A stretch of 42,325 bases of DNA from a virus, in IMG/VR virus record IMGVR_UViG_3300044811_000044, positions 1-42,325 of that record. One strand, given 5' to 3'. Both the position numbers and the translations under genes were made by a program. Below are positions 1-42,325 of this stretch, piece by piece; the first letter of the stretch is position 1; each line of letters starts with the position of its first letter. A model generated the notes under the pieces. The model was not told where the DNA came from, made no database searches, and was given only the letters and a program-made list of their open reading frames with translations.

Positions 1-353
1 CGGCTGGCAAGGCGCTGGAGTTCTACGATCGAGGCATTGACGCGGTCCGCGAGTTCCCGGGACTGACTCGATTGGACTTCAGCTTCTCGGCGGGTCACGA
101 AGGTCTTGGCTTGGTCGTCGAGTGTGGCACGGAATTCGTTTGAGCGCGCGTTGTAGGCCTCCTGCGCAGCCTCCTGTTTAAGGATCGCTTTCTCACTGGC
201 GTTAAATGCCAGCAAAACCCGATCCTCCTGGGCTTTCAGGGCTGCGTTTGTAGCCGCCTTATTCGAGTCAAAGAGCGTCGTGTAGAAGCGGTCACGCTCC
301 GCCATGATTCGCTCGAGATGAGTCTGAAGGTCCACTTGAACTGAATCGGGCAT
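1..353 (-). CDS. N-terminal part of membrane-anchored coiled-coil phage protein (gene spans the circle junction)
   Basis: The frame opens with ATG at 353 and runs off the left edge without a stop, giving 117 residues that begin MPDSVQVDLQTHLERIMAER. The composition is highly charged, helical and coiled-coil. The NEFRATLDDQAKTF stretch resembles a common phage family that ends in a membrane helix. The missing end is at 42185..42325: collapsing the shared 5 bases (cggct) keeps the frame and gives 162 residues. Family knowledge suggests a holin-like or structural membrane protein. Its place beside two other small membrane proteins makes a lysis role possible but unproven. The start lies just after the stop of the gene at 357..800. 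Confidence 0.8.
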   Translation of the reverse strand, partial: MPDSVQVDLQTHLERIMAERDRFYTTLFDSNKAATNAALKAQEDRVLLAFNASEKAILKQEAAQEAYNARSNEFRATLDDQAKTFVTRREAEVQSSQSRELADRVNASIVELQRLAS

Positions 354-356
354 GGG

Positions 357-800
357 TTAGTGGCGGGTGAAGTGGTCAATCAGATAAACCAGAACCGTTC
401 CGAGTGCTCCGGCGATTGCTACGCGTTGCTCTACTAACGTTTTTCCGCCGGTTTTGGCTGCAGTCTCGGCTTTGTCGGCAGCGACCTCACCGGTCGTAAC
501 GTTTTTTTCCGCGAGTACCAAGACGACATCCAGTTTCTTCTCAAGTGAACCCATCCGATGTTCCTGCGTCAGGATCGTTTCGGCCAGAATTGCCATGCGG
601 TCAGAGATTTTGATTTGCTCGAGACTAAGGATCCCCACTGCCTTCTGCTGGGCGGAATTAGCAGCGTGCCGCTCCTGGGTCTGCTTTTTGTGGAGGGTCC
701 GAATCTCATCCATCGCTTGGATAAAGTCAGCCGTCGACATTTCCTTTGGAAAGGGAGGCTCGGAATCATTGCGTTTCTCGTTTTTGAATTCCTCGGACAT
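357..800 (-). CDS. Small coiled-coil protein with C-terminal membrane helix
   Basis: This is a 147-residue protein. Residues about 1-30 are polar and acidic, about 35-95 are helical with heptad-like spacing, and about 126-141 form one hydrophobic helix (VAIAGALGTVLVYLI) followed by a short tail DHFTRH. I do not recognise the family. With the neighbours at 806..1078 and 353..1 it makes a run of three small membrane-associated proteins between the gp14-like and gp15-like virion genes, where a holin or spanin could sit. An alternative is a minor virion membrane-channel component. It is co-directional with the late unit and four bases from the next gene. Confidence 0.7.
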   Translation of the reverse strand: MSEEFKNEKRNDSEPPFPKEMSTADFIQAMDEIRTLHKKQTQERHAANSAQQKAVGILSLEQIKISDRMAILAETILTQEHRMGSLEKKLDVVLVLAEKNVTTGEVAADKAETAAKTGGKTLVEQRVAIAGALGTVLVYLIDHFTRH

Positions 801-805
801 GGTTC

Positions 806-1078
806 CTAGGGTTTTGGAGTGACAGTTGCGGGAACGGAAACTTGGACCGTTCCATCGGCCCTTACGATCGTATCTAGTTCATCGGCCGTGACGAGAGAAT
901 GTCCCCAGGGAGTGGTGATCTCCTGTTTAAAGTTTTTCAGATGGACGTCTTTCCCGGGGACTAGCCCCTGCCAATTACCGGACACGCAGCCAGTCTCAAG
1001 GAAGAGCAAAACAAAGAGGGCGATCGAGATGAGAAAGACCAGGGCGAGGCTGGTGAGGATATTTCGGTGCGTTATCAT
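806..1078 (-). CDS. Small membrane protein, possible lipoprotein or spanin-like
   Basis: The 90-residue product has a hydrophobic N-terminal segment at residues 7-27 followed by LETGC with Cys31. This resembles a lipoprotein signal, but the residue at -3 is Glu, so the lipobox is imperfect. The mature part is short, polar and ends in a Pro/Thr-rich tail. Its start codon overlaps the stop of the gp14-like gene by four bases (ATGA), so the two are probably translationally coupled. If lipidated it could act like an Rz1-type outer-membrane spanin; otherwise it is a plain single-pass membrane protein. No separate endolysin was recognised in the genome to support the lysis reading. Confidence 0.6.
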   Translation of the reverse strand: MITHRNILTSLALVFLISIALFVLLFLETGCVSGNWQGLVPGKDVHLKNFKQEITTPWGHSLVTADELDTIVRADGTVQVSVPATVTPKP

Positions 1079-1647
1079 TGGGTTGTTCCAGTGTAGCGGG
1101 CGTTTCCGTAGGACGAGGCGACGCTACTCACCCCGCTTAAAATCGTTCCATAGCCGGCGGTCGTGAACGCTTGCTCCTGAGCTTTGCCGCCCAAAAGGGT
1201 TTGGCTAGCGCCCGAAACGAGCTGTTGCCGGTGCGCCTCCGCTGCCCGCACTTCGTCCTGGGCCTGGAGTTCGAGTTGTCCAGCCGAGTAGGCCAGGACT
1301 TCGAGGGGTGATCCCGCTTCTGTGATGCCGGAAGCAGCGATTGCTGCACGCTGAGAGCTGAGCACCGATGAGTTGCGGACGCGGAGCCGGTGCGCATTCT
1401 CCTGCGCTTCCATGCTGTCTTGCTGGGCCTGCGTCTGCTCAACCTTCGCGTTATACTCGGAAACCGATTTCGCTGTCTTTGCCTGCTGCTGCTGGCCTTC
1501 GTAGGCAACGGCCGTACCGCCTACGGCCGCAGCAATTGCGGCGATCGCGAGATAAGTAGCCGTGGCGTAGACCTGCTGCTGTTGCAGAGGGTAACAGGAG
1601 ACGATGAGCTCCGCGCTATTCTGATGCTGATAAGCGGGGTGGTTCAT
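1075..1647 (-). CDS. Internal virion core protein, T7 gp14-like
   Basis: A 190-residue, Ala/Gln-rich protein with a hydrophobic segment near residues 30-49, followed by long helices. The block LSSQRAAIAASGITEAGSPLE (about residues 97-117) matches the usual pattern of podovirus gp14-type proteins, where an R-x-A-x-A-A-S-G core precedes a Ser-rich loop. In T7, gp14 works with gp15 and gp16 to form the ejected conduit across the cell envelope, and genes resembling both lie next in this late unit. The first ATG overlaps the upstream GNAT-like gene by 32 bases; I saw no better internal start. Confidence 0.72.
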   Translation of the reverse strand: MNHPAYQHQNSAELIVSCYPLQQQQVYATATYLAIAAIAAAVGGTAVAYEGQQQQAKTAKSVSEYNAKVEQTQAQQDSMEAQENAHRLRVRNSSVLSSQRAAIAASGITEAGSPLEVLAYSAGQLELQAQDEVRAAEAHRQQLVSGASQTLLGGKAQEQAFTTAGYGTILSGVSSVASSYGNARYTGTTQ

Positions 1648-2077
1648 TTTCAGAGGTAAGAAGGGTCGGCGCTGCCTGGAGCACCTTTACGAAGTGGGTG
1701 ACGCCCTCGTCAGTCTTTTCGAAACCCGCGTGCTCGTAGACGCGCTCGAGCCCAGCATTTTTACAGGTCGTGAAAAGGACGGCGTACCCGCGGGCCTTGC
1801 ACTCTTCGCTGGCGAAATCAGCAAGGTGATAGACGGCCCTTCCCGCTCGTAGCGGCGAGACGTCCGGATTAGTCACCATCCATTCCATCATGGCCAGAGA
1901 GGAGTTGGTTGCGGTGTAGACCCAACAGGCCGCGAGGATCACGCCGTCCTCTTCAGCGACAAGTCCCATGGTCGTCAGCGCCCCGATTGGTAGCATTGGC
2001 CAGCCGTGGCGGGGCCAGAAGGTCGAAATGACCTCGTAGTCCTTTTCCAAGTCGGTGATGAGACGAAGCTTAATCAT
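1616..2077 (-). CDS. GNAT-like acetyltransferase-fold protein (gp13 position)
   Basis: The 153 residues have the layout of a small GNAT protein: an N-terminal strand-helix, a central block GLVAEEDGVILAACWVYT (about 38-55), a long helix with CKARGYAVLFTTC, and the closing AGLERVYEHAGFEK that is typical of the acetyl-CoA fold end. T7-like phages often carry a GNAT-fold protein at the gp13 position, between nozzle and gp14, which is where this gene is. The ATG overlaps the nozzle stop by four bases (ATGA). Whether it acetylates anything or is only structural cannot be told from sequence. Confidence 0.72.
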   Translation of the reverse strand: MIKLRLITDLEKDYEVISTFWPRHGWPMLPIGALTTMGLVAEEDGVILAACWVYTATNSSLAMMEWMVTNPDVSPLRAGRAVYHLADFASEECKARGYAVLFTTCKNAGLERVYEHAGFEKTDEGVTHFVKVLQAAPTLLTSENEPPRLSASE

Positions 2078-4164
2078 TTACCAGTTACGTCGTACTTGGC
2101 AATAATCGCCTGGCAGATGAACGGCAACGGCTTTTCCTGCCTGAGGATCAGTTGGGAGTCGTAAGTGAGGTCTCCGTGAAAGTTGATCTTGCGGTCCTTT
2201 GTCTGGAGCGGCGTAGCCGAAAGGTCCTGATCGACCCCACCGCCCGCGACCTCCACATCATAGATCTTGTGTTCGTTCTCCCATAGGATCCCTAGGGTCT
2301 TGCGCACCCGAAGAACAAGTTCAGCGATCCGGCGAATCTTTCCAGCGTAGACTCCGAGTGTACCGTCAGAGTCTATCCTCATCGGCTGGATCTGGGAAAC
2401 GAACGGCAGCCCGGCTTGTACCTTTGTTGCTGGGGCCGGTAGTGTGATCGCGCCTGCGGTCACTAAGAGGCCTTGGTAGACTGTGCCATTCGCGAGGGCA
2501 TCGACTAAACGACCCTCCAGGTGATCAAGACCCGGGATCGTCGCTGAAGAAGCGCCCGTCCAGGTTATGCCGCAATCCACAAAATACGCATCCTCTTTTG
2601 CAGTCCAAAGGACTGGATCAAGCCGTTCTACGAATCGAACGTCGACGCTCTCAACCGTGCGCTTGACGATGATCCATACCTCATCGTCGGCGTTATCCTC
2701 GCCAAAGATCGTCGTCACTGACTCAACGAGACCGTCAGTTGGGTGACGGTGCCAGCCGACGACCTGCTGATCTCTGGCGTAGGTAAGCGCGATCAGAGCG
2801 CCGTTGCCGGTCACGGCCCAGAGAATAGGAAGCGGCTCCTGTTGTACCGCGAGTTGGAGAATCCCACCTTCCGAAATGTGTTCAGCTAGGAGCGTGAGAT
2901 CAGCCGAGACGAATTTGTCTGACTCGTAGGAGTAGACCAGTTCCCGAATCTTTCTTCCCTTGCGCTGCACGTAGAGGATTACGCCATCAACAACCTCAGC
3001 GGCTACATATTCGGAACCATATTCGCTCTGGCGGTTCGCCTGGATAGTGGAAGGAGTGAAGGCTTTGACGGTTGAGGACGTGGACACCTTCCACTCCGCC
3101 GCCAGCGTCCCGATGAGTAGGTCATTTTGCGAAACCATCCATTGGATCGCGTTCGCTTGAACCCCACCCAGCGTGAAGACAACGGCGGCGTCGTCGTTGG
3201 TTCCTCGCTCGTGATTCTCGAAGTCACCAATCACCGAGCCGTAAACAGTCTGTGGCTGATATTTCGTGCCGCCGAGCATGAGCCGTTGCTGGTGGAGCTC
3301 TACAGAGCGTGGATGTCCACGGAAATCACTGAAGGCCGCTTCCTGCCATCGCGTTGTCCCGTTGACGCTTTCGAAGTCGGTGAGAGTTTCGCAGACCGCC
3401 GCCGTCGGCGCGGTGACGTTTGTGATCTTTACGACCGCGTAAATAACCGCCTCGACGGCTTCAAGGACAACGCGGTTATCAGAGCCCGCCGAGTTCGCAG
3501 TGAATACCAGCCGGTAGAGGGCATCTACGTCGGCCGTCCCTTCCGCATCGATATTCCGATCGGACCGGGAGGTCCATTTGCGCACTACTTCGTAGGCCGC
3601 TCCGGAGGTAGCCCAATCGAGTCCAATACGCTGGAGTTGGAGCTCTCCGTCCCAAACGCCGTAGGTGCGCACAGCGTAAGCGCCCAGGATTCTCAGGTCC
3701 TGCGAGGTCACGTTTGTGGAGAGGAATTTTTCGATATAGGCAGACTCTCGTAGGTGTCCTATCCTCCAATAAGAACCGATGTGTCCTGTCTCAAAGAGAT
3801 CATCCGAGGAAACGAGGTTCACCGTTCCAGAGAGCGCTGACGGGAAGATCGTGTTGTTTGTGATGTTCTCGTCCAACGTCGGCGGCTGCATCGGAACCAC
3901 TTCGTCAAGAGTCCAATTTGTGTCCGCGATCCGCGAAAGCTTTCTCCAGGCGTAGTTTGGGTGAACGATGTAAACGACGTCGTTGATCTGTTTATACTTC
4001 AGGTCTCGAAGGTCGGCATCCAGGTACGGCGTTGAGATGCCATAGGGGCTCGGACCTATCATGACCGGGGCTCCGTTCGTGTAGAACTTGAAATATTGGT
4101 CACCCACTTCGATCACAAACGTCGTGGTCACCGAGAACTGGAACCGCCAAAGAACCGCGCTCAC
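2074..4164 (-). CDS. Tail nozzle (tubular protein B, gp12-like), main body lacking its N-terminus
   Basis: The 696-residue product begins at a GTG that overlaps the upstream stop (GTGA). Its opening, WRFQFSVTTTFVIEVGDQYF, corresponds to the second segment of podovirus nozzle proteins, which normally follows an N-terminal motif ending in RRPGT. That motif is missing here and is encoded separately at 4352..4564. The rest (for example HQQRLMLGG near 298, DFENHERG near 320 and IQWMVSQNDLLIGT near 344) is typical nozzle sequence. In the virion it should form the hexameric tail tip below the adaptor. The split is unusual and argues for non-covalent assembly of two chains. Confidence 0.85.
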   Translation of the reverse strand: MSAVLWRFQFSVTTTFVIEVGDQYFKFYTNGAPVMIGPSPYGISTPYLDADLRDLKYKQINDVVYIVHPNYAWRKLSRIADTNWTLDEVVPMQPPTLDENITNNTIFPSALSGTVNLVSSDDLFETGHIGSYWRIGHLRESAYIEKFLSTNVTSQDLRILGAYAVRTYGVWDGELQLQRIGLDWATSGAAYEVVRKWTSRSDRNIDAEGTADVDALYRLVFTANSAGSDNRVVLEAVEAVIYAVVKITNVTAPTAAVCETLTDFESVNGTTRWQEAAFSDFRGHPRSVELHQQRLMLGGTKYQPQTVYGSVIGDFENHERGTNDDAAVVFTLGGVQANAIQWMVSQNDLLIGTLAAEWKVSTSSTVKAFTPSTIQANRQSEYGSEYVAAEVVDGVILYVQRKGRKIRELVYSYESDKFVSADLTLLAEHISEGGILQLAVQQEPLPILWAVTGNGALIALTYARDQQVVGWHRHPTDGLVESVTTIFGEDNADDEVWIIVKRTVESVDVRFVERLDPVLWTAKEDAYFVDCGITWTGASSATIPGLDHLEGRLVDALANGTVYQGLLVTAGAITLPAPATKVQAGLPFVSQIQPMRIDSDGTLGVYAGKIRRIAELVLRVRKTLGILWENEHKIYDVEVAGGGVDQDLSATPLQTKDRKINFHGDLTYDSQLILRQEKPLPFICQAIIAKYDVTGK

Positions 4165-4355
4165 TTCGCGTCCTTTTTGAATGGATGAAGGATATCTGGA
4201 AAAGCCTTATTTAGGGCTGCCTTGCGCGCCTCACACCCTTCGCAATCGGCGATTTTCGTGCGAGCTACCGCGTCGATCGCTCGAGCGATTGGCTTCGCGA
4301 AGTATTCTACCACCTCACCAGCCCCGATTTTCCTAGTTGTTTTAATCAGTCTCAT
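4161..4355 (-). CDS. Small CxxC phage protein inserted between the two nozzle segments
   Basis: A 64-residue basic protein with the motif CEGCEARKAALNKAFP near its C-terminus. This CxxCxxRKxxLN arrangement recurs in small phage proteins of unknown role that usually stand as separate genes. It overlaps both neighbours by four bases (ATGA upstream, GTGA downstream). It therefore sits exactly between the N-terminal nozzle segment and the nozzle body. The two cysteines could bind metal or form a disulfide; neither can be shown here. It may be the insertion that split the nozzle gene. Confidence 0.7.
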   Translation of the reverse strand: MRLIKTTRKIGAGEVVEYFAKPIARAIDAVARTKIADCEGCEARKAALNKAFPDILHPFKKDAK

Positions 4356-4564
4356 ACTTCGGGTAGCTCAGACTCGTAGTTATTATCAGAGACGGCAATG
4401 AACTTTGTGCCGGGGCGCCGCCGAGCCTGCCCGTATGTCTCGATGATCATGTTCTCGACGATCCGACAGGCGGATCCGGCCTTCGCCTGGTCGACTCGCG
4501 ACCATAGTTTCTGAGAGAACTCTCCGGCGTTGAAACTCACGAGTGCTCTGGATGCATCAGCCAT
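4352..4564 (-). CDS. Detached N-terminal segment of the tail nozzle protein
   Basis: Seventy residues containing the hallmark of podovirus nozzle N-termini: SFNAGEFSQKL, then SACRIVENMI, then RRRPGTKFIA. In related phages this stretch is the first 60-70 residues of one long gp12-like chain. Here it ends in its own stop, and the body restarts at 4164 after an intervening gene. Its ATG shares one base with the stop of the upstream paralogue (TGATG), and its stop overlaps the next start. It is 50-60% identical by eye to the N-terminus of the 4564..5694 protein, indicating duplication. Confidence 0.8.
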   Translation of the reverse strand: MADASRALVSFNAGEFSQKLWSRVDQAKAGSACRIVENMIIETYGQARRRPGTKFIAVSDNNYESELPEV

Positions 4565-5694
4565 CAGTGGACAGAGAGAGTGACCGTCGTAGGCGTAACG
4601 GTGCCATCTGGGTTTACCGGAACGTCGAAAGTAAAGGTCTCGTCCGTCGATTCTGCGGTGAATGTCGTGACCTCGCTAAAAGTGGTGATCACTCCGCCTA
4701 CGTCTTGAGAATAATCGACCGTGACATCGTAGCTGCAATCGACCTTGAGGAAGTGGATCAGCATCTGGAATCGGACCGCGATCGCGTTCACGTAGCAGTA
4801 AAGCCCGTCGAAGCTACCCACCGAAGTGATAAAGCCGGCTACGGAGCTGTGAACGCCGCGGAGGATCGCGTCGTACATCCGGTCTTGCACGGATAGTTCC
4901 TCGACGATCGTGTCACCGAAGGTCGAACAAAAGATGGGCGGGGGCCCCGAGTGACAGGCAGCGCACATTGATGGAGGAAAACAGCCAAGCGATCGATGGG
5001 GCCCGCATTCGCGAGTCAATTTGGAGGTGATCGTCGGGCAAAGCTGATAATCAGCATTTCCATAAACTATGTCGTCAATGCTATCGATCCCCCCCGTCGT
5101 GTCCAAAGAGGGTGTGCATCCACCACCACCACTGAACGTCCTGTGAGTGGTTGCCCCTATCGTCTTCACGCAGGTAATCGCGTCGTATTCGTTGAAACCT
5201 GAGATCGCGACCTCCTCAAATGCATCGCACACGCAGCCGGCAAAAGAGTTTTCCCAGCGCACAAAGCCTTCTGTAAAATTTTTCTTCCTCCACTTGCGTG
5301 GGGGCGAGATCGGACTACCGAAGGAGAAGTCATTGTAGCCGCAAAGGCAGCCGTCGCCAATGATCGTGAGGTAGGTGAGTTCGAACGTGGTGGTCAGCTT
5401 AACGCAATCTTGTTTCTCCCCGAGTGGATCTCCTCCAGTAGTTGTGTGCCGGTTCACGGTAACAACAATCCCGGGAGGTCCAGTTGGATTAACCGCAGGC
5501 GTTCCAACGGTGTCGATCATCTTGGTCCCGGGTCGGCGGAAGATCTCCCCGGACGTATCCACGATCATGTTTTCGAGGATCCGGCAGCCTGAACTTACCT
5601 TTTCGACATCGGAGCGCGAATCAAGGAAGGGCGAGAGTTCCCCCGAGTTGAAGGAAATCAGACTCTTGTCGGATGGTCCTCGACGCTCAGCCAT
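4564..5694 (-). CDS. Cysteine-rich tail protein with nozzle-type N-terminal docking domain
   Basis: A 376-residue protein. Residues about 11-60 repeat the nozzle N-terminal signature (SFNSGELSPFL, SGCRILENMIV, FRRPGTKMI). The remainder is unrelated to the nozzle body and unusually rich in cysteine (about 15, including CLC, CVC and CFPPSMCAAC), which suggests several disulfides or a metal-stabilised fold outside the cell. The last 80 residues look beta-rich (DVTVDYSQDVGG, TFTAESTDETF). I infer that the shared domain docks it at the tail in the same way as the nozzle, making it a decoration or second tail component. The function of the cysteine-rich part is unknown. Confidence 0.7.
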   Translation of the reverse strand: MAERRGPSDKSLISFNSGELSPFLDSRSDVEKVSSGCRILENMIVDTSGEIFRRPGTKMIDTVGTPAVNPTGPPGIVVTVNRHTTTGGDPLGEKQDCVKLTTTFELTYLTIIGDGCLCGYNDFSFGSPISPPRKWRKKNFTEGFVRWENSFAGCVCDAFEEVAISGFNEYDAITCVKTIGATTHRTFSGGGGCTPSLDTTGGIDSIDDIVYGNADYQLCPTITSKLTRECGPHRSLGCFPPSMCAACHSGPPPIFCSTFGDTIVEELSVQDRMYDAILRGVHSSVAGFITSVGSFDGLYCYVNAIAVRFQMLIHFLKVDCSYDVTVDYSQDVGGVITTFSEVTTFTAESTDETFTFDVPVNPDGTVTPTTVTLSVH

Positions 5695-5697
5695 AGC

Positions 5698-6294
5698 TTA
5701 TCTGCGTTGGAACCAGCGGGAGCGTACGAACATCGAATCCGCTGCCGGCATGCGGTACGGCGCTTTTTGCTCGTTACCGTTGCGCGTGGCGGCCTCAGTG
5801 AGCGACTGGCGGTAGAGTTGGGTCAGCTGCACGCTCGCGGATCCTCCGTCTTGACGCAGTGGCGTCGCGATCCTCGAAGCCAGAAGGGTTGCGAACGCTG
5901 AGACGAAGAGTGCATCGAAGGTTGCCGGTAATGCGTCGCTCCCAAGGTAAACGACGTCCGCCGTTTCCTCGTCGGTCAAGAGTTGTCCGGAGTTGATCAC
6001 GAACCAATCTCCGGGCTGACCCTCGTAGATGATGCCATTTAATTGGACAATTCCTACGTAGTCCGTCGGCAGCGTGTAAGCGAAGTCCCAGCCGAAGGGC
6101 GGCGCGGTCGCGGCGGTCAGCGTTACTCGCTTCGTGAGAAAGCCCCACTGCCGAGTTCGCATGATCTGGAGTAGCGCCATGTCGTAATTGCGGCTGCAGG
6201 CCTCCGCTCTCGGGTTAGCGTCCGCAATGTCGACGATCGGCTCCGCTCCAACCATGTCGAGGGCCAGGTTACAGATTTGGTTTTGAGTCGCCAT
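5698..6294 (-). CDS. Tail adaptor (tubular protein A, gp11-like)
   Basis: The 198 residues follow the podovirus adaptor pattern from the first helix, ICNLALDMVGAEPIVDI, through the Cys-containing EACSRNYDMALLQIMR, the W-G-F block, and PFGWDFAYTLPTDYV, to LLTDEETADVVYLG. The protein forms the ring between portal and nozzle, and it is encoded directly before the nozzle-type genes as in T7. The ATG lies only a few bases after the T-tract of a strong hairpin terminator, and I see no Shine-Dalgarno sequence. Initiation may therefore be weak or depend on read-through transcripts. Confidence 0.85.
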   Translation of the reverse strand: MATQNQICNLALDMVGAEPIVDIADANPRAEACSRNYDMALLQIMRTRQWGFLTKRVTLTAATAPPFGWDFAYTLPTDYVGIVQLNGIIYEGQPGDWFVINSGQLLTDEETADVVYLGSDALPATFDALFVSAFATLLASRIATPLRQDGGSASVQLTQLYRQSLTEAATRNGNEQKAPYRMPAADSMFVRSRWFQRR

Positions 6295-6298
6295 AAGT

Positions 6299-6334
6299 AA
6301 AAAGGGCCGGCCGCGTGGAACGACCGGCCCTCAA
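6299..6334 (-). terminator. Intrinsic terminator after the capsid cassette
   Basis: On the minus strand an 8-bp GC-rich stem (AGGGCCGG with CCGGCCCT, plus positions 6303-6310 and 6324-6331) with a 13-nt loop is followed at once by TTTTTAC. It lies after the decoration gene and immediately before the tail adaptor start, so it should reduce tail-gene transcription relative to capsid genes. Confidence 0.8.
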
Positions 6335-6361
6335 GGGTTCGAATGAAGCCAAGGCGCTCGA

Positions 6362-6838
6362 TCAGGCGCCCGAATAGGCAATAACGAAGCGAAGCTTCTT
6401 CCCTGCGACTGGCGTTCCGAGAGACGCGAACGTCGCTTGGATCCAGGCGTCAGCGCCGAGCGTGTAAGGCACGATCACTGCGACAGGGTTACCCGTTGCC
6501 GAGAACAGGGGTCGCGTGTTCGCGGCTGCGACGTTGGCTCCAGCGCAGTAGCGATCGGGATCCGCTGTGGGATCGGTATCTCCGACGTCGATCGTGCACG
6601 TCGTAGCCACTCCGTCCGATGTGATGTAGGATTGCAGAGGAAGGATGACCATCCCCTGAAAGCCTCGCATGAGTTTGATAATCTCGGCCGCCGCTTCCGT
6701 GCCGAGCATCGTGTAGGTGAGAATCGCAACGTTGATCCGGGGTGTCAGGATCTTTCCGTTGATCCGCTTAGCCACGTCGATAGAGGCGTTGACCTGGGAA
6801 ACGTTTACGAGTTCGTCTGTGATATATGGACCAGCCAT
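6362..6838 (-). CDS. Probable capsid-associated (decoration-like) protein
   Basis: A 158-residue protein rich in beta-forming residues, with an N-terminal helix-prone part (VNASIDVAKRING), a central strand block (GMVILPLQSYITSDGV) and an Asp/Ala-rich stretch (VGDTDPTADPDRYCAGANV). I do not recognise a named family. It lies directly downstream of the major capsid gene, between it and a terminator, and so is probably expressed at capsid level. That position suggests a head decoration or minor head protein. This is inference from context. Confidence 0.6.
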   Translation of the reverse strand: MAGPYITDELVNVSQVNASIDVAKRINGKILTPRINVAILTYTMLGTEAAAEIIKLMRGFQGMVILPLQSYITSDGVATTCTIDVGDTDPTADPDRYCAGANVAAANTRPLFSATGNPVAVIVPYTLGADAWIQATFASLGTPVAGKKLRFVIAYSGA

Positions 6839-6881
6839 GATGGACTAAATTTGAATTGATGGTGCTGAGTTAGTCCAGGGC

Positions 6882-7793
6882 TTACGGGCTCTGATCGCAG
6901 AGGATCATCACAACGTAGGGTTCCTGCAGCCGGGTCGCGCCGACGACCAGCGTCGTGCGAATCTGGATGGAATGGTTTTGAGTCGGGAGGATGTCGATCC
7001 GCGCTTTCGTTGCCTGTGGCTCGCCAAGAACGATACCGTCACGGTACCAGGCGAAGCATGTGCGGATATCCGTCGCGGTGTCCAAACTGAGGCGCTCCGA
7101 GAAGATGAAGTTAAACCCGAGGAAGCGGGTCACCTGACCATCGACGAGCGCTTTCACGTCGTTGTAGCGCGAGTTATTGACCTGATCCGTGTTGAGGAGG
7201 AGGTCGGTCAATTGCTGCGCGGACATCGCGAGATACCGGTTATCCATCGGCACCTCTTGAGTATCCAGGAGGAACTTCGCGCGGATCAACTTCGCGAGCG
7301 TCATACCAGCGTTCGCCGGAGAGGCGGTGCCGTTGTAGTTGACGGCCACTGTTTGGGCGGCGCCAAGGTCAACAGGCGTCGTTCCATCGACGCCGATATA
7401 GGCGGTGCCGGTTGCGGCTGCGATGATCACATCGTCAATTTGACGACGAGCCGCCATGCCGTGCTGCATCACCGATTCGCCTTGCGGGGCTGGGAGTTCG
7501 CCAAGCGAGATCTCGTCCCACTCGTCGATCCAGGTCACTGCGTCGTAGCCGCGGACGCGGAGCCAACGAGCGGCCATCGGGGAATCTTGCGGGATAGTCT
7601 CACCGTTGCGGGTGACGACGGGGCGCATATTGATAGCGCCTAATTGCGAGAAACGGCGCTCTTTGCCGTTGACCGGCGAGCGCTTCACGTAGTTCTCGAA
7701 ACGAGAGTCTTTTTGTTGGACCAAGAACTCCCAGTTATCCGAGAACGACGTCTCGTAATGCTGGGGGAGCTGGGTCAAGATCTGACCTGGCAT
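6882..7793 (-). CDS. Major capsid protein
   Basis: The 303 residues match the podovirus capsid pattern: N-terminal HYETSFSDNWEFLVQQKDSR, the RFSQLGAINMRPVVTRNGET segment, a central MAARRQIDDVIIAAATGTAY helix, NRYLAMSAQQLTDLLL, and the C-terminal strand pair GIVLGEPQATKARIDI. It is downstream of the scaffold gene, as expected. The ATG has a Shine-Dalgarno AAGG about eight bases upstream. The gene is flanked by intrinsic terminators on its own strand (7965..8003 upstream, 6299..6334 downstream), so its transcription must start in the 177-nt leader or depend on read-through. Confidence 0.88.
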   Translation of the reverse strand: MPGQILTQLPQHYETSFSDNWEFLVQQKDSRFENYVKRSPVNGKERRFSQLGAINMRPVVTRNGETIPQDSPMAARWLRVRGYDAVTWIDEWDEISLGELPAPQGESVMQHGMAARRQIDDVIIAAATGTAYIGVDGTTPVDLGAAQTVAVNYNGTASPANAGMTLAKLIRAKFLLDTQEVPMDNRYLAMSAQQLTDLLLNTDQVNNSRYNDVKALVDGQVTRFLGFNFIFSERLSLDTATDIRTCFAWYRDGIVLGEPQATKARIDILPTQNHSIQIRTTLVVGATRLQEPYVVMILCDQSP

Positions 7794-7964
7794 GGGAATA
7801 CCTTATGAAAAAGTGAGGGTGCGAACGTTGAGCGGTCCGTCCTCGCGTCCTCGGGGTGTCCAGTTACGGGCCCGGCTGCGGGGCTTTGTCGTACGACTGG
7901 GCGCTTTTTTCAGCGGTTTCCTTGCGCGACGCTGCAAGGCATGCGCGTTTCCGAGATTTCAATC
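7794..7964 (-). promoter_or_regulatory. Structured leader of the capsid gene, presumed promoter region
   Basis: This gap between the upstream terminator and the capsid ATG has no credible gene. Read on the minus strand it contains a 6-bp hairpin (CCTTGC with GCAAGG, plus 7920-7925 and 7934-7939) and a second small one (CGCT-GAAAAA-AGCG). I found no clear -35/-10 pair. Because the upstream terminator should stop incoming transcription, a promoter is expected here. This is a positional inference. Confidence 0.4.
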
Positions 7965-8003
7965 AACAAAAAACCCCACCGGGGTTAATCGGTGGGGTTT
8001 CCA
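7965..8003 (-). terminator. Intrinsic terminator between scaffold and capsid genes
   Basis: The stem AAACCCCACCG with CGGTGGGGTTT (plus 7971-7981 and 7990-8000) has 11 perfect pairs and an 8-nt loop. On the minus strand it is followed by TTTTTTGTTG. The plus-strand side also ends in TTT but then continues with cytosines, so the leftward direction is favoured. Confidence 0.85.
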
Positions 8004-8053
8004 AATCTCCGCAAAGCCCGTCAAAGGACACTGCTGTCAACCTGACGTTCTTT

Positions 8054-9154
8054 CTAGGCGACTTTCGGCTGAGTGCGAGACCAATTCGCGAGAAGCGCTT
8101 GATACTGGGCAACCGCTTGGCTGTGGCCGCCGTGTTTTGGATCGTGGTATGCCTCGTGGAGAGGATTACTCTTATTCATGACGATGTCCTTGGCTCGGGT
8201 GCGATCATCGCCGCCAACTCCGCCGCCACTCTCGCCAGTTCCAGGTCTGACCATTTTGTCTTCACCGAGGAGTTTCGCGACTTTCGAGAGGGCGATGATG
8301 ACCTTGGGATTGTTTCCGATGGAGGGATCATTGACGTCGATCCCTACCGTTTGAGCTGCGCGCCGAGCGCCGGCCAGTTCCGCATCCATGTTCGCGCCGA
8401 ATGCCTGAACGACTTCTTCCTTTGCTTTTTGCTGGGCCTGGATCACCGACGATTGGCTCTTGCCGAACGCGGTCGCACCGAACTTCTGGTCGGCCGCGAA
8501 GAGCTCCTTCACCATTTCCGGGGGTGCGTTAAATTTGTGCATTATCCCCGCCATGGTCTGGACGTATTCGCCGTTCCAGAGGGAATCCGGAATGTCCTTC
8601 GGTTTCTCAAGAACGCCGTAACCGGCTGGATCTTTCGGTACATTGAGCAGCTCGCGCAGCCGACCGTTGAACGCTTCTTTGTCCGCTTCGCTCGCGTCCT
8701 TCGGTAACGGCATCAAACCTTTCTTTCCGTTGAGACTGACCGAATGAGCGAAAGCCGAGAGAAGCGCTTCATCGGTGTCGTACTTCGAGAAGGTGTCTTT
8801 GAACGGTCGAAGGTTTTCGGGCAATCGGTCGTAAGCAGTCTTGTCGATCTTTCCGTCTGAGCCGATCCAACCTTCGCGGAATGACTTTGATACGACTGGG
8901 GCGCCAGCTCCGGCAGTTCCTGCGGCTTGACCGCCTTGAACAGCTGTTCCAGTTCCACCGGTACTAGATGCGGCCGTGGACCCGTTTCCAGCCCCGCCAC
9001 CGCTTGAACTTGTGCCACCCGATAGAAGTGTGCCGCCACCCTGAGATCCAGCGCCAGCGCTCGAATTCGCCGTGCTGGCGGCCCCACCAGTTGCAGAACC
9101 AGTGCCACCGCCTGAGCCCTCACCGCCCTCTGGAGCATATAGGAATTTTGACAT
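8054..9154 (-). CDS. Head scaffolding protein
   Basis: The 366-residue protein has a low-complexity N-terminal third made almost only of Gly, Ser, Ala and Thr (residues about 10-88). A conserved domain follows (FREGWIGSDGKIDKTAYDRLPENL, LPKDASEADKEAFNGRLREL, NVPKDPAGYG). The C-terminal part is helical and charged. This domain order, and the position directly before the capsid gene, match podovirus scaffold proteins, which guide procapsid assembly and leave or are degraded afterwards. The extended Gly/Ser-rich arm is longer than usual, with no obvious function. A strong terminator follows the gene. Confidence 0.8.
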   Translation of the reverse strand: MSKFLYAPEGGEGSGGGTGSATGGAASTANSSAGAGSQGGGTLLSGGTSSSGGGAGNGSTAASSTGGTGTAVQGGQAAGTAGAGAPVVSKSFREGWIGSDGKIDKTAYDRLPENLRPFKDTFSKYDTDEALLSAFAHSVSLNGKKGLMPLPKDASEADKEAFNGRLRELLNVPKDPAGYGVLEKPKDIPDSLWNGEYVQTMAGIMHKFNAPPEMVKELFAADQKFGATAFGKSQSSVIQAQQKAKEEVVQAFGANMDAELAGARRAAQTVGIDVNDPSIGNNPKVIIALSKVAKLLGEDKMVRPGTGESGGGVGGDDRTRAKDIVMNKSNPLHEAYHDPKHGGHSQAVAQYQALLANWSRTQPKVA

Positions 9155-9163
9155 ACGGTTGGT

Positions 9164-9745
9164 TTAAGCGTCGAACTCTTCGGTGTCAGCCTTGGCTTCT
9201 GGCTTTTCCGTCAGGTGCGTTTTACGGGTCGAAAGAAGCGCCTCCTCCTTGTACTCGTGAATCCGCGAGCGGCCAGTGATCGGATCGATCACCGTTGTTC
9301 GTTTCGTGACGACGCCCTTTCCGATGACGCCGTACTTCTGCTTAAACGTGTTCGGCTTATTGTCGCGGAGCCACTCGACATAGCGGGGGGTCTTGTCCCC
9401 TTGGCGGATGTTTTGCCGCGGCGGCGCCGGAATCGAAGCATTGAACTCCGGGGTGTTCTCCGAAGCGACGAGATCCGCTCCAGGGGTGTCAGAAACGATC
9501 ACTTGGTCGGTGTCGAATTCGATGTTCTCGTCCGAGAGGAACTGAACGACCTGACTGTGGAAGCGCGCGCGCAGGTCCGCATCGGGATAGACGATTCGCT
9601 TTTCCTGGAGGCTAGCTACGGTGATCGTAGACCCTCCCTCGGTTCGGGTGATCGTGTTGTCCTCGAGGAGATCCCAAGAAACGTTTGATTTAACGGGAGC
9701 GGGAGCAGGAGTTTTTTCCTGGGTAGTGGTTGTTTTTTTAGCCAT
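9164..9745 (-). CDS. Conserved phage virion-region protein of unknown function
   Basis: A 193-residue charged protein starting MAKKTTTTQEKTP, with a beta-rich centre (TITRTEGGSTITVASLQEKRIVYP), an Asp-rich middle and a basic block PRYVEWLRDNKPNTFKQKYG. No family is recognised. It lies between the Bbp19-position gene and the scaffold gene in the head block, so a head-assembly role is likely. Spacing to both neighbours is under ten bases, consistent with one transcript. Confidence 0.65.
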   Translation of the reverse strand: MAKKTTTTQEKTPAPAPVKSNVSWDLLEDNTITRTEGGSTITVASLQEKRIVYPDADLRARFHSQVVQFLSDENIEFDTDQVIVSDTPGADLVASENTPEFNASIPAPPRQNIRQGDKTPRYVEWLRDNKPNTFKQKYGVIGKGVVTKRTTVIDPITGRSRIHEYKEEALLSTRKTHLTEKPEAKADTEEFDA

Positions 9746-9749
9746 GGCT

Positions 9750-10061
9750 TTAACGTATGACCTGTGGTGGTTTGGCGAGTTCGTCGAAGTCTTTATTCAC
9801 GAGCTCACGGATCTGAAGAAAGAAGCAGCGGTAGCCCTCGTTCACCGCAAAGGAAAGATCATCCTTTGGGCCCATTGTCGCCGGGAAGGTGCTGCGGTTT
9901 TGGAAGGAGATATCCTCAAGGTAGGTCCAGACCGCGACCTGCTGAGGTGTAAGGAGAGGGTCTCCCTTCCTTCCGAAGACTTGCCGGAATGCGTGACAGA
10001 GGCGGCGAACTTCGGCGTTGGCCTCCACCTTACTCTCACCGGCGCGTTTTATTGGGTTCAT
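9750..10061 (-). CDS. Small head-region protein, possibly Bbp19-like
   Basis: A 103-residue protein with VRRLCHAFRQVFGRKGDPLL near residue 18 and a final helical block, YRCFFLQIRELVNKDFDEL. The F-x-x-V-F-G opening followed by a short helical body resembles Bbp19-type proteins that lie after the portal gene in many podoviruses. The similarity is moderate and I cannot confirm it. The ATG overlaps the portal stop by four bases (ATGA). Confidence 0.65.
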   Translation of the reverse strand: MNPIKRAGESKVEANAEVRRLCHAFRQVFGRKGDPLLTPQQVAVWTYLEDISFQNRSTFPATMGPKDDLSFAVNEGYRCFFLQIRELVNKDFDELAKPPQVIR

Positions 10062-11785
10062 GCGGCCCCTGCTACGGGTATCAGCGGCTGCGAGAAGGCG
10101 GCCATAGCCTGATCTTGAATCTCAGGTGGAGCGGACCCTAAGTCGCCGCCGGCTTTAGCGAGGGCCTGCGCGTTCGCGATCGAGGCTTGCGCCTGCTGCT
10201 GCTGCGCGCGGGCGGCGCGCATCGCATCCCGGTCCTTCTCATCGCGGAGCCAATCGGGATTGAGTGAAAGGTTATTCGCAATTCCGAGGAAGAGTTTATC
10301 CGAGTCGAGGTTATCCAGAACCTCGGGAGCAATGTTCACGAGCGGCCCAACGATGCCCATGAATTCTACAAAAGCCTGGTTCTGGAGCGCCTTGATCGCG
10401 AGAGCGACCTTCGAAGTGTAGGTAACCTGAGGAAGGATGAGTTCTGTCCCGCGGCCGTCTGCCGATGGGATCTTGGCTTGCGCTGGCGGATCCTCGAACA
10501 TCCCGGCGCGGTAAGCGATCCCGAAGCAGCGAGAAAGAAACGGATTTAAAAACTCCGTCGTGAGGCGCGCGAAGGTCGGAGAGAAGAGAACCAATTTTTC
10601 AGCTACTCGCTGCATCGTCTCGTAAGCCGTCATCTTCTGAGTCTGCTGCGCGAACATCTGGAAGAGGTCGTTATGGAACGCGCGGCGGATCAGCTCCTGT
10701 TTGGACTTCACCCGCTCTTGGCCGATGTCGTAGCGACCCTGCGTGAGCCATTCCTTTGGAAGCGCGGCCGGTTCGTTTGGATTGAAGACGGTCACCCCGC
10801 CGGCTCGCACATCGACTTGTCCGGCCAGTGAATCAGGAAAGAGCATCCGCGGGAACGCCGCCACTTCGGCCAGCGCGTCCATGTTCATCTCGATAAAGTT
10901 GACCTGACGAATCGTCGCCAAGGCATCGATAGAGGGACTGTAGCCGTAAACCTCATCTCCCCAGGTCAGATAACGGCTGACCATGTAGGGCATTTCGTCG
11001 AAGCCCTCGTTCGAGACGACCGTCTTGTCCTCAACGCAAACATAGATACTCGCGATAGGCTTATTTGGCCCGGTCTGGGCGCCGGGCTGCCGGTCTGCTT
11101 CCGCGCGCGGATAAACCGCGTGGATAAAGGTGTATTTCTTATCGAGGCTTTTGCCGTCGGTGTTCGCGTAATCCTTTTTCAGCTTCGGCCCTAACTTCTC
11201 GACGTCGAACTTTTTCCCCGCCTGCCGGACCGTGAGCTTGAACTCACGAAAAACAGTGTCGACCGTGCCCTCGTCGTCCTCTGCGATGCAATAGGTGCCG
11301 ATCGGGTGAGACGAGCAATTGAAGAGGGATTTCTTTCCCTGAGCCACGAAGAGGTTGCAGGTACCCATGCCGCCACGATCCAAATAGAACTCGTGAACCT
11401 CGGTGTAGAAGTTGGACCGCGCGAGTTCGCGCATTACGACGTCTGAACACGACTGATACCAGCGGGAGAGCTCACTGGGGACGCCACCAGGCTGCTTTTT
11501 AATGTGCTCGGGGGCCTCGTAGCCGGCCCAGCGCTCACTGGCTGGCGTGATATATTGGAGCTGTCCCGCGCCAAGGACGAGGTTCGCGTCGACTGCGGTT
11601 GTATCGAAGAGATCCGCGAGCTGTGTGGAGTCCGGCGTGATCGTCTTAGATAGGATCTGGTTTTTTCGCGGCTGGATATAGTCGGCGAGGTTTTGCCAGA
11701 GGCTATCCCAGGGTTGACGATCCGCCTTGAGCGAGTCGTTGCGCTTGATAATCGAGACTGCAAGCGGATCGGTTTGAGAGGCCAT
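10058..11785 (-). CDS. Portal (head-tail connector) protein, gp8-like
   Basis: The 575 residues follow the T7-type connector: N-terminal DSLWQNLADYIQPRKNQIL, GMGTCNLFVAQG, MPYMVSRYLTWGDEVYGYSPS, and a C-terminal helical part ending in a Gln/Ala-rich barrel-like tail (RAARAQQQQAQASIANAQAL). Length and order fit the dodecameric portal that packages DNA with TerL and holds the tail. It is encoded downstream of the large terminase, with two small conserved genes between them. The stop overlaps the next gene. Confidence 0.9.
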   Translation of the reverse strand: MASQTDPLAVSIIKRNDSLKADRQPWDSLWQNLADYIQPRKNQILSKTITPDSTQLADLFDTTAVDANLVLGAGQLQYITPASERWAGYEAPEHIKKQPGGVPSELSRWYQSCSDVVMRELARSNFYTEVHEFYLDRGGMGTCNLFVAQGKKSLFNCSSHPIGTYCIAEDDEGTVDTVFREFKLTVRQAGKKFDVEKLGPKLKKDYANTDGKSLDKKYTFIHAVYPRAEADRQPGAQTGPNKPIASIYVCVEDKTVVSNEGFDEMPYMVSRYLTWGDEVYGYSPSIDALATIRQVNFIEMNMDALAEVAAFPRMLFPDSLAGQVDVRAGGVTVFNPNEPAALPKEWLTQGRYDIGQERVKSKQELIRRAFHNDLFQMFAQQTQKMTAYETMQRVAEKLVLFSPTFARLTTEFLNPFLSRCFGIAYRAGMFEDPPAQAKIPSADGRGTELILPQVTYTSKVALAIKALQNQAFVEFMGIVGPLVNIAPEVLDNLDSDKLFLGIANNLSLNPDWLRDEKDRDAMRAARAQQQQAQASIANAQALAKAGGDLGSAPPEIQDQAMAAFSQPLIPVAGAA

Positions 11786-11787
11786 AA

Positions 11788-12054
11788 TTACCCGCCGAGC
11801 AAGGTCTTTGTCTGGAGCTGTGGAAATCCTGAGGTTCCGGCCGTGCCGCCGGTCTCACCGGCAAGGATCGTCGATTGGAGCCCTTTGCGCCTAGCGTTCT
11901 GGAGCTTCACGTCAGCGGATGCCTGTTGTACGTCGGTATTCGTCGAAGTGACTGGAGGAATGGGCGGAGGGACAGCGGCCTGTCTTGGAGCTCCGCCGCC
12001 GCCCATGAAGCGAAATGTTACCCGTTCGAGGAAATGGGGGATTTGAGTGCGCAT
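11788..12054 (-). CDS. Small conserved phage protein with KTLLGG C-terminus
   Basis: An 88-residue protein with a Pro-rich N-terminal third (PPPIPPVTS) and the motif ARRKGLQSTILAGETGG, ending FPQLQTKTLLGG. The pattern of a Pro-rich stretch, a basic RRKG-x-x-ST-I-L-G and a final KTLLG is common to small phage proteins near terminase and portal genes. Their function is unknown. It overlaps the 3' end of the upstream gene by 37 bases. Confidence comes from the recognisable motif and the gene order. Confidence 0.7.
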   Translation of the reverse strand: MRTQIPHFLERVTFRFMGGGGAPRQAAVPPPIPPVTSTNTDVQQASADVKLQNARRKGLQSTILAGETGGTAGTSGFPQLQTKTLLGG

Positions 12055-12341
12055 AGACGGGAGAATCGCTCGAAATCGTAGGTTCTGGTTGAGAAATCGC
12101 CCCGTAGCCCGCGCGTGAAAGCAATCCGCTTAAGGCCTCGAGGTGCTAATTCGCAGAACCTTTGAAGCGGTTCCTTTCCAATGGCAAGGAAGATGAAAAG
12201 CGCGGAGTCCTGCATCTCGGCAAGGATCAGGCAATCCTGATCGGCGTAGACGTAGCCGTTCGAATAATACCAATCGAAAGCCACGGCAGGGTCATAGCCA
12301 TGGCTTTGGAGCAGTGCAACCGCGCGCGAGTACGGGCTCAT
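12018..12341 (-). CDS. Small conserved protein between terminase and portal
   Basis: The 107 residues show a pattern seen in short phage proteins near the large terminase gene: a hydrophobic centre (CLILAEMQDSALFIFLAIGK), then FCELAPRGLKRIAFTRGLRGD, then an aromatic YDFERFSRL. No activity is assigned to this family. The ATG overlaps the TerL stop by four bases (ATGA), so it is likely co-translated with TerL. Confidence 0.7.
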   Translation of the reverse strand: MSPYSRAVALLQSHGYDPAVAFDWYYSNGYVYADQDCLILAEMQDSALFIFLAIGKEPLQRFCELAPRGLKRIAFTRGLRGDFSTRTYDFERFSRLCALKSPISSNG

Positions 12342-13993
12342 CGAATGCCTCGGACCACGTTGAACTTTGGTCCCTCGCGGCTACCTGATACGACGTTTGG
12401 CCGGGAAAGTCCGGTCTGGACGTGGAACTGACCGCGGCGATTCTCGCGAGCTCCAAGGCCAGCTTCGAGCATTCCGCGCGAATGCGCCTCCGCGAAGGTG
12501 CGCAGCGCGTCAGCGCCGTGCGATGACTGATCGTGTACCGGATTTTCCGTGATCTTTCCACCTACGGCTTCAACTACGGTGTGATATCCAGAGAGCGCAG
12601 AGAGTCCCGCAGGAAGGATCAGTTTTGAGGGGAGGATCACGTCCTTCGAGCAGTTGGTTGCATGGAAGAAGAAGCGCGGGAGGAGGGAGCGAAGATGCTG
12701 GATTCCGACCCAGAAGTCAGGAGTGCGGGGCACGATCGCGATGTCTTTGAGGCCGGCGGCGATCAGCATGTCACGCCACGACTTGTTGCCGGCCAGTTTG
12801 ATCACGTGGGCCGCGTCGTGGGGTAAATAGTGCTTCGTTATCTTCCGGTCGTAGTGTCGCTCCCACTCTAGCATTTTCGCTGCGTAATAGGCCGGCTTTT
12901 CGCCGTGGAAGGTGGCGTAATCGACCGCGAGGATGTCCAGCCCCACCGGCTGTAGGAGCCAAATACAGGTGTAATCCGAGACTCCGATGTCCCATGAGGT
13001 GATGAGTGCGCCGTGTCCCTCGATCACAAAATCTCGGATCCTACCCTGCTGCCGGAGCGCCAAGATCTCTTTGCCGTAGATCGCACCCGGCCGAATTGCC
13101 TGCAGTGCTTCCTCGGCCGTCCCGGGATACTGCCTAGCCATGTCGACCTCAGGGGTCGCGGCTTTCTTCACGTACCAATGCTTTTGCTCAGGCGTGAGCT
13201 TTATCCCGCATTGCTTCTCTAGCTCGGCGAAGTAATCCGCGTGCTCTTTGAGGATCTTGATCGGCCCAAAGAGCGGGAGCGTGTAGAGTGGTTCTCGCCA
13301 CCAGGCGAAGAAATGGAACTTCCAATCGAGCGCGGTCTCGGGATTTGCTCCCGAAGCCTGTGCCTGGCGGACCAGTTGATAGTTGAGCCCGTAGCGGCCG
13401 CCCTCGTGGGTTGATTCGACGATGATCACGTTGCCAGGGTGCACCGTGTTGAACGAGCCGGCGGCTATTTCAGACGCCTTTTCCGGGGTTTCCGAAGCGA
13501 TGTAACCCAGTTCCGAGACGTGGAGGAAGTTGACCGTGCCGCCGCGCAGCGACGTGCCGCACCAGATTTTCGAACCATTCGTGAACTCGAGCTCCTCGGT
13601 GTTCTCTTTCACGAGCCTCACGGCCTGCTTGATCAGAGCCCCGAGTTGCGCGGTCGCGGGGTCGTCCGGGTCGTCCAGGTGATCGTAAGCGTATTTGATC
13701 TTTGCCAGCTTCTTTTTCGCGTCGTCCTTCGTCCGATCGATGATGCCGCAGGTTTGATCCTTCGTGAAGATATCGCGATCGAGTTGAAGGAGGCCGACAA
13801 ACGTGGAGATCCCGATTTGGCGCACCTTCAGTACCATGTTAAGGTACCAAAGGCTGCGCAGTAGTTCATCCTGAGCCCAGCGGAGACGAAACTTTCGTTT
13901 CGTCCCGTTTTGGTCCTGAACCCAATATAAGTTATTGAGCCTCCAGAAGCGGCTTTTGAGCTTCTTGACCAGTGCTTGCTCTTCCGGGGTCAA
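12338..13993 (-). CDS. Terminase large subunit
   Basis: The 551-residue packaging motor has a variant Walker A motif, KVRQIGIST (residues 56-64). A Walker B-like strand ends in Glu161 (NFLHVSEL), and the coupling motif IVESTHEG is at 191-198. The RNase H-like nuclease follows, with Asp335 (SWDIGVSD), Asp393 (PHDA) and Asp495 (HGADALRTF). It cuts concatemeric DNA and drives it into the procapsid through the portal at 10058..11785. The start is a TTG at 13993 that overlaps the upstream stop (TTGA); no better ATG is available near the conserved N-terminus. TerS lies far upstream at 21789..22454. Confidence 0.9.
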   Translation of the reverse strand: MTPEEQALVKKLKSRFWRLNNLYWVQDQNGTKRKFRLRWAQDELLRSLWYLNMVLKVRQIGISTFVGLLQLDRDIFTKDQTCGIIDRTKDDAKKKLAKIKYAYDHLDDPDDPATAQLGALIKQAVRLVKENTEELEFTNGSKIWCGTSLRGGTVNFLHVSELGYIASETPEKASEIAAGSFNTVHPGNVIIVESTHEGGRYGLNYQLVRQAQASGANPETALDWKFHFFAWWREPLYTLPLFGPIKILKEHADYFAELEKQCGIKLTPEQKHWYVKKAATPEVDMARQYPGTAEEALQAIRPGAIYGKEILALRQQGRIRDFVIEGHGALITSWDIGVSDYTCIWLLQPVGLDILAVDYATFHGEKPAYYAAKMLEWERHYDRKITKHYLPHDAAHVIKLAGNKSWRDMLIAAGLKDIAIVPRTPDFWVGIQHLRSLLPRFFFHATNCSKDVILPSKLILPAGLSALSGYHTVVEAVGGKITENPVHDQSSHGADALRTFAEAHSRGMLEAGLGARENRRGQFHVQTGLSRPNVVSGSREGPKFNVVRGIR

Positions 13994-16215
13994 TTGACGT
14001 TTGCGGTCGTCACTGAGAACGGATGCTCGTCGTCATCGAACTCGAGGGGCTCGCCGCCAATAAAATACCAAAGGTTTGTCTCGTCGGTCGATCCTGGTGG
14101 ATTGGGGAGATTGAACCAGCTTGAGTCACTGGAGACGCCGTTCATGACCCAGTTGATTATCCGCCCTCGCTTCATTCCGAAGTCGACCGAGGTGACGATG
14201 AAGGAACGCTCGTTGACGGTGCATGCAATGACGTCTTCCGCTCTCGTGTCCACTAGGCGAAGGTACTCGGTCAATTGGTCCCCCACCGAGACGATGAAAA
14301 TATGCGCGTTCTCGCCGCGGCTAGTGACGATGATCCCGTTGATCGAACCGAAGGCCGAATCATTCTTTCCGGTGTTCGGATCGATCGGCATGTGGGGCCC
14401 AGCCCGCCAATCAGAGAAACGCTGAAGTGTAACGTGGGTAAGATTCTTCGCGATGAACTTGGAAGCGATGATGCCGCCGGGGCCGACCGGCTCCCAGGAA
14501 TAGCGAGAAAGGAGGGGTGATGTGTCCAGGACGGTCAATTTACCGTCTTCGCCGGCGATCCAGGCCTTCCAATAATCTTTCGACCAGCGCTCGTGTTGGA
14601 GGACGCAGCAGACAAAGTTAGCCCCCTGGATGTCGTAGATCGCGTTCACGACTGGCTCGATCGATGGATCCTCGTCAAAGGTGGGGGGATAATTGCCGGC
14701 GTCTTCCTGCTTAAGAATGCTCTCCCATCCGTCCTGGCTGGCCTGGGTGTAGTCGGCCCGCACTCGAGCGAAGAACTTGGTCAGGTCGATCACCGCTACT
14801 TTGCCGGCCACTTTCGATGTGACTACGGCGATGCCTTTCGTCGCGAAGATCCAGCCCCAAGGCTGATCATCCCCTTCGCCTTCGAAGGATAGAGACTTGC
14901 GCACCCAGTCTTTGGAGAGGTCGATTTGTCCGAGATCCTGGTTGGCTGTCTGACTGGGCCCGATCCACGAACCGTTTGCCGCTGCGGCTACCGAGTTCGG
15001 GAAGTCAAACGGAAGATCCCGCACGCCAATGAGGTTAAATCCTGACCATGATCCCTGATTCGGCTGCGCGGTGCGCTGCATCGTGTGACTCGGCAGCCAT
15101 TTCCCTTCGCAAGCGACCACTGCGTATTTGCCGGCGCCAGTCTTTGGATTGATACCCACGACGAAGAGGATCTCGTTGGACGTCGAGAGAGCCATGGCCG
15201 TGATCTCGAAACCGACATTGCAGGTTGGGTATGGCCAATCGTCGGAGCCGCGTGAGGTCTGCGTGCCCGACGGCCAAATGTCGCCAGCGGCGTTACCCAT
15301 GAGCGCCTCGTTGCATTCAATGCCCTGGCTTCGACAGCTGGCCGTGAACGGAAGCGTCAGCTTGTAGCCGGCGTGGACCGGATCGGGTTTAAATCCGGTG
15401 AGATCTCCGTTTGGCCGGCTGACCGCAACCCCGTTATAGGCCGCATAGGTCTGGATCCGAAACGAGTTCAGGTCAGTCTTTGTCTTGCGGGCAACCAGTC
15501 CATTGCCCGTTTCGCTCCAAAAGTTGTTCCACTTGTCGGTGGGGGTTCCAAACTCGTAGTTCTGCGCGCGAGCGTATGGGATATCCGAGTGCTTTGTGGT
15601 CGGCGCTGGATTCGTGGGCCTGGTGGCTGCGTCCGCGCCGTCCCATTTCGGACCGAGACGGTTAGAGACGGCGTCCGCATCCATTGGCCACAGCTCCGAC
15701 ACTGGAGGAGTGACGACGTCATCAGCTTTGAACTTGATTTGATACGGTCCCTCGGAGACTAGGGAAGCGAGCTCCTTTGAGCCTAGAATGAGCTTTGAGC
15801 CCACGGGCTGGGTGAAGGGTGCCCCACCGTTAAAAACGATCGTAGCGTCGTCCGTAGGCGGCAAGGTGCCGACAATGCTGACCTCGAACTCTGGCGATAT
15901 CTGCCACTGGTCCTTGGCTTCATCGTCTGCGGCCGTAGTACGGACAACCCATGTGCCAGGCCGAGGGAATGTGAAACTCGCGACCTTTCGGGATAAACTC
16001 TTGTCGCCCACCAAGGCTCCATCCGTCCAGCCTGCCACTGTATCTCCATCTGGTTCCCAGGACCATTTCCCCTCTGGATTCTTGATCTCCATCCAGTGCT
16101 CGAAAAGGTCTCTATCTGGATCGGTTGCGCGGCCGGTGAATTGCAACGTTGAGCCGACCTCAAGGAGACCGGGTGCTGTTGGAGGGATGAGGTTAACGGT
16201 CGGGCGAGAGCTCAT
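13990..16215 (-). CDS. Ig/PKD-like plus beta-propeller-like tail-associated protein
   Basis: A 741-residue protein. Residues about 5-112 look like a PKD/Ig-type domain (a Val-Gly-Ser-x-Leu-x-Phe strand, DPDRDLFEHW, and the PGTWVVRTTAAD closing strand). From about 280 onwards, repeated four-stranded blocks are visible (EILFVVGINPKTGAGKYAVV, GWIFATKGIAVVTSKVAGKV, GENAHIFIVSVGDQL), suggesting a beta-propeller. No catalytic family is recognised. It sits beside the fucosidase-like fibre and overlaps TerL by four bases. A receptor-binding or baseplate-like role is inferred from its neighbours. Confidence 0.65.
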   Translation of the reverse strand: MSSRPTVNLIPPTAPGLLEVGSTLQFTGRATDPDRDLFEHWMEIKNPEGKWSWEPDGDTVAGWTDGALVGDKSLSRKVASFTFPRPGTWVVRTTAADDEAKDQWQISPEFEVSIVGTLPPTDDATIVFNGGAPFTQPVGSKLILGSKELASLVSEGPYQIKFKADDVVTPPVSELWPMDADAVSNRLGPKWDGADAATRPTNPAPTTKHSDIPYARAQNYEFGTPTDKWNNFWSETGNGLVARKTKTDLNSFRIQTYAAYNGVAVSRPNGDLTGFKPDPVHAGYKLTLPFTASCRSQGIECNEALMGNAAGDIWPSGTQTSRGSDDWPYPTCNVGFEITAMALSTSNEILFVVGINPKTGAGKYAVVACEGKWLPSHTMQRTAQPNQGSWSGFNLIGVRDLPFDFPNSVAAAANGSWIGPSQTANQDLGQIDLSKDWVRKSLSFEGEGDDQPWGWIFATKGIAVVTSKVAGKVAVIDLTKFFARVRADYTQASQDGWESILKQEDAGNYPPTFDEDPSIEPVVNAIYDIQGANFVCCVLQHERWSKDYWKAWIAGEDGKLTVLDTSPLLSRYSWEPVGPGGIIASKFIAKNLTHVTLQRFSDWRAGPHMPIDPNTGKNDSAFGSINGIIVTSRGENAHIFIVSVGDQLTEYLRLVDTRAEDVIACTVNERSFIVTSVDFGMKRGRIINWVMNGVSSDSSWFNLPNPPGSTDETNLWYFIGGEPLEFDDDEHPFSVTTANVN

Positions 16216-16229
16216 AATTGTTTTACGTT

Positions 16230-18029
16230 TTAATGACAGGCCATAAGGATGCCACCTCCACTCGCGAGGATATCAGAATCACCGGGCACTCCTAGGATCG
16301 TGCCGAGTTGATCGATAAACACTCTCTGGAGTGGCGGAATCACCCCCGTGTCGTCGGGCGTGATATTCAAAAGAAAATTGCTGTGGAAGGAGACGAGCTC
16401 GGTGAGCTTTGCGGCGGCTGCGGCCGGATCGATGTAAACTTCGCTAGCCGACGTCCAAACCCAGGTGTCATCCACCCGTGACGGCTCGCAGAACTCGGAA
16501 GCAATGATCGTCGATGCGTCTGGGGATGTTCCCTCGTTGTTCTCGTAGACGGCGATGTCAGAATGAAGAAGTTTATCCACAACGGCGTCGTGGGAATTGT
16601 TGATCAGAATGCAGTTTGGCTGAAGGGACGTGACTAGGGCGCGGATCGGCGCGTAAGGACAAGCAGTGTAGCCGACGGTGTATCCCCAGGAGTCTGTCCA
16701 AAGGTAATCGATCTGCCCGTAATTTGTGAGCAGCTCGGTGATCTGCTCCGAGATATACTGGGTAAACGTTGGGCCGGTGTTCACATAGGTTCCGTTCGCC
16801 CCGGACCGCGTGGTTGTGAACCATGAATCGTAGAAATTAATGTAGAGCCCGACGCCTAGCCCGCGTGCCCTGGCTTTTGTTACGTAATCCTCTACGATAT
16901 CGATCCCATTGCCAACATACCAAGGGGTGGGCCCGATGTTTGGAGCTCCGCTCGCCGTAGGCCAAAGGCAAAAGGCTCCTCCATGCTTTGCCGTAAAGAT
17001 GATATATTTCGCACCCATCCTCTCAGCCCCGTCCAGCATGTTCTTCATGGAGTAGTGGGATGGAGCGAACCAGATATTGGCAGCAGCCTGTAGGACTGGG
17101 TCGACCGCGGCGGGGAAGGTCGCGGCGCTCCAGGTTATGAAAGCGCCGAATTGAAGCTTGTTGTAATTGACGATCACCATCGGGACCGTGCTCGCATTCG
17201 TGGCTGTGATGGAGCCAGTGGGGAAAATGGTTCCATTGTAGGTCACGTGGACGACCTGCCCAGCGCCGATGAAAACAGGGCCAAGCTTTAGTGAGAACGC
17301 GGTTCCCGATCCCGTCAGAGAGGCGAGCGGCAACGCTACTCCGTCGGCTGTGGCGGTAAAATCGGCCAGGATCAGACCAATGGCGGTACCTGCGAAGGTG
17401 AGATTGATTTTCTCGCCAGTAGTCGGCACCGTCGACGTAGGCGCTGGAGGCTGTCCATATGGCCAAGCCTGAATCCTTCCAAATCGTATTCCGGTGCTGT
17501 CTGTGTTGGCTCCTCCCAAGAGGATTGCGATCCAACCAGCCGCTGAAATTTGGCTGTTCGTGCCAGACGCGATCGACACTCCGTCTTTGTAGGCAGTGAT
17601 CGTCGTACCATGGCAGGAGACCGCGAAATTGTACGTTACGCCGGGGCTAGGCGTGAAATCAACGTTACTTCCGATCTGCGTCGGAGAGCCACTAACATAG
17701 CAGTAGAGAATCAAAACGTTGGTCGAACCATCGTAAATCAGATCATACCTGTCTCCCGTTGGGGTGACACGTGGGGCGATATGAAAACCTTGGTCGCTCT
17801 GAACATCCAGAAACGTGACGGGAATGAGGGCTTCCACATCCGCAGGATAGGTTCCGTTGTAGGAACAAAAGCCCGCAGCGCCAGCGAAGTTGCACTTGAT
17901 TCTTCCCAGCCCGTCGAGAAGCGGATCTCCACCGAAGGCGGTACTAAACGGTCCGCCTAGATCTACCGTGTGCGCAGAGCAGAGTTCGTTGTTTGTGCCC
18001 TGGTATGAATCGAGAAGAACTAAGCTCAT
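16230..18029 (-). CDS. Tail fibre with lectin-like and GH29 alpha-L-fucosidase-like domains
   Basis: A 599-residue protein. Residues about 1-190 look like a concanavalin-type lectin fold (FHIAPRVTPTGDRYDLIYDG, ITAYKDGVSIASG). About 195-290 form a linker beta domain. About 292-580 match GH29: FGAFITW (294-300), KYIIFTAKHGGAFCLWPT (341-358), LLTNYGQIDYLWTDSWG (433-449) with Asp446 at the usual nucleophile position, and FLLNITPDDTGVIPP (552-566). GH29 enzymes remove alpha-linked L-fucose. On a fibre this would trim or bind fucosylated surface glycan during adsorption. Acid/base candidates are Glu512 or Glu515. The canonical TAKHHDGF is TAKHGGAF here. Confidence 0.75.
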   Translation of the reverse strand: MSLVLLDSYQGTNNELCSAHTVDLGGPFSTAFGGDPLLDGLGRIKCNFAGAAGFCSYNGTYPADVEALIPVTFLDVQSDQGFHIAPRVTPTGDRYDLIYDGSTNVLILYCYVSGSPTQIGSNVDFTPSPGVTYNFAVSCHGTTITAYKDGVSIASGTNSQISAAGWIAILLGGANTDSTGIRFGRIQAWPYGQPPAPTSTVPTTGEKINLTFAGTAIGLILADFTATADGVALPLASLTGSGTAFSLKLGPVFIGAGQVVHVTYNGTIFPTGSITATNASTVPMVIVNYNKLQFGAFITWSAATFPAAVDPVLQAAANIWFAPSHYSMKNMLDGAERMGAKYIIFTAKHGGAFCLWPTASGAPNIGPTPWYVGNGIDIVEDYVTKARARGLGVGLYINFYDSWFTTTRSGANGTYVNTGPTFTQYISEQITELLTNYGQIDYLWTDSWGYTVGYTACPYAPIRALVTSLQPNCILINNSHDAVVDKLLHSDIAVYENNEGTSPDASTIIASEFCEPSRVDDTWVWTSASEVYIDPAAAAAKLTELVSFHSNFLLNITPDDTGVIPPLQRVFIDQLGTILGVPGDSDILASGGGILMACH

Positions 18030-18041
18030 AGCTGGAGACTT

Positions 18042-18515
18042 TTAATAACCTGGGATCAGGCTGACCACGTCCCATTTGTCGGCGGCTTCGTTGTAGATCG
18101 CGGCAAAAATGTCCATGACGTTCGCGTCGGAGCTCCAAGCGAGCGGGGTTGTGGCACTCGTTGGTATCCGAAACTTGCTGCCGAGGGTTATCGTTCTTCC
18201 TCCTGTCGCGTCCTGCTTGATCCTCAGTTTTATGAAATGGCCGTTCGCCGGGTTCGATGGATTCGCGATCGTCACATTCCCCGTAAGGGTGAGGTCGAAC
18301 GTTTCCGCTCTTAGAAGGTCGGGCGTTACGGTCGCAGCGTACGTGAGCGAAGTGATATTCGCCACGGTTCCGCCTAATTGCTCAGCGGGTGCGGGCGCCC
18401 GATCTCCGAGTGAAGGGGACCTGAGCAATCCGGCGGTGGAGGGGTCTAAGACATTTGCTGTGACGGTTGCGCCGGAGGCGTCAACGAATGAGAGGGTGGT
18501 TCTGGGGATGCTCAT
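18042..18515 (-). CDS. Small tail-fibre accessory protein (beta-rich fibre domain)
   Basis: The 157 residues contain a domain common in phage fibres: FDLTLTGNVTIANPSNPANG, then IKLRIKQDATGGRTITLGSKF, then a closing strand block ending KWDVVSLIPGY. The first 50 residues carry the block SLGDRAPAPAEQL, shared with the paralogue at 18979..19263. It probably trimerises or caps a fibre. The stop lies just before the fucosidase-like gene, and the start overlaps the upstream stop (ATGA). Confidence 0.7.
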   Translation of the reverse strand: MSIPRTTLSFVDASGATVTANVLDPSTAGLLRSPSLGDRAPAPAEQLGGTVANITSLTYAATVTPDLLRAETFDLTLTGNVTIANPSNPANGHFIKLRIKQDATGGRTITLGSKFRIPTSATTPLAWSSDANVMDIFAAIYNEAADKWDVVSLIPGY

Positions 18516-18982
18516 GAGAGTGTGAGTGCGACTGCCCTGACCGTTCCGTCCGATCCTTTGAATCTTACGGTGATCGTAGTGTTACTCGTGGCTTCGAAGG
18601 AAAGCTCTCCGTTTGCGGCCGGGACTGCAGAGGCCAGGGGTCGGAAGCCGTTAGCGCTCTCGATATCGGTGATCGATTTGAGCGTCAGGCCGGCTACCAG
18701 TTTGTAGTCCTTGGCCGGCGTATTGTGAGCAACTGCTGTTGTGCTTTCCTGCGCGCGTACAATCGTAAGTGTCTCTGTAGAACGTGCGGTTACGCGAATT
18801 ATCTCCCGCAGAGGATCATCAGCCGGATCCGGATAATCCGTAGCGTTCCACCAAACGGCATTAAATGGCACGGCTGGCATGCGCGCGCCGCCGCCGGCAA
18901 TGAGTACGATAGAGGTCGCGGCGCTTGTGTAGCCGAGGGATACCGTGGCTTTCGCAAAGTTTTTGTGGGCGTCGAAACTCAT
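18512..18982 (-). CDS. Tail-fibre associated protein
   Basis: A 156-residue, beta-rich protein. The pattern of an N-terminal Phe-Ala-x-x-x-Val block, a PFNAVWWNATDYP segment, EIIRVTARSTETLTIVRAQE and a GFRPLASAVPAANGEL tail occurs in small phage proteins encoded beside fibres. Its role is likely fibre attachment or surface decoration, not enzymatic. It overlaps both neighbours by four bases (ATGA), consistent with coupled translation within the receptor-binding cluster. Confidence 0.65.
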   Translation of the reverse strand: MSFDAHKNFAKATVSLGYTSAATSIVLIAGGGARMPAVPFNAVWWNATDYPDPADDPLREIIRVTARSTETLTIVRAQESTTAVAHNTPAKDYKLVAGLTLKSITDIESANGFRPLASAVPAANGELSFEATSNTTITVRFKGSDGTVRAVALTLS

Positions 18983-19263
18983 AGGGCAATCGATCCGAGA
19001 GAGGATGAACCAAGGGACGAACCGGTGAAGTCTTGAGCCACGAGGGGCGCGGCCGGCGGACGATCAGGTAAGACTGACGGGAATAGGTCAACGTATTCGA
19101 AGTCACCCTTCGGTCCGAAGAGCTGAGCCGTGGGCGCTGGTGCTCGTTCTCCTAACCCCGGACAATCGAGAACTATGCAGACCGATGGATCGGGCACTAG
19201 GCACGTGACGACGGCGCCCAGGTTATCGGTAAAATCCATCTCAACTGGGCCTGCGATGCTCAC
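18979..19263 (-). CDS. Short paralogue of the 18042..18515 fibre accessory protein
   Basis: With a GTG start at 19263 the protein is 94 residues. It aligns from its first residue with the paralogue: VSIAGPVEMDF against MSIPRTTLSF, then LVPDPS against VLDPS, then PGLGERAPAPTAQL against PSLGDRAPAPAEQL. It stops before the beta-rich fibre domain, so it is only the N-terminal module plus a Pro/Ser/Leu-rich tail (GSSLGSSSLGSIAL). An AAAGGA sits a few bases upstream, and the GTG overlaps the stop of a 57-residue gene (GTGA). Both observations support this start over a longer reading from 19353. Confidence 0.65.
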   Translation of the reverse strand: MSIAGPVEMDFTDNLGAVVTCLVPDPSVCIVLDCPGLGERAPAPTAQLFGPKGDFEYVDLFPSVLPDRPPAAPLVAQDFTGSSLGSSSLGSIAL

Positions 19264-19433
19264 TCGTCCTTTGTCGCTAACGCTTCGACTTTCAACGCAT
19301 GCTTTTCGTGTTCGCGAAGACTCTTTTTGATCTCCCGCGCGCGACCCTGCCAAAAGGTAACAGCCTCTTTCGCCAGCGCGAGGTCCTTACGATGCGCTTC
19401 GATGATTTGCTGGCTTTGTTTTGGCGTCTTCAT
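19260..19433 (-). CDS. 57-residue basic helical protein
   Basis: A short frame from ATG at 19433 to TGA at 19260 encodes 57 residues, almost all charged or helix-forming (KQSQQIIEAHRKDLALAKEA, then FWQGRAREIKKSL). It overlaps the downstream GTG start by four bases (GTGA) and the upstream gene by 47. The composition suggests a single amphipathic helix or coiled coil. No family is recognised. It is supported by the coupling geometry and the absence of any other gene across the gap. Confidence 0.55.
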   Translation of the reverse strand: MKTPKQSQQIIEAHRKDLALAKEAVTFWQGRAREIKKSLREHEKHALKVEALATKDE

Positions 19434-19653
19434 TTGAGCGGCGTTCGTTTCGTTGGCCAGCGAGGGTTTTAAGTTGTTCGTCCACTGCGAGCTGATCGGA
19501 AGTCTTGGGCGCGGCGGCGAGCTCGGTTCTGTCGGGGTTTAAGACCATCATCGCTTCGGAGATCCGGGCCGCCTCGCTCAGTCCCTGGAACTGACACCGT
19601 GTCGAGGTGAGGAACCCGTTCACGAGCGCGAAAGCTTCTTTTGGGGTCATCAT
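19387..19653 (-). CDS. Small unknown protein downstream of the repeat fibre
   Basis: An 88-residue protein, with two consecutive ATG codons at 19653 and 19650. Residues about 5-60 are helical (KEAFALVNGFLTSTRCQFQG, LSEAARISEAMMVL); the last 30 are polar and low-complexity. The conserved-looking part resembles short helical phage proteins with an L-T-x-x-E-A-x-x-I-x-x-A-x-x-x-L pattern, but no function is known. A 9-bp hairpin lies just upstream of the start. It overlaps the next, shorter gene by 47 bases. Confidence 0.55.
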   Translation of the reverse strand: MMTPKEAFALVNGFLTSTRCQFQGLSEAARISEAMMVLNPDRTELAAAPKTSDQLAVDEQLKTLAGQRNERRSNEDAKTKPANHRSAS

Positions 19654-19658
19654 TAGGA

Positions 19659-19680
19659 TGAGGTCTATGGGTAGACCTCA
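19659..19680. repeat. Perfect 9-bp inverted repeat upstream of a small gene
   Basis: TGAGGTCTA, a TGGG loop, then TAGACCTCA. It lies in the short gap after the repeat fibre stop, six bases before the next ATG on the minus strand. There is no T-tract, so it is not an intrinsic terminator. It could hold an RNA-processing site or control translation of the downstream gene. Confidence 0.5.
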
Positions 19681-19692
19681 GGACTTGCAAGT

Positions 19693-21480
19693 CTACGCAC
19701 AAAGGACCGAAACCGTAGTTCCGTTGATCGTCATCGGGAATGATTTTGTTGCGACGTTTATCAGCAGGCCGGTTGTGAGTGGAACCTGCGGCAATGAGAT
19801 GGCTCCAGAACGATCGAAACTTAGGATTGTAGATGCTGAGAAATAGTTATCGGCCACCGTTCGAAGAGACCATGTTGCTGCGCTGACGATCAAATCCCAA
19901 ATCTTTTGATTAGTACTGGCTCCGGATTGCACCCAGGTCGTGTACGCGTCTCCTCCACTCGCCCAAAGCGTGGTTCCGGTAGTCCCAGAGACTGGAGTGG
20001 TTCCCGAGGTAGCGAGCACAGACGCAACGAACAGATTTCCAGAATCGTCGAGGGTCGAGGTTGAATCTTGGATAGTAGTCCCTCCGGTGCCATCGGCGCG
20101 TATGAGGCGATTGTCGACTGAGCCAGTCGATCCCGTGATGCTACCCGCAGAGACTGCAGTAATATTGCCAGACGAATCGGAAACGAGCGTGCCAGTCCCG
20201 TAAGATGCTAGCCTGAGCTTCCCGTCGCTCTTAATCCTGAATGAAAACTGGCTCAATGACCCTTGGTAAATGAAGAAATCGTCTGTCCCGTTCGCTCCTG
20301 TGTCGTTTCCTAAAGCCCATTGGAATAAACTATTTGCGTACCAATCTATCTGGCTTTTCTTGCTCCCACTTGAGCCTAAGTTCCTAAGCTCAATACCATT
20401 CTCAACGGACGCATTGCTCGCAACGACTAACGGGATACGGGTTCCGCCGCTGGCGCCGGTTATAACCATCTCCCCATTATCGCTTAACGTGGTCGATGAA
20501 TCCTGGCCGAGCTTGCCGGTCGTCCCGTCGAATCTCAGGAGCGCATTGTCTGTTGCAGAAGACGGGCCCACAAAATCGCCGGTGCCAGCGCTAGTGAGCG
20601 ACCAAGTGTTAGTTCCCGTACGCTGAAGTAAACCGGTTCCCGTTAGAGCCGCAATGGCAGAAAGATCCCCGTCAAGAGGCTGCGCGTCCACTATCCCGTA
20701 GCCGGCAAGCGTTGTGGGCGTAGAAGTGATCAAAGACCACGCAAGGGCGCCTGTGAACGAAGTGGCTGTGATGTTTCCGGTCACCGTTAGGACGTTGGAT
20801 GTCTTGTCCCAGGTGAGGTCCGCGTCGCCGCCGAATGAGCCGGAGTCGTTGAACTGGAGCTGAGTGTTGCTGCCTCCAGGCGAGCCGCCTCCGCCAGAAG
20901 CAGTAAGTGCACCTCCCGAAAACGAAAGACCACTGCCGATAGTGACAGCGGACCAGGTAGATAACGCGCTCCGATAATAGATCGTATTCGTGCCAGTGAG
21001 AGCGGCGAGAGCGGAAAGGTCTCCGTCGAGGGGTTGAGCATCAACGATACCGTAGCCGGATAAAGTCGTAGGAGTTGAGCCAATGTCAGACCAGGGGACG
21101 GTTGCGGATAGACTCCAGGCGTCCGTACCTGTGCGTTTAGTGTATCCGGTACCTGAGAGCGCTTCGATTGCGGAAAGGTCATTGGCAAGGCCGAAGGTTG
21201 GATTGCCGGCTACGCCGGCGGGGTTAGTGATTGTGAGGCCGGCCGCGGGCGCGGTGAGCGTGCGGAGTGCCCAGGTGTCGGTTGCGGTGCGGACTGCGAT
21301 TCCCGTTCCGGTGAGAGCTTCGATCGCCTGGAGATCAGGCGCACCACTGACCTGCGAGAAGTCGACGGAGACCGTAGGATTCCCGGAGTTGTCCGATGGC
21401 GAACCAGAGACCGCACCGGCGCCGAGCGGAGGGCGGTCCTTTGTCACGATCCGATCGAAGTCTGTGAAGTCGACGGGCAT
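19693..21480 (-). CDS. Long tail fibre with internal repeats
   Basis: The 595-residue protein has four copies of a repeat near residues 49, 100, 155 and 268, of the form D-L-x-A-x-x-A-L-T-G-T-x with a following R-T-G-T-x-T-W-S-L. Two copies of TPTTL-x-GYGIVDAQPLDGDL precede the third and fourth. This repeat is typical of beta-structured phage fibre shafts. The C-terminal half (LLRFDGTTGKLGQDSSTTL, LRLASYGTG) is typical fibre tip sequence with no enzymatic motif. The start shares one base with the upstream stop (TGATG). It is the first large gene after TerS. Confidence 0.8.
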   Translation of the reverse strand: MPVDFTDFDRIVTKDRPPLGAGAVSGSPSDNSGNPTVSVDFSQVSGAPDLQAIEALTGTGIAVRTATDTWALRTLTAPAAGLTITNPAGVAGNPTFGLANDLSAIEALSGTGYTKRTGTDAWSLSATVPWSDIGSTPTTLSGYGIVDAQPLDGDLSALAALTGTNTIYYRSALSTWSAVTIGSGLSFSGGALTASGGGGSPGGSNTQLQFNDSGSFGGDADLTWDKTSNVLTVTGNITATSFTGALAWSLITSTPTTLAGYGIVDAQPLDGDLSAIAALTGTGLLQRTGTNTWSLTSAGTGDFVGPSSATDNALLRFDGTTGKLGQDSSTTLSDNGEMVITGASGGTRIPLVVASNASVENGIELRNLGSSGSKKSQIDWYANSLFQWALGNDTGANGTDDFFIYQGSLSQFSFRIKSDGKLRLASYGTGTLVSDSSGNITAVSAGSITGSTGSVDNRLIRADGTGGTTIQDSTSTLDDSGNLFVASVLATSGTTPVSGTTGTTLWASGGDAYTTWVQSGASTNQKIWDLIVSAATWSLRTVADNYFSASTILSFDRSGAISLPQVPLTTGLLINVATKSFPMTINGTTVSVLCA

Positions 21481-21716
21481 CAGTCGAATGGATCGAGGTC
21501 AGCTTCGTTGAGAATAAATCTCCGGTTCTTACCGGTGCGAGTGTCGTGCCAGTGGCCGACAAGATAAACGTGACCGTCTGCGCACCGCTCGTAGGAAGTG
21601 CCAAAATAGACCCAGCCTATGCCCAGGACCCAGCGAACCCAGGCGCGAAAGCGTTCGATCATGATCTCGCCGTAATGAACGCGTCGATAGTCGGGAGCAA
21701 GCTTGCTTAGGGACAT
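21480..21716 (-). CDS. Small unknown protein before the repeat fibre
   Basis: A 78-residue protein with an aromatic, mildly hydrophobic centre (MIERFRAWVRWVLGIGWVYF, residues 19-38) and a charged end, HDTRTGKNRRFILNEADLDP. It could be a peripheral or single-pass membrane protein. It overlaps a 5'-adjacent frame (21529..21792) over 188 bases. Its composition looks more protein-like than that frame within the overlap. The stop shares one base with the fibre start (TGATG). Confidence 0.55.
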   Translation of the reverse strand: MSLSKLAPDYRRVHYGEIMIERFRAWVRWVLGIGWVYFGTSYERCADGHVYLVGHWHDTRTGKNRRFILNEADLDPFD

Positions 21717-21792
21717 CCGCAGGGCACGAGGTTTTTGCTAGCACGTCGGCAAACTCCTTCCAAATCGCCTCTCCTATATCGCGAGCGTTCAT
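21529..21792 (-). CDS. Doubtful overlapping small ORF after TerS
   Basis: An 87-residue frame starts at an ATG overlapping the TerS stop (ATGA), the junction type used throughout this genome. Its first 32 residues (MNARDIGEAIWKEFADVLAK) look like a real helix. The rest is Arg/Ser/His-rich and lies antiphase to the better-looking 21480..21716 gene. Either this is a short gene whose tail is noise, or a frameshift joins it to the next frame near 21710. I keep it at low confidence. Confidence 0.3.
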   Translation of the reverse strand: MNARDIGEAIWKEFADVLAKTSCPADVPKQACSRLSTRSLRRDHDRTLSRLGSLGPGHRLGLFWHFLRAVRRRSRLSCRPLARHSHR

Positions 21793-22454
21793 GCTGGATA
21801 GACGCGCGTGCGGCGCTTTTGCGGGGGGTTCTCTTCCGGGACAGGGAAAGCATCGAAATCCTCCTCGAACGGGCCTGGCGTTCGTTTCTGCTCACGTGCC
21901 GAGCCTGCAGGAGTCGCGGTCTCTCCTGCAGGGACACCTTCCGCCGTTTCAGCGGAGACCGCCCTGACCTCGGCCGCCGGTGCTTCGGCTTCGGTCTTTT
22001 GCCCAGCGGGCAATTGGAAACTCTGGACGTCGATCACTTCATCTTCGGCCGGCAGGGGCGAGGAGCCATTGAGCGCGGCCATGACGGAAACGAGGGTGAT
22101 CTCTCCTTCGACGGACACGATTTGTCTATCGTCGCCGGTCATTCGATTGTCGATAACAATAGCCCGCTGACGCTCGAGGATACTCGCGCGCACGTTCTCG
22201 GCAAACTGGAGTAAGAGTTCCCGCTTTCGAGCGCGGGTCAGGAACGGGCGCTTTTCGTCGGGCTTTGCGAGTTCGCGGATGCGCGCCGCGACGGCGGGGC
22301 GTTTGGCTACCTTGTAGCCGCCTATCTTCGCATTCTTAGAGTCTGAGTTGTACGCCTCCTGGTAGGCATCTTTCTTGGAACGGCCCTGCGCAACCAGGCG
22401 CGCGAACCAGTCTTCTTTGTGCGTGAGTCTGCGGTGAGCTGTTTCGGCTACCAT
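21789..22454 (-). CDS. Terminase small subunit
   Basis: The 221-residue protein starts with a helix-turn-helix type block typical of TerS: LTHKEDWFARLVAQGRSKKD, AYQEAYNSDS, then YKVAKRPAVAARIRELAKPD. A helical oligomerisation part follows (RKRELLLQFAENVRASIL), then an acidic Ala/Glu/Pro-rich tail ending in basic residues. TerS recognises the packaging site and loads TerL, which here is encoded about 8 kb downstream beyond the fibre cluster. The ATG has a strong Shine-Dalgarno (AGGTGAGG). It is the first gene of the late minus-strand unit. Confidence 0.8.
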   Translation of the reverse strand: MVAETAHRRLTHKEDWFARLVAQGRSKKDAYQEAYNSDSKNAKIGGYKVAKRPAVAARIRELAKPDEKRPFLTRARKRELLLQFAENVRASILERQRAIVIDNRMTGDDRQIVSVEGEITLVSVMAALNGSSPLPAEDEVIDVQSFQLPAGQKTEAEAPAAEVRAVSAETAEGVPAGETATPAGSAREQKRTPGPFEEDFDAFPVPEENPPQKRRTRVYPA

Positions 22455-22544
22455 CGGACCTCACCTTTAGTTTTCCGTGGTGAATTTTGCGAGGAGAAAG
22501 CGGTTAGCCTTGCACCGAACGCGGGAAACGGTGTCCGCTTCACT

Positions 22545-22985
22545 ATGGCTAAAAAAGCTTCCGCGCAACGGCATCAGAGGCCCGATCCGTGCCCGGTAAC
22601 CCGTAAGGACCTCGAGGAGCTGTTCATCAGTCTGTACTGGGTCCAGCGCAGTAATACGCAAAAGATCATGGCTAAACTCTCCGAACTGAGCGCAAAGCTC
22701 ACCTCAATCGACGACCAATTGGATAAAGCACAAACCGAGATCACTGGAGCGGTGGCAACGCTGCAACAGACGATCGATGATTTGAAGGCTCAAATTGAAG
22801 CTGGATCCGATCCAGTCATTCCCGACGAGGCTCAGGCTGCTCTCGATCGCCTTACCGCGGTCGCTCAGGCGCTTGATGATCTCAATCCCGACGCAGTACC
22901 AAATCCCGGCCCAGTGACCCCGCCGAGCCCGACCAACCCGCCCGAAGGGACAACCCTTCGCCCTAAATCAAAACTTCACAAGTAA
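22545..22985 (+). CDS. Lone plus-strand coiled-coil protein with Pro-rich tail
   Basis: I use the ATG at 22545 (MAKKASAQRHQRPDPCPVTR) because the upstream extension is low quality and overlaps the TerS start. The 146 residues have a long coiled coil (about 24-116, with heptad-like LSELSAKLTSIDDQLDKAQT and TITGAV-type repeats) and a Pro-rich end (PNPGPVTPPSPTNPPEG). No clear Shine-Dalgarno is seen. The gene is divergent from TerS and followed by a strong terminator, so it is an independent unit. Small coiled-coil proteins of this sort are common in phages but have no assigned role. Confidence 0.7.
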   Translation: MAKKASAQRHQRPDPCPVTRKDLEELFISLYWVQRSNTQKIMAKLSELSAKLTSIDDQLDKAQTEITGAVATLQQTIDDLKAQIEAGSDPVIPDEAQAALDRLTAVAQALDDLNPDAVPNPGPVTPPSPTNPPEGTTLRPKSKLHK

Positions 22986-23012
22986 TCCTCACGGCTTACA
23001 ACGATTCGGGGG

Positions 23013-23043
23013 AAAGCCGGTCTCTTCACGAGACCGGCTTTTT
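23013..23043 (+). terminator. Strong intrinsic terminator after the lone plus-strand gene
   Basis: A 12-bp perfect stem (AAAGCCGGTCTC at 23013-23024 with GAGACCGGCTTT at 23030-23041) and a 5-nt loop TTCAC run directly into a T-tract on the plus strand. It also lies at the end of the leftward 23050 gene, but on that strand it is followed by cytosines. Confidence 0.9.
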
Positions 23044-23049
23044 CATGCC

Positions 23050-23598
23050 TCACGTCCGCGCGGTTGCGCTTAACGCGGCGGTGATGGCGTCCATAGATTC
23101 AATCATACCCGTTGGATCAGCGCCTAAATACTCAACTGTTCGTTTCATTGTTTTCTTTGCCCCCTCCAGCGCATCCCGCAGCGCTTTATTTGAGTTGGCT
23201 GCGGTCTCTAACATTTTCTTCATCACCATTTCGGTGCGTTGCCAGGACTCCGTCTCGGCCAGCAGCGCCTCGACAGTCTTATAGTGTTTCTCTCTACTCT
23301 CGCGCAGGATCTTGTTTTCCTGATCGCACGCGTCTAGTTTGCCGTTAAGCGCCGCCACCTCGTCTCGGTCGGCAGATGCGTGCTGGTCGAAATATGCCGA
23401 TTCTCCAGTTTCGTTGCACCGCCAGCCAATATTAGCGCCCTTGATGGCCGTGAGGTTACGCCCTTTAGACGTTTGCTCATTGAACCAAGCGTCTAGGCTG
23501 TTGTAGTCCAGCTCATCCCCTGCCGAAGTTTTCGCCTCGGGCGCGGGTTGCTTATTGTCGTCCGAAGGATGATAACTCCAATCTGATTGATTGCTCAC
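23050..23598 (-). CDS. Coiled-coil protein of unknown function
   Basis: The GTG start at 23598 overlaps the upstream stop (GTGA) and has GGAGG eight bases away, better than the longer reading from 23613. The 182 residues begin polar and acidic (PSDDNKQPAPEAKTSAGDEL), pass a Trp/Cys-containing block (GANIGWRCNETGESAYF), and then form a long helix (EVAALNGKLDACDQENKILR and KALRDALEGAKKTMKRTVEY). No family is recognised. It is the last gene of the leftward early-type unit. Confidence 0.6.
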   Translation of the reverse strand: MSNQSDWSYHPSDDNKQPAPEAKTSAGDELDYNSLDAWFNEQTSKGRNLTAIKGANIGWRCNETGESAYFDQHASADRDEVAALNGKLDACDQENKILRESREKHYKTVEALLAETESWQRTEMVMKKMLETAANSNKALRDALEGAKKTMKRTVEYLGADPTGMIESMDAITAALSATART

Positions 23599-24185
23599 GG
23601 CGTTTTCCTCCACTCGGCTTGCATGCGTTCGAGGAAATCTCGCATGGCGAAAATCTGTTTCCTGAATTTACGTATCTCCTCTTCACCAATGTTGTCCAGA
23701 AACGCGCGGTAGTGCTTCGATAGCTCAGCGTGTCTTTCCTCGATTCGGCGAATCCATTTGCCAGCAGCGACAAGGAGCGAAACCACCTCCTCAATAGGTA
23801 CGTTCTCCGCGCTGAACGCGCTTTCGGCTTTCGGCGCGTGCTTGGCGATAATCTCGGCTAGGTTTTGCTCGATTTCTTCTCTCCTATAGGAATCGTATAG
23901 CGAATCAAAGCACGCGACAATTTCTTCAGAGCAAACTCTCGTCCACCCCTCCGGCTTGGCGGGCTGCGCTGCTCGGGCGGCCTCGGTGGTGGCATTCTTC
24001 ACGGCCCACAGAGCAGCAAGCCAACCGTCAATAAATGCTCTTTCAGCTACGCCCTTTGGGTGAAACTCGTATGCCATCCCGGTTCTCTCTAACTGCTTCC
24101 AGTGCTCTGCTGCCGCCCTCTTTCGGAATTCCTTGAACAGAATGTAGTGCTCAACCGCATCCGCTGCTTTTAGTTTGTCGCTCAT
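23595..24185 (-). CDS. Helical protein of unknown function
   Basis: A 196-residue, strongly helical protein (AVEHYILFKEFRKRAAAEHW, EIEQNLAEIIAKHAPKAESA, HYRAFLDNIGEEEIRKFRKQ). No enzymatic motif is seen. Its ATG overlaps the upstream stop and its stop overlaps the next start, both by four bases. Proteins of this size and composition occur among phage early accessory genes. The function is unknown. Confidence 0.6.
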   Translation of the reverse strand: MSDKLKAADAVEHYILFKEFRKRAAAEHWKQLERTGMAYEFHPKGVAERAFIDGWLAALWAVKNATTEAARAAQPAKPEGWTRVCSEEIVACFDSLYDSYRREEIEQNLAEIIAKHAPKAESAFSAENVPIEEVVSLLVAAGKWIRRIEERHAELSKHYRAFLDNIGEEEIRKFRKQIFAMRDFLERMQAEWRKTP

Positions 24186-24394
24186 GGCTTTTTCCAGTGG
24201 GTTGGGGTATAATAAACGTACATTGAGTCATCGGGGAAAAACCAAAGGCTTCGGCTCTCTGGCGTTCGTTGGTATCGCTTGAGCTGAGTCTCATTTCGCG
24301 TTCCGTCCTCATCCCAGATCTTGGTATCAACAACCTCACCGACTGGTGGCAAGGATTGGCGGCAATCTATCCATGGATTATTTTGCGTGTTCAT
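24182..24394 (-). CDS. DUF551-like small protein
   Basis: The ATG at 24394 overlaps the previous stop (ATGA) and has GGAGG upstream, so I prefer it to a longer reading. The 70 residues follow the DUF551 layout: W-I-x-x-x-x-x-L-P-x-x-G-x-x-V near the start (NPWIDCRQSLPPVGEVVDTK), and the ending YVYYTPTHWKKP. Such proteins are frequent in phage and prophage accessory regions and have no established role. Confidence 0.65.
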   Translation of the reverse strand: MNTQNNPWIDCRQSLPPVGEVVDTKIWDEDGTRNETQLKRYQRTPESRSLWFFPDDSMYVYYTPTHWKKP

Positions 24395-24603
24395 GTTCGT
24401 GCCGCCTCCGCGAGCAGTTCGATGAGCACGCGAGGATCGGGCCACACACACGGAGAATCACCGACAATCGGATGAATCTTAGGCGCCGGAACGTGGCCCT
24501 TGAGTGGGTCAAAGAGCGCGGCGGCGCGGACCAGGTTGCAGCATAGTAACAGGGTCGATAGAATCCCGAAGAGGAGACGTTTTTTGTTTTGATAGGCTTT
24601 CAT
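24391..24603 (-). CDS. Small exported protein
   Basis: From ATG at 24603 the protein is 70 residues, with a signal-peptide-like start: basic MKAYQNKKR, hydrophobic LLFGILSTLLLCCNLV, then a small-residue RAAA that could be the cleavage site. The mature part is short and Pro-rich (KGHVPAPKIHPIVGDSPCVW). A TTG at 24618 could extend it by five residues. It may reach the periplasm or inner membrane, and its role is unknown. Confidence 0.55.
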   Translation of the reverse strand: MKAYQNKKRLLFGILSTLLLCCNLVRAAALFDPLKGHVPAPKIHPIVGDSPCVWPDPRVLIELLAEAART

Positions 24604-24642
24604 GATAGCTTTAGGCAAGCTGAGTACCGTTTTTCTCGGGTT

Positions 24643-25077
24643 TTACCCGCCGTTCTGGACTTCGTCTGATAGTTTTGGGCTACCTATGGCCTTTTCGTCA
24701 AGACCGTGAGCCTCTTCCCATGATAACTTCTCCATGGATGAGGAGTAAAGCCAGCCCCTTAGGTGGCGGACGAGTTCTAAGACCTGTCTACGGGTCAATA
24801 CCGCCCTGGTATCGAATGTAACCTCGTCGGGGAAAGGAAAAGCAACAAACCCCGTCTTTTGTACGGTTTTGATGCCTAGAGCCTTTGCATCTCTGGCCTG
24901 CAGCTTCGGCTTTGCCTTTTCGGCCCCGATCGCAATCCCCATACCATTTTCGGAATAAGCCAGTGTTACGGACTGGACGACGCATGGCACGCCGAGGGCG
25001 TCTTTGAATCTTACGAGCTCAAGTCCCCGGGAGGACTTCGCGACTTTACCTAGACCGTTGGTCGGTGGAGTTATCAT
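24643..25077 (-). CDS. Conserved small phage protein with F-K-D-x-x-G-x-x-C opening
   Basis: I take the ATG at 25077, which has AGGG nine bases upstream and lies in the repeated motif CCGATGATAACT. The 144 residues contain RFKDALGVPCVVQSVTLAYS and a later LTRRQVLELVRHLRGWL helix. This matches a common small phage family in which an F-x-D-x-x-G-x-x-C strand precedes an enzyme-like or ligand-binding fold and a final helix. No function is known. It is the first gene of the leftward unit, so the promoter should lie in the 25078..26131 region. Confidence 0.6.
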   Translation of the reverse strand: MITPPTNGLGKVAKSSRGLELVRFKDALGVPCVVQSVTLAYSENGMGIAIGAEKAKPKLQARDAKALGIKTVQKTGFVAFPFPDEVTFDTRAVLTRRQVLELVRHLRGWLYSSSMEKLSWEEAHGLDEKAIGSPKLSDEVQNGG

Positions 25078-25141
25078 CGGCATCATCCCTGACGGGATAC
25101 GCGCTCTCGCGCAAGTCTGAAGAGAGCTGAGGATCACGGTT

Positions 25142-25465
25142 CGTGGACACCTGCGGGCGCACCTCACCCATTGCTGGGTAAGGGCGAGAGAAGCGCAAGG
25201 CTCCCGGACTGTGGTCTCGCGTATGCCCCGTAGCTAGTGACCCCCACGGCGTGTCCACGTTTCAAGGGTGAAAAAGGAACACACGGAAAGCTCCGGGGCG
25301 CTCTGCCTCCTCGAAGGGGCGTCTCTGCGTTTCCCTCCGTGTGCTCTTGTTTCGTTGCTACGGTCCTCACGGCCTTTCGGCCAGACAGATTTCAGCCCGC
25401 TTGGAATTGAGAAGCACTGAGGAGAAACGGTAGCCGGCTCCGCAAACCGACCCTTGCGCACAAGG
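25142..25465 (-). ncRNA. Candidate structured RNA (hairpin cluster with GNRA/UNCG loops)
   Basis: Read on the minus strand, several stems close on favoured RNA tetraloops: ACCCA-GCAA-TGGGT (25166-25179), GGCC-GAAA-GGCC (25371-25382) and CCTTG-TGCG-CAAGG (25452-25465). Other stems are CACACGGA with TCCGTGTG (25280/25336), GCCTC with GGGGC (25305/25316) and a 9-bp closing pair CGTGGACAC with GTGTCCACG (25142/25251). The loop bias is on one strand only, which suggests a minus-strand RNA. No known family was identified, and no promoter was found. Confidence 0.35.
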
Positions 25466-25632
25466 CGGAGGTTTCGGCGGTGAGCTTAATCCGGCCATGA
25501 ACTCACATCACGTCCCGTTTCTCATCAGTGCCGCCCTGCTGTTCGACAGCGCGGACACCGTACTATTCCCACCGTGCGGGCCGGAGCCTTCGGGTGCGGG
25601 GTTCTGGTTGTTATCTCGCGGTGCCAGTTCGA

Positions 25633-25740
25633 CGAAACGCTTTAGGACGTTGAGCCAGCTCTCTCACGTCGTGCCCCTGGCTGTCAAACTGAAAAACCCC
25701 CGCACCTTTCGGCGCGAGGGTCTTCAGCTAAAGCGTTTCG
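25633..25740 (-). ncRNA. Candidate three-way-junction RNA
   Basis: The ends are a perfect 13-bp inverted repeat (CGAAACGCTTTAG at 25633, CTAAAGCGTTTCG at 25728). Inside are two more stems: AGCCAG with CTGGCT (25653/25677) and the hairpin at 25696-25721 with a GAAA loop on the minus strand. Together they can fold into a three-way junction. The inner GAAA hairpin also looks like a terminator, so this could be an attenuator instead of a stable RNA. Confidence 0.35.
25692..25722 (-). terminator. Intrinsic terminator on the minus strand inside the intergenic region
   Basis: On the minus strand, ACCCTCGCGCC-GAAA-GGTGCGGGGGT (two mismatches) is followed by TTTTTCAG. It has no gene immediately upstream on that strand, so it either ends a short non-coding transcript starting between about 25750 and 26130 or acts as an attenuator for the leftward unit. 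Confidence 0.6.
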
Positions 25741-25749
25741 GAAAACTCT

Positions 25750-25782
25750 GTTCAAACGCACACCGGTGTTCAGTTGAACACA
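25750..25782. promoter_or_regulatory. Operator-like palindrome cluster
   Basis: GTGTTCA-GT-TGAACAC (25766-25781) is a perfect 7-bp inverted repeat. It overlaps the 10-bp palindrome ACACCGGTGT (25760-25769), and a further half-site, GTTCAA, sits at 25750. Such clustered dyads between divergent genes are typical repressor sites. No repressor gene was recognised. Confidence 0.4.
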
Positions 25783-25998
25783 AGCCCAAAACTGACCGCG
25801 TAGTCTTTCTCCCTAGGGCTATAGAGGGGAAATCAGGGCTTTCTTTTTTTAACTTCTCGTGTTACCGCAGGTGGTCTTCAGACGAATGAAGCACTCGATC
25901 AGCCTCCGGGGAGGCCAGGGAATGCCGCACGTTGGAGCAGACTCGCCACCCGGAGGCCCTATTTAAAAAAGTAGGCCGAGCCCGCGGTGAGACGAGCC

Positions 25999-26034
25999 CG
26001 GCTGATGATAACAGCCCGGAAGCGAGTATCGCTT
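25999..26034. repeat. Pair of short hairpins next to the rightward unit
   Basis: GGCTG-ATGATAA-CAGCC (26000-26016) presents the ATGATAAC motif in its loop. AAGCGA-GTA-TCGCTT (26020-26034) is a 6-bp perfect stem with a 3-nt loop. Both lie about 100 bases before the first gene of the rightward unit. They may be protein-binding or RNA elements. Confidence 0.4.
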
Positions 26035-26131
26035 GCGCAATTTGGCGCCTCTACGGGTTGCATGAAGGTGTAGGGTATAGCGCTCAATTGTCGAGAGCTG
26101 GAGAAAATCAAATTGCTATCCCTCCAAAAAA

Positions 26132-26425
26132 GTGACTCGCTCTCGGCCGATGATAACTACTACGGCCCCCAAGCCGGAGAACGCGGGAGCGTTCACGGAT
26201 AAACTAATCGTGGCACTCGCGGAGTGCGCTCAATACCTCAAAGAGGATCAAACGCCAAAGGCCCAGGCCTTGCGGGACAGGGCAATCGATCTGATCACCG
26301 TTTGGATGCTGTCGGTCTACCAGGAGGACAACGCCTTGAAGTCTCCTTTGCCGAAGGTTCCGACAGCAAGCGGTCCAGAAGTCAGGGAGAAGCTGATGAG
26401 CTACATTCTGGGAGGGAAATCATGA
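26132..26425 (+). CDS. Small unknown protein, first gene of the rightward unit
   Basis: The frame begins at a GTG at 26132, but the ATG at 26150 (MITTTAPKPENAGAF), which lies in the CCGATGATAACT motif, may be the real start. No Shine-Dalgarno is visible for either. The product has about 97 residues with a helical core (TDKLIVALAECAQYLKEDQT, AQALRDRAIDLITVWM). No family is recognised. The stop overlaps the next ATG (ATGA). Confidence 0.6.
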   Translation: MTRSRPMITTTAPKPENAGAFTDKLIVALAECAQYLKEDQTPKAQALRDRAIDLITVWMLSVYQEDNALKSPLPKVPTASGPEVREKLMSYILGGKS

Positions 26426-26571
26426 GCGCTTACACCGTAGTCTCAGCGTTCCTCATTCTGATGATCCTACTCGCGGTCGCGAACGAGTTCCGGCGATGGC
26501 AGCGCATCCGGGAGCGCAATAGGCGGCTCGGAGAGCGACTCGCCAAGCTGGACGGCGGCCGGCATTATTAG
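26422..26571 (+). CDS. 49-residue single-pass membrane protein
   Basis: The ATG at 26422 has GGAGGGAAATC just upstream and overlaps the previous stop (ATGA). The 49 residues are a hydrophobic N-terminal helix (YTVVSAFLILMILLAVANEF) followed by a strongly basic tail (RRWQRIRERNRRLGERLAKL). It is probably an inner-membrane peptide with the charged part in the cytoplasm. It could be a holin-type or superinfection-type peptide; neither can be proven. Confidence 0.6.
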   Translation: MSAYTVVSAFLILMILLAVANEFRRWQRIRERNRRLGERLAKLDGGRHY

Positions 26572-26574
26572 GCG

Positions 26575-27255
26575 ATGGACACCCCACAGCAAATCACCCT
26601 GGGCCAGGTGCTGGAGTTAGAGCCCGGCCAGAACGGTTCGAAGACCTACGTAAACGACGAGTTTGACGCGATCGTCGAAGTCGTGGAGGAGAAAAAGTCC
26701 AGGACGAGCGGCAAGGCCTTCTGGATCACTCAACTCGTGGATCCGCACAACTCACGGATCGCGCTCGAGTGCGCATTCTTTCGCAACCCTGGCCAGTATA
26801 ACGGCAAGGTGTGCCACTTCGCCGGCGGAGGAATGACCCGCGAGGAATACAACGGCAAACAGAAGCTTGGCCTAGGACGAGACACGAAAGTCCAAATCGT
26901 GGGTAAAGCTCCACAGTCAGCACCGGCGCAGTCGAACGGAAATGGGGCTGGGACGCACGAAAGCGGCCGACCCCAGCCTCAGATACCCCCCGCGGCTCAA
27001 AGTGCGTCATTTACGGCCCGGGCTGTCGTTGAGGCGCTATCCATTATCAAGTCTGAGGGTGTAGTCGATTATCACTCCGGGGAGTTCGCCCCGATCCTCC
27101 ACACGCTGGCCAGCGACATTCTCCGCGTTCACAATTGGCTAGAGGACGGGAAACTGGCACCCGCCACGGGATCTCCTCCTAGCCAATCGACCCCGCCTCC
27201 CGACGATAGACCCGTCGGAAACCGGCCGCCGATCGACGAGGATGTTCCATTCTAA
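26575..27255 (+). CDS. Single-stranded DNA-binding-like protein
   Basis: A 226-residue protein. Residues about 7-112 are a beta-rich segment compatible with an OB-fold (FDAIVEVVEEKKSRTSGKAF, RIALECAFFRNPGQYNGKVC). A Pro/Gln-rich linker, a small helical part and an acidic C-terminal end, IDEDVPF, follow. The last residues mimic the DDDIPF tail through which bacterial SSB recruits replication and repair partners. It probably coats single-stranded DNA near the primase-helicase. The OB assignment is by composition and tail, not by a clear match. Confidence 0.6.
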   Translation: MDTPQQITLGQVLELEPGQNGSKTYVNDEFDAIVEVVEEKKSRTSGKAFWITQLVDPHNSRIALECAFFRNPGQYNGKVCHFAGGGMTREEYNGKQKLGLGRDTKVQIVGKAPQSAPAQSNGNGAGTHESGRPQPQIPPAAQSASFTARAVVEALSIIKSEGVVDYHSGEFAPILHTLASDILRVHNWLEDGKLAPATGSPPSQSTPPPDDRPVGNRPPIDEDVPF

Positions 27256-27285
27256 CCTTTCCGCTAGTCAACCTAAACACACAAA

Positions 27286-27576
27286 ATGAAAGATGTCATA
27301 ATCCGAACTCGTTCGGCCGGCGTATTCGCTGGCCAATTAGCTACGTTTGAAAATCAAACCGCCGTTCTCAAAAATGCCCGCCGGCTCTGGTATTGGTCCG
27401 GCGCTGCGTCTCTTAGCGAACTTTCGGTTCTCGGTGTTAAAAAGCCGAAAGAATGCAAGTTCCCAATCGCTGTCGAAGAGGTCATTTTGCCCGAGGTGAT
27501 CGAAATTCTTCCGCTCACTCCGAAGGCGCGCGATTCCATCGCAGCCGTGAAGGTTTGGTCAGCCAACGATGAGTAA
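27286..27576 (+). CDS. DUF6948-like protein
   Basis: The 96 residues match a common phage pattern: VIIRTRSAGVFAGQL, then NARRLWYWSGAASLSELSVL, then KECKFPIAVEEVIL and a C-terminal LTPKARDSIAAVKVW. Members are often followed by a glycine-repeat frame, as here. The fold looks like a short beta-sandwich with a Trp-rich loop. No biochemical role is known. The next gene starts eight bases before this stop. Confidence 0.7.
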   Translation: MKDVIIRTRSAGVFAGQLATFENQTAVLKNARRLWYWSGAASLSELSVLGVKKPKECKFPIAVEEVILPEVIEILPLTPKARDSIAAVKVWSANDE

Positions 27577-27805
27577 GGCTTCGAAGTCAACTGATGGCTC
27601 TGGCTATGGCTATGGCTATGGCGATGGCGATGGCTCTGGCTATGGCTCTGGCGATGGCTCTGGCTCTGGCTATGGCTATGGCTATGGCTTTGGCTATGGC
27701 TTTGGCTCTGGCTCTGGCGATGGCGATGGCTCTGGCTATGGCTATGGCTATGGCGATGGCGATGGCTCTGGCTATGGCTCTGGCGATGGCTCTGGCGATG
27801 GCTAA
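27569..27805 (+). CDS. Gly-X repeat protein (Tyr/Ser/Asp/Phe)
   Basis: After MSKASKST the protein is a run of 35 dipeptides X-G, where X is Tyr, Ser, Asp or Phe. A 24-residue block is repeated at residues 9-32 and 53-76. It probably forms a flexible or adhesive low-complexity chain. The start overlaps the DUF6948-like stop, so the two are likely coupled. The same pairing occurs in other phages, which supports expression despite the extreme composition. The other frames over this repeat are also open, by chance of the hexamer. Confidence 0.6.
   Translation: MSKASKSTDGSGYGYGYGDGDGSGYGSGDGSGSGYGYGYGFGYGFGSGSGDGDGSGYGYGYGDGDGSGYGSGDGSGDG
27593..27803. repeat. Hexanucleotide tandem repeat with an internal 72-bp duplication
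   Basis: About 35 units of GGC followed by TCT, TAT, GAT or TTT, equivalent to a degenerate 6-bp unit. A 72-bp block is repeated at 27593-27664 and 27725-27796. All length changes in 6-bp steps keep the frame of the Gly-X gene, so the array can shrink or grow without breaking it. Confidence 0.85.
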
Positions 27806-27811
27806 AAATTT

Positions 27812-27847
27812 CAAGAAGGTCATCCGCCCCGGATGACCTTCTTTTTT
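27812..27847 (+). terminator. Intrinsic terminator after the Gly-X repeat gene
   Basis: A 13-bp perfect stem (AAGAAGGTCATCC at 27813-27825, GGATGACCTTCTT at 27831-27843) has a GCCCC loop and then a T-run on the plus strand. It lies inside the rightward unit, so downstream replication genes need another promoter or read-through. Confidence 0.9.
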
Positions 27848-27882
27848 CCTCAATCCTCTCCCTATATTTTTGCTGAAACCAA

Positions 27883-28458
27883 ATGAAAAAACTAACGAAG
27901 GCCGATGCGGCCCTAAAGATCATCGAAATCGTTCGGGACGATAAATACGTCTCGTTCAAGTACAACACGAGCGACCTCGCGGTCCAGGAGTACTCCGTCA
28001 AATTCATCGAGCAACCGACGCCGGAGTTCGATACTGCCCTGCAAAAGCTGGCACTCACGGCCTGCGGGATCCTAGAATATGGCGACCCGGAGGGAATAAC
28101 GGTAGTTTCCCTCACGATCCGCCGCACGAAGTCAGGAACGAAGTCAGCAATCATCGGCTTTTACAAAGCCCTGGCCTCTGTCGACAACCCCCACCTGATG
28201 GAAACCCCACAGTTCCGCGTGGATCAGCCAGCCGAGAACGAGCAGGGTGTCCGCCAGTGCATCGAAAGGGACGCTCAAGACATCTTCAAGATGATCGAGC
28301 TTGCCAAGGCCTACATTGCCGGCGAACGCCTCCAGACGCTTCTGCCGCTCGTCGAAGAGGGTGAGGACGAGGATGGCGAGCGCGCTCCGACCGAGGAAGA
28401 GATGGAAAAGACCAAGGGTCGGAAACTGCGCTTTGACGCGGAGGCGACCGCGTCATGA
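27883..28458 (+). CDS. Conserved phage protein, replication region
   Basis: A 191-residue protein with an alpha/beta N-terminal part (KKLTKADAALKIIEIVRDDK, EYSVKFIEQPTPEFDTALQK, ITVVSLTIRRTKSGTKSAII) and a charged acidic C-terminal tail (EEGEDEDGERAPTEEEMEKT). Proteins of this outline are common in phage replication clusters, but no function is assigned. It is probably the first gene of a second rightward transcript after the terminator at 27812. Confidence 0.6.
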   Translation: MKKLTKADAALKIIEIVRDDKYVSFKYNTSDLAVQEYSVKFIEQPTPEFDTALQKLALTACGILEYGDPEGITVVSLTIRRTKSGTKSAIIGFYKALASVDNPHLMETPQFRVDQPAENEQGVRQCIERDAQDIFKMIELAKAYIAGERLQTLLPLVEEGEDEDGERAPTEEEMEKTKGRKLRFDAEATAS

Positions 28459-28793
28459 GTACCCGACGCGGCGCCGGCATTCCTCACAAGCTTTCCGACA
28501 AGGACGGCAACAAATACGACTTCGACAAAAACACGGTTAACGGAATTCCTCCACTCGAAGTGGGCGACGTCTTCTTTTACCGCGGGAAGGGTTCCCCCGC
28601 GGCTACGGTCACGAAAGTCCGGGTGCGCGACATTCAAGGCCGGATGGCGCTCCTCGACCAGCTCTCGGCCAGCGAAGAGAGCGACTTCGTTGCTCAGATG
28701 TGGGTCGACCTCACGCGCGTCGAGGTCGTCCAGCGTATTGAACTCAAGATTGCTCCAATCCAGCTGCTACCGCCTAGCGCCGAGATCGATTGA
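28455..28793 (+). CDS. Small unknown protein
   Basis: A 112-residue protein with a basic start (MSTRRGAGIPHKLSDKDGNK) and a beta-rich core (EVGDVFFYRGKGSPAATVTK, RDIQGRMALLDQLSASEESD). No family is recognised. The ATG overlaps the upstream stop (ATGA) and the stop overlaps the next TTG start. Confidence 0.55.
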   Translation: MSTRRGAGIPHKLSDKDGNKYDFDKNTVNGIPPLEVGDVFFYRGKGSPAATVTKVRVRDIQGRMALLDQLSASEESDFVAQMWVDLTRVEVVQRIELKIAPIQLLPPSAEID

Positions 28794-29071
28794 AAACGCT
28801 TACCCTGCATCTCAAGGCCGAATACTTCGACCAAGTGGCACGCGGTGTGAAGGTTTTCGAGTATCGGTCAGCCACGCCCTATTGGAACAAGCGCCTTGAT
28901 CCTGAGCGCGTGACTTATGATGAGATTCACCTCCTGAATGGCTACCCGAGCCAGGATAACGTCGAAGCGCGGTTAATCTTTCCATGGCACGGCGCCTATA
29001 TGGATACGATTACTCACCCGCACTTCGGCGCTACTCCGTGCGACCTGTGGGTAATTCCGCTCAAGGCGTAG
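28790..29071 (+). CDS. ASCH-domain-like protein
   Basis: The start is TTG at 28790, overlapping the previous stop (TTGA). The 93 residues have the pattern of small phage ASCH proteins: LTLHLKAEYFDQVARGVKVF, EYRSATPYWNKRL, IHLLNGYPSQDN, then HPHFGATPCDLWVIPL. ASCH domains are beta-barrels related to PUA and are thought to bind RNA or modified nucleotides. Its partner here is unknown. Confidence 0.7.
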   Translation: MKTLTLHLKAEYFDQVARGVKVFEYRSATPYWNKRLDPERVTYDEIHLLNGYPSQDNVEARLIFPWHGAYMDTITHPHFGATPCDLWVIPLKA

Positions 29072-29076
29072 GTGAA

Positions 29077-29109
29077 ACCACTGTCGGCGCTCAGTGGTGG
29101 GCCCGACAG
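29077..29109 (+). promoter_or_regulatory. Two mutually exclusive hairpins before a small gene
   Basis: ACCACTG (29077-29083) can pair with CAGTGGT (29092-29098). The overlapping CTGTCGG (29081-29087) can pair instead with CCGACAG (29103-29109). Only one can form at a time. They lie in the gap before the gene at 29145, so they may switch transcription or translation. Confidence 0.45.
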
Positions 29110-29144
29110 ACACTTTCAAAGCTATCTGCTAGATTCTGTCTGCC

Positions 29145-29459
29145 ATGGATGATGATAACCAGTTGGTGCCGGTGGACCCATTCCACGGGTATTTGGACGA
29201 CATGTCCGCCGTAGCTATCCGGAATCTCCCGGACTATTTCGAGTTTGAGGTGCTTGAGCGCTGGTTTAGCGACCAGACCCAACTCTCATTTCGACAGTCC
29301 GCCGAAGATCTCATGGAGTTTTGTGATATTGCGCGGCATGAAGGCTACGATGTCCACGTCTGGGCTTCTCAGGGAGAACTCCAGCGCACGTTTCGCTTCA
29401 AGCGGCGCCCAAAGGCTCAAAAAGAGGGTCGCATCGACGAGGGCGCTATCGACATATGA
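29145..29459 (+). CDS. Small acidic protein before the primase-helicase
   Basis: A 104-residue protein starting MDDDNQLVPVDPFHGYLDDM, with a helical centre (EVLERWFSDQTQLSFRQSAE) and a basic tail (RFKRRPKAQKEGRIDEGA). No family is recognised. Its stop overlaps the primase-helicase ATG by four bases (ATGA), suggesting an accessory replication role. Confidence 0.55.
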   Translation: MDDDNQLVPVDPFHGYLDDMSAVAIRNLPDYFEFEVLERWFSDQTQLSFRQSAEDLMEFCDIARHEGYDVHVWASQGELQRTFRFKRRPKAQKEGRIDEGAIDI

Positions 29460-31291
29460 TCACGGCCGCGGACGCAAAGAATCGTTTGTTGGGTCAATTG
29501 GAAGCGTTCCTCGCGTTCCTCCTTCCGGCGGGCAAGGTCGAAGGCCACGAGTACCGCGTAGGCGACGTCAAGGGAACGCCTGGCAAATCGCTCGCGGTTC
29601 AGCTTCGTGGCGATGCGCGCGGGGTGTTTCAGGACTTCGCTACGGGAGAAAAAGGAGACATCTTCGACCTTTACTGCGCGAACAAGGAAGTCGGCTTTAA
29701 GGAGGCCTTCCCGGAGATTTGCCGCTACCTTGGCCTCGTGGAAGTCGGTCGACCCGTGCCGAAGCCAAAGCCTCCGAAGCCGCCCATTTTCGATGTAACG
29801 GGTATGACGGGAAGTAAGGTCCTAGAGTACCTAAACAAGACCCGCGGACTGACCCCGGAGACGCTCAAGACCTATGGCGTGCGTACCCATCGGCGCAACA
29901 GCCCCCACAACGTGGACTTCATCTGTTTCCAGTTTTCGGATTCTGAGGGCGTTCCAGTGATGCTCAAGTCCACCGGGATCAAAAAGAGGGCCGACGGCGG
30001 CAAGGACATCTGGACCACAGAACCTTATTACACCCTTTGGGGATGGTGGCTGGTCAAGCCAGAGGCCAGGGAGATCATGATAAGTGAAGGCGAAATAGAT
30101 GCGTGTTCTTTACATCAAATGGGCGCGCCGATGCCGGTCCTTTCTCTTCCTAGCGGAGCGCAAAACCTGACCTGGATCGAGAACGACTGGACCGCGCTTC
30201 AACGTTTCGAGAAGATTTATCTCTGTTTCGATAACGATGAGGCCGGAGAGAAAGCGGCGGTCGACACGGCCAAACGTCTTGGCCTCACTCGCTGCTACCG
30301 GATCAAACCGCCGGGCACGTACAAGGACGCGAATGAGTGCCTTGTGAAGGGCGAGCCCGAAGAGCTCGAGGTCTCTGGCTGGATCGCCGCGGCCAAGACC
30401 TACGACCCGCCGACGATCCGGTCTGCGCGCGAACTTCGCGATGAGACTAGGCGCCTCATGTTCCTCCAGGCTGAGGAAGCTAAACGATCAACCTTCGTCT
30501 TCCCGGCGGTCAAATTCTCGATCCGGGACGGGGAAACCAGCCTCGTGACTGGCCGGACGAGCCACGGAAAGAGCGAATTTTGCTACCAAACGCTCGTTCA
30601 CGAGATGAGGGCGGGCAACCGGGTCTGCATCCTTTCGTGCGAGATTCCACCGGCCGCGATGCTGCGCAATATCGCCACCCAACTTTGCGAGCGGTACCCG
30701 TCGGATGAGGACCTCGACAAAGCCCTGACGTTTCTGGACGGCAAACTCTGGTTCTTCATCCGGCCGCCAGACGCGAAGCGCGAGGACTGGGGGCCGATGT
30801 TCGCTGACTTCGCCTACTGCGTACAACGTTTTGGCTGCAAGCGCTTCCTCGTCGATTCGCTCATCTTCCTCACTGGCAAAGAGGACTACGACGCTCAGGA
30901 CCGCTTAGCTACGTCACTCCATAATTTCGACCTTCAGCACAACACACACTCGTTTCTGATCGCGCACGCTTCGGAGAAAAAGGCCGGCTACTCAATCCCC
31001 GGACAGGAGGAGATTTCCGGTTCTGGCGGACTTCTCGCTCCTTTCGACAATATCCTGATCGTTTACCGGTATATCGAAAAAGAGGACCGGCTTGAGAAAG
31101 CGAAGCAGGACGGAAACCAACACGAGATGGAGCAGATTGAGGCTCAGCCCGACGGGCTCTTGATCGTCGCGAAGCAACGGCTCACCGGCGAACGGAGCAA
31201 GACTAAGCTCTGGTTTAATCGTAGTTCCCGCACCTACCGCACGGCGCCCGATATCCCACCAGTCCTGAAAGCTGAGGAGCTACCCTTTTGA
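29456..31291 (+). CDS. Bifunctional DNA primase-helicase, gp4-like
   Basis: The 611 residues have an N-terminal part without the usual zinc cysteines (KVEGHEYRVGDVKGTPGKSL, GVFQDFATGEKGDIFDLYC). A TOPRIM primase core follows (MISEGEIDACSL at 208-219, CFDNDEAG at 257-264, KDANE at 290-294). The DnaB-type helicase has Walker A GRTSHGKS (366-373) and an acidic Walker B strand RFLVDSL (463-469, Asp467). It should unwind the fork and lay primers, with a host polymerase extending them because no phage polymerase was found. The missing zinc module is notable and may alter template recognition. The start overlaps the previous stop. Confidence 0.88.
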   Translation: MITAADAKNRLLGQLEAFLAFLLPAGKVEGHEYRVGDVKGTPGKSLAVQLRGDARGVFQDFATGEKGDIFDLYCANKEVGFKEAFPEICRYLGLVEVGRPVPKPKPPKPPIFDVTGMTGSKVLEYLNKTRGLTPETLKTYGVRTHRRNSPHNVDFICFQFSDSEGVPVMLKSTGIKKRADGGKDIWTTEPYYTLWGWWLVKPEAREIMISEGEIDACSLHQMGAPMPVLSLPSGAQNLTWIENDWTALQRFEKIYLCFDNDEAGEKAAVDTAKRLGLTRCYRIKPPGTYKDANECLVKGEPEELEVSGWIAAAKTYDPPTIRSARELRDETRRLMFLQAEEAKRSTFVFPAVKFSIRDGETSLVTGRTSHGKSEFCYQTLVHEMRAGNRVCILSCEIPPAAMLRNIATQLCERYPSDEDLDKALTFLDGKLWFFIRPPDAKREDWGPMFADFAYCVQRFGCKRFLVDSLIFLTGKEDYDAQDRLATSLHNFDLQHNTHSFLIAHASEKKAGYSIPGQEEISGSGGLLAPFDNILIVYRYIEKEDRLEKAKQDGNQHEMEQIEAQPDGLLIVAKQRLTGERSKTKLWFNRSSRTYRTAPDIPPVLKAEELPF

Positions 31292-31554
31292 TTATGAACA
31301 ATCTAGTTTTAGAGACGATTCCCGTGATGGGAACGAACGAGGCGACGCTCTTGACCGCGAGAGAGGTAAAGGTATGCAAGTTAGCTGAGATCGCCGGCTG
31401 GCATATGGGCGGACTGGTTCGTCACGCGATGGGCCACCAAATATGTTTTTGGCGCGGTGGCATTGCTTTCATCAAGGAGCACCGGGTTGCTCGGAAGAAG
31501 ATGTCTCGCTGGGTCCTTCGTGAGGTACGCCGAGAATTGAGGAGGATAAAGTGA
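31288..31554 (+). CDS. Small basic protein, replication region
   Basis: An 88-residue protein read from TTG at 31288 (TTGA overlap with the primase-helicase stop, GAGGAG eight bases before); ATG at 31294 is an alternative. It has a mixed start (LVLETIPVMGTNEATLLTAR) and a basic helical end (ARKKMSRWVLREVRRELRRI). No family is recognised. It may bind nucleic acid through the tail. Confidence 0.55.
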   Translation: MIMNNLVLETIPVMGTNEATLLTAREVKVCKLAEIAGWHMGGLVRHAMGHQICFWRGGIAFIKEHRVARKKMSRWVLREVRRELRRIK

Positions 31555-32345
31555 AACGCATTATTAACTTTTCCGGAGGTCTCTGCTCATTCTTCGCAGC
31601 AAAGCGGGTCATTGAAAGGCATGGCAAAGCCGACTGCGTTCTGCTTTTTGCGGACACATTGATAGAAGATTCGGATTTGTACCGATTTAACGAGCAGTGC
31701 TCAGCTCACCTTGGGATTCCCATAACGCGCGTGTGCCGAGGCGAGACGCCCTGGGAGCTCTTCCGGCGGAAAGGCCTGATCGGGAATGATAGGTTCCCGA
31801 TTTGCTCGATAATTTTGAAGCGCGAGCCGCTGGACGAATGGCATCGCATTAATTGTTGGGAGATGGACTCCATTATTTATGTCGGACTCGATTGGACAGA
31901 AGAACACCGGCTCCGGCGTTTGCGGGAGGATAAGCCCCACTGGAGAATCGAAGCGCCAATGACCGAAGAGCCGATTTGGGATAAATGCCGCATGACGGCA
32001 GAAACCGAAGCGCTTGGAATAGATATTCCTCGATTGTACCGCCTTGGATTCCCACACAATAATTGCGGCGGTCGATGCGTACGCGCTGGTATCAGTCACT
32101 TCGTTCACCTGTTGGCCGTTCTACCCGAGGCGTTTCTTGAATGGGAAAGGGAGGAGCTCGCATGCCAAGAGGACTTCCTAAAGCGTGGGATTTCGTCGAA
32201 TTGGTTTACAATACTCAAGGACCGACGTGGCGGAGTTACAAAACCCATGACGCTCCGGCAGCTTCGGGAGCGGGTTGAAGCTGGCGAACTCCTGGATAAG
32301 GACGACTGGGGGGGCTGTGGCTGCGGCGTTCAATATGCAGAGTGA
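31551..32345 (+). CDS. PAPS-reductase/N-type ATP-pyrophosphatase-like protein
   Basis: The 264 residues start with the SGG loop of adenine-nucleotide alpha-hydrolases (FSGGLCSFFAA, residues 7-17). Next come CVLLFADTLIED, the CSIILKREPL segment, and a Cys-rich end (FPHNNCGGRCVRAGI near 182, GGCGCGVQYAE at the end). Relatives activate sulfate or transfer sulfur and are found in many phages, with roles proposed in nucleotide or DNA modification. The C-terminal cysteines suggest a metal or iron-sulfur site, but that is inference. The GTG start has GGAGGATAAA upstream. Confidence 0.7.
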   Translation: MKRIINFSGGLCSFFAAKRVIERHGKADCVLLFADTLIEDSDLYRFNEQCSAHLGIPITRVCRGETPWELFRRKGLIGNDRFPICSIILKREPLDEWHRINCWEMDSIIYVGLDWTEEHRLRRLREDKPHWRIEAPMTEEPIWDKCRMTAETEALGIDIPRLYRLGFPHNNCGGRCVRAGISHFVHLLAVLPEAFLEWEREELACQEDFLKRGISSNWFTILKDRRGGVTKPMTLRQLRERVEAGELLDKDDWGGCGCGVQYAE

Positions 32346-32535
32346 GCTCTTCCGCACGATCACCCTTTCCGACTGGGGCCCAGCCCTTGCGAACGCACGC
32401 CTGCGTCGTCTGCAGCAGAAGGCCGCTCTCAAACTCTTTCTCCAAGACCAATGCAAGAAACTATCAAGCACGACGCCTACAGTGGCAGTACCAAGCAATT
32501 TTTCCACGGCTTCGAAGTCGGAGACGTGCGAATAG
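32335..32535 (+). CDS. Small unknown protein overlapping its neighbours
   Basis: From ATG at 32335 the frame gives 66 residues (MQSELFRTITLSDWGPALAN, then a helical ARLRRLQQKAALKLFLQDQC). It overlaps the previous gene by 11 bases and the next by 85. The first 45 residues look natural and the last part is Ser/Thr-rich and less convincing. Confidence 0.4.
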   Translation: MQSELFRTITLSDWGPALANARLRRLQQKAALKLFLQDQCKKLSSTTPTVAVPSNFSTASKSETCE

Positions 32536-32648
32536 CGGACGGAAAGAAACAGGCGCTCGCCGTCAACACGCAGGCGCATAAACTCAAAATGATGGTAACC
32601 CGAAAAAAGCTCTCCGGTGGCAAATACGCCATCCGCAGGCTCTACTAA
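32451..32648 (+). CDS. Small basic protein
   Basis: A 65-residue protein with a beta-type pattern (SGSTKQFFHGFEVGDVRIAD, KKQALAVNTQAHKLKMMVTR) and a basic end. No family is recognised. It may bind nucleic acid. The composition looks natural, unlike the competing frame at 32342..32581. Confidence 0.5.
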   Translation: MQETIKHDAYSGSTKQFFHGFEVGDVRIADGKKQALAVNTQAHKLKMMVTRKKLSGGKYAIRRLY

Positions 32649-32650
32649 AC

Positions 32651-32914
32651 ATGGCTAGAACCTACCTCCAGCCGATCATTCGGCATGGCAATCCAGCGCA
32701 GTCGACACCGCTTTTCGATTCCAAAGGCGCACGCCACACAACCTATCTCTGTATTCCGATCACTGGCCATAGCGGCCAGGGGCTCGGGGCGTCTCCCATG
32801 GAAAAAGCGCTCGTGGCATGCAACGACTTGATGAGTAGCGGTTATACTAACCGCTCTCTTGCCGAGGCTCTAATCGCTGAACTGACCAAGCAGGCTGAGG
32901 AGGCGGTAACGTGA
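32651..32914 (+). CDS. Small unknown protein
   Basis: An 87-residue protein (MARTYLQPIIRHGNPAQSTP, ARHTTYLCIPITGHSGQGLG, then helices SPMEKALVACNDLMSSGYTN and SLAEALIAELTKQAEEAV). No family is recognised. The stop overlaps the GTG start of the following 33-residue gene (GTGA). Confidence 0.5.
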   Translation: MARTYLQPIIRHGNPAQSTPLFDSKGARHTTYLCIPITGHSGQGLGASPMEKALVACNDLMSSGYTNRSLAEALIAELTKQAEEAVT

Positions 32915-33012
32915 ATCACTCGTTAAACCTTTTCGACCTCCTCCCGTGGATCGCTTTGCTGATGATCTTCGCAGCGATCTGCGTGATCATCGTTCTCTTA
33001 TCCAAAAAATGA
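32911..33012 (+). CDS. 33-residue membrane peptide
   Basis: GTG at 32911 (GTGA overlap with the stop before) to TGA at 33012 encodes 33 residues, almost all hydrophobic (LPWIALLMIFAAICVIIVLL). The stop overlaps the next ATG (ATGA), the same coupling as elsewhere in the genome. It is a single-pass membrane peptide, possibly holin-like or involved in membrane control. No family is recognised. Confidence 0.55.
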   Translation: MNHSLNLFDLLPWIALLMIFAAICVIIVLLSKK

Positions 33013-33725
33013 AATCTATACTCCTCCCGTTCGTTCTCCTTTCGGCGGTGATCCTTTCCGCCTACGTGCTCGCTCAGTCCTCGATCAATCTCACGGTCTC
33101 AGCCGACGGCACGCAGCCCTTCACCTACAAATGGACAAAAGACGGTGCACCGCTGGCAGGGTCCACAAATCCTCTCGTTCTCCCTGTGGCGTCGGGCAGC
33201 TCCGGAAACTACCAAGTGACTGTTCTAAATGCGGCCGGATCCGCGACCAGCGCACCTAACGCCGTGGTTGTGACCGCCGCGGCAAGTCAGATGGTAGATC
33301 TCTCGAAGCAATACCTCGAGGCTGGCCTAGTCGGCAACTACACCCCGCCGGTCAACCAGTGGCAGCAAGGTTTTACGGTCGTGCCCATTAAAAAGGTGTC
33401 TGACCCGGGCAACCACTTTAGCGACGCGACTGGAGTCTACACCGTCGGAGTCGGCGAGGCTGGGATCTACGAGGTCCAGATGTCTCTCCGCGCGGTTGAC
33501 CAGCCGCCAGCGGACGTCTCTGTCGGGATCACCGCCGGAACAACGAATGCTGACCTCAAAACCGGCTGGGGTGTGACGCCAAGGTCCACGGCCTATATCC
33601 ATTGGGGCTTCGATCACACCGTCACGAGAAGCTACAAGGACGGAGACCAGATACGGTGCAATATCTTCGTGGCGGCGCCGATCACGATCCAGAGTTTCGA
33701 CGTCATCATCCGGAGACTGTACTGA
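33009..33725 (+). CDS. Exported Ig-like plus C1q-like protein
   Basis: The ATG at 33009 overlaps the previous stop and opens a signal peptide (MKSILLPFVLLSAVILSAYV, then LAQS). Residues about 25-95 are an Ig-like domain (TYKWTKDGAPLAGSTNPLVL, SSGNYQVTVLNAAGSATSAP). Residues about 120-238 resemble a C1q/TNF-type jelly roll (GVYTVGVGEAGIYEVQMSLR to the end IIRRLY). It should be exported or cell-surface. It sits in the rightward early-type unit, not with the virion genes, so host-surface action or superinfection exclusion is possible. The function is inferred only. Confidence 0.65.
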   Translation: MKSILLPFVLLSAVILSAYVLAQSSINLTVSADGTQPFTYKWTKDGAPLAGSTNPLVLPVASGSSGNYQVTVLNAAGSATSAPNAVVVTAAASQMVDLSKQYLEAGLVGNYTPPVNQWQQGFTVVPIKKVSDPGNHFSDATGVYTVGVGEAGIYEVQMSLRAVDQPPADVSVGITAGTTNADLKTGWGVTPRSTAYIHWGFDHTVTRSYKDGDQIRCNIFVAAPITIQSFDVIIRRLY

Positions 33726-34099
33726 TGCACCGGGCAACCGCCAGAGAGTGGGAGACGTTCGCTAAACAGCATCGACAAGCGGGGGCAAATAGTGTCCGGT
33801 CTGCCCCGATGATAACTTCCGATCACCTCGGATGGAAGGCCGTGTTTTTTCCATCCGTTTCTGACGTCCTTCACGGCGTCGTTCAGTCCCACGTCCGCCC
33901 AGTGATGGGCGAGATTATTAAAATCCAGTCGATCGAACCCACCCGCCGCGGGAATATCCCGAACGCCCTAGTCACCGTCCGCGGGCGATCCGGCAAGGTT
34001 GCCGAGGTCAACTTAGTCGAACAGCACCTCGCTTTCTTCGCTGGCTGGCCTGAAGCTGAGGCGGAGATGCGCAATCGTCATCCTGAAAAAAAGCCATGA
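33725..34099 (+). CDS. Small unknown protein
   Basis: The ATG at 33725 shares a base with the upstream stop (TGATG). The 124 residues contain two beta-type blocks (VMGEIIKIQSIEPTRRGNIP, NALVTVRGRSGKVAEVNLVE) and a short helix. ATGATAACT occurs within the frame at 33808 and could mark a later start (MITSDHLGWKAV). No family is recognised. Confidence 0.55.
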   Translation: MHRATAREWETFAKQHRQAGANSVRSAPMITSDHLGWKAVFFPSVSDVLHGVVQSHVRPVMGEIIKIQSIEPTRRGNIPNALVTVRGRSGKVAEVNLVEQHLAFFAGWPEAEAEMRNRHPEKKP

Positions 34100-34332
34100 G
34101 AGACGAACGCCAGCTAGAGAAAGAAAAATCGACTGAAGCTGAGCTACAACTAATTGCGAGAGCACTTGGCGAAGAGCTCTCAGCGAGAGGAATACCCTTC
34201 ATTTGTCTGATCGGTTCGCCGGTTGGCAACGTTATCCGTTGCTCGCACGGGATGTGGGAAGAGGTAAATCGAGCATCCATGATCGAGGAAGCGGTCGAAT
34301 ACATTAACTTTCTCGGGGAGAAATACCAATGA
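34096..34332 (+). CDS. Small unknown protein
   Basis: A 78-residue protein with a helical start (LEKEKSTEAELQLIARALGE), a strand-turn centre (GIPFICLIGSPVGNVIRCSH) and a helical end. No family is recognised. It overlaps both neighbours by four bases (ATGA), placing it in the same transcript as the RusA-like gene. Confidence 0.55.
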   Translation: MRDERQLEKEKSTEAELQLIARALGEELSARGIPFICLIGSPVGNVIRCSHGMWEEVNRASMIEEAVEYINFLGEKYQ

Positions 34333-35003
34333 GTGCTCCAAGTGAGGAAGAGCTCCGTAAGATGTTTCCGAACGCTGCGGAGTCGTTCATCAGGAAGAAT
34401 GCCGGCGTCACTGCCTCGCATTCCGCGATCGGAGCAACTGGCTTCGTCCCTGGACGCAACGGGCTCGGAGCTCTGGGTCAACTCGTGGACCGAATCGATG
34501 AGGTGGTCACCGTTCCAGCTTCGCAGCCAGCGCGGCAGCTTCGAACGGTAAAGGAAGAAAATGCGTCAGGGGCTACTTCCGTACCCCAAAAGCGGGAAAT
34601 GCCGTCAAATGCGCCTATTTCGCTTCTTCTGCCCTATCCACCGACCGCAAATAAATACTGGCGGTCGATCATCTCAAAGGGCCGCGTCATGGTCCTCGTG
34701 TCCAGCAAGGCGAAGCATTACAAGCGGGCGATTGCGATCATCGCTAAAGCCAGGGTCAAAACTCCGCTCGTTGGATCTCTGGTCATCACGCTAAAACTCT
34801 ACCGGCCGCGAAAGATCGGCGACCTCTCCAACCTGATAAAGGTCCTCGAGGATGCTTTGCAGGGCGTCTGCTACGAGGACGATAACCAAATCGTGGAAAT
34901 CCACGCCTACCGGCACGACGACAAGTCGCACCCGAGGGTCGAACTCACTATCGCTTTGGCTGAGGTGGCCGATAGCCAACCGCTCTTAGCGCTCGAGCCG
35001 TAG
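34329..35003 (+). CDS. RusA-like Holliday-junction resolvase with N-terminal extension
   Basis: Residues about 100-215 of 224 match RusA: LPYPPTANKYWRS, VSSKAKHYKRA, then GDLSNLIKVLEDALQGV and EDDNQI. RusA cuts four-way junctions and needs Asp residues; the usual DLDN is DLSN here, so the second catalytic Asp is Ser167. Asp165, Lys171, Asp175 and Asp184/185 remain. The first 95 residues, beginning MSAPSEEELRKMFPNAAESF, form an extra Pro/Ala-rich part. Activity may be altered. The 3' end overlaps the converging 1916-residue gene by 56 bases. Confidence 0.75.
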   Translation: MSAPSEEELRKMFPNAAESFIRKNAGVTASHSAIGATGFVPGRNGLGALGQLVDRIDEVVTVPASQPARQLRTVKEENASGATSVPQKREMPSNAPISLLLPYPPTANKYWRSIISKGRVMVLVSSKAKHYKRAIAIIAKARVKTPLVGSLVITLKLYRPRKIGDLSNLIKVLEDALQGVCYEDDNQIVEIHAYRHDDKSHPRVELTIALAEVADSQPLLALEP

Positions 35004-38000
35004 CGCCCTCGTCGATCCCCGCGAGGAGAAGTTTCGCGCGTTCCTCGGTCTGACTTCCCAGTCGATCGAGGAATACGCCGTTATCCTGGAGGAGTTTTTC
35101 TTTGATGTAGCTCTGCCGGACTTTGAAGAAGTCGTAGAACTTATCCCCGAGGCGTTGCTTGTAGGCGCTGCCATCTCCGGGATCCAAGTTAAGTCTAGCA
35201 AAGGTAGCATAAATACGCGCTTCCGGAGTGTTCCGGCTGGCCTCCGTGTAAAACCAGCCTCCCGGGCGGTTCGTCATCTCATCGCCAAGGATGTCGAGAG
35301 CCGGTCTGTTCAGGTGCCGGAGGCCGATTACCTGAGACATGAGGGCGGCCTTCACCGTAGAGATGTCCCTTTGCTTCGGATCGAAGTCGCGGTCGATCGA
35401 GGCCCAGAAGTTCGCGAGCGGCACGGCCACCGAGGTTGCGGTCCCAACGGTGAAGCGGGCGATTGCCTTGCGCGTACTGTCCTCAGACTGCCGACTGGTT
35501 CCCATGAGGGCATCGAGGCTGTCACTTAATTGGACCATGAACGTTTGGCTCAGCATCGCCTGGGGAATCGCTTTCATAGCCGATGCCAGGCGGAAGGTGC
35601 CGTCCTTCGCGTCGAACTGCTTGTACCGGGCTCCGTCGTGCATCGCTCCCACCATCGCAAGCGCTGGACCTATCGGGAGGAACTTGTACGGCAGAAAGAT
35701 CGATTTACCGCCCACGTTGAACTGAATCGAGTACGGCCGATACTCTGGCCCCCAGAAGGCGCGGTTCTTATCCGGGTCTCCAGTGCCTCGGCCGTGGATC
35801 CGCCAAATGCGGTCTTCTTCATCTTTGCCGGTCGTTGGGTAGCCAGCTACGGCGAGAGTCGCGAGGGAAGCGAGCCCGACGATCCCACGCTTGAGCATCA
35901 TCGAGCGTTGATCCTCACTCATCGCTTCGAAGTGCGCAGCTCCGGGCCCATCGTAAATGAGCTCTTGTCCGTAGAGCGCTTTCACAATCGAGACCCCGGA
36001 ACCAAACTCCCAGGCGCGAGCAAATAGGTTTGCCGGGATCTGGATGAACGGGATCTCGACTCGCGGCGCGAGCGTCAGGAAGCGAAGGAACGGGCTTTGC
36101 GAGGCTTCGCCCGCTTTGCGCAGCGATGTGAAGCCGGAAATCAGGCTGTTCGCGAAAAACCCCACCATGCCTTCCGATTTGTAGTTGAAGGTGAGGCGCG
36201 CGGCCAGGTCGCTTGCCCGGTCGACGAGCTTCTGATCGCGACTGAGCAGCCGGAGTTCACGGGTTCTCGAGTCAACCCATTGAGCTTCGGTCTGCCCCTG
36301 GCGCAAGTCCGGGTGAAGCATCTGGAATTCCTCGCGGGCCTGCGCCTCGTGATCGGCTACCTGCTGTGGCGACTCATTGAGGAGGGAATCGACACGCTCT
36401 GCAACACCGGCGAGGTCCTTGCCTCCCGCTTTCTGCGCCATTTCCCAGGCGACTTGCCGGGCTTTGATCTCGTAGGCAGTAGCGGCGAAGAAGACGTCAG
36501 AGGCTCGGAGCAAGCGCCCCACGTATTTGGAAAGATTGTAGGGGCGAGCGAGGCCGGTGAACTTCGTTTGCTCCAGTATGGATGTCTGACCGAACTTCGG
36601 AGCGCTCTCACGCAAGGGCGAGTTCCGGCCTGTCTTCATGAGCTGCCGGGCTTCGGCGATGCCGGCGGCGGCTCCGGACTGTGCCCCATTGATTATCCCA
36701 TCCCATTTCGCGGCCCAGGAACTCGGTTTCGAGAAGAGGGCGTCCATTCCGAACTCAGCTAAGCTCGTGAGGTTGGAGAGCGTGTTTCTAATGTGGGTCG
36801 GGTAGCCGGCCAGGATGTGAGCGTAAAAGAGGGCGAAGCCGACATCGATCCGTGAGGCCGGTGCGAGCAAGTTGTGAACGTAGTCGAAAAGATCGATTGT
36901 CGCGTCTCTGCGCGCGGCGGAGTCCGCCGGGGTCGAAGCGATCCGCTCGGCGAAGAGGGAAAGAGCTTTAGCGTGCTCGCCGCCAATGTCAGGAAGCGCG
37001 TGCTTTTGCATCAGGACTTCCTCGAGGCCTTTCTCCGTGAGCTTCCCTTCGTTGAATAGCTCCAGGCCTTTCTCGTAAAGTTTCTGGATGTCCTTTGGCG
37101 TTTGGACGTTCATTTCCTTGAGGCGCGCCTTCACGCGCCCCTCGAAGTCAGTCGGCTCCTTCACGGCCGCGTCGAGCGCCTTACGGCTATCGGCCAGGAT
37201 GGCCCGAAGATCTTTGATGTCGGCTGGGACGAGCGGAGAATTCGTTTCCCCAAGGTGCGCTTTGATTTCCTCCTGCGTTCCCTCGTTTAAGAGCCGAGTG
37301 TTTTCCTCGATGCGTGCGCGCAGGTCGCGCAACTTCACTTCGTGCTGATCTAGACGATTCTGAAGATCTTCCCGAAGTCCCTTTCGAGCACTCGCGATCA
37401 TCTTTTGCAGGTTCGCGATCTCCTCCGATACCTTTTCGCCGGCCTTTGGCCCCACTTCGTTCGCGATCTGAGCGATCGTGCCGCGATTCGTGAGCTCCGT
37501 GAGCCGCTCCATCGTCGCTTTGAGTTTCGCGATTCTGGCTTTCTCCTCGGCGTCGACCCCGATCTCTTCCTTCAGAACCTTCGCTACCTCTCCGGTCTTC
37601 TCGGTTTTGCGGATCTTGGTCTTCTTCTTTTGAACCTCCTGGAAGAGCAGTTGCTCAGCCTGTTCCGGCTTCGTGAACTGATCCCCGTAGATCTTGAACA
37701 TATTGACGCCCTGTCCTAGGGAGGTTCCGATCTCGGCCGCGTGCATCAGCGTATCGTGCCAGGCTGGCCAATTGCCGGCGGCGGCGAACTTCTCGGCTAG
37801 CTGTTTACCGATCGCGACCCGTGTGTCCGGATTGAGGTCGTTGTTTAGATCGATGAAGCGGTTGTAGGCGGCGGCTTCGCCGGCTATCGAGATTTCCCGA
37901 GCCGCGGCCTCTTGCACGTCATTCATATGCCGCACCGGGTACTGGATATTGTCCAGGGCCGCGCGAATCTCCGGAGCGACGCCTTTAGCGATTCCCTGCC

Positions 38001-40698
38001 CTTCCGACATGCGTTGCGTGACTGTCCGCTCCTTCGTTTCAGCGTTCGGATCAGCAGGGCCGGAAATCGAGGCCTCTGAATTTGCGCGAGCAAGCTCCAG
38101 GTGCTTTTGAAGCTCGTCCTGAGATTGGGTAAAAAGTTGCTCCAGGTGAGGACGGATCTTTTCTCCTAGCTCCCGAATCATTTGGGCCGAGAATTCGGCA
38201 AAGTCCCTCGCGCCGCGGGCGATCACAAGCGAACCTTTGACCGTCAGAAGGTAGTTCATCTCTGGATCCAGGCCGGAGAAGAGTTTTCCACCGTAGCCAA
38301 GCTCCTTCAGGCGAGCGTCGGTGCGCGCTTCGAGGTCGAGGAGTGCTTTCGGAAGCTCCGGAATGATCGGTGCACGTTCAGCCTGGTTCGTAGGACTACG
38401 TACGGCGTTCTCATTTGCTTGCGTAGTACGGTCAACCAGTACACCGGCGGCGCCTTCCGGCGTAGCGGCTTGTCCGGCTACACCGGCCGAGTCGCTCACG
38501 GTGAGTTTTCCTTCAGCATCGCGGGCGATCTGGGCTTTCCACTGCTTCATCATCTCCGCTTCCGTAGAGGTCTCCTTCCCGAGCCCGCTGGAGGTGTCGG
38601 CACTTCTCGCACCGATATTGACGAAATCCGGATCACGCACCCCGGCCGCCCATTGTTCGGGAGACGGGACAGGCGTTAACAGCACGTCACCCTTGGATGG
38701 GTGCCCGTGGCTCCATCCGCGGTCTGTTTTAAAGGCCACTCCCTCGATCGGGTATGTGACCATCTGGCCAGCAGCTTTCGAAGCCGCAACGTCGATGCCC
38801 TCTCCCCAGCCGGCAAATGCGACCGGGACGATCGTGCCGTCCTTGCGCTGGAGTTCCGCTGGAAGGTGGCCGGCGGGCAGAGAGTGGAAATCCTCTGGAT
38901 ATTTCGCCATTATGTCCCGGTAGCGCTGGCTGTAGACCTGGCCCATGTCCTCGCGCTGCTGGATCGAATCCAGGTTCATCGAGACTAGGGCCTCCTTCTT
39001 CGTCTCCGTCGGCTCCTTTACTCGGTCAGCGTACCCCTTCCTGAGAATGGCTCCAGCCTCCTCCGGGGTCGCTGAGTCGGCGACCTGCTCGATATATTTG
39101 TCCTTGATCCCGAGCGCCTCCATCGCCCGGCGATTCTTCAAATACTCCTGGCCGTAGGCGCGGTCCCGGAAGGAGGCGGAGCCGGTGCCGATCAAGATAA
39201 ACGGCAGCATCGACCCAAGGGTCTCCGGTGTCGCGTGGACGACGTCGGAGAGCTCTTTGCCGAAATCCACTCCCGGAATCGTGGAATCGAGTTGGCTCGC
39301 GATCGATTGCACCGCCGATGGCAATAGCTGTTGAATCTCCGCGATTGCGGTAAGACCTACAGCTTCGCCGGTGGCCAGCGTTGCAATACGAGTTGCCAGC
39401 GATCCACGGAGAAGCTGCCTCGCCCCTGGGAGTTTGCCGATGATCATCTTCGAGGAAACGAAGTTGAGTGCCGTTTCCGGCACGGCCGCCACGAGGGAAA
39501 GAAGATCCGCCTGGTTTGGGTTCATCCCCTGGTCTTCGTAATGCCCGCGTAGTTCCTCCTTTGTTGCTAGGGCCGCGGCGAAGATGCCAGGGCCAGACAT
39601 GAAGGCTAATAACTTTGGAGCACTCTCGGCCGTACCGAGGACGGAGTTCGCGATCCAGCCGCCTCCCTTGAGTGGATCTACTTCGCCAGTGATGCGTTGG
39701 TTAAGTTTCCTTTCGATCTGGGTATCTCTCCGGTCGATTGTAGCCGCCTCCTCACCGCGATCCAGTCCCAGTGCAACGCCACGGCGGGCTAACTCTCGCA
39801 CAGCCCCGATCGTATTAGCCGCAAAATCACCAACCCCACGCTCGAGTCGAAACATCGCTTTCTCGGCAAACCCATCCTCGCCCCTGGCCTTCGGTTTAAT
39901 GCCGACCTGGCCGGCGGCGAAGTCCATCACCATTTCCGCTTGGTCCGGAGTGAGGGTACCTAATTGCTTCAAGACTTTTTCGCGTTGAGCGACTGCGGCG
40001 GCCTCTTCCGAAGGGGCAACGCCGTTGCGTGCGAAGCTTAGATATTTGGCCGTTTCCGCTATCGGCTCGGCGAGGAGCGTGTGCTGGGTCTGAAACTCGT
40101 CCCAGTTCTGGCGCATCTGCTGCCGGTAGACGTCTAGCTGAGTCGGATCCCAGCCGGGGCTGTTCTTCGCCTGGTTCGCGAGGGAATCGAACGCTTGTGA
40201 GAAATTCTGGCTTAAGGCCGGTATCGTCCCGGAGTTGGGTTGAGTTCGAAGATGCTGGAAAAGCCCCTGCGACATCTGGAAGAGCATCCCCGCTTCGGCC
40301 TTCTTCTGTGCGATGTGCTGGCCTACCCGGTCGTAAAAGGCGTTGTCATCGAGCGGAGCGTCCTCGTGGAAGACGGTCTTCGCGTAGGCGGCCCGGTATT
40401 GGTCCGCGGTCGTAGCTAGCCGCTCGGGATCCACTCCGAAATTGTGCGACAGAAACGCGATATTCGCGGCGCGCTTCGTGGCGGTCTTCTTATCCTCTAC
40501 GCCGGCGAGCGCTGAGTTGAGCTGCGTGATCGCCTCCGGTGAGAGCACTTTTGGCAGATTGTCCACCCCACCAAAGAGTTTCTCCGGATCAAGCGGCGGG
40601 GCGGACGGGGCCTGGGTCGTCGGACTCTCGGGTGCGTCGCCAAACTCGTTTGCCGGCGCGGGGACTGTGGCTAACTCATCTCCAAAGGCATTACTCAT
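34948..40698 (-). CDS. Giant internal virion protein, probable ejection protein (gp16-like role)
   Basis: A 1916-residue protein with an acidic Pro-rich start (EFGDAPESPTTQAPSAPPLD), many helical and coiled-coil parts (KGLREDLQNRLDQHEVKLRD), and a C-terminal part with hydrophobic helices (RGIVGLASLATLAVAGYPTT) resembling podovirus giant virion proteins. No transglycosylase motif was seen. By position after the gp15-like gene it should enter the cell with the DNA and help build the conduit. It ends in an antisense overlap with the RusA-like gene. Confidence 0.75.
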   Translation of the reverse strand: MSNAFGDELATVPAPANEFGDAPESPTTQAPSAPPLDPEKLFGGVDNLPKVLSPEAITQLNSALAGVEDKKTATKRAANIAFLSHNFGVDPERLATTADQYRAAYAKTVFHEDAPLDDNAFYDRVGQHIAQKKAEAGMLFQMSQGLFQHLRTQPNSGTIPALSQNFSQAFDSLANQAKNSPGWDPTQLDVYRQQMRQNWDEFQTQHTLLAEPIAETAKYLSFARNGVAPSEEAAAVAQREKVLKQLGTLTPDQAEMVMDFAAGQVGIKPKARGEDGFAEKAMFRLERGVGDFAANTIGAVRELARRGVALGLDRGEEAATIDRRDTQIERKLNQRITGEVDPLKGGGWIANSVLGTAESAPKLLAFMSGPGIFAAALATKEELRGHYEDQGMNPNQADLLSLVAAVPETALNFVSSKMIIGKLPGARQLLRGSLATRIATLATGEAVGLTAIAEIQQLLPSAVQSIASQLDSTIPGVDFGKELSDVVHATPETLGSMLPFILIGTGSASFRDRAYGQEYLKNRRAMEALGIKDKYIEQVADSATPEEAGAILRKGYADRVKEPTETKKEALVSMNLDSIQQREDMGQVYSQRYRDIMAKYPEDFHSLPAGHLPAELQRKDGTIVPVAFAGWGEGIDVAASKAAGQMVTYPIEGVAFKTDRGWSHGHPSKGDVLLTPVPSPEQWAAGVRDPDFVNIGARSADTSSGLGKETSTEAEMMKQWKAQIARDAEGKLTVSDSAGVAGQAATPEGAAGVLVDRTTQANENAVRSPTNQAERAPIIPELPKALLDLEARTDARLKELGYGGKLFSGLDPEMNYLLTVKGSLVIARGARDFAEFSAQMIRELGEKIRPHLEQLFTQSQDELQKHLELARANSEASISGPADPNAETKERTVTQRMSEGQGIAKGVAPEIRAALDNIQYPVRHMNDVQEAAAREISIAGEAAAYNRFIDLNNDLNPDTRVAIGKQLAEKFAAAGNWPAWHDTLMHAAEIGTSLGQGVNMFKIYGDQFTKPEQAEQLLFQEVQKKKTKIRKTEKTGEVAKVLKEEIGVDAEEKARIAKLKATMERLTELTNRGTIAQIANEVGPKAGEKVSEEIANLQKMIASARKGLREDLQNRLDQHEVKLRDLRARIEENTRLLNEGTQEEIKAHLGETNSPLVPADIKDLRAILADSRKALDAAVKEPTDFEGRVKARLKEMNVQTPKDIQKLYEKGLELFNEGKLTEKGLEEVLMQKHALPDIGGEHAKALSLFAERIASTPADSAARRDATIDLFDYVHNLLAPASRIDVGFALFYAHILAGYPTHIRNTLSNLTSLAEFGMDALFSKPSSWAAKWDGIINGAQSGAAAGIAEARQLMKTGRNSPLRESAPKFGQTSILEQTKFTGLARPYNLSKYVGRLLRASDVFFAATAYEIKARQVAWEMAQKAGGKDLAGVAERVDSLLNESPQQVADHEAQAREEFQMLHPDLRQGQTEAQWVDSRTRELRLLSRDQKLVDRASDLAARLTFNYKSEGMVGFFANSLISGFTSLRKAGEASQSPFLRFLTLAPRVEIPFIQIPANLFARAWEFGSGVSIVKALYGQELIYDGPGAAHFEAMSEDQRSMMLKRGIVGLASLATLAVAGYPTTGKDEEDRIWRIHGRGTGDPDKNRAFWGPEYRPYSIQFNVGGKSIFLPYKFLPIGPALAMVGAMHDGARYKQFDAKDGTFRLASAMKAIPQAMLSQTFMVQLSDSLDALMGTSRQSEDSTRKAIARFTVGTATSVAVPLANFWASIDRDFDPKQRDISTVKAALMSQVIGLRHLNRPALDILGDEMTNRPGGWFYTEASRNTPEARIYATFARLNLDPGDGSAYKQRLGDKFYDFFKVRQSYIKEKLLQDNGVFLDRLGSQTEERAKLLLAGIDEGATARALRAVGYRPPQPKR

Positions 40699-42179
40699 TG
40701 ACGCTTTTTATACGTCTGCCCGTCCGTGCCAATATAAAGCGTTCCAGGCGCTAGGGCGTCCCATTGGGCCTTGGACGTCACTTTCTGCGTCTGCGTCGAA
40801 CTCTGCCCACCTGGCGAGCGTCCTGTGAGCGAGTTCAAGATGGGGGTCGCGGAGCCGACATCGATCTGCGTCGAGATCTTTCCATTGAGGAACTCGAACT
40901 GATCCTTCGCCGTCGCTTTCGGATTTGTGCGGATGTAATCGCGCAATGCGTCGCGTAGTTCAATCTTCCGCTGGTAGGCCTGCCTCGCTTGCGCCGGCTC
41001 GTATGGTGAACCGTCCGGGGCCAGTTTCGTGTTCCCGAGAAAGCCGCCACGGACCAACTCGTCGATGTAGTTGTTGCCGTCGGCGGTGCGAGCGTTCTCC
41101 CCAGTCTTATTTGTCGCGCGATCGAGCGAGGCCTTGACCTCGTCCCGGTAGGTCGGCTGTAGCTCTGCCATCTGGGCAATGATGTTTGCCCGTTGCTCGT
41201 TGTTCGGATCGGAGTCGGGATTGTAGTTACTGGCTGACGTCAGGAGGTTCGAGTACCGCTCGAGCTCCGGAACCTCCGGCCTCTTCCCGATCTTCGCTTG
41301 CTGCGCGAGGATGGCCTTCATCGTCCCCGGGGTGAGCTTGCGATCGTCGACGAGCTGCTGCAGGTCGTCGTTACTCATCAGTTGCCCGTTGTTCTGTTTG
41401 TCGTAGATCCCCTGCAGCGTATCTCCCCGGAGTTTGTTCACCGCAGTATCGGCTTTGCCTTTGAGGGCCTCGCGTTGGTTTTCGTCCAGCCCTTTAAAAT
41501 TACGCCACCGACCGCCATCGGTCTGGTCGTTCAGCGAATCGAGGGTATTGATCGGGTCGACGTTGAGCCCGCGGTTAACCTTAGCAAAGTCCGCCTGCGT
41601 TTCGCCTTTTTTGAGGATCTCCTGGGCCTGTGCATCCGAGAGGAGCCCAACCTGGACAGCTGAGAGGATCGGCTGCGTGCCCGCTTCGTAGTCTCCGGAG
41701 TCCCAAGCGTTGTCAGCTGCCTGCAGCATGATCTTAGTTTTGTTCCGGATCCCCTGGACGTTGGACTGAGTCGCGACTTGGGACGTCGACGTCTGAGCGA
41801 AGGACTTGAATTGATTCGTCAGTTTGTCGCGCGCCATCGGCGAGAGTTCGGGGTTCCCCAGAACTTCGGAACGGAGACCATCGACTTTCTTTTGCCAGCC
41901 AGGAACCCAGGTGTTGGTGTCCTGGTTCGTCGAGAGCTCCCGGTTGTAATCGTCCTGGGCCTGGTGCATCTTGACCTGCGCGTCGACCTCTGCCGCCGCG
42001 TTCGTTGCTGCCTGGAGGCGCTGCGAGAATTCACCTGCTACTTCACCGGCGCGCGCGATCGTTCCTCCGAAATTGGTCAAAGCGGCGCCAGAGGCGAGCG
42101 CTGAACCTAGATCCCGAGGAGCGGCGCCAACGACAGCATGCGTGACCATGCTTCCTGGAACGGTGGGAATTGTGGCCAT
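40695..42179 (-). CDS. Internal virion core protein, gp15-like
   Basis: I use ATG at 42179 (MATIPTVPGSMVTHAVVGAA). The 31-residue extension to 42272 overlaps the junction gene. The protein has 494 residues, mostly helical and Gln/Asn/Asp-rich (VDAQVKMHQAQDDYNRELST, ARDKLTNQFKSFAQTSTSQV, DAQAQEILKKGETQADFAKV). Its length and position between the gp14-like and giant proteins fit the core or ejection set. It overlaps the giant gene by four bases (ATGA). Confidence 0.7.
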   Translation of the reverse strand: MATIPTVPGSMVTHAVVGAAPRDLGSALASGAALTNFGGTIARAGEVAGEFSQRLQAATNAAAEVDAQVKMHQAQDDYNRELSTNQDTNTWVPGWQKKVDGLRSEVLGNPELSPMARDKLTNQFKSFAQTSTSQVATQSNVQGIRNKTKIMLQAADNAWDSGDYEAGTQPILSAVQVGLLSDAQAQEILKKGETQADFAKVNRGLNVDPINTLDSLNDQTDGGRWRNFKGLDENQREALKGKADTAVNKLRGDTLQGIYDKQNNGQLMSNDDLQQLVDDRKLTPGTMKAILAQQAKIGKRPEVPELERYSNLLTSASNYNPDSDPNNEQRANIIAQMAELQPTYRDEVKASLDRATNKTGENARTADGNNYIDELVRGGFLGNTKLAPDGSPYEPAQARQAYQRKIELRDALRDYIRTNPKATAKDQFEFLNGKISTQIDVGSATPILNSLTGRSPGGQSSTQTQKVTSKAQWDALAPGTLYIGTDGQTYKKRQ

Positions 42180-42184
42180 TGTGG

Positions 42185-42325
42185 TTAATGCCTCGTCGAG
42201 AGAAAGAAAATCAGAGAACCAAGTGCACCGAAGATCGAAAGTCCCACCGTTACGGTGAGAGCGACCAGCCATTGGGTATTCGTTTTAGCCCGCGACTCGG
42301 ATTCACTGCCTCCCTGTGTGCGGCT
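42185..42325 (-). CDS. C-terminal part of the junction-spanning membrane protein
   Basis: The frame enters at the right edge as SRTQGGSESESRAKTN and ends TAA at 42185. It contains one membrane helix (WLVALTVTVGLSIFGALGSL, then IFF) and the tail LSTRH. It continues the protein begun at 353..1: overlapping the repeated cggct gives one frame of 489 bases. This supports a circular genome. Confidence 0.8.
   Translation of the reverse strand, partial: SRTQGGSESESRAKTNTQWLVALTVTVGLSIFGALGSLIFFLSTRH

Follow-up and report, generated by a model that had tools for sequence, protein, structure and literature searches.

Very large structured RNAs of bacteria and phages are few, and most of them are of unknown function. 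Among those of phages, GOLLD and ROOL are often found near tRNA islands, and many members of GOLLD, which is phage-encoded, exceed 800 nt and adopt a complex fold (PMC12286853). The put RNA of HK022, of about 70 nt, is made of two stem-loops and lies beside early promoters (PMC9378689). Together with the late-leader control of lambda (Q, tR'), it illustrates how a phage RNA or site that heads an operon can govern termination.

The locus described here lies in a window that is a whole IMG/VR virus record of 42,325 bp, from an uncultured, podovirus-like phage, and consists of a long non-coding stretch with a strand-specific, complex RNA-like fold, features expected of large ornate phage RNAs. 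As GOLLD, the candidate RNA is large, phage-encoded and complex in its predicted fold; unlike GOLLD, it matches no Rfam family, has no tRNA in the window and adjoins the first start codon of the late operon. ROOL is likewise a large multi-stem RNA of phages and prophages, whereas our candidate, of about 1.09 kb, has neither an Rfam match nor any homologue that we could find. In this regard, an Rfam covariance search at the gathering threshold returned no family for the gap, GOLLD and ROOL included, and a relaxed search (E up to 5 over 24400-26700) matched neither of the two, in agreement with the original prediction, which recognised the region as neither. Sub-threshold hits to Xoo5, Rev39 and Leu_leader were dismissed as chance matches. 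With respect to HK022 put and the lambda Q-tR' system, the candidate differs in its length of about 1.1 kb, in its location before the late operon and in that no Q-like gene was recognised. The gap RNA would work in a setting like that of phage antitermination leaders such as HK022 put, a likeness of setting and not of sequence or structural membership.

The gap sits exactly between two divergent operons, which we term late and early from their gene content. The late operon, on the minus strand, comprises the head, packaging and tail genes, including those for the major capsid protein (6882-7793, PF19821), the head-tail connector (10058-11785, PF12236), the large (12338-13993) and small (21789-22454) terminase subunits and tail proteins. 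Plus-strand genes begin at 26,150 and include those for an SSB-like protein (26575-27255; the label is our own, as no family was matched), a Toprim primase/helicase (29456-31291) and RusA (34329-35003). Both genes that flank the gap are of unassigned family and have positive codon scores: the first late gene (24643-25077, minus strand) gives only a weak match to a PHROG of unknown function, and the first early gene (26150-26425, plus strand) has no relative. ARAGORN found no tRNA or tmRNA in the window.

Other features of the window deserve mention in their own right. At 27569-27842, a small open reading frame of (YG)(DG)(SG) dipeptide repeats has a strong, perfectly paired terminator hairpin after it (27814-27842), and the plus strand there folds at z -8 because of the repeat. 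A tail protein of family phrog_376 appears to be split over 2074-5694: a 70-aa frame (4352-4564) resembles the start of a 376-aa frame (4564-5694; SFN-GE...RRPGTK), which is followed by a 696-aa body (2074-4164). For a late protein of 1,916 aa (34948-40698), Pfam gave no match and PHROG only a weak hit, of DarB-like type.

When scored against the phage's own codon usage, all reading frames across about 25,100-25,930 are negative, and the flanking genes are positive. Neither Pfam nor PHROG gave a match for the open reading frames at 25497-25889 and 25932-26135. A protein-coding reading of the gap was rejected on both counts, and the initial view that it holds no convincing gene is therefore sustained. 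The stretch had first been bounded at 25078-26131; the stretch itself is real, and its ends are better placed at 25,067-26,160, where a 13-bp terminal inverted repeat delimits a candidate minus-strand RNA of about 1.09 kb.

Our results clearly show that the gap is unusually rich in perfect stems. Counting Watson-Crick stems closed within 130 nt, we found 18 of at least 7 bp (shuffle mean 6.7), 8 of at least 8 bp (mean 1.8) and 5 of at least 9 bp (mean 0.41), and none of 150 shuffles reached the observed number in any class. From the density in the rest of the window, only 0.49 stems of at least 9 bp would be expected in the gap. In addition, the minus strand has nine hairpins of at least 4 bp capped by GNRA or UNCG loops and the plus strand has none, compared with a shuffle mean of 0.84 (0 of 500 shuffles reach nine). 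Eight of the minus-strand gap hairpins have at least 5 bp, versus 0.22 per kb elsewhere on the same strand, and the best 1.1-kb stretch away from the gap contains three, making the gap unique in the window. The original prediction had noted dense perfect stems together with minus-strand-only GCAA (25171), GAAA (25375), TGCG (25457) and GAAA (25707) loops; all four were recovered, and the hairpin-dense, gene-free character of the region proves stronger than first reported.

These strand-specific tetraloops are the strongest evidence for RNA-type structure in the gap, and they bear directly on the idea of a control site acting as DNA, be it a replication origin, a packaging site, an operator cluster or, possibly, an invertible segment with the 13-bp repeat at its ends. 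Duplex DNA sites have no reason to pick RNA tetraloops on one strand. The position between divergent operons, the terminal inverted repeat, a palindrome at 25,766-25,781 (GTGTTCAACTGAACAC, which could form a hairpin or serve as an operator) and the enrichment of GATGATAAC in the genome are all features that such a site could have. It is nevertheless quite improbable in view of nine tetraloops that all belong to the same strand, of the better folding of the minus strand, in M4 especially, by 9 kcal/mol, and of the lack of any recognised recombinase or initiator among the proteins searched.

Fold energies point in the same direction. For the 1,063 nt of the minus strand, the fold energy is -443 kcal/mol (z = -4.9 against dinucleotide shuffles), whereas the plus strand of the gap gives z = -2.65 and five coding control stretches, taken on both strands, range from z -2.8 to +0.6. 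The excess is uneven, being concentrated mainly in 25,400-26,149 (minus-strand z -3.5 for 25,400-25,760 and -2.4 for 25,745-26,149), and the leftmost third (25,087-25,450) remains close to shuffled sequence (z -0.9). This weakest third, together with the lack of homologues, is what a chance arrangement or a decaying gene remnant would share with the gap, an explanation that we regard as very improbable indeed, given that the observed values were not reached in any of 500 shuffles for the tetraloops, of 150 for the stems or of 2000 for the end closure.

The predicted fold of the minus strand is closed by a helix between its ends, P1, whose 5' strand (GTAGTTATCATCGGC, 26146-26160) contains the start codon of the first plus-strand gene and whose 3' strand (GCCGATGATAACTCC, 25067-25081) contains that of the first late gene (25077). 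Inside it, a second closing helix, P2, is predicted between 26132-26144 (GAGAGCGAG-TCAC) and 25122-25137, with a mean pair probability of about 0.7. Proceeding in the 5' to 3' direction, there follow a hairpin with an internal loop and a GCAA tetraloop (26011-26061), an 11-bp hairpin (26,002-25,975) that is succeeded by CTAC and T6 (feature 25966-26002), a weak terminator candidate with its U-run 4 nt away, and domain M5 (25864-25988), with a 10-bp stem of GGCCTCCGGG and CCCGGAGGCT. Domain M4 (25625-25745) comprises a perfect 13-bp helix of its own around a 17-bp GAAA-capped hairpin and two smaller hairpins. It encloses an intrinsic-terminator-like sequence, which reads CCCTCGCGCC GAAA GGTGCGGGGG TTTTT on the minus strand from 25,727 to 25,689. 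No other part of the gap gave repeated matches to bacterial and phage DNA; those of this hairpin are weak (blastn E about 0.02-4) and fall in unannotated stretches of enterobacterial and other phage and plasmid records.

Further along, domain M3 (25409-25536) is closed by a 20-bp helix (pair probability 0.94) and contains a UGCG-capped hairpin, and a GAAA-capped hairpin (TGGCC GAAA GGCCG) lies at 25357-25396. Domain M2 (25270-25353) has a 14-bp stem of GAGCACACGGAGGG and CTTTCCGTGTGTTC with three G-U pairs, domain M1 (25128-25262) combines a 9-bp stem with a 12-bp GCAA-capped hairpin, and a GAGA-capped hairpin (GCGC GAGA GCGC) occupies 25101-25112. The domains were picked after inspection of the fold and therefore have optimistic z-scores, namely -6.2 on the minus versus -4.5 on the plus strand for M4 (200 shuffles), the best-folding domain and 9 kcal/mol better than its complement, -3.5 for M3, -2.6 on the minus and -4.0 on the plus strand for M2, and -2.5 and -0.5, respectively, for M1.

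This modular layout could also be read as several separate short minus-strand RNAs, or tandem attenuator hairpins, with each domain independent of the rest. Local domains that measure about 80-130 nt and have their own closing stems, and terminator-like hairpins near 25,966 and 25,690 are consistent with such an arrangement. We consider it unlikely, however, as the domains bear no sequence relation to each other (a reading of them as repeats of one another was rejected), the U-run of the first terminator is displaced by 4 nt and the 13-bp end-to-end helix spans the whole stretch.

That helix derives from a 13-bp perfect inverted repeat, GCCGATGATAACT, which bounds the stretch at 25,067-25,081 (minus) and 26,146-26,160 (plus); none of 2000 shuffles gave an end-closing run above 11 bp. 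Each arm takes in a likely start codon, at 25,077 for the first gene of the late operon and at 26,150 for that of the early operon. The 9-mer GATGATAAC occurs six times in the genome, compared with 0.1 expected (23568, 25070 on the minus strand, 26004, 26149, 29151 and 33808), and the 12-mer CCGATGATAACT has three copies, all at likely gene starts, the third being at 33,806. The motif is a possible operator or translation-start motif, and since it is enriched genome-wide and recurs at a third gene start, the closing repeat may reflect a gene-start motif instead of, or besides, an RNA helix.

Taken together, the results show that the late operon is headed by about 1.09 kb of non-coding sequence whose RNA-like fold is strand-specific and statistically exceptional. 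We put the probability of a structured minus-strand RNA of about 1.1 kb at roughly 80%. The original prediction is supported in part: the tetraloops, the stem excess, the end closure and the fold energy all favour the large RNA that it placed on this strand. The main weakness of this case is that no homologue was found in which covariation might be seen. Searches with the large terminase subunit, portal and primase retrieved many relatives, of which the best full-length ones are about 50-56% identical in these proteins; a closer one (70%) is a 12-kb fragment ending short of the gap. DNA similarity to the gap was absent from 43 related virus records, and phage and plasmid records gave only a weak match of the terminator-like hairpin. 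A covariance model of M4 (R1), run over 923 kb of related loci, found only itself, and a pattern scan of IMG/VR for the M4 helix gave 14 unrelated hits, discarded because their intervening sequence is unlike M4. Searches with the flanking proteins and with the SSB-like gene found no relatives, and a profile search of genome contigs with primase and portal alignments yielded no confirmed relative. In all, no homologue of the gap RNA was found in the IMG/VR, phage or plasmid records searched.

Related phages do, however, carry an RNA at the corresponding place. Their late-operon leader contains a conserved 95-nt RNA, ATCCGAGCGGGTGNNACTGCAAGGARACTTGCA..RCCCGCTC, followed by a terminator, which precedes the terminase/portal operon where this could be checked. 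The leader is readable in L006 (3723-3817, minus) and L101 (4831-4937, minus) and, by scanning, in L215 (3993-4085, plus) and L217 (10362-10453, minus); L211 (3689-3784, minus), L214 (2190-2285, minus), L216 (11642-11737, minus) and L218 (1545-1636, minus) carry the element too, with no relative of the window's proteins detected near it. Eight loci are counted, L212 and L213 being the same records as L101 and L006. Across the eight sequences, 99.5% of cells in the terminator and hairpin are paired, with three doubly changed pairs. An antiterminator, formed by CCGAGCGGGUGNN with the loop and 3' strand of the terminator and mutually exclusive with it, keeps 12-13 of 13 pairs in each sequence, and its two variable positions change in step (AC/GU, CC/GG, GA/UC, AG/CU). 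In six of the eight, TTGA lies 34-35 nt upstream of ATCCGAG. Rfam holds no family for this RNA, whose features suggest a riboswitch-like element or an attenuator. Since a conserved RNA with a covarying terminator and an alternative antiterminator fronts the terminase/portal operon, this phage group appears to attenuate its late operon through a leader RNA.

Two further observations were made in these records. L006 encodes an 83-nt tRNA-Thr (GGT) at 3858-3940 (minus), in its early/late gap just upstream of the attenuator RNA. A G+C hairpin, seen by eye, precedes the SSB-like gene in L003 (1507-1600), L005 (1890-1990), L006 (7160-7250) and L002 (1010-1110), with a comparable one before another early gene in L096 (5960-6060); these hairpins, often accompanied by a CACGAT-GG box and a second hairpin, may represent a further leader RNA.

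In the window, a different and larger RNA appears to take the place of the attenuator at the late-operon head. Both share their genomic position, where both operons are visible, their strand relative to the late genes and a GNRA hairpin followed by a terminator. The attenuator, unlike the gap RNA, measures 95 nt, is strongly conserved in sequence and has a covarying terminator and antiterminator. A model built from the eight aligned loci (R3) did not find it in the window, the best score in the gap being 8.0 bits, on a terminator, compared with 78-111 bits for true members. On the operon strand, the gap has G+C-rich hairpins with a U-run after them (25727-25689 with T5; 26002-25975 with a displaced T6), and inspection by eye gave no convincing candidate for a mutually exclusive antiterminator upstream.

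A cis-acting leader mechanism for the gap RNA falls slightly short of an even chance in our judgement. The non-coding status, one-strand tetraloops, stem excess, fold energy, end closure and position between the operons are all in its favour, and the covarying attenuator that relatives carry at the same position suggests the same. Against it, this attenuator was not found in the gap, so that the functional analogy is positional only, the leftmost third folds near average, the closing-repeat motif recurs at 33,806, the start of a third gene, and no clear promoter was found in the gap, where a position-weight matrix derived from the promoter region of the relatives gave no convincing site. In addition, a leader of 1 kb would be unusually long.

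The main rival is a large ornate RNA that acts in trans as a free molecule, of the same kind as GOLLD, ROOL and OLE but a new family, with its own promoter and beside the late operon only by chance. The candidate is large, complex and phage-borne, with GNRA/UNCG hairpins and a long-range closing helix, all of which would fit. The association of GOLLD and ROOL with tRNA islands (PMC12286853) gives some weight to the tRNA that a related phage has in this gap; with regard to the early remark on tRNA-type positions, the window itself has no tRNA. This explanation is possible but doubtful, as the candidate matches no ornate family and has no tRNA in the window, its 3' end runs into a start codon, and no homologues were found, whereas GOLLD and ROOL are widespread. 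Given its place in the control region between the divergent early and late operons, a cis leader is no less likely than a free RNA, and the two are compatible if the leader is processed.

We propose, tentatively and well below even odds, that a new ornate RNA family of about 1.1 kb governs the early-to-late switch from the late leader through an end-closing helix over the first start codon and an internal terminator. In the cis-leader reading, the one that we favour, a single large minus-strand RNA would be transcribed as the leader of the late operon, with transcription entering near 26,100-26,160. The folded leader would repress late expression by termination at the hairpin near 25,690, and the burial of the first late start codon in P1 would add to the repression. 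Refolding, brought about by a factor or by the progress of infection, would then relieve it. It is also possible that the leader is processed, or functions, as a free RNA.

The position of the candidate ties it to late gene control and would give a large RNA a testable function. In line with this notion, the covarying attenuator of the relatives, absent from Rfam, independently suggests that late genes are controlled through leader RNAs in this phage group.
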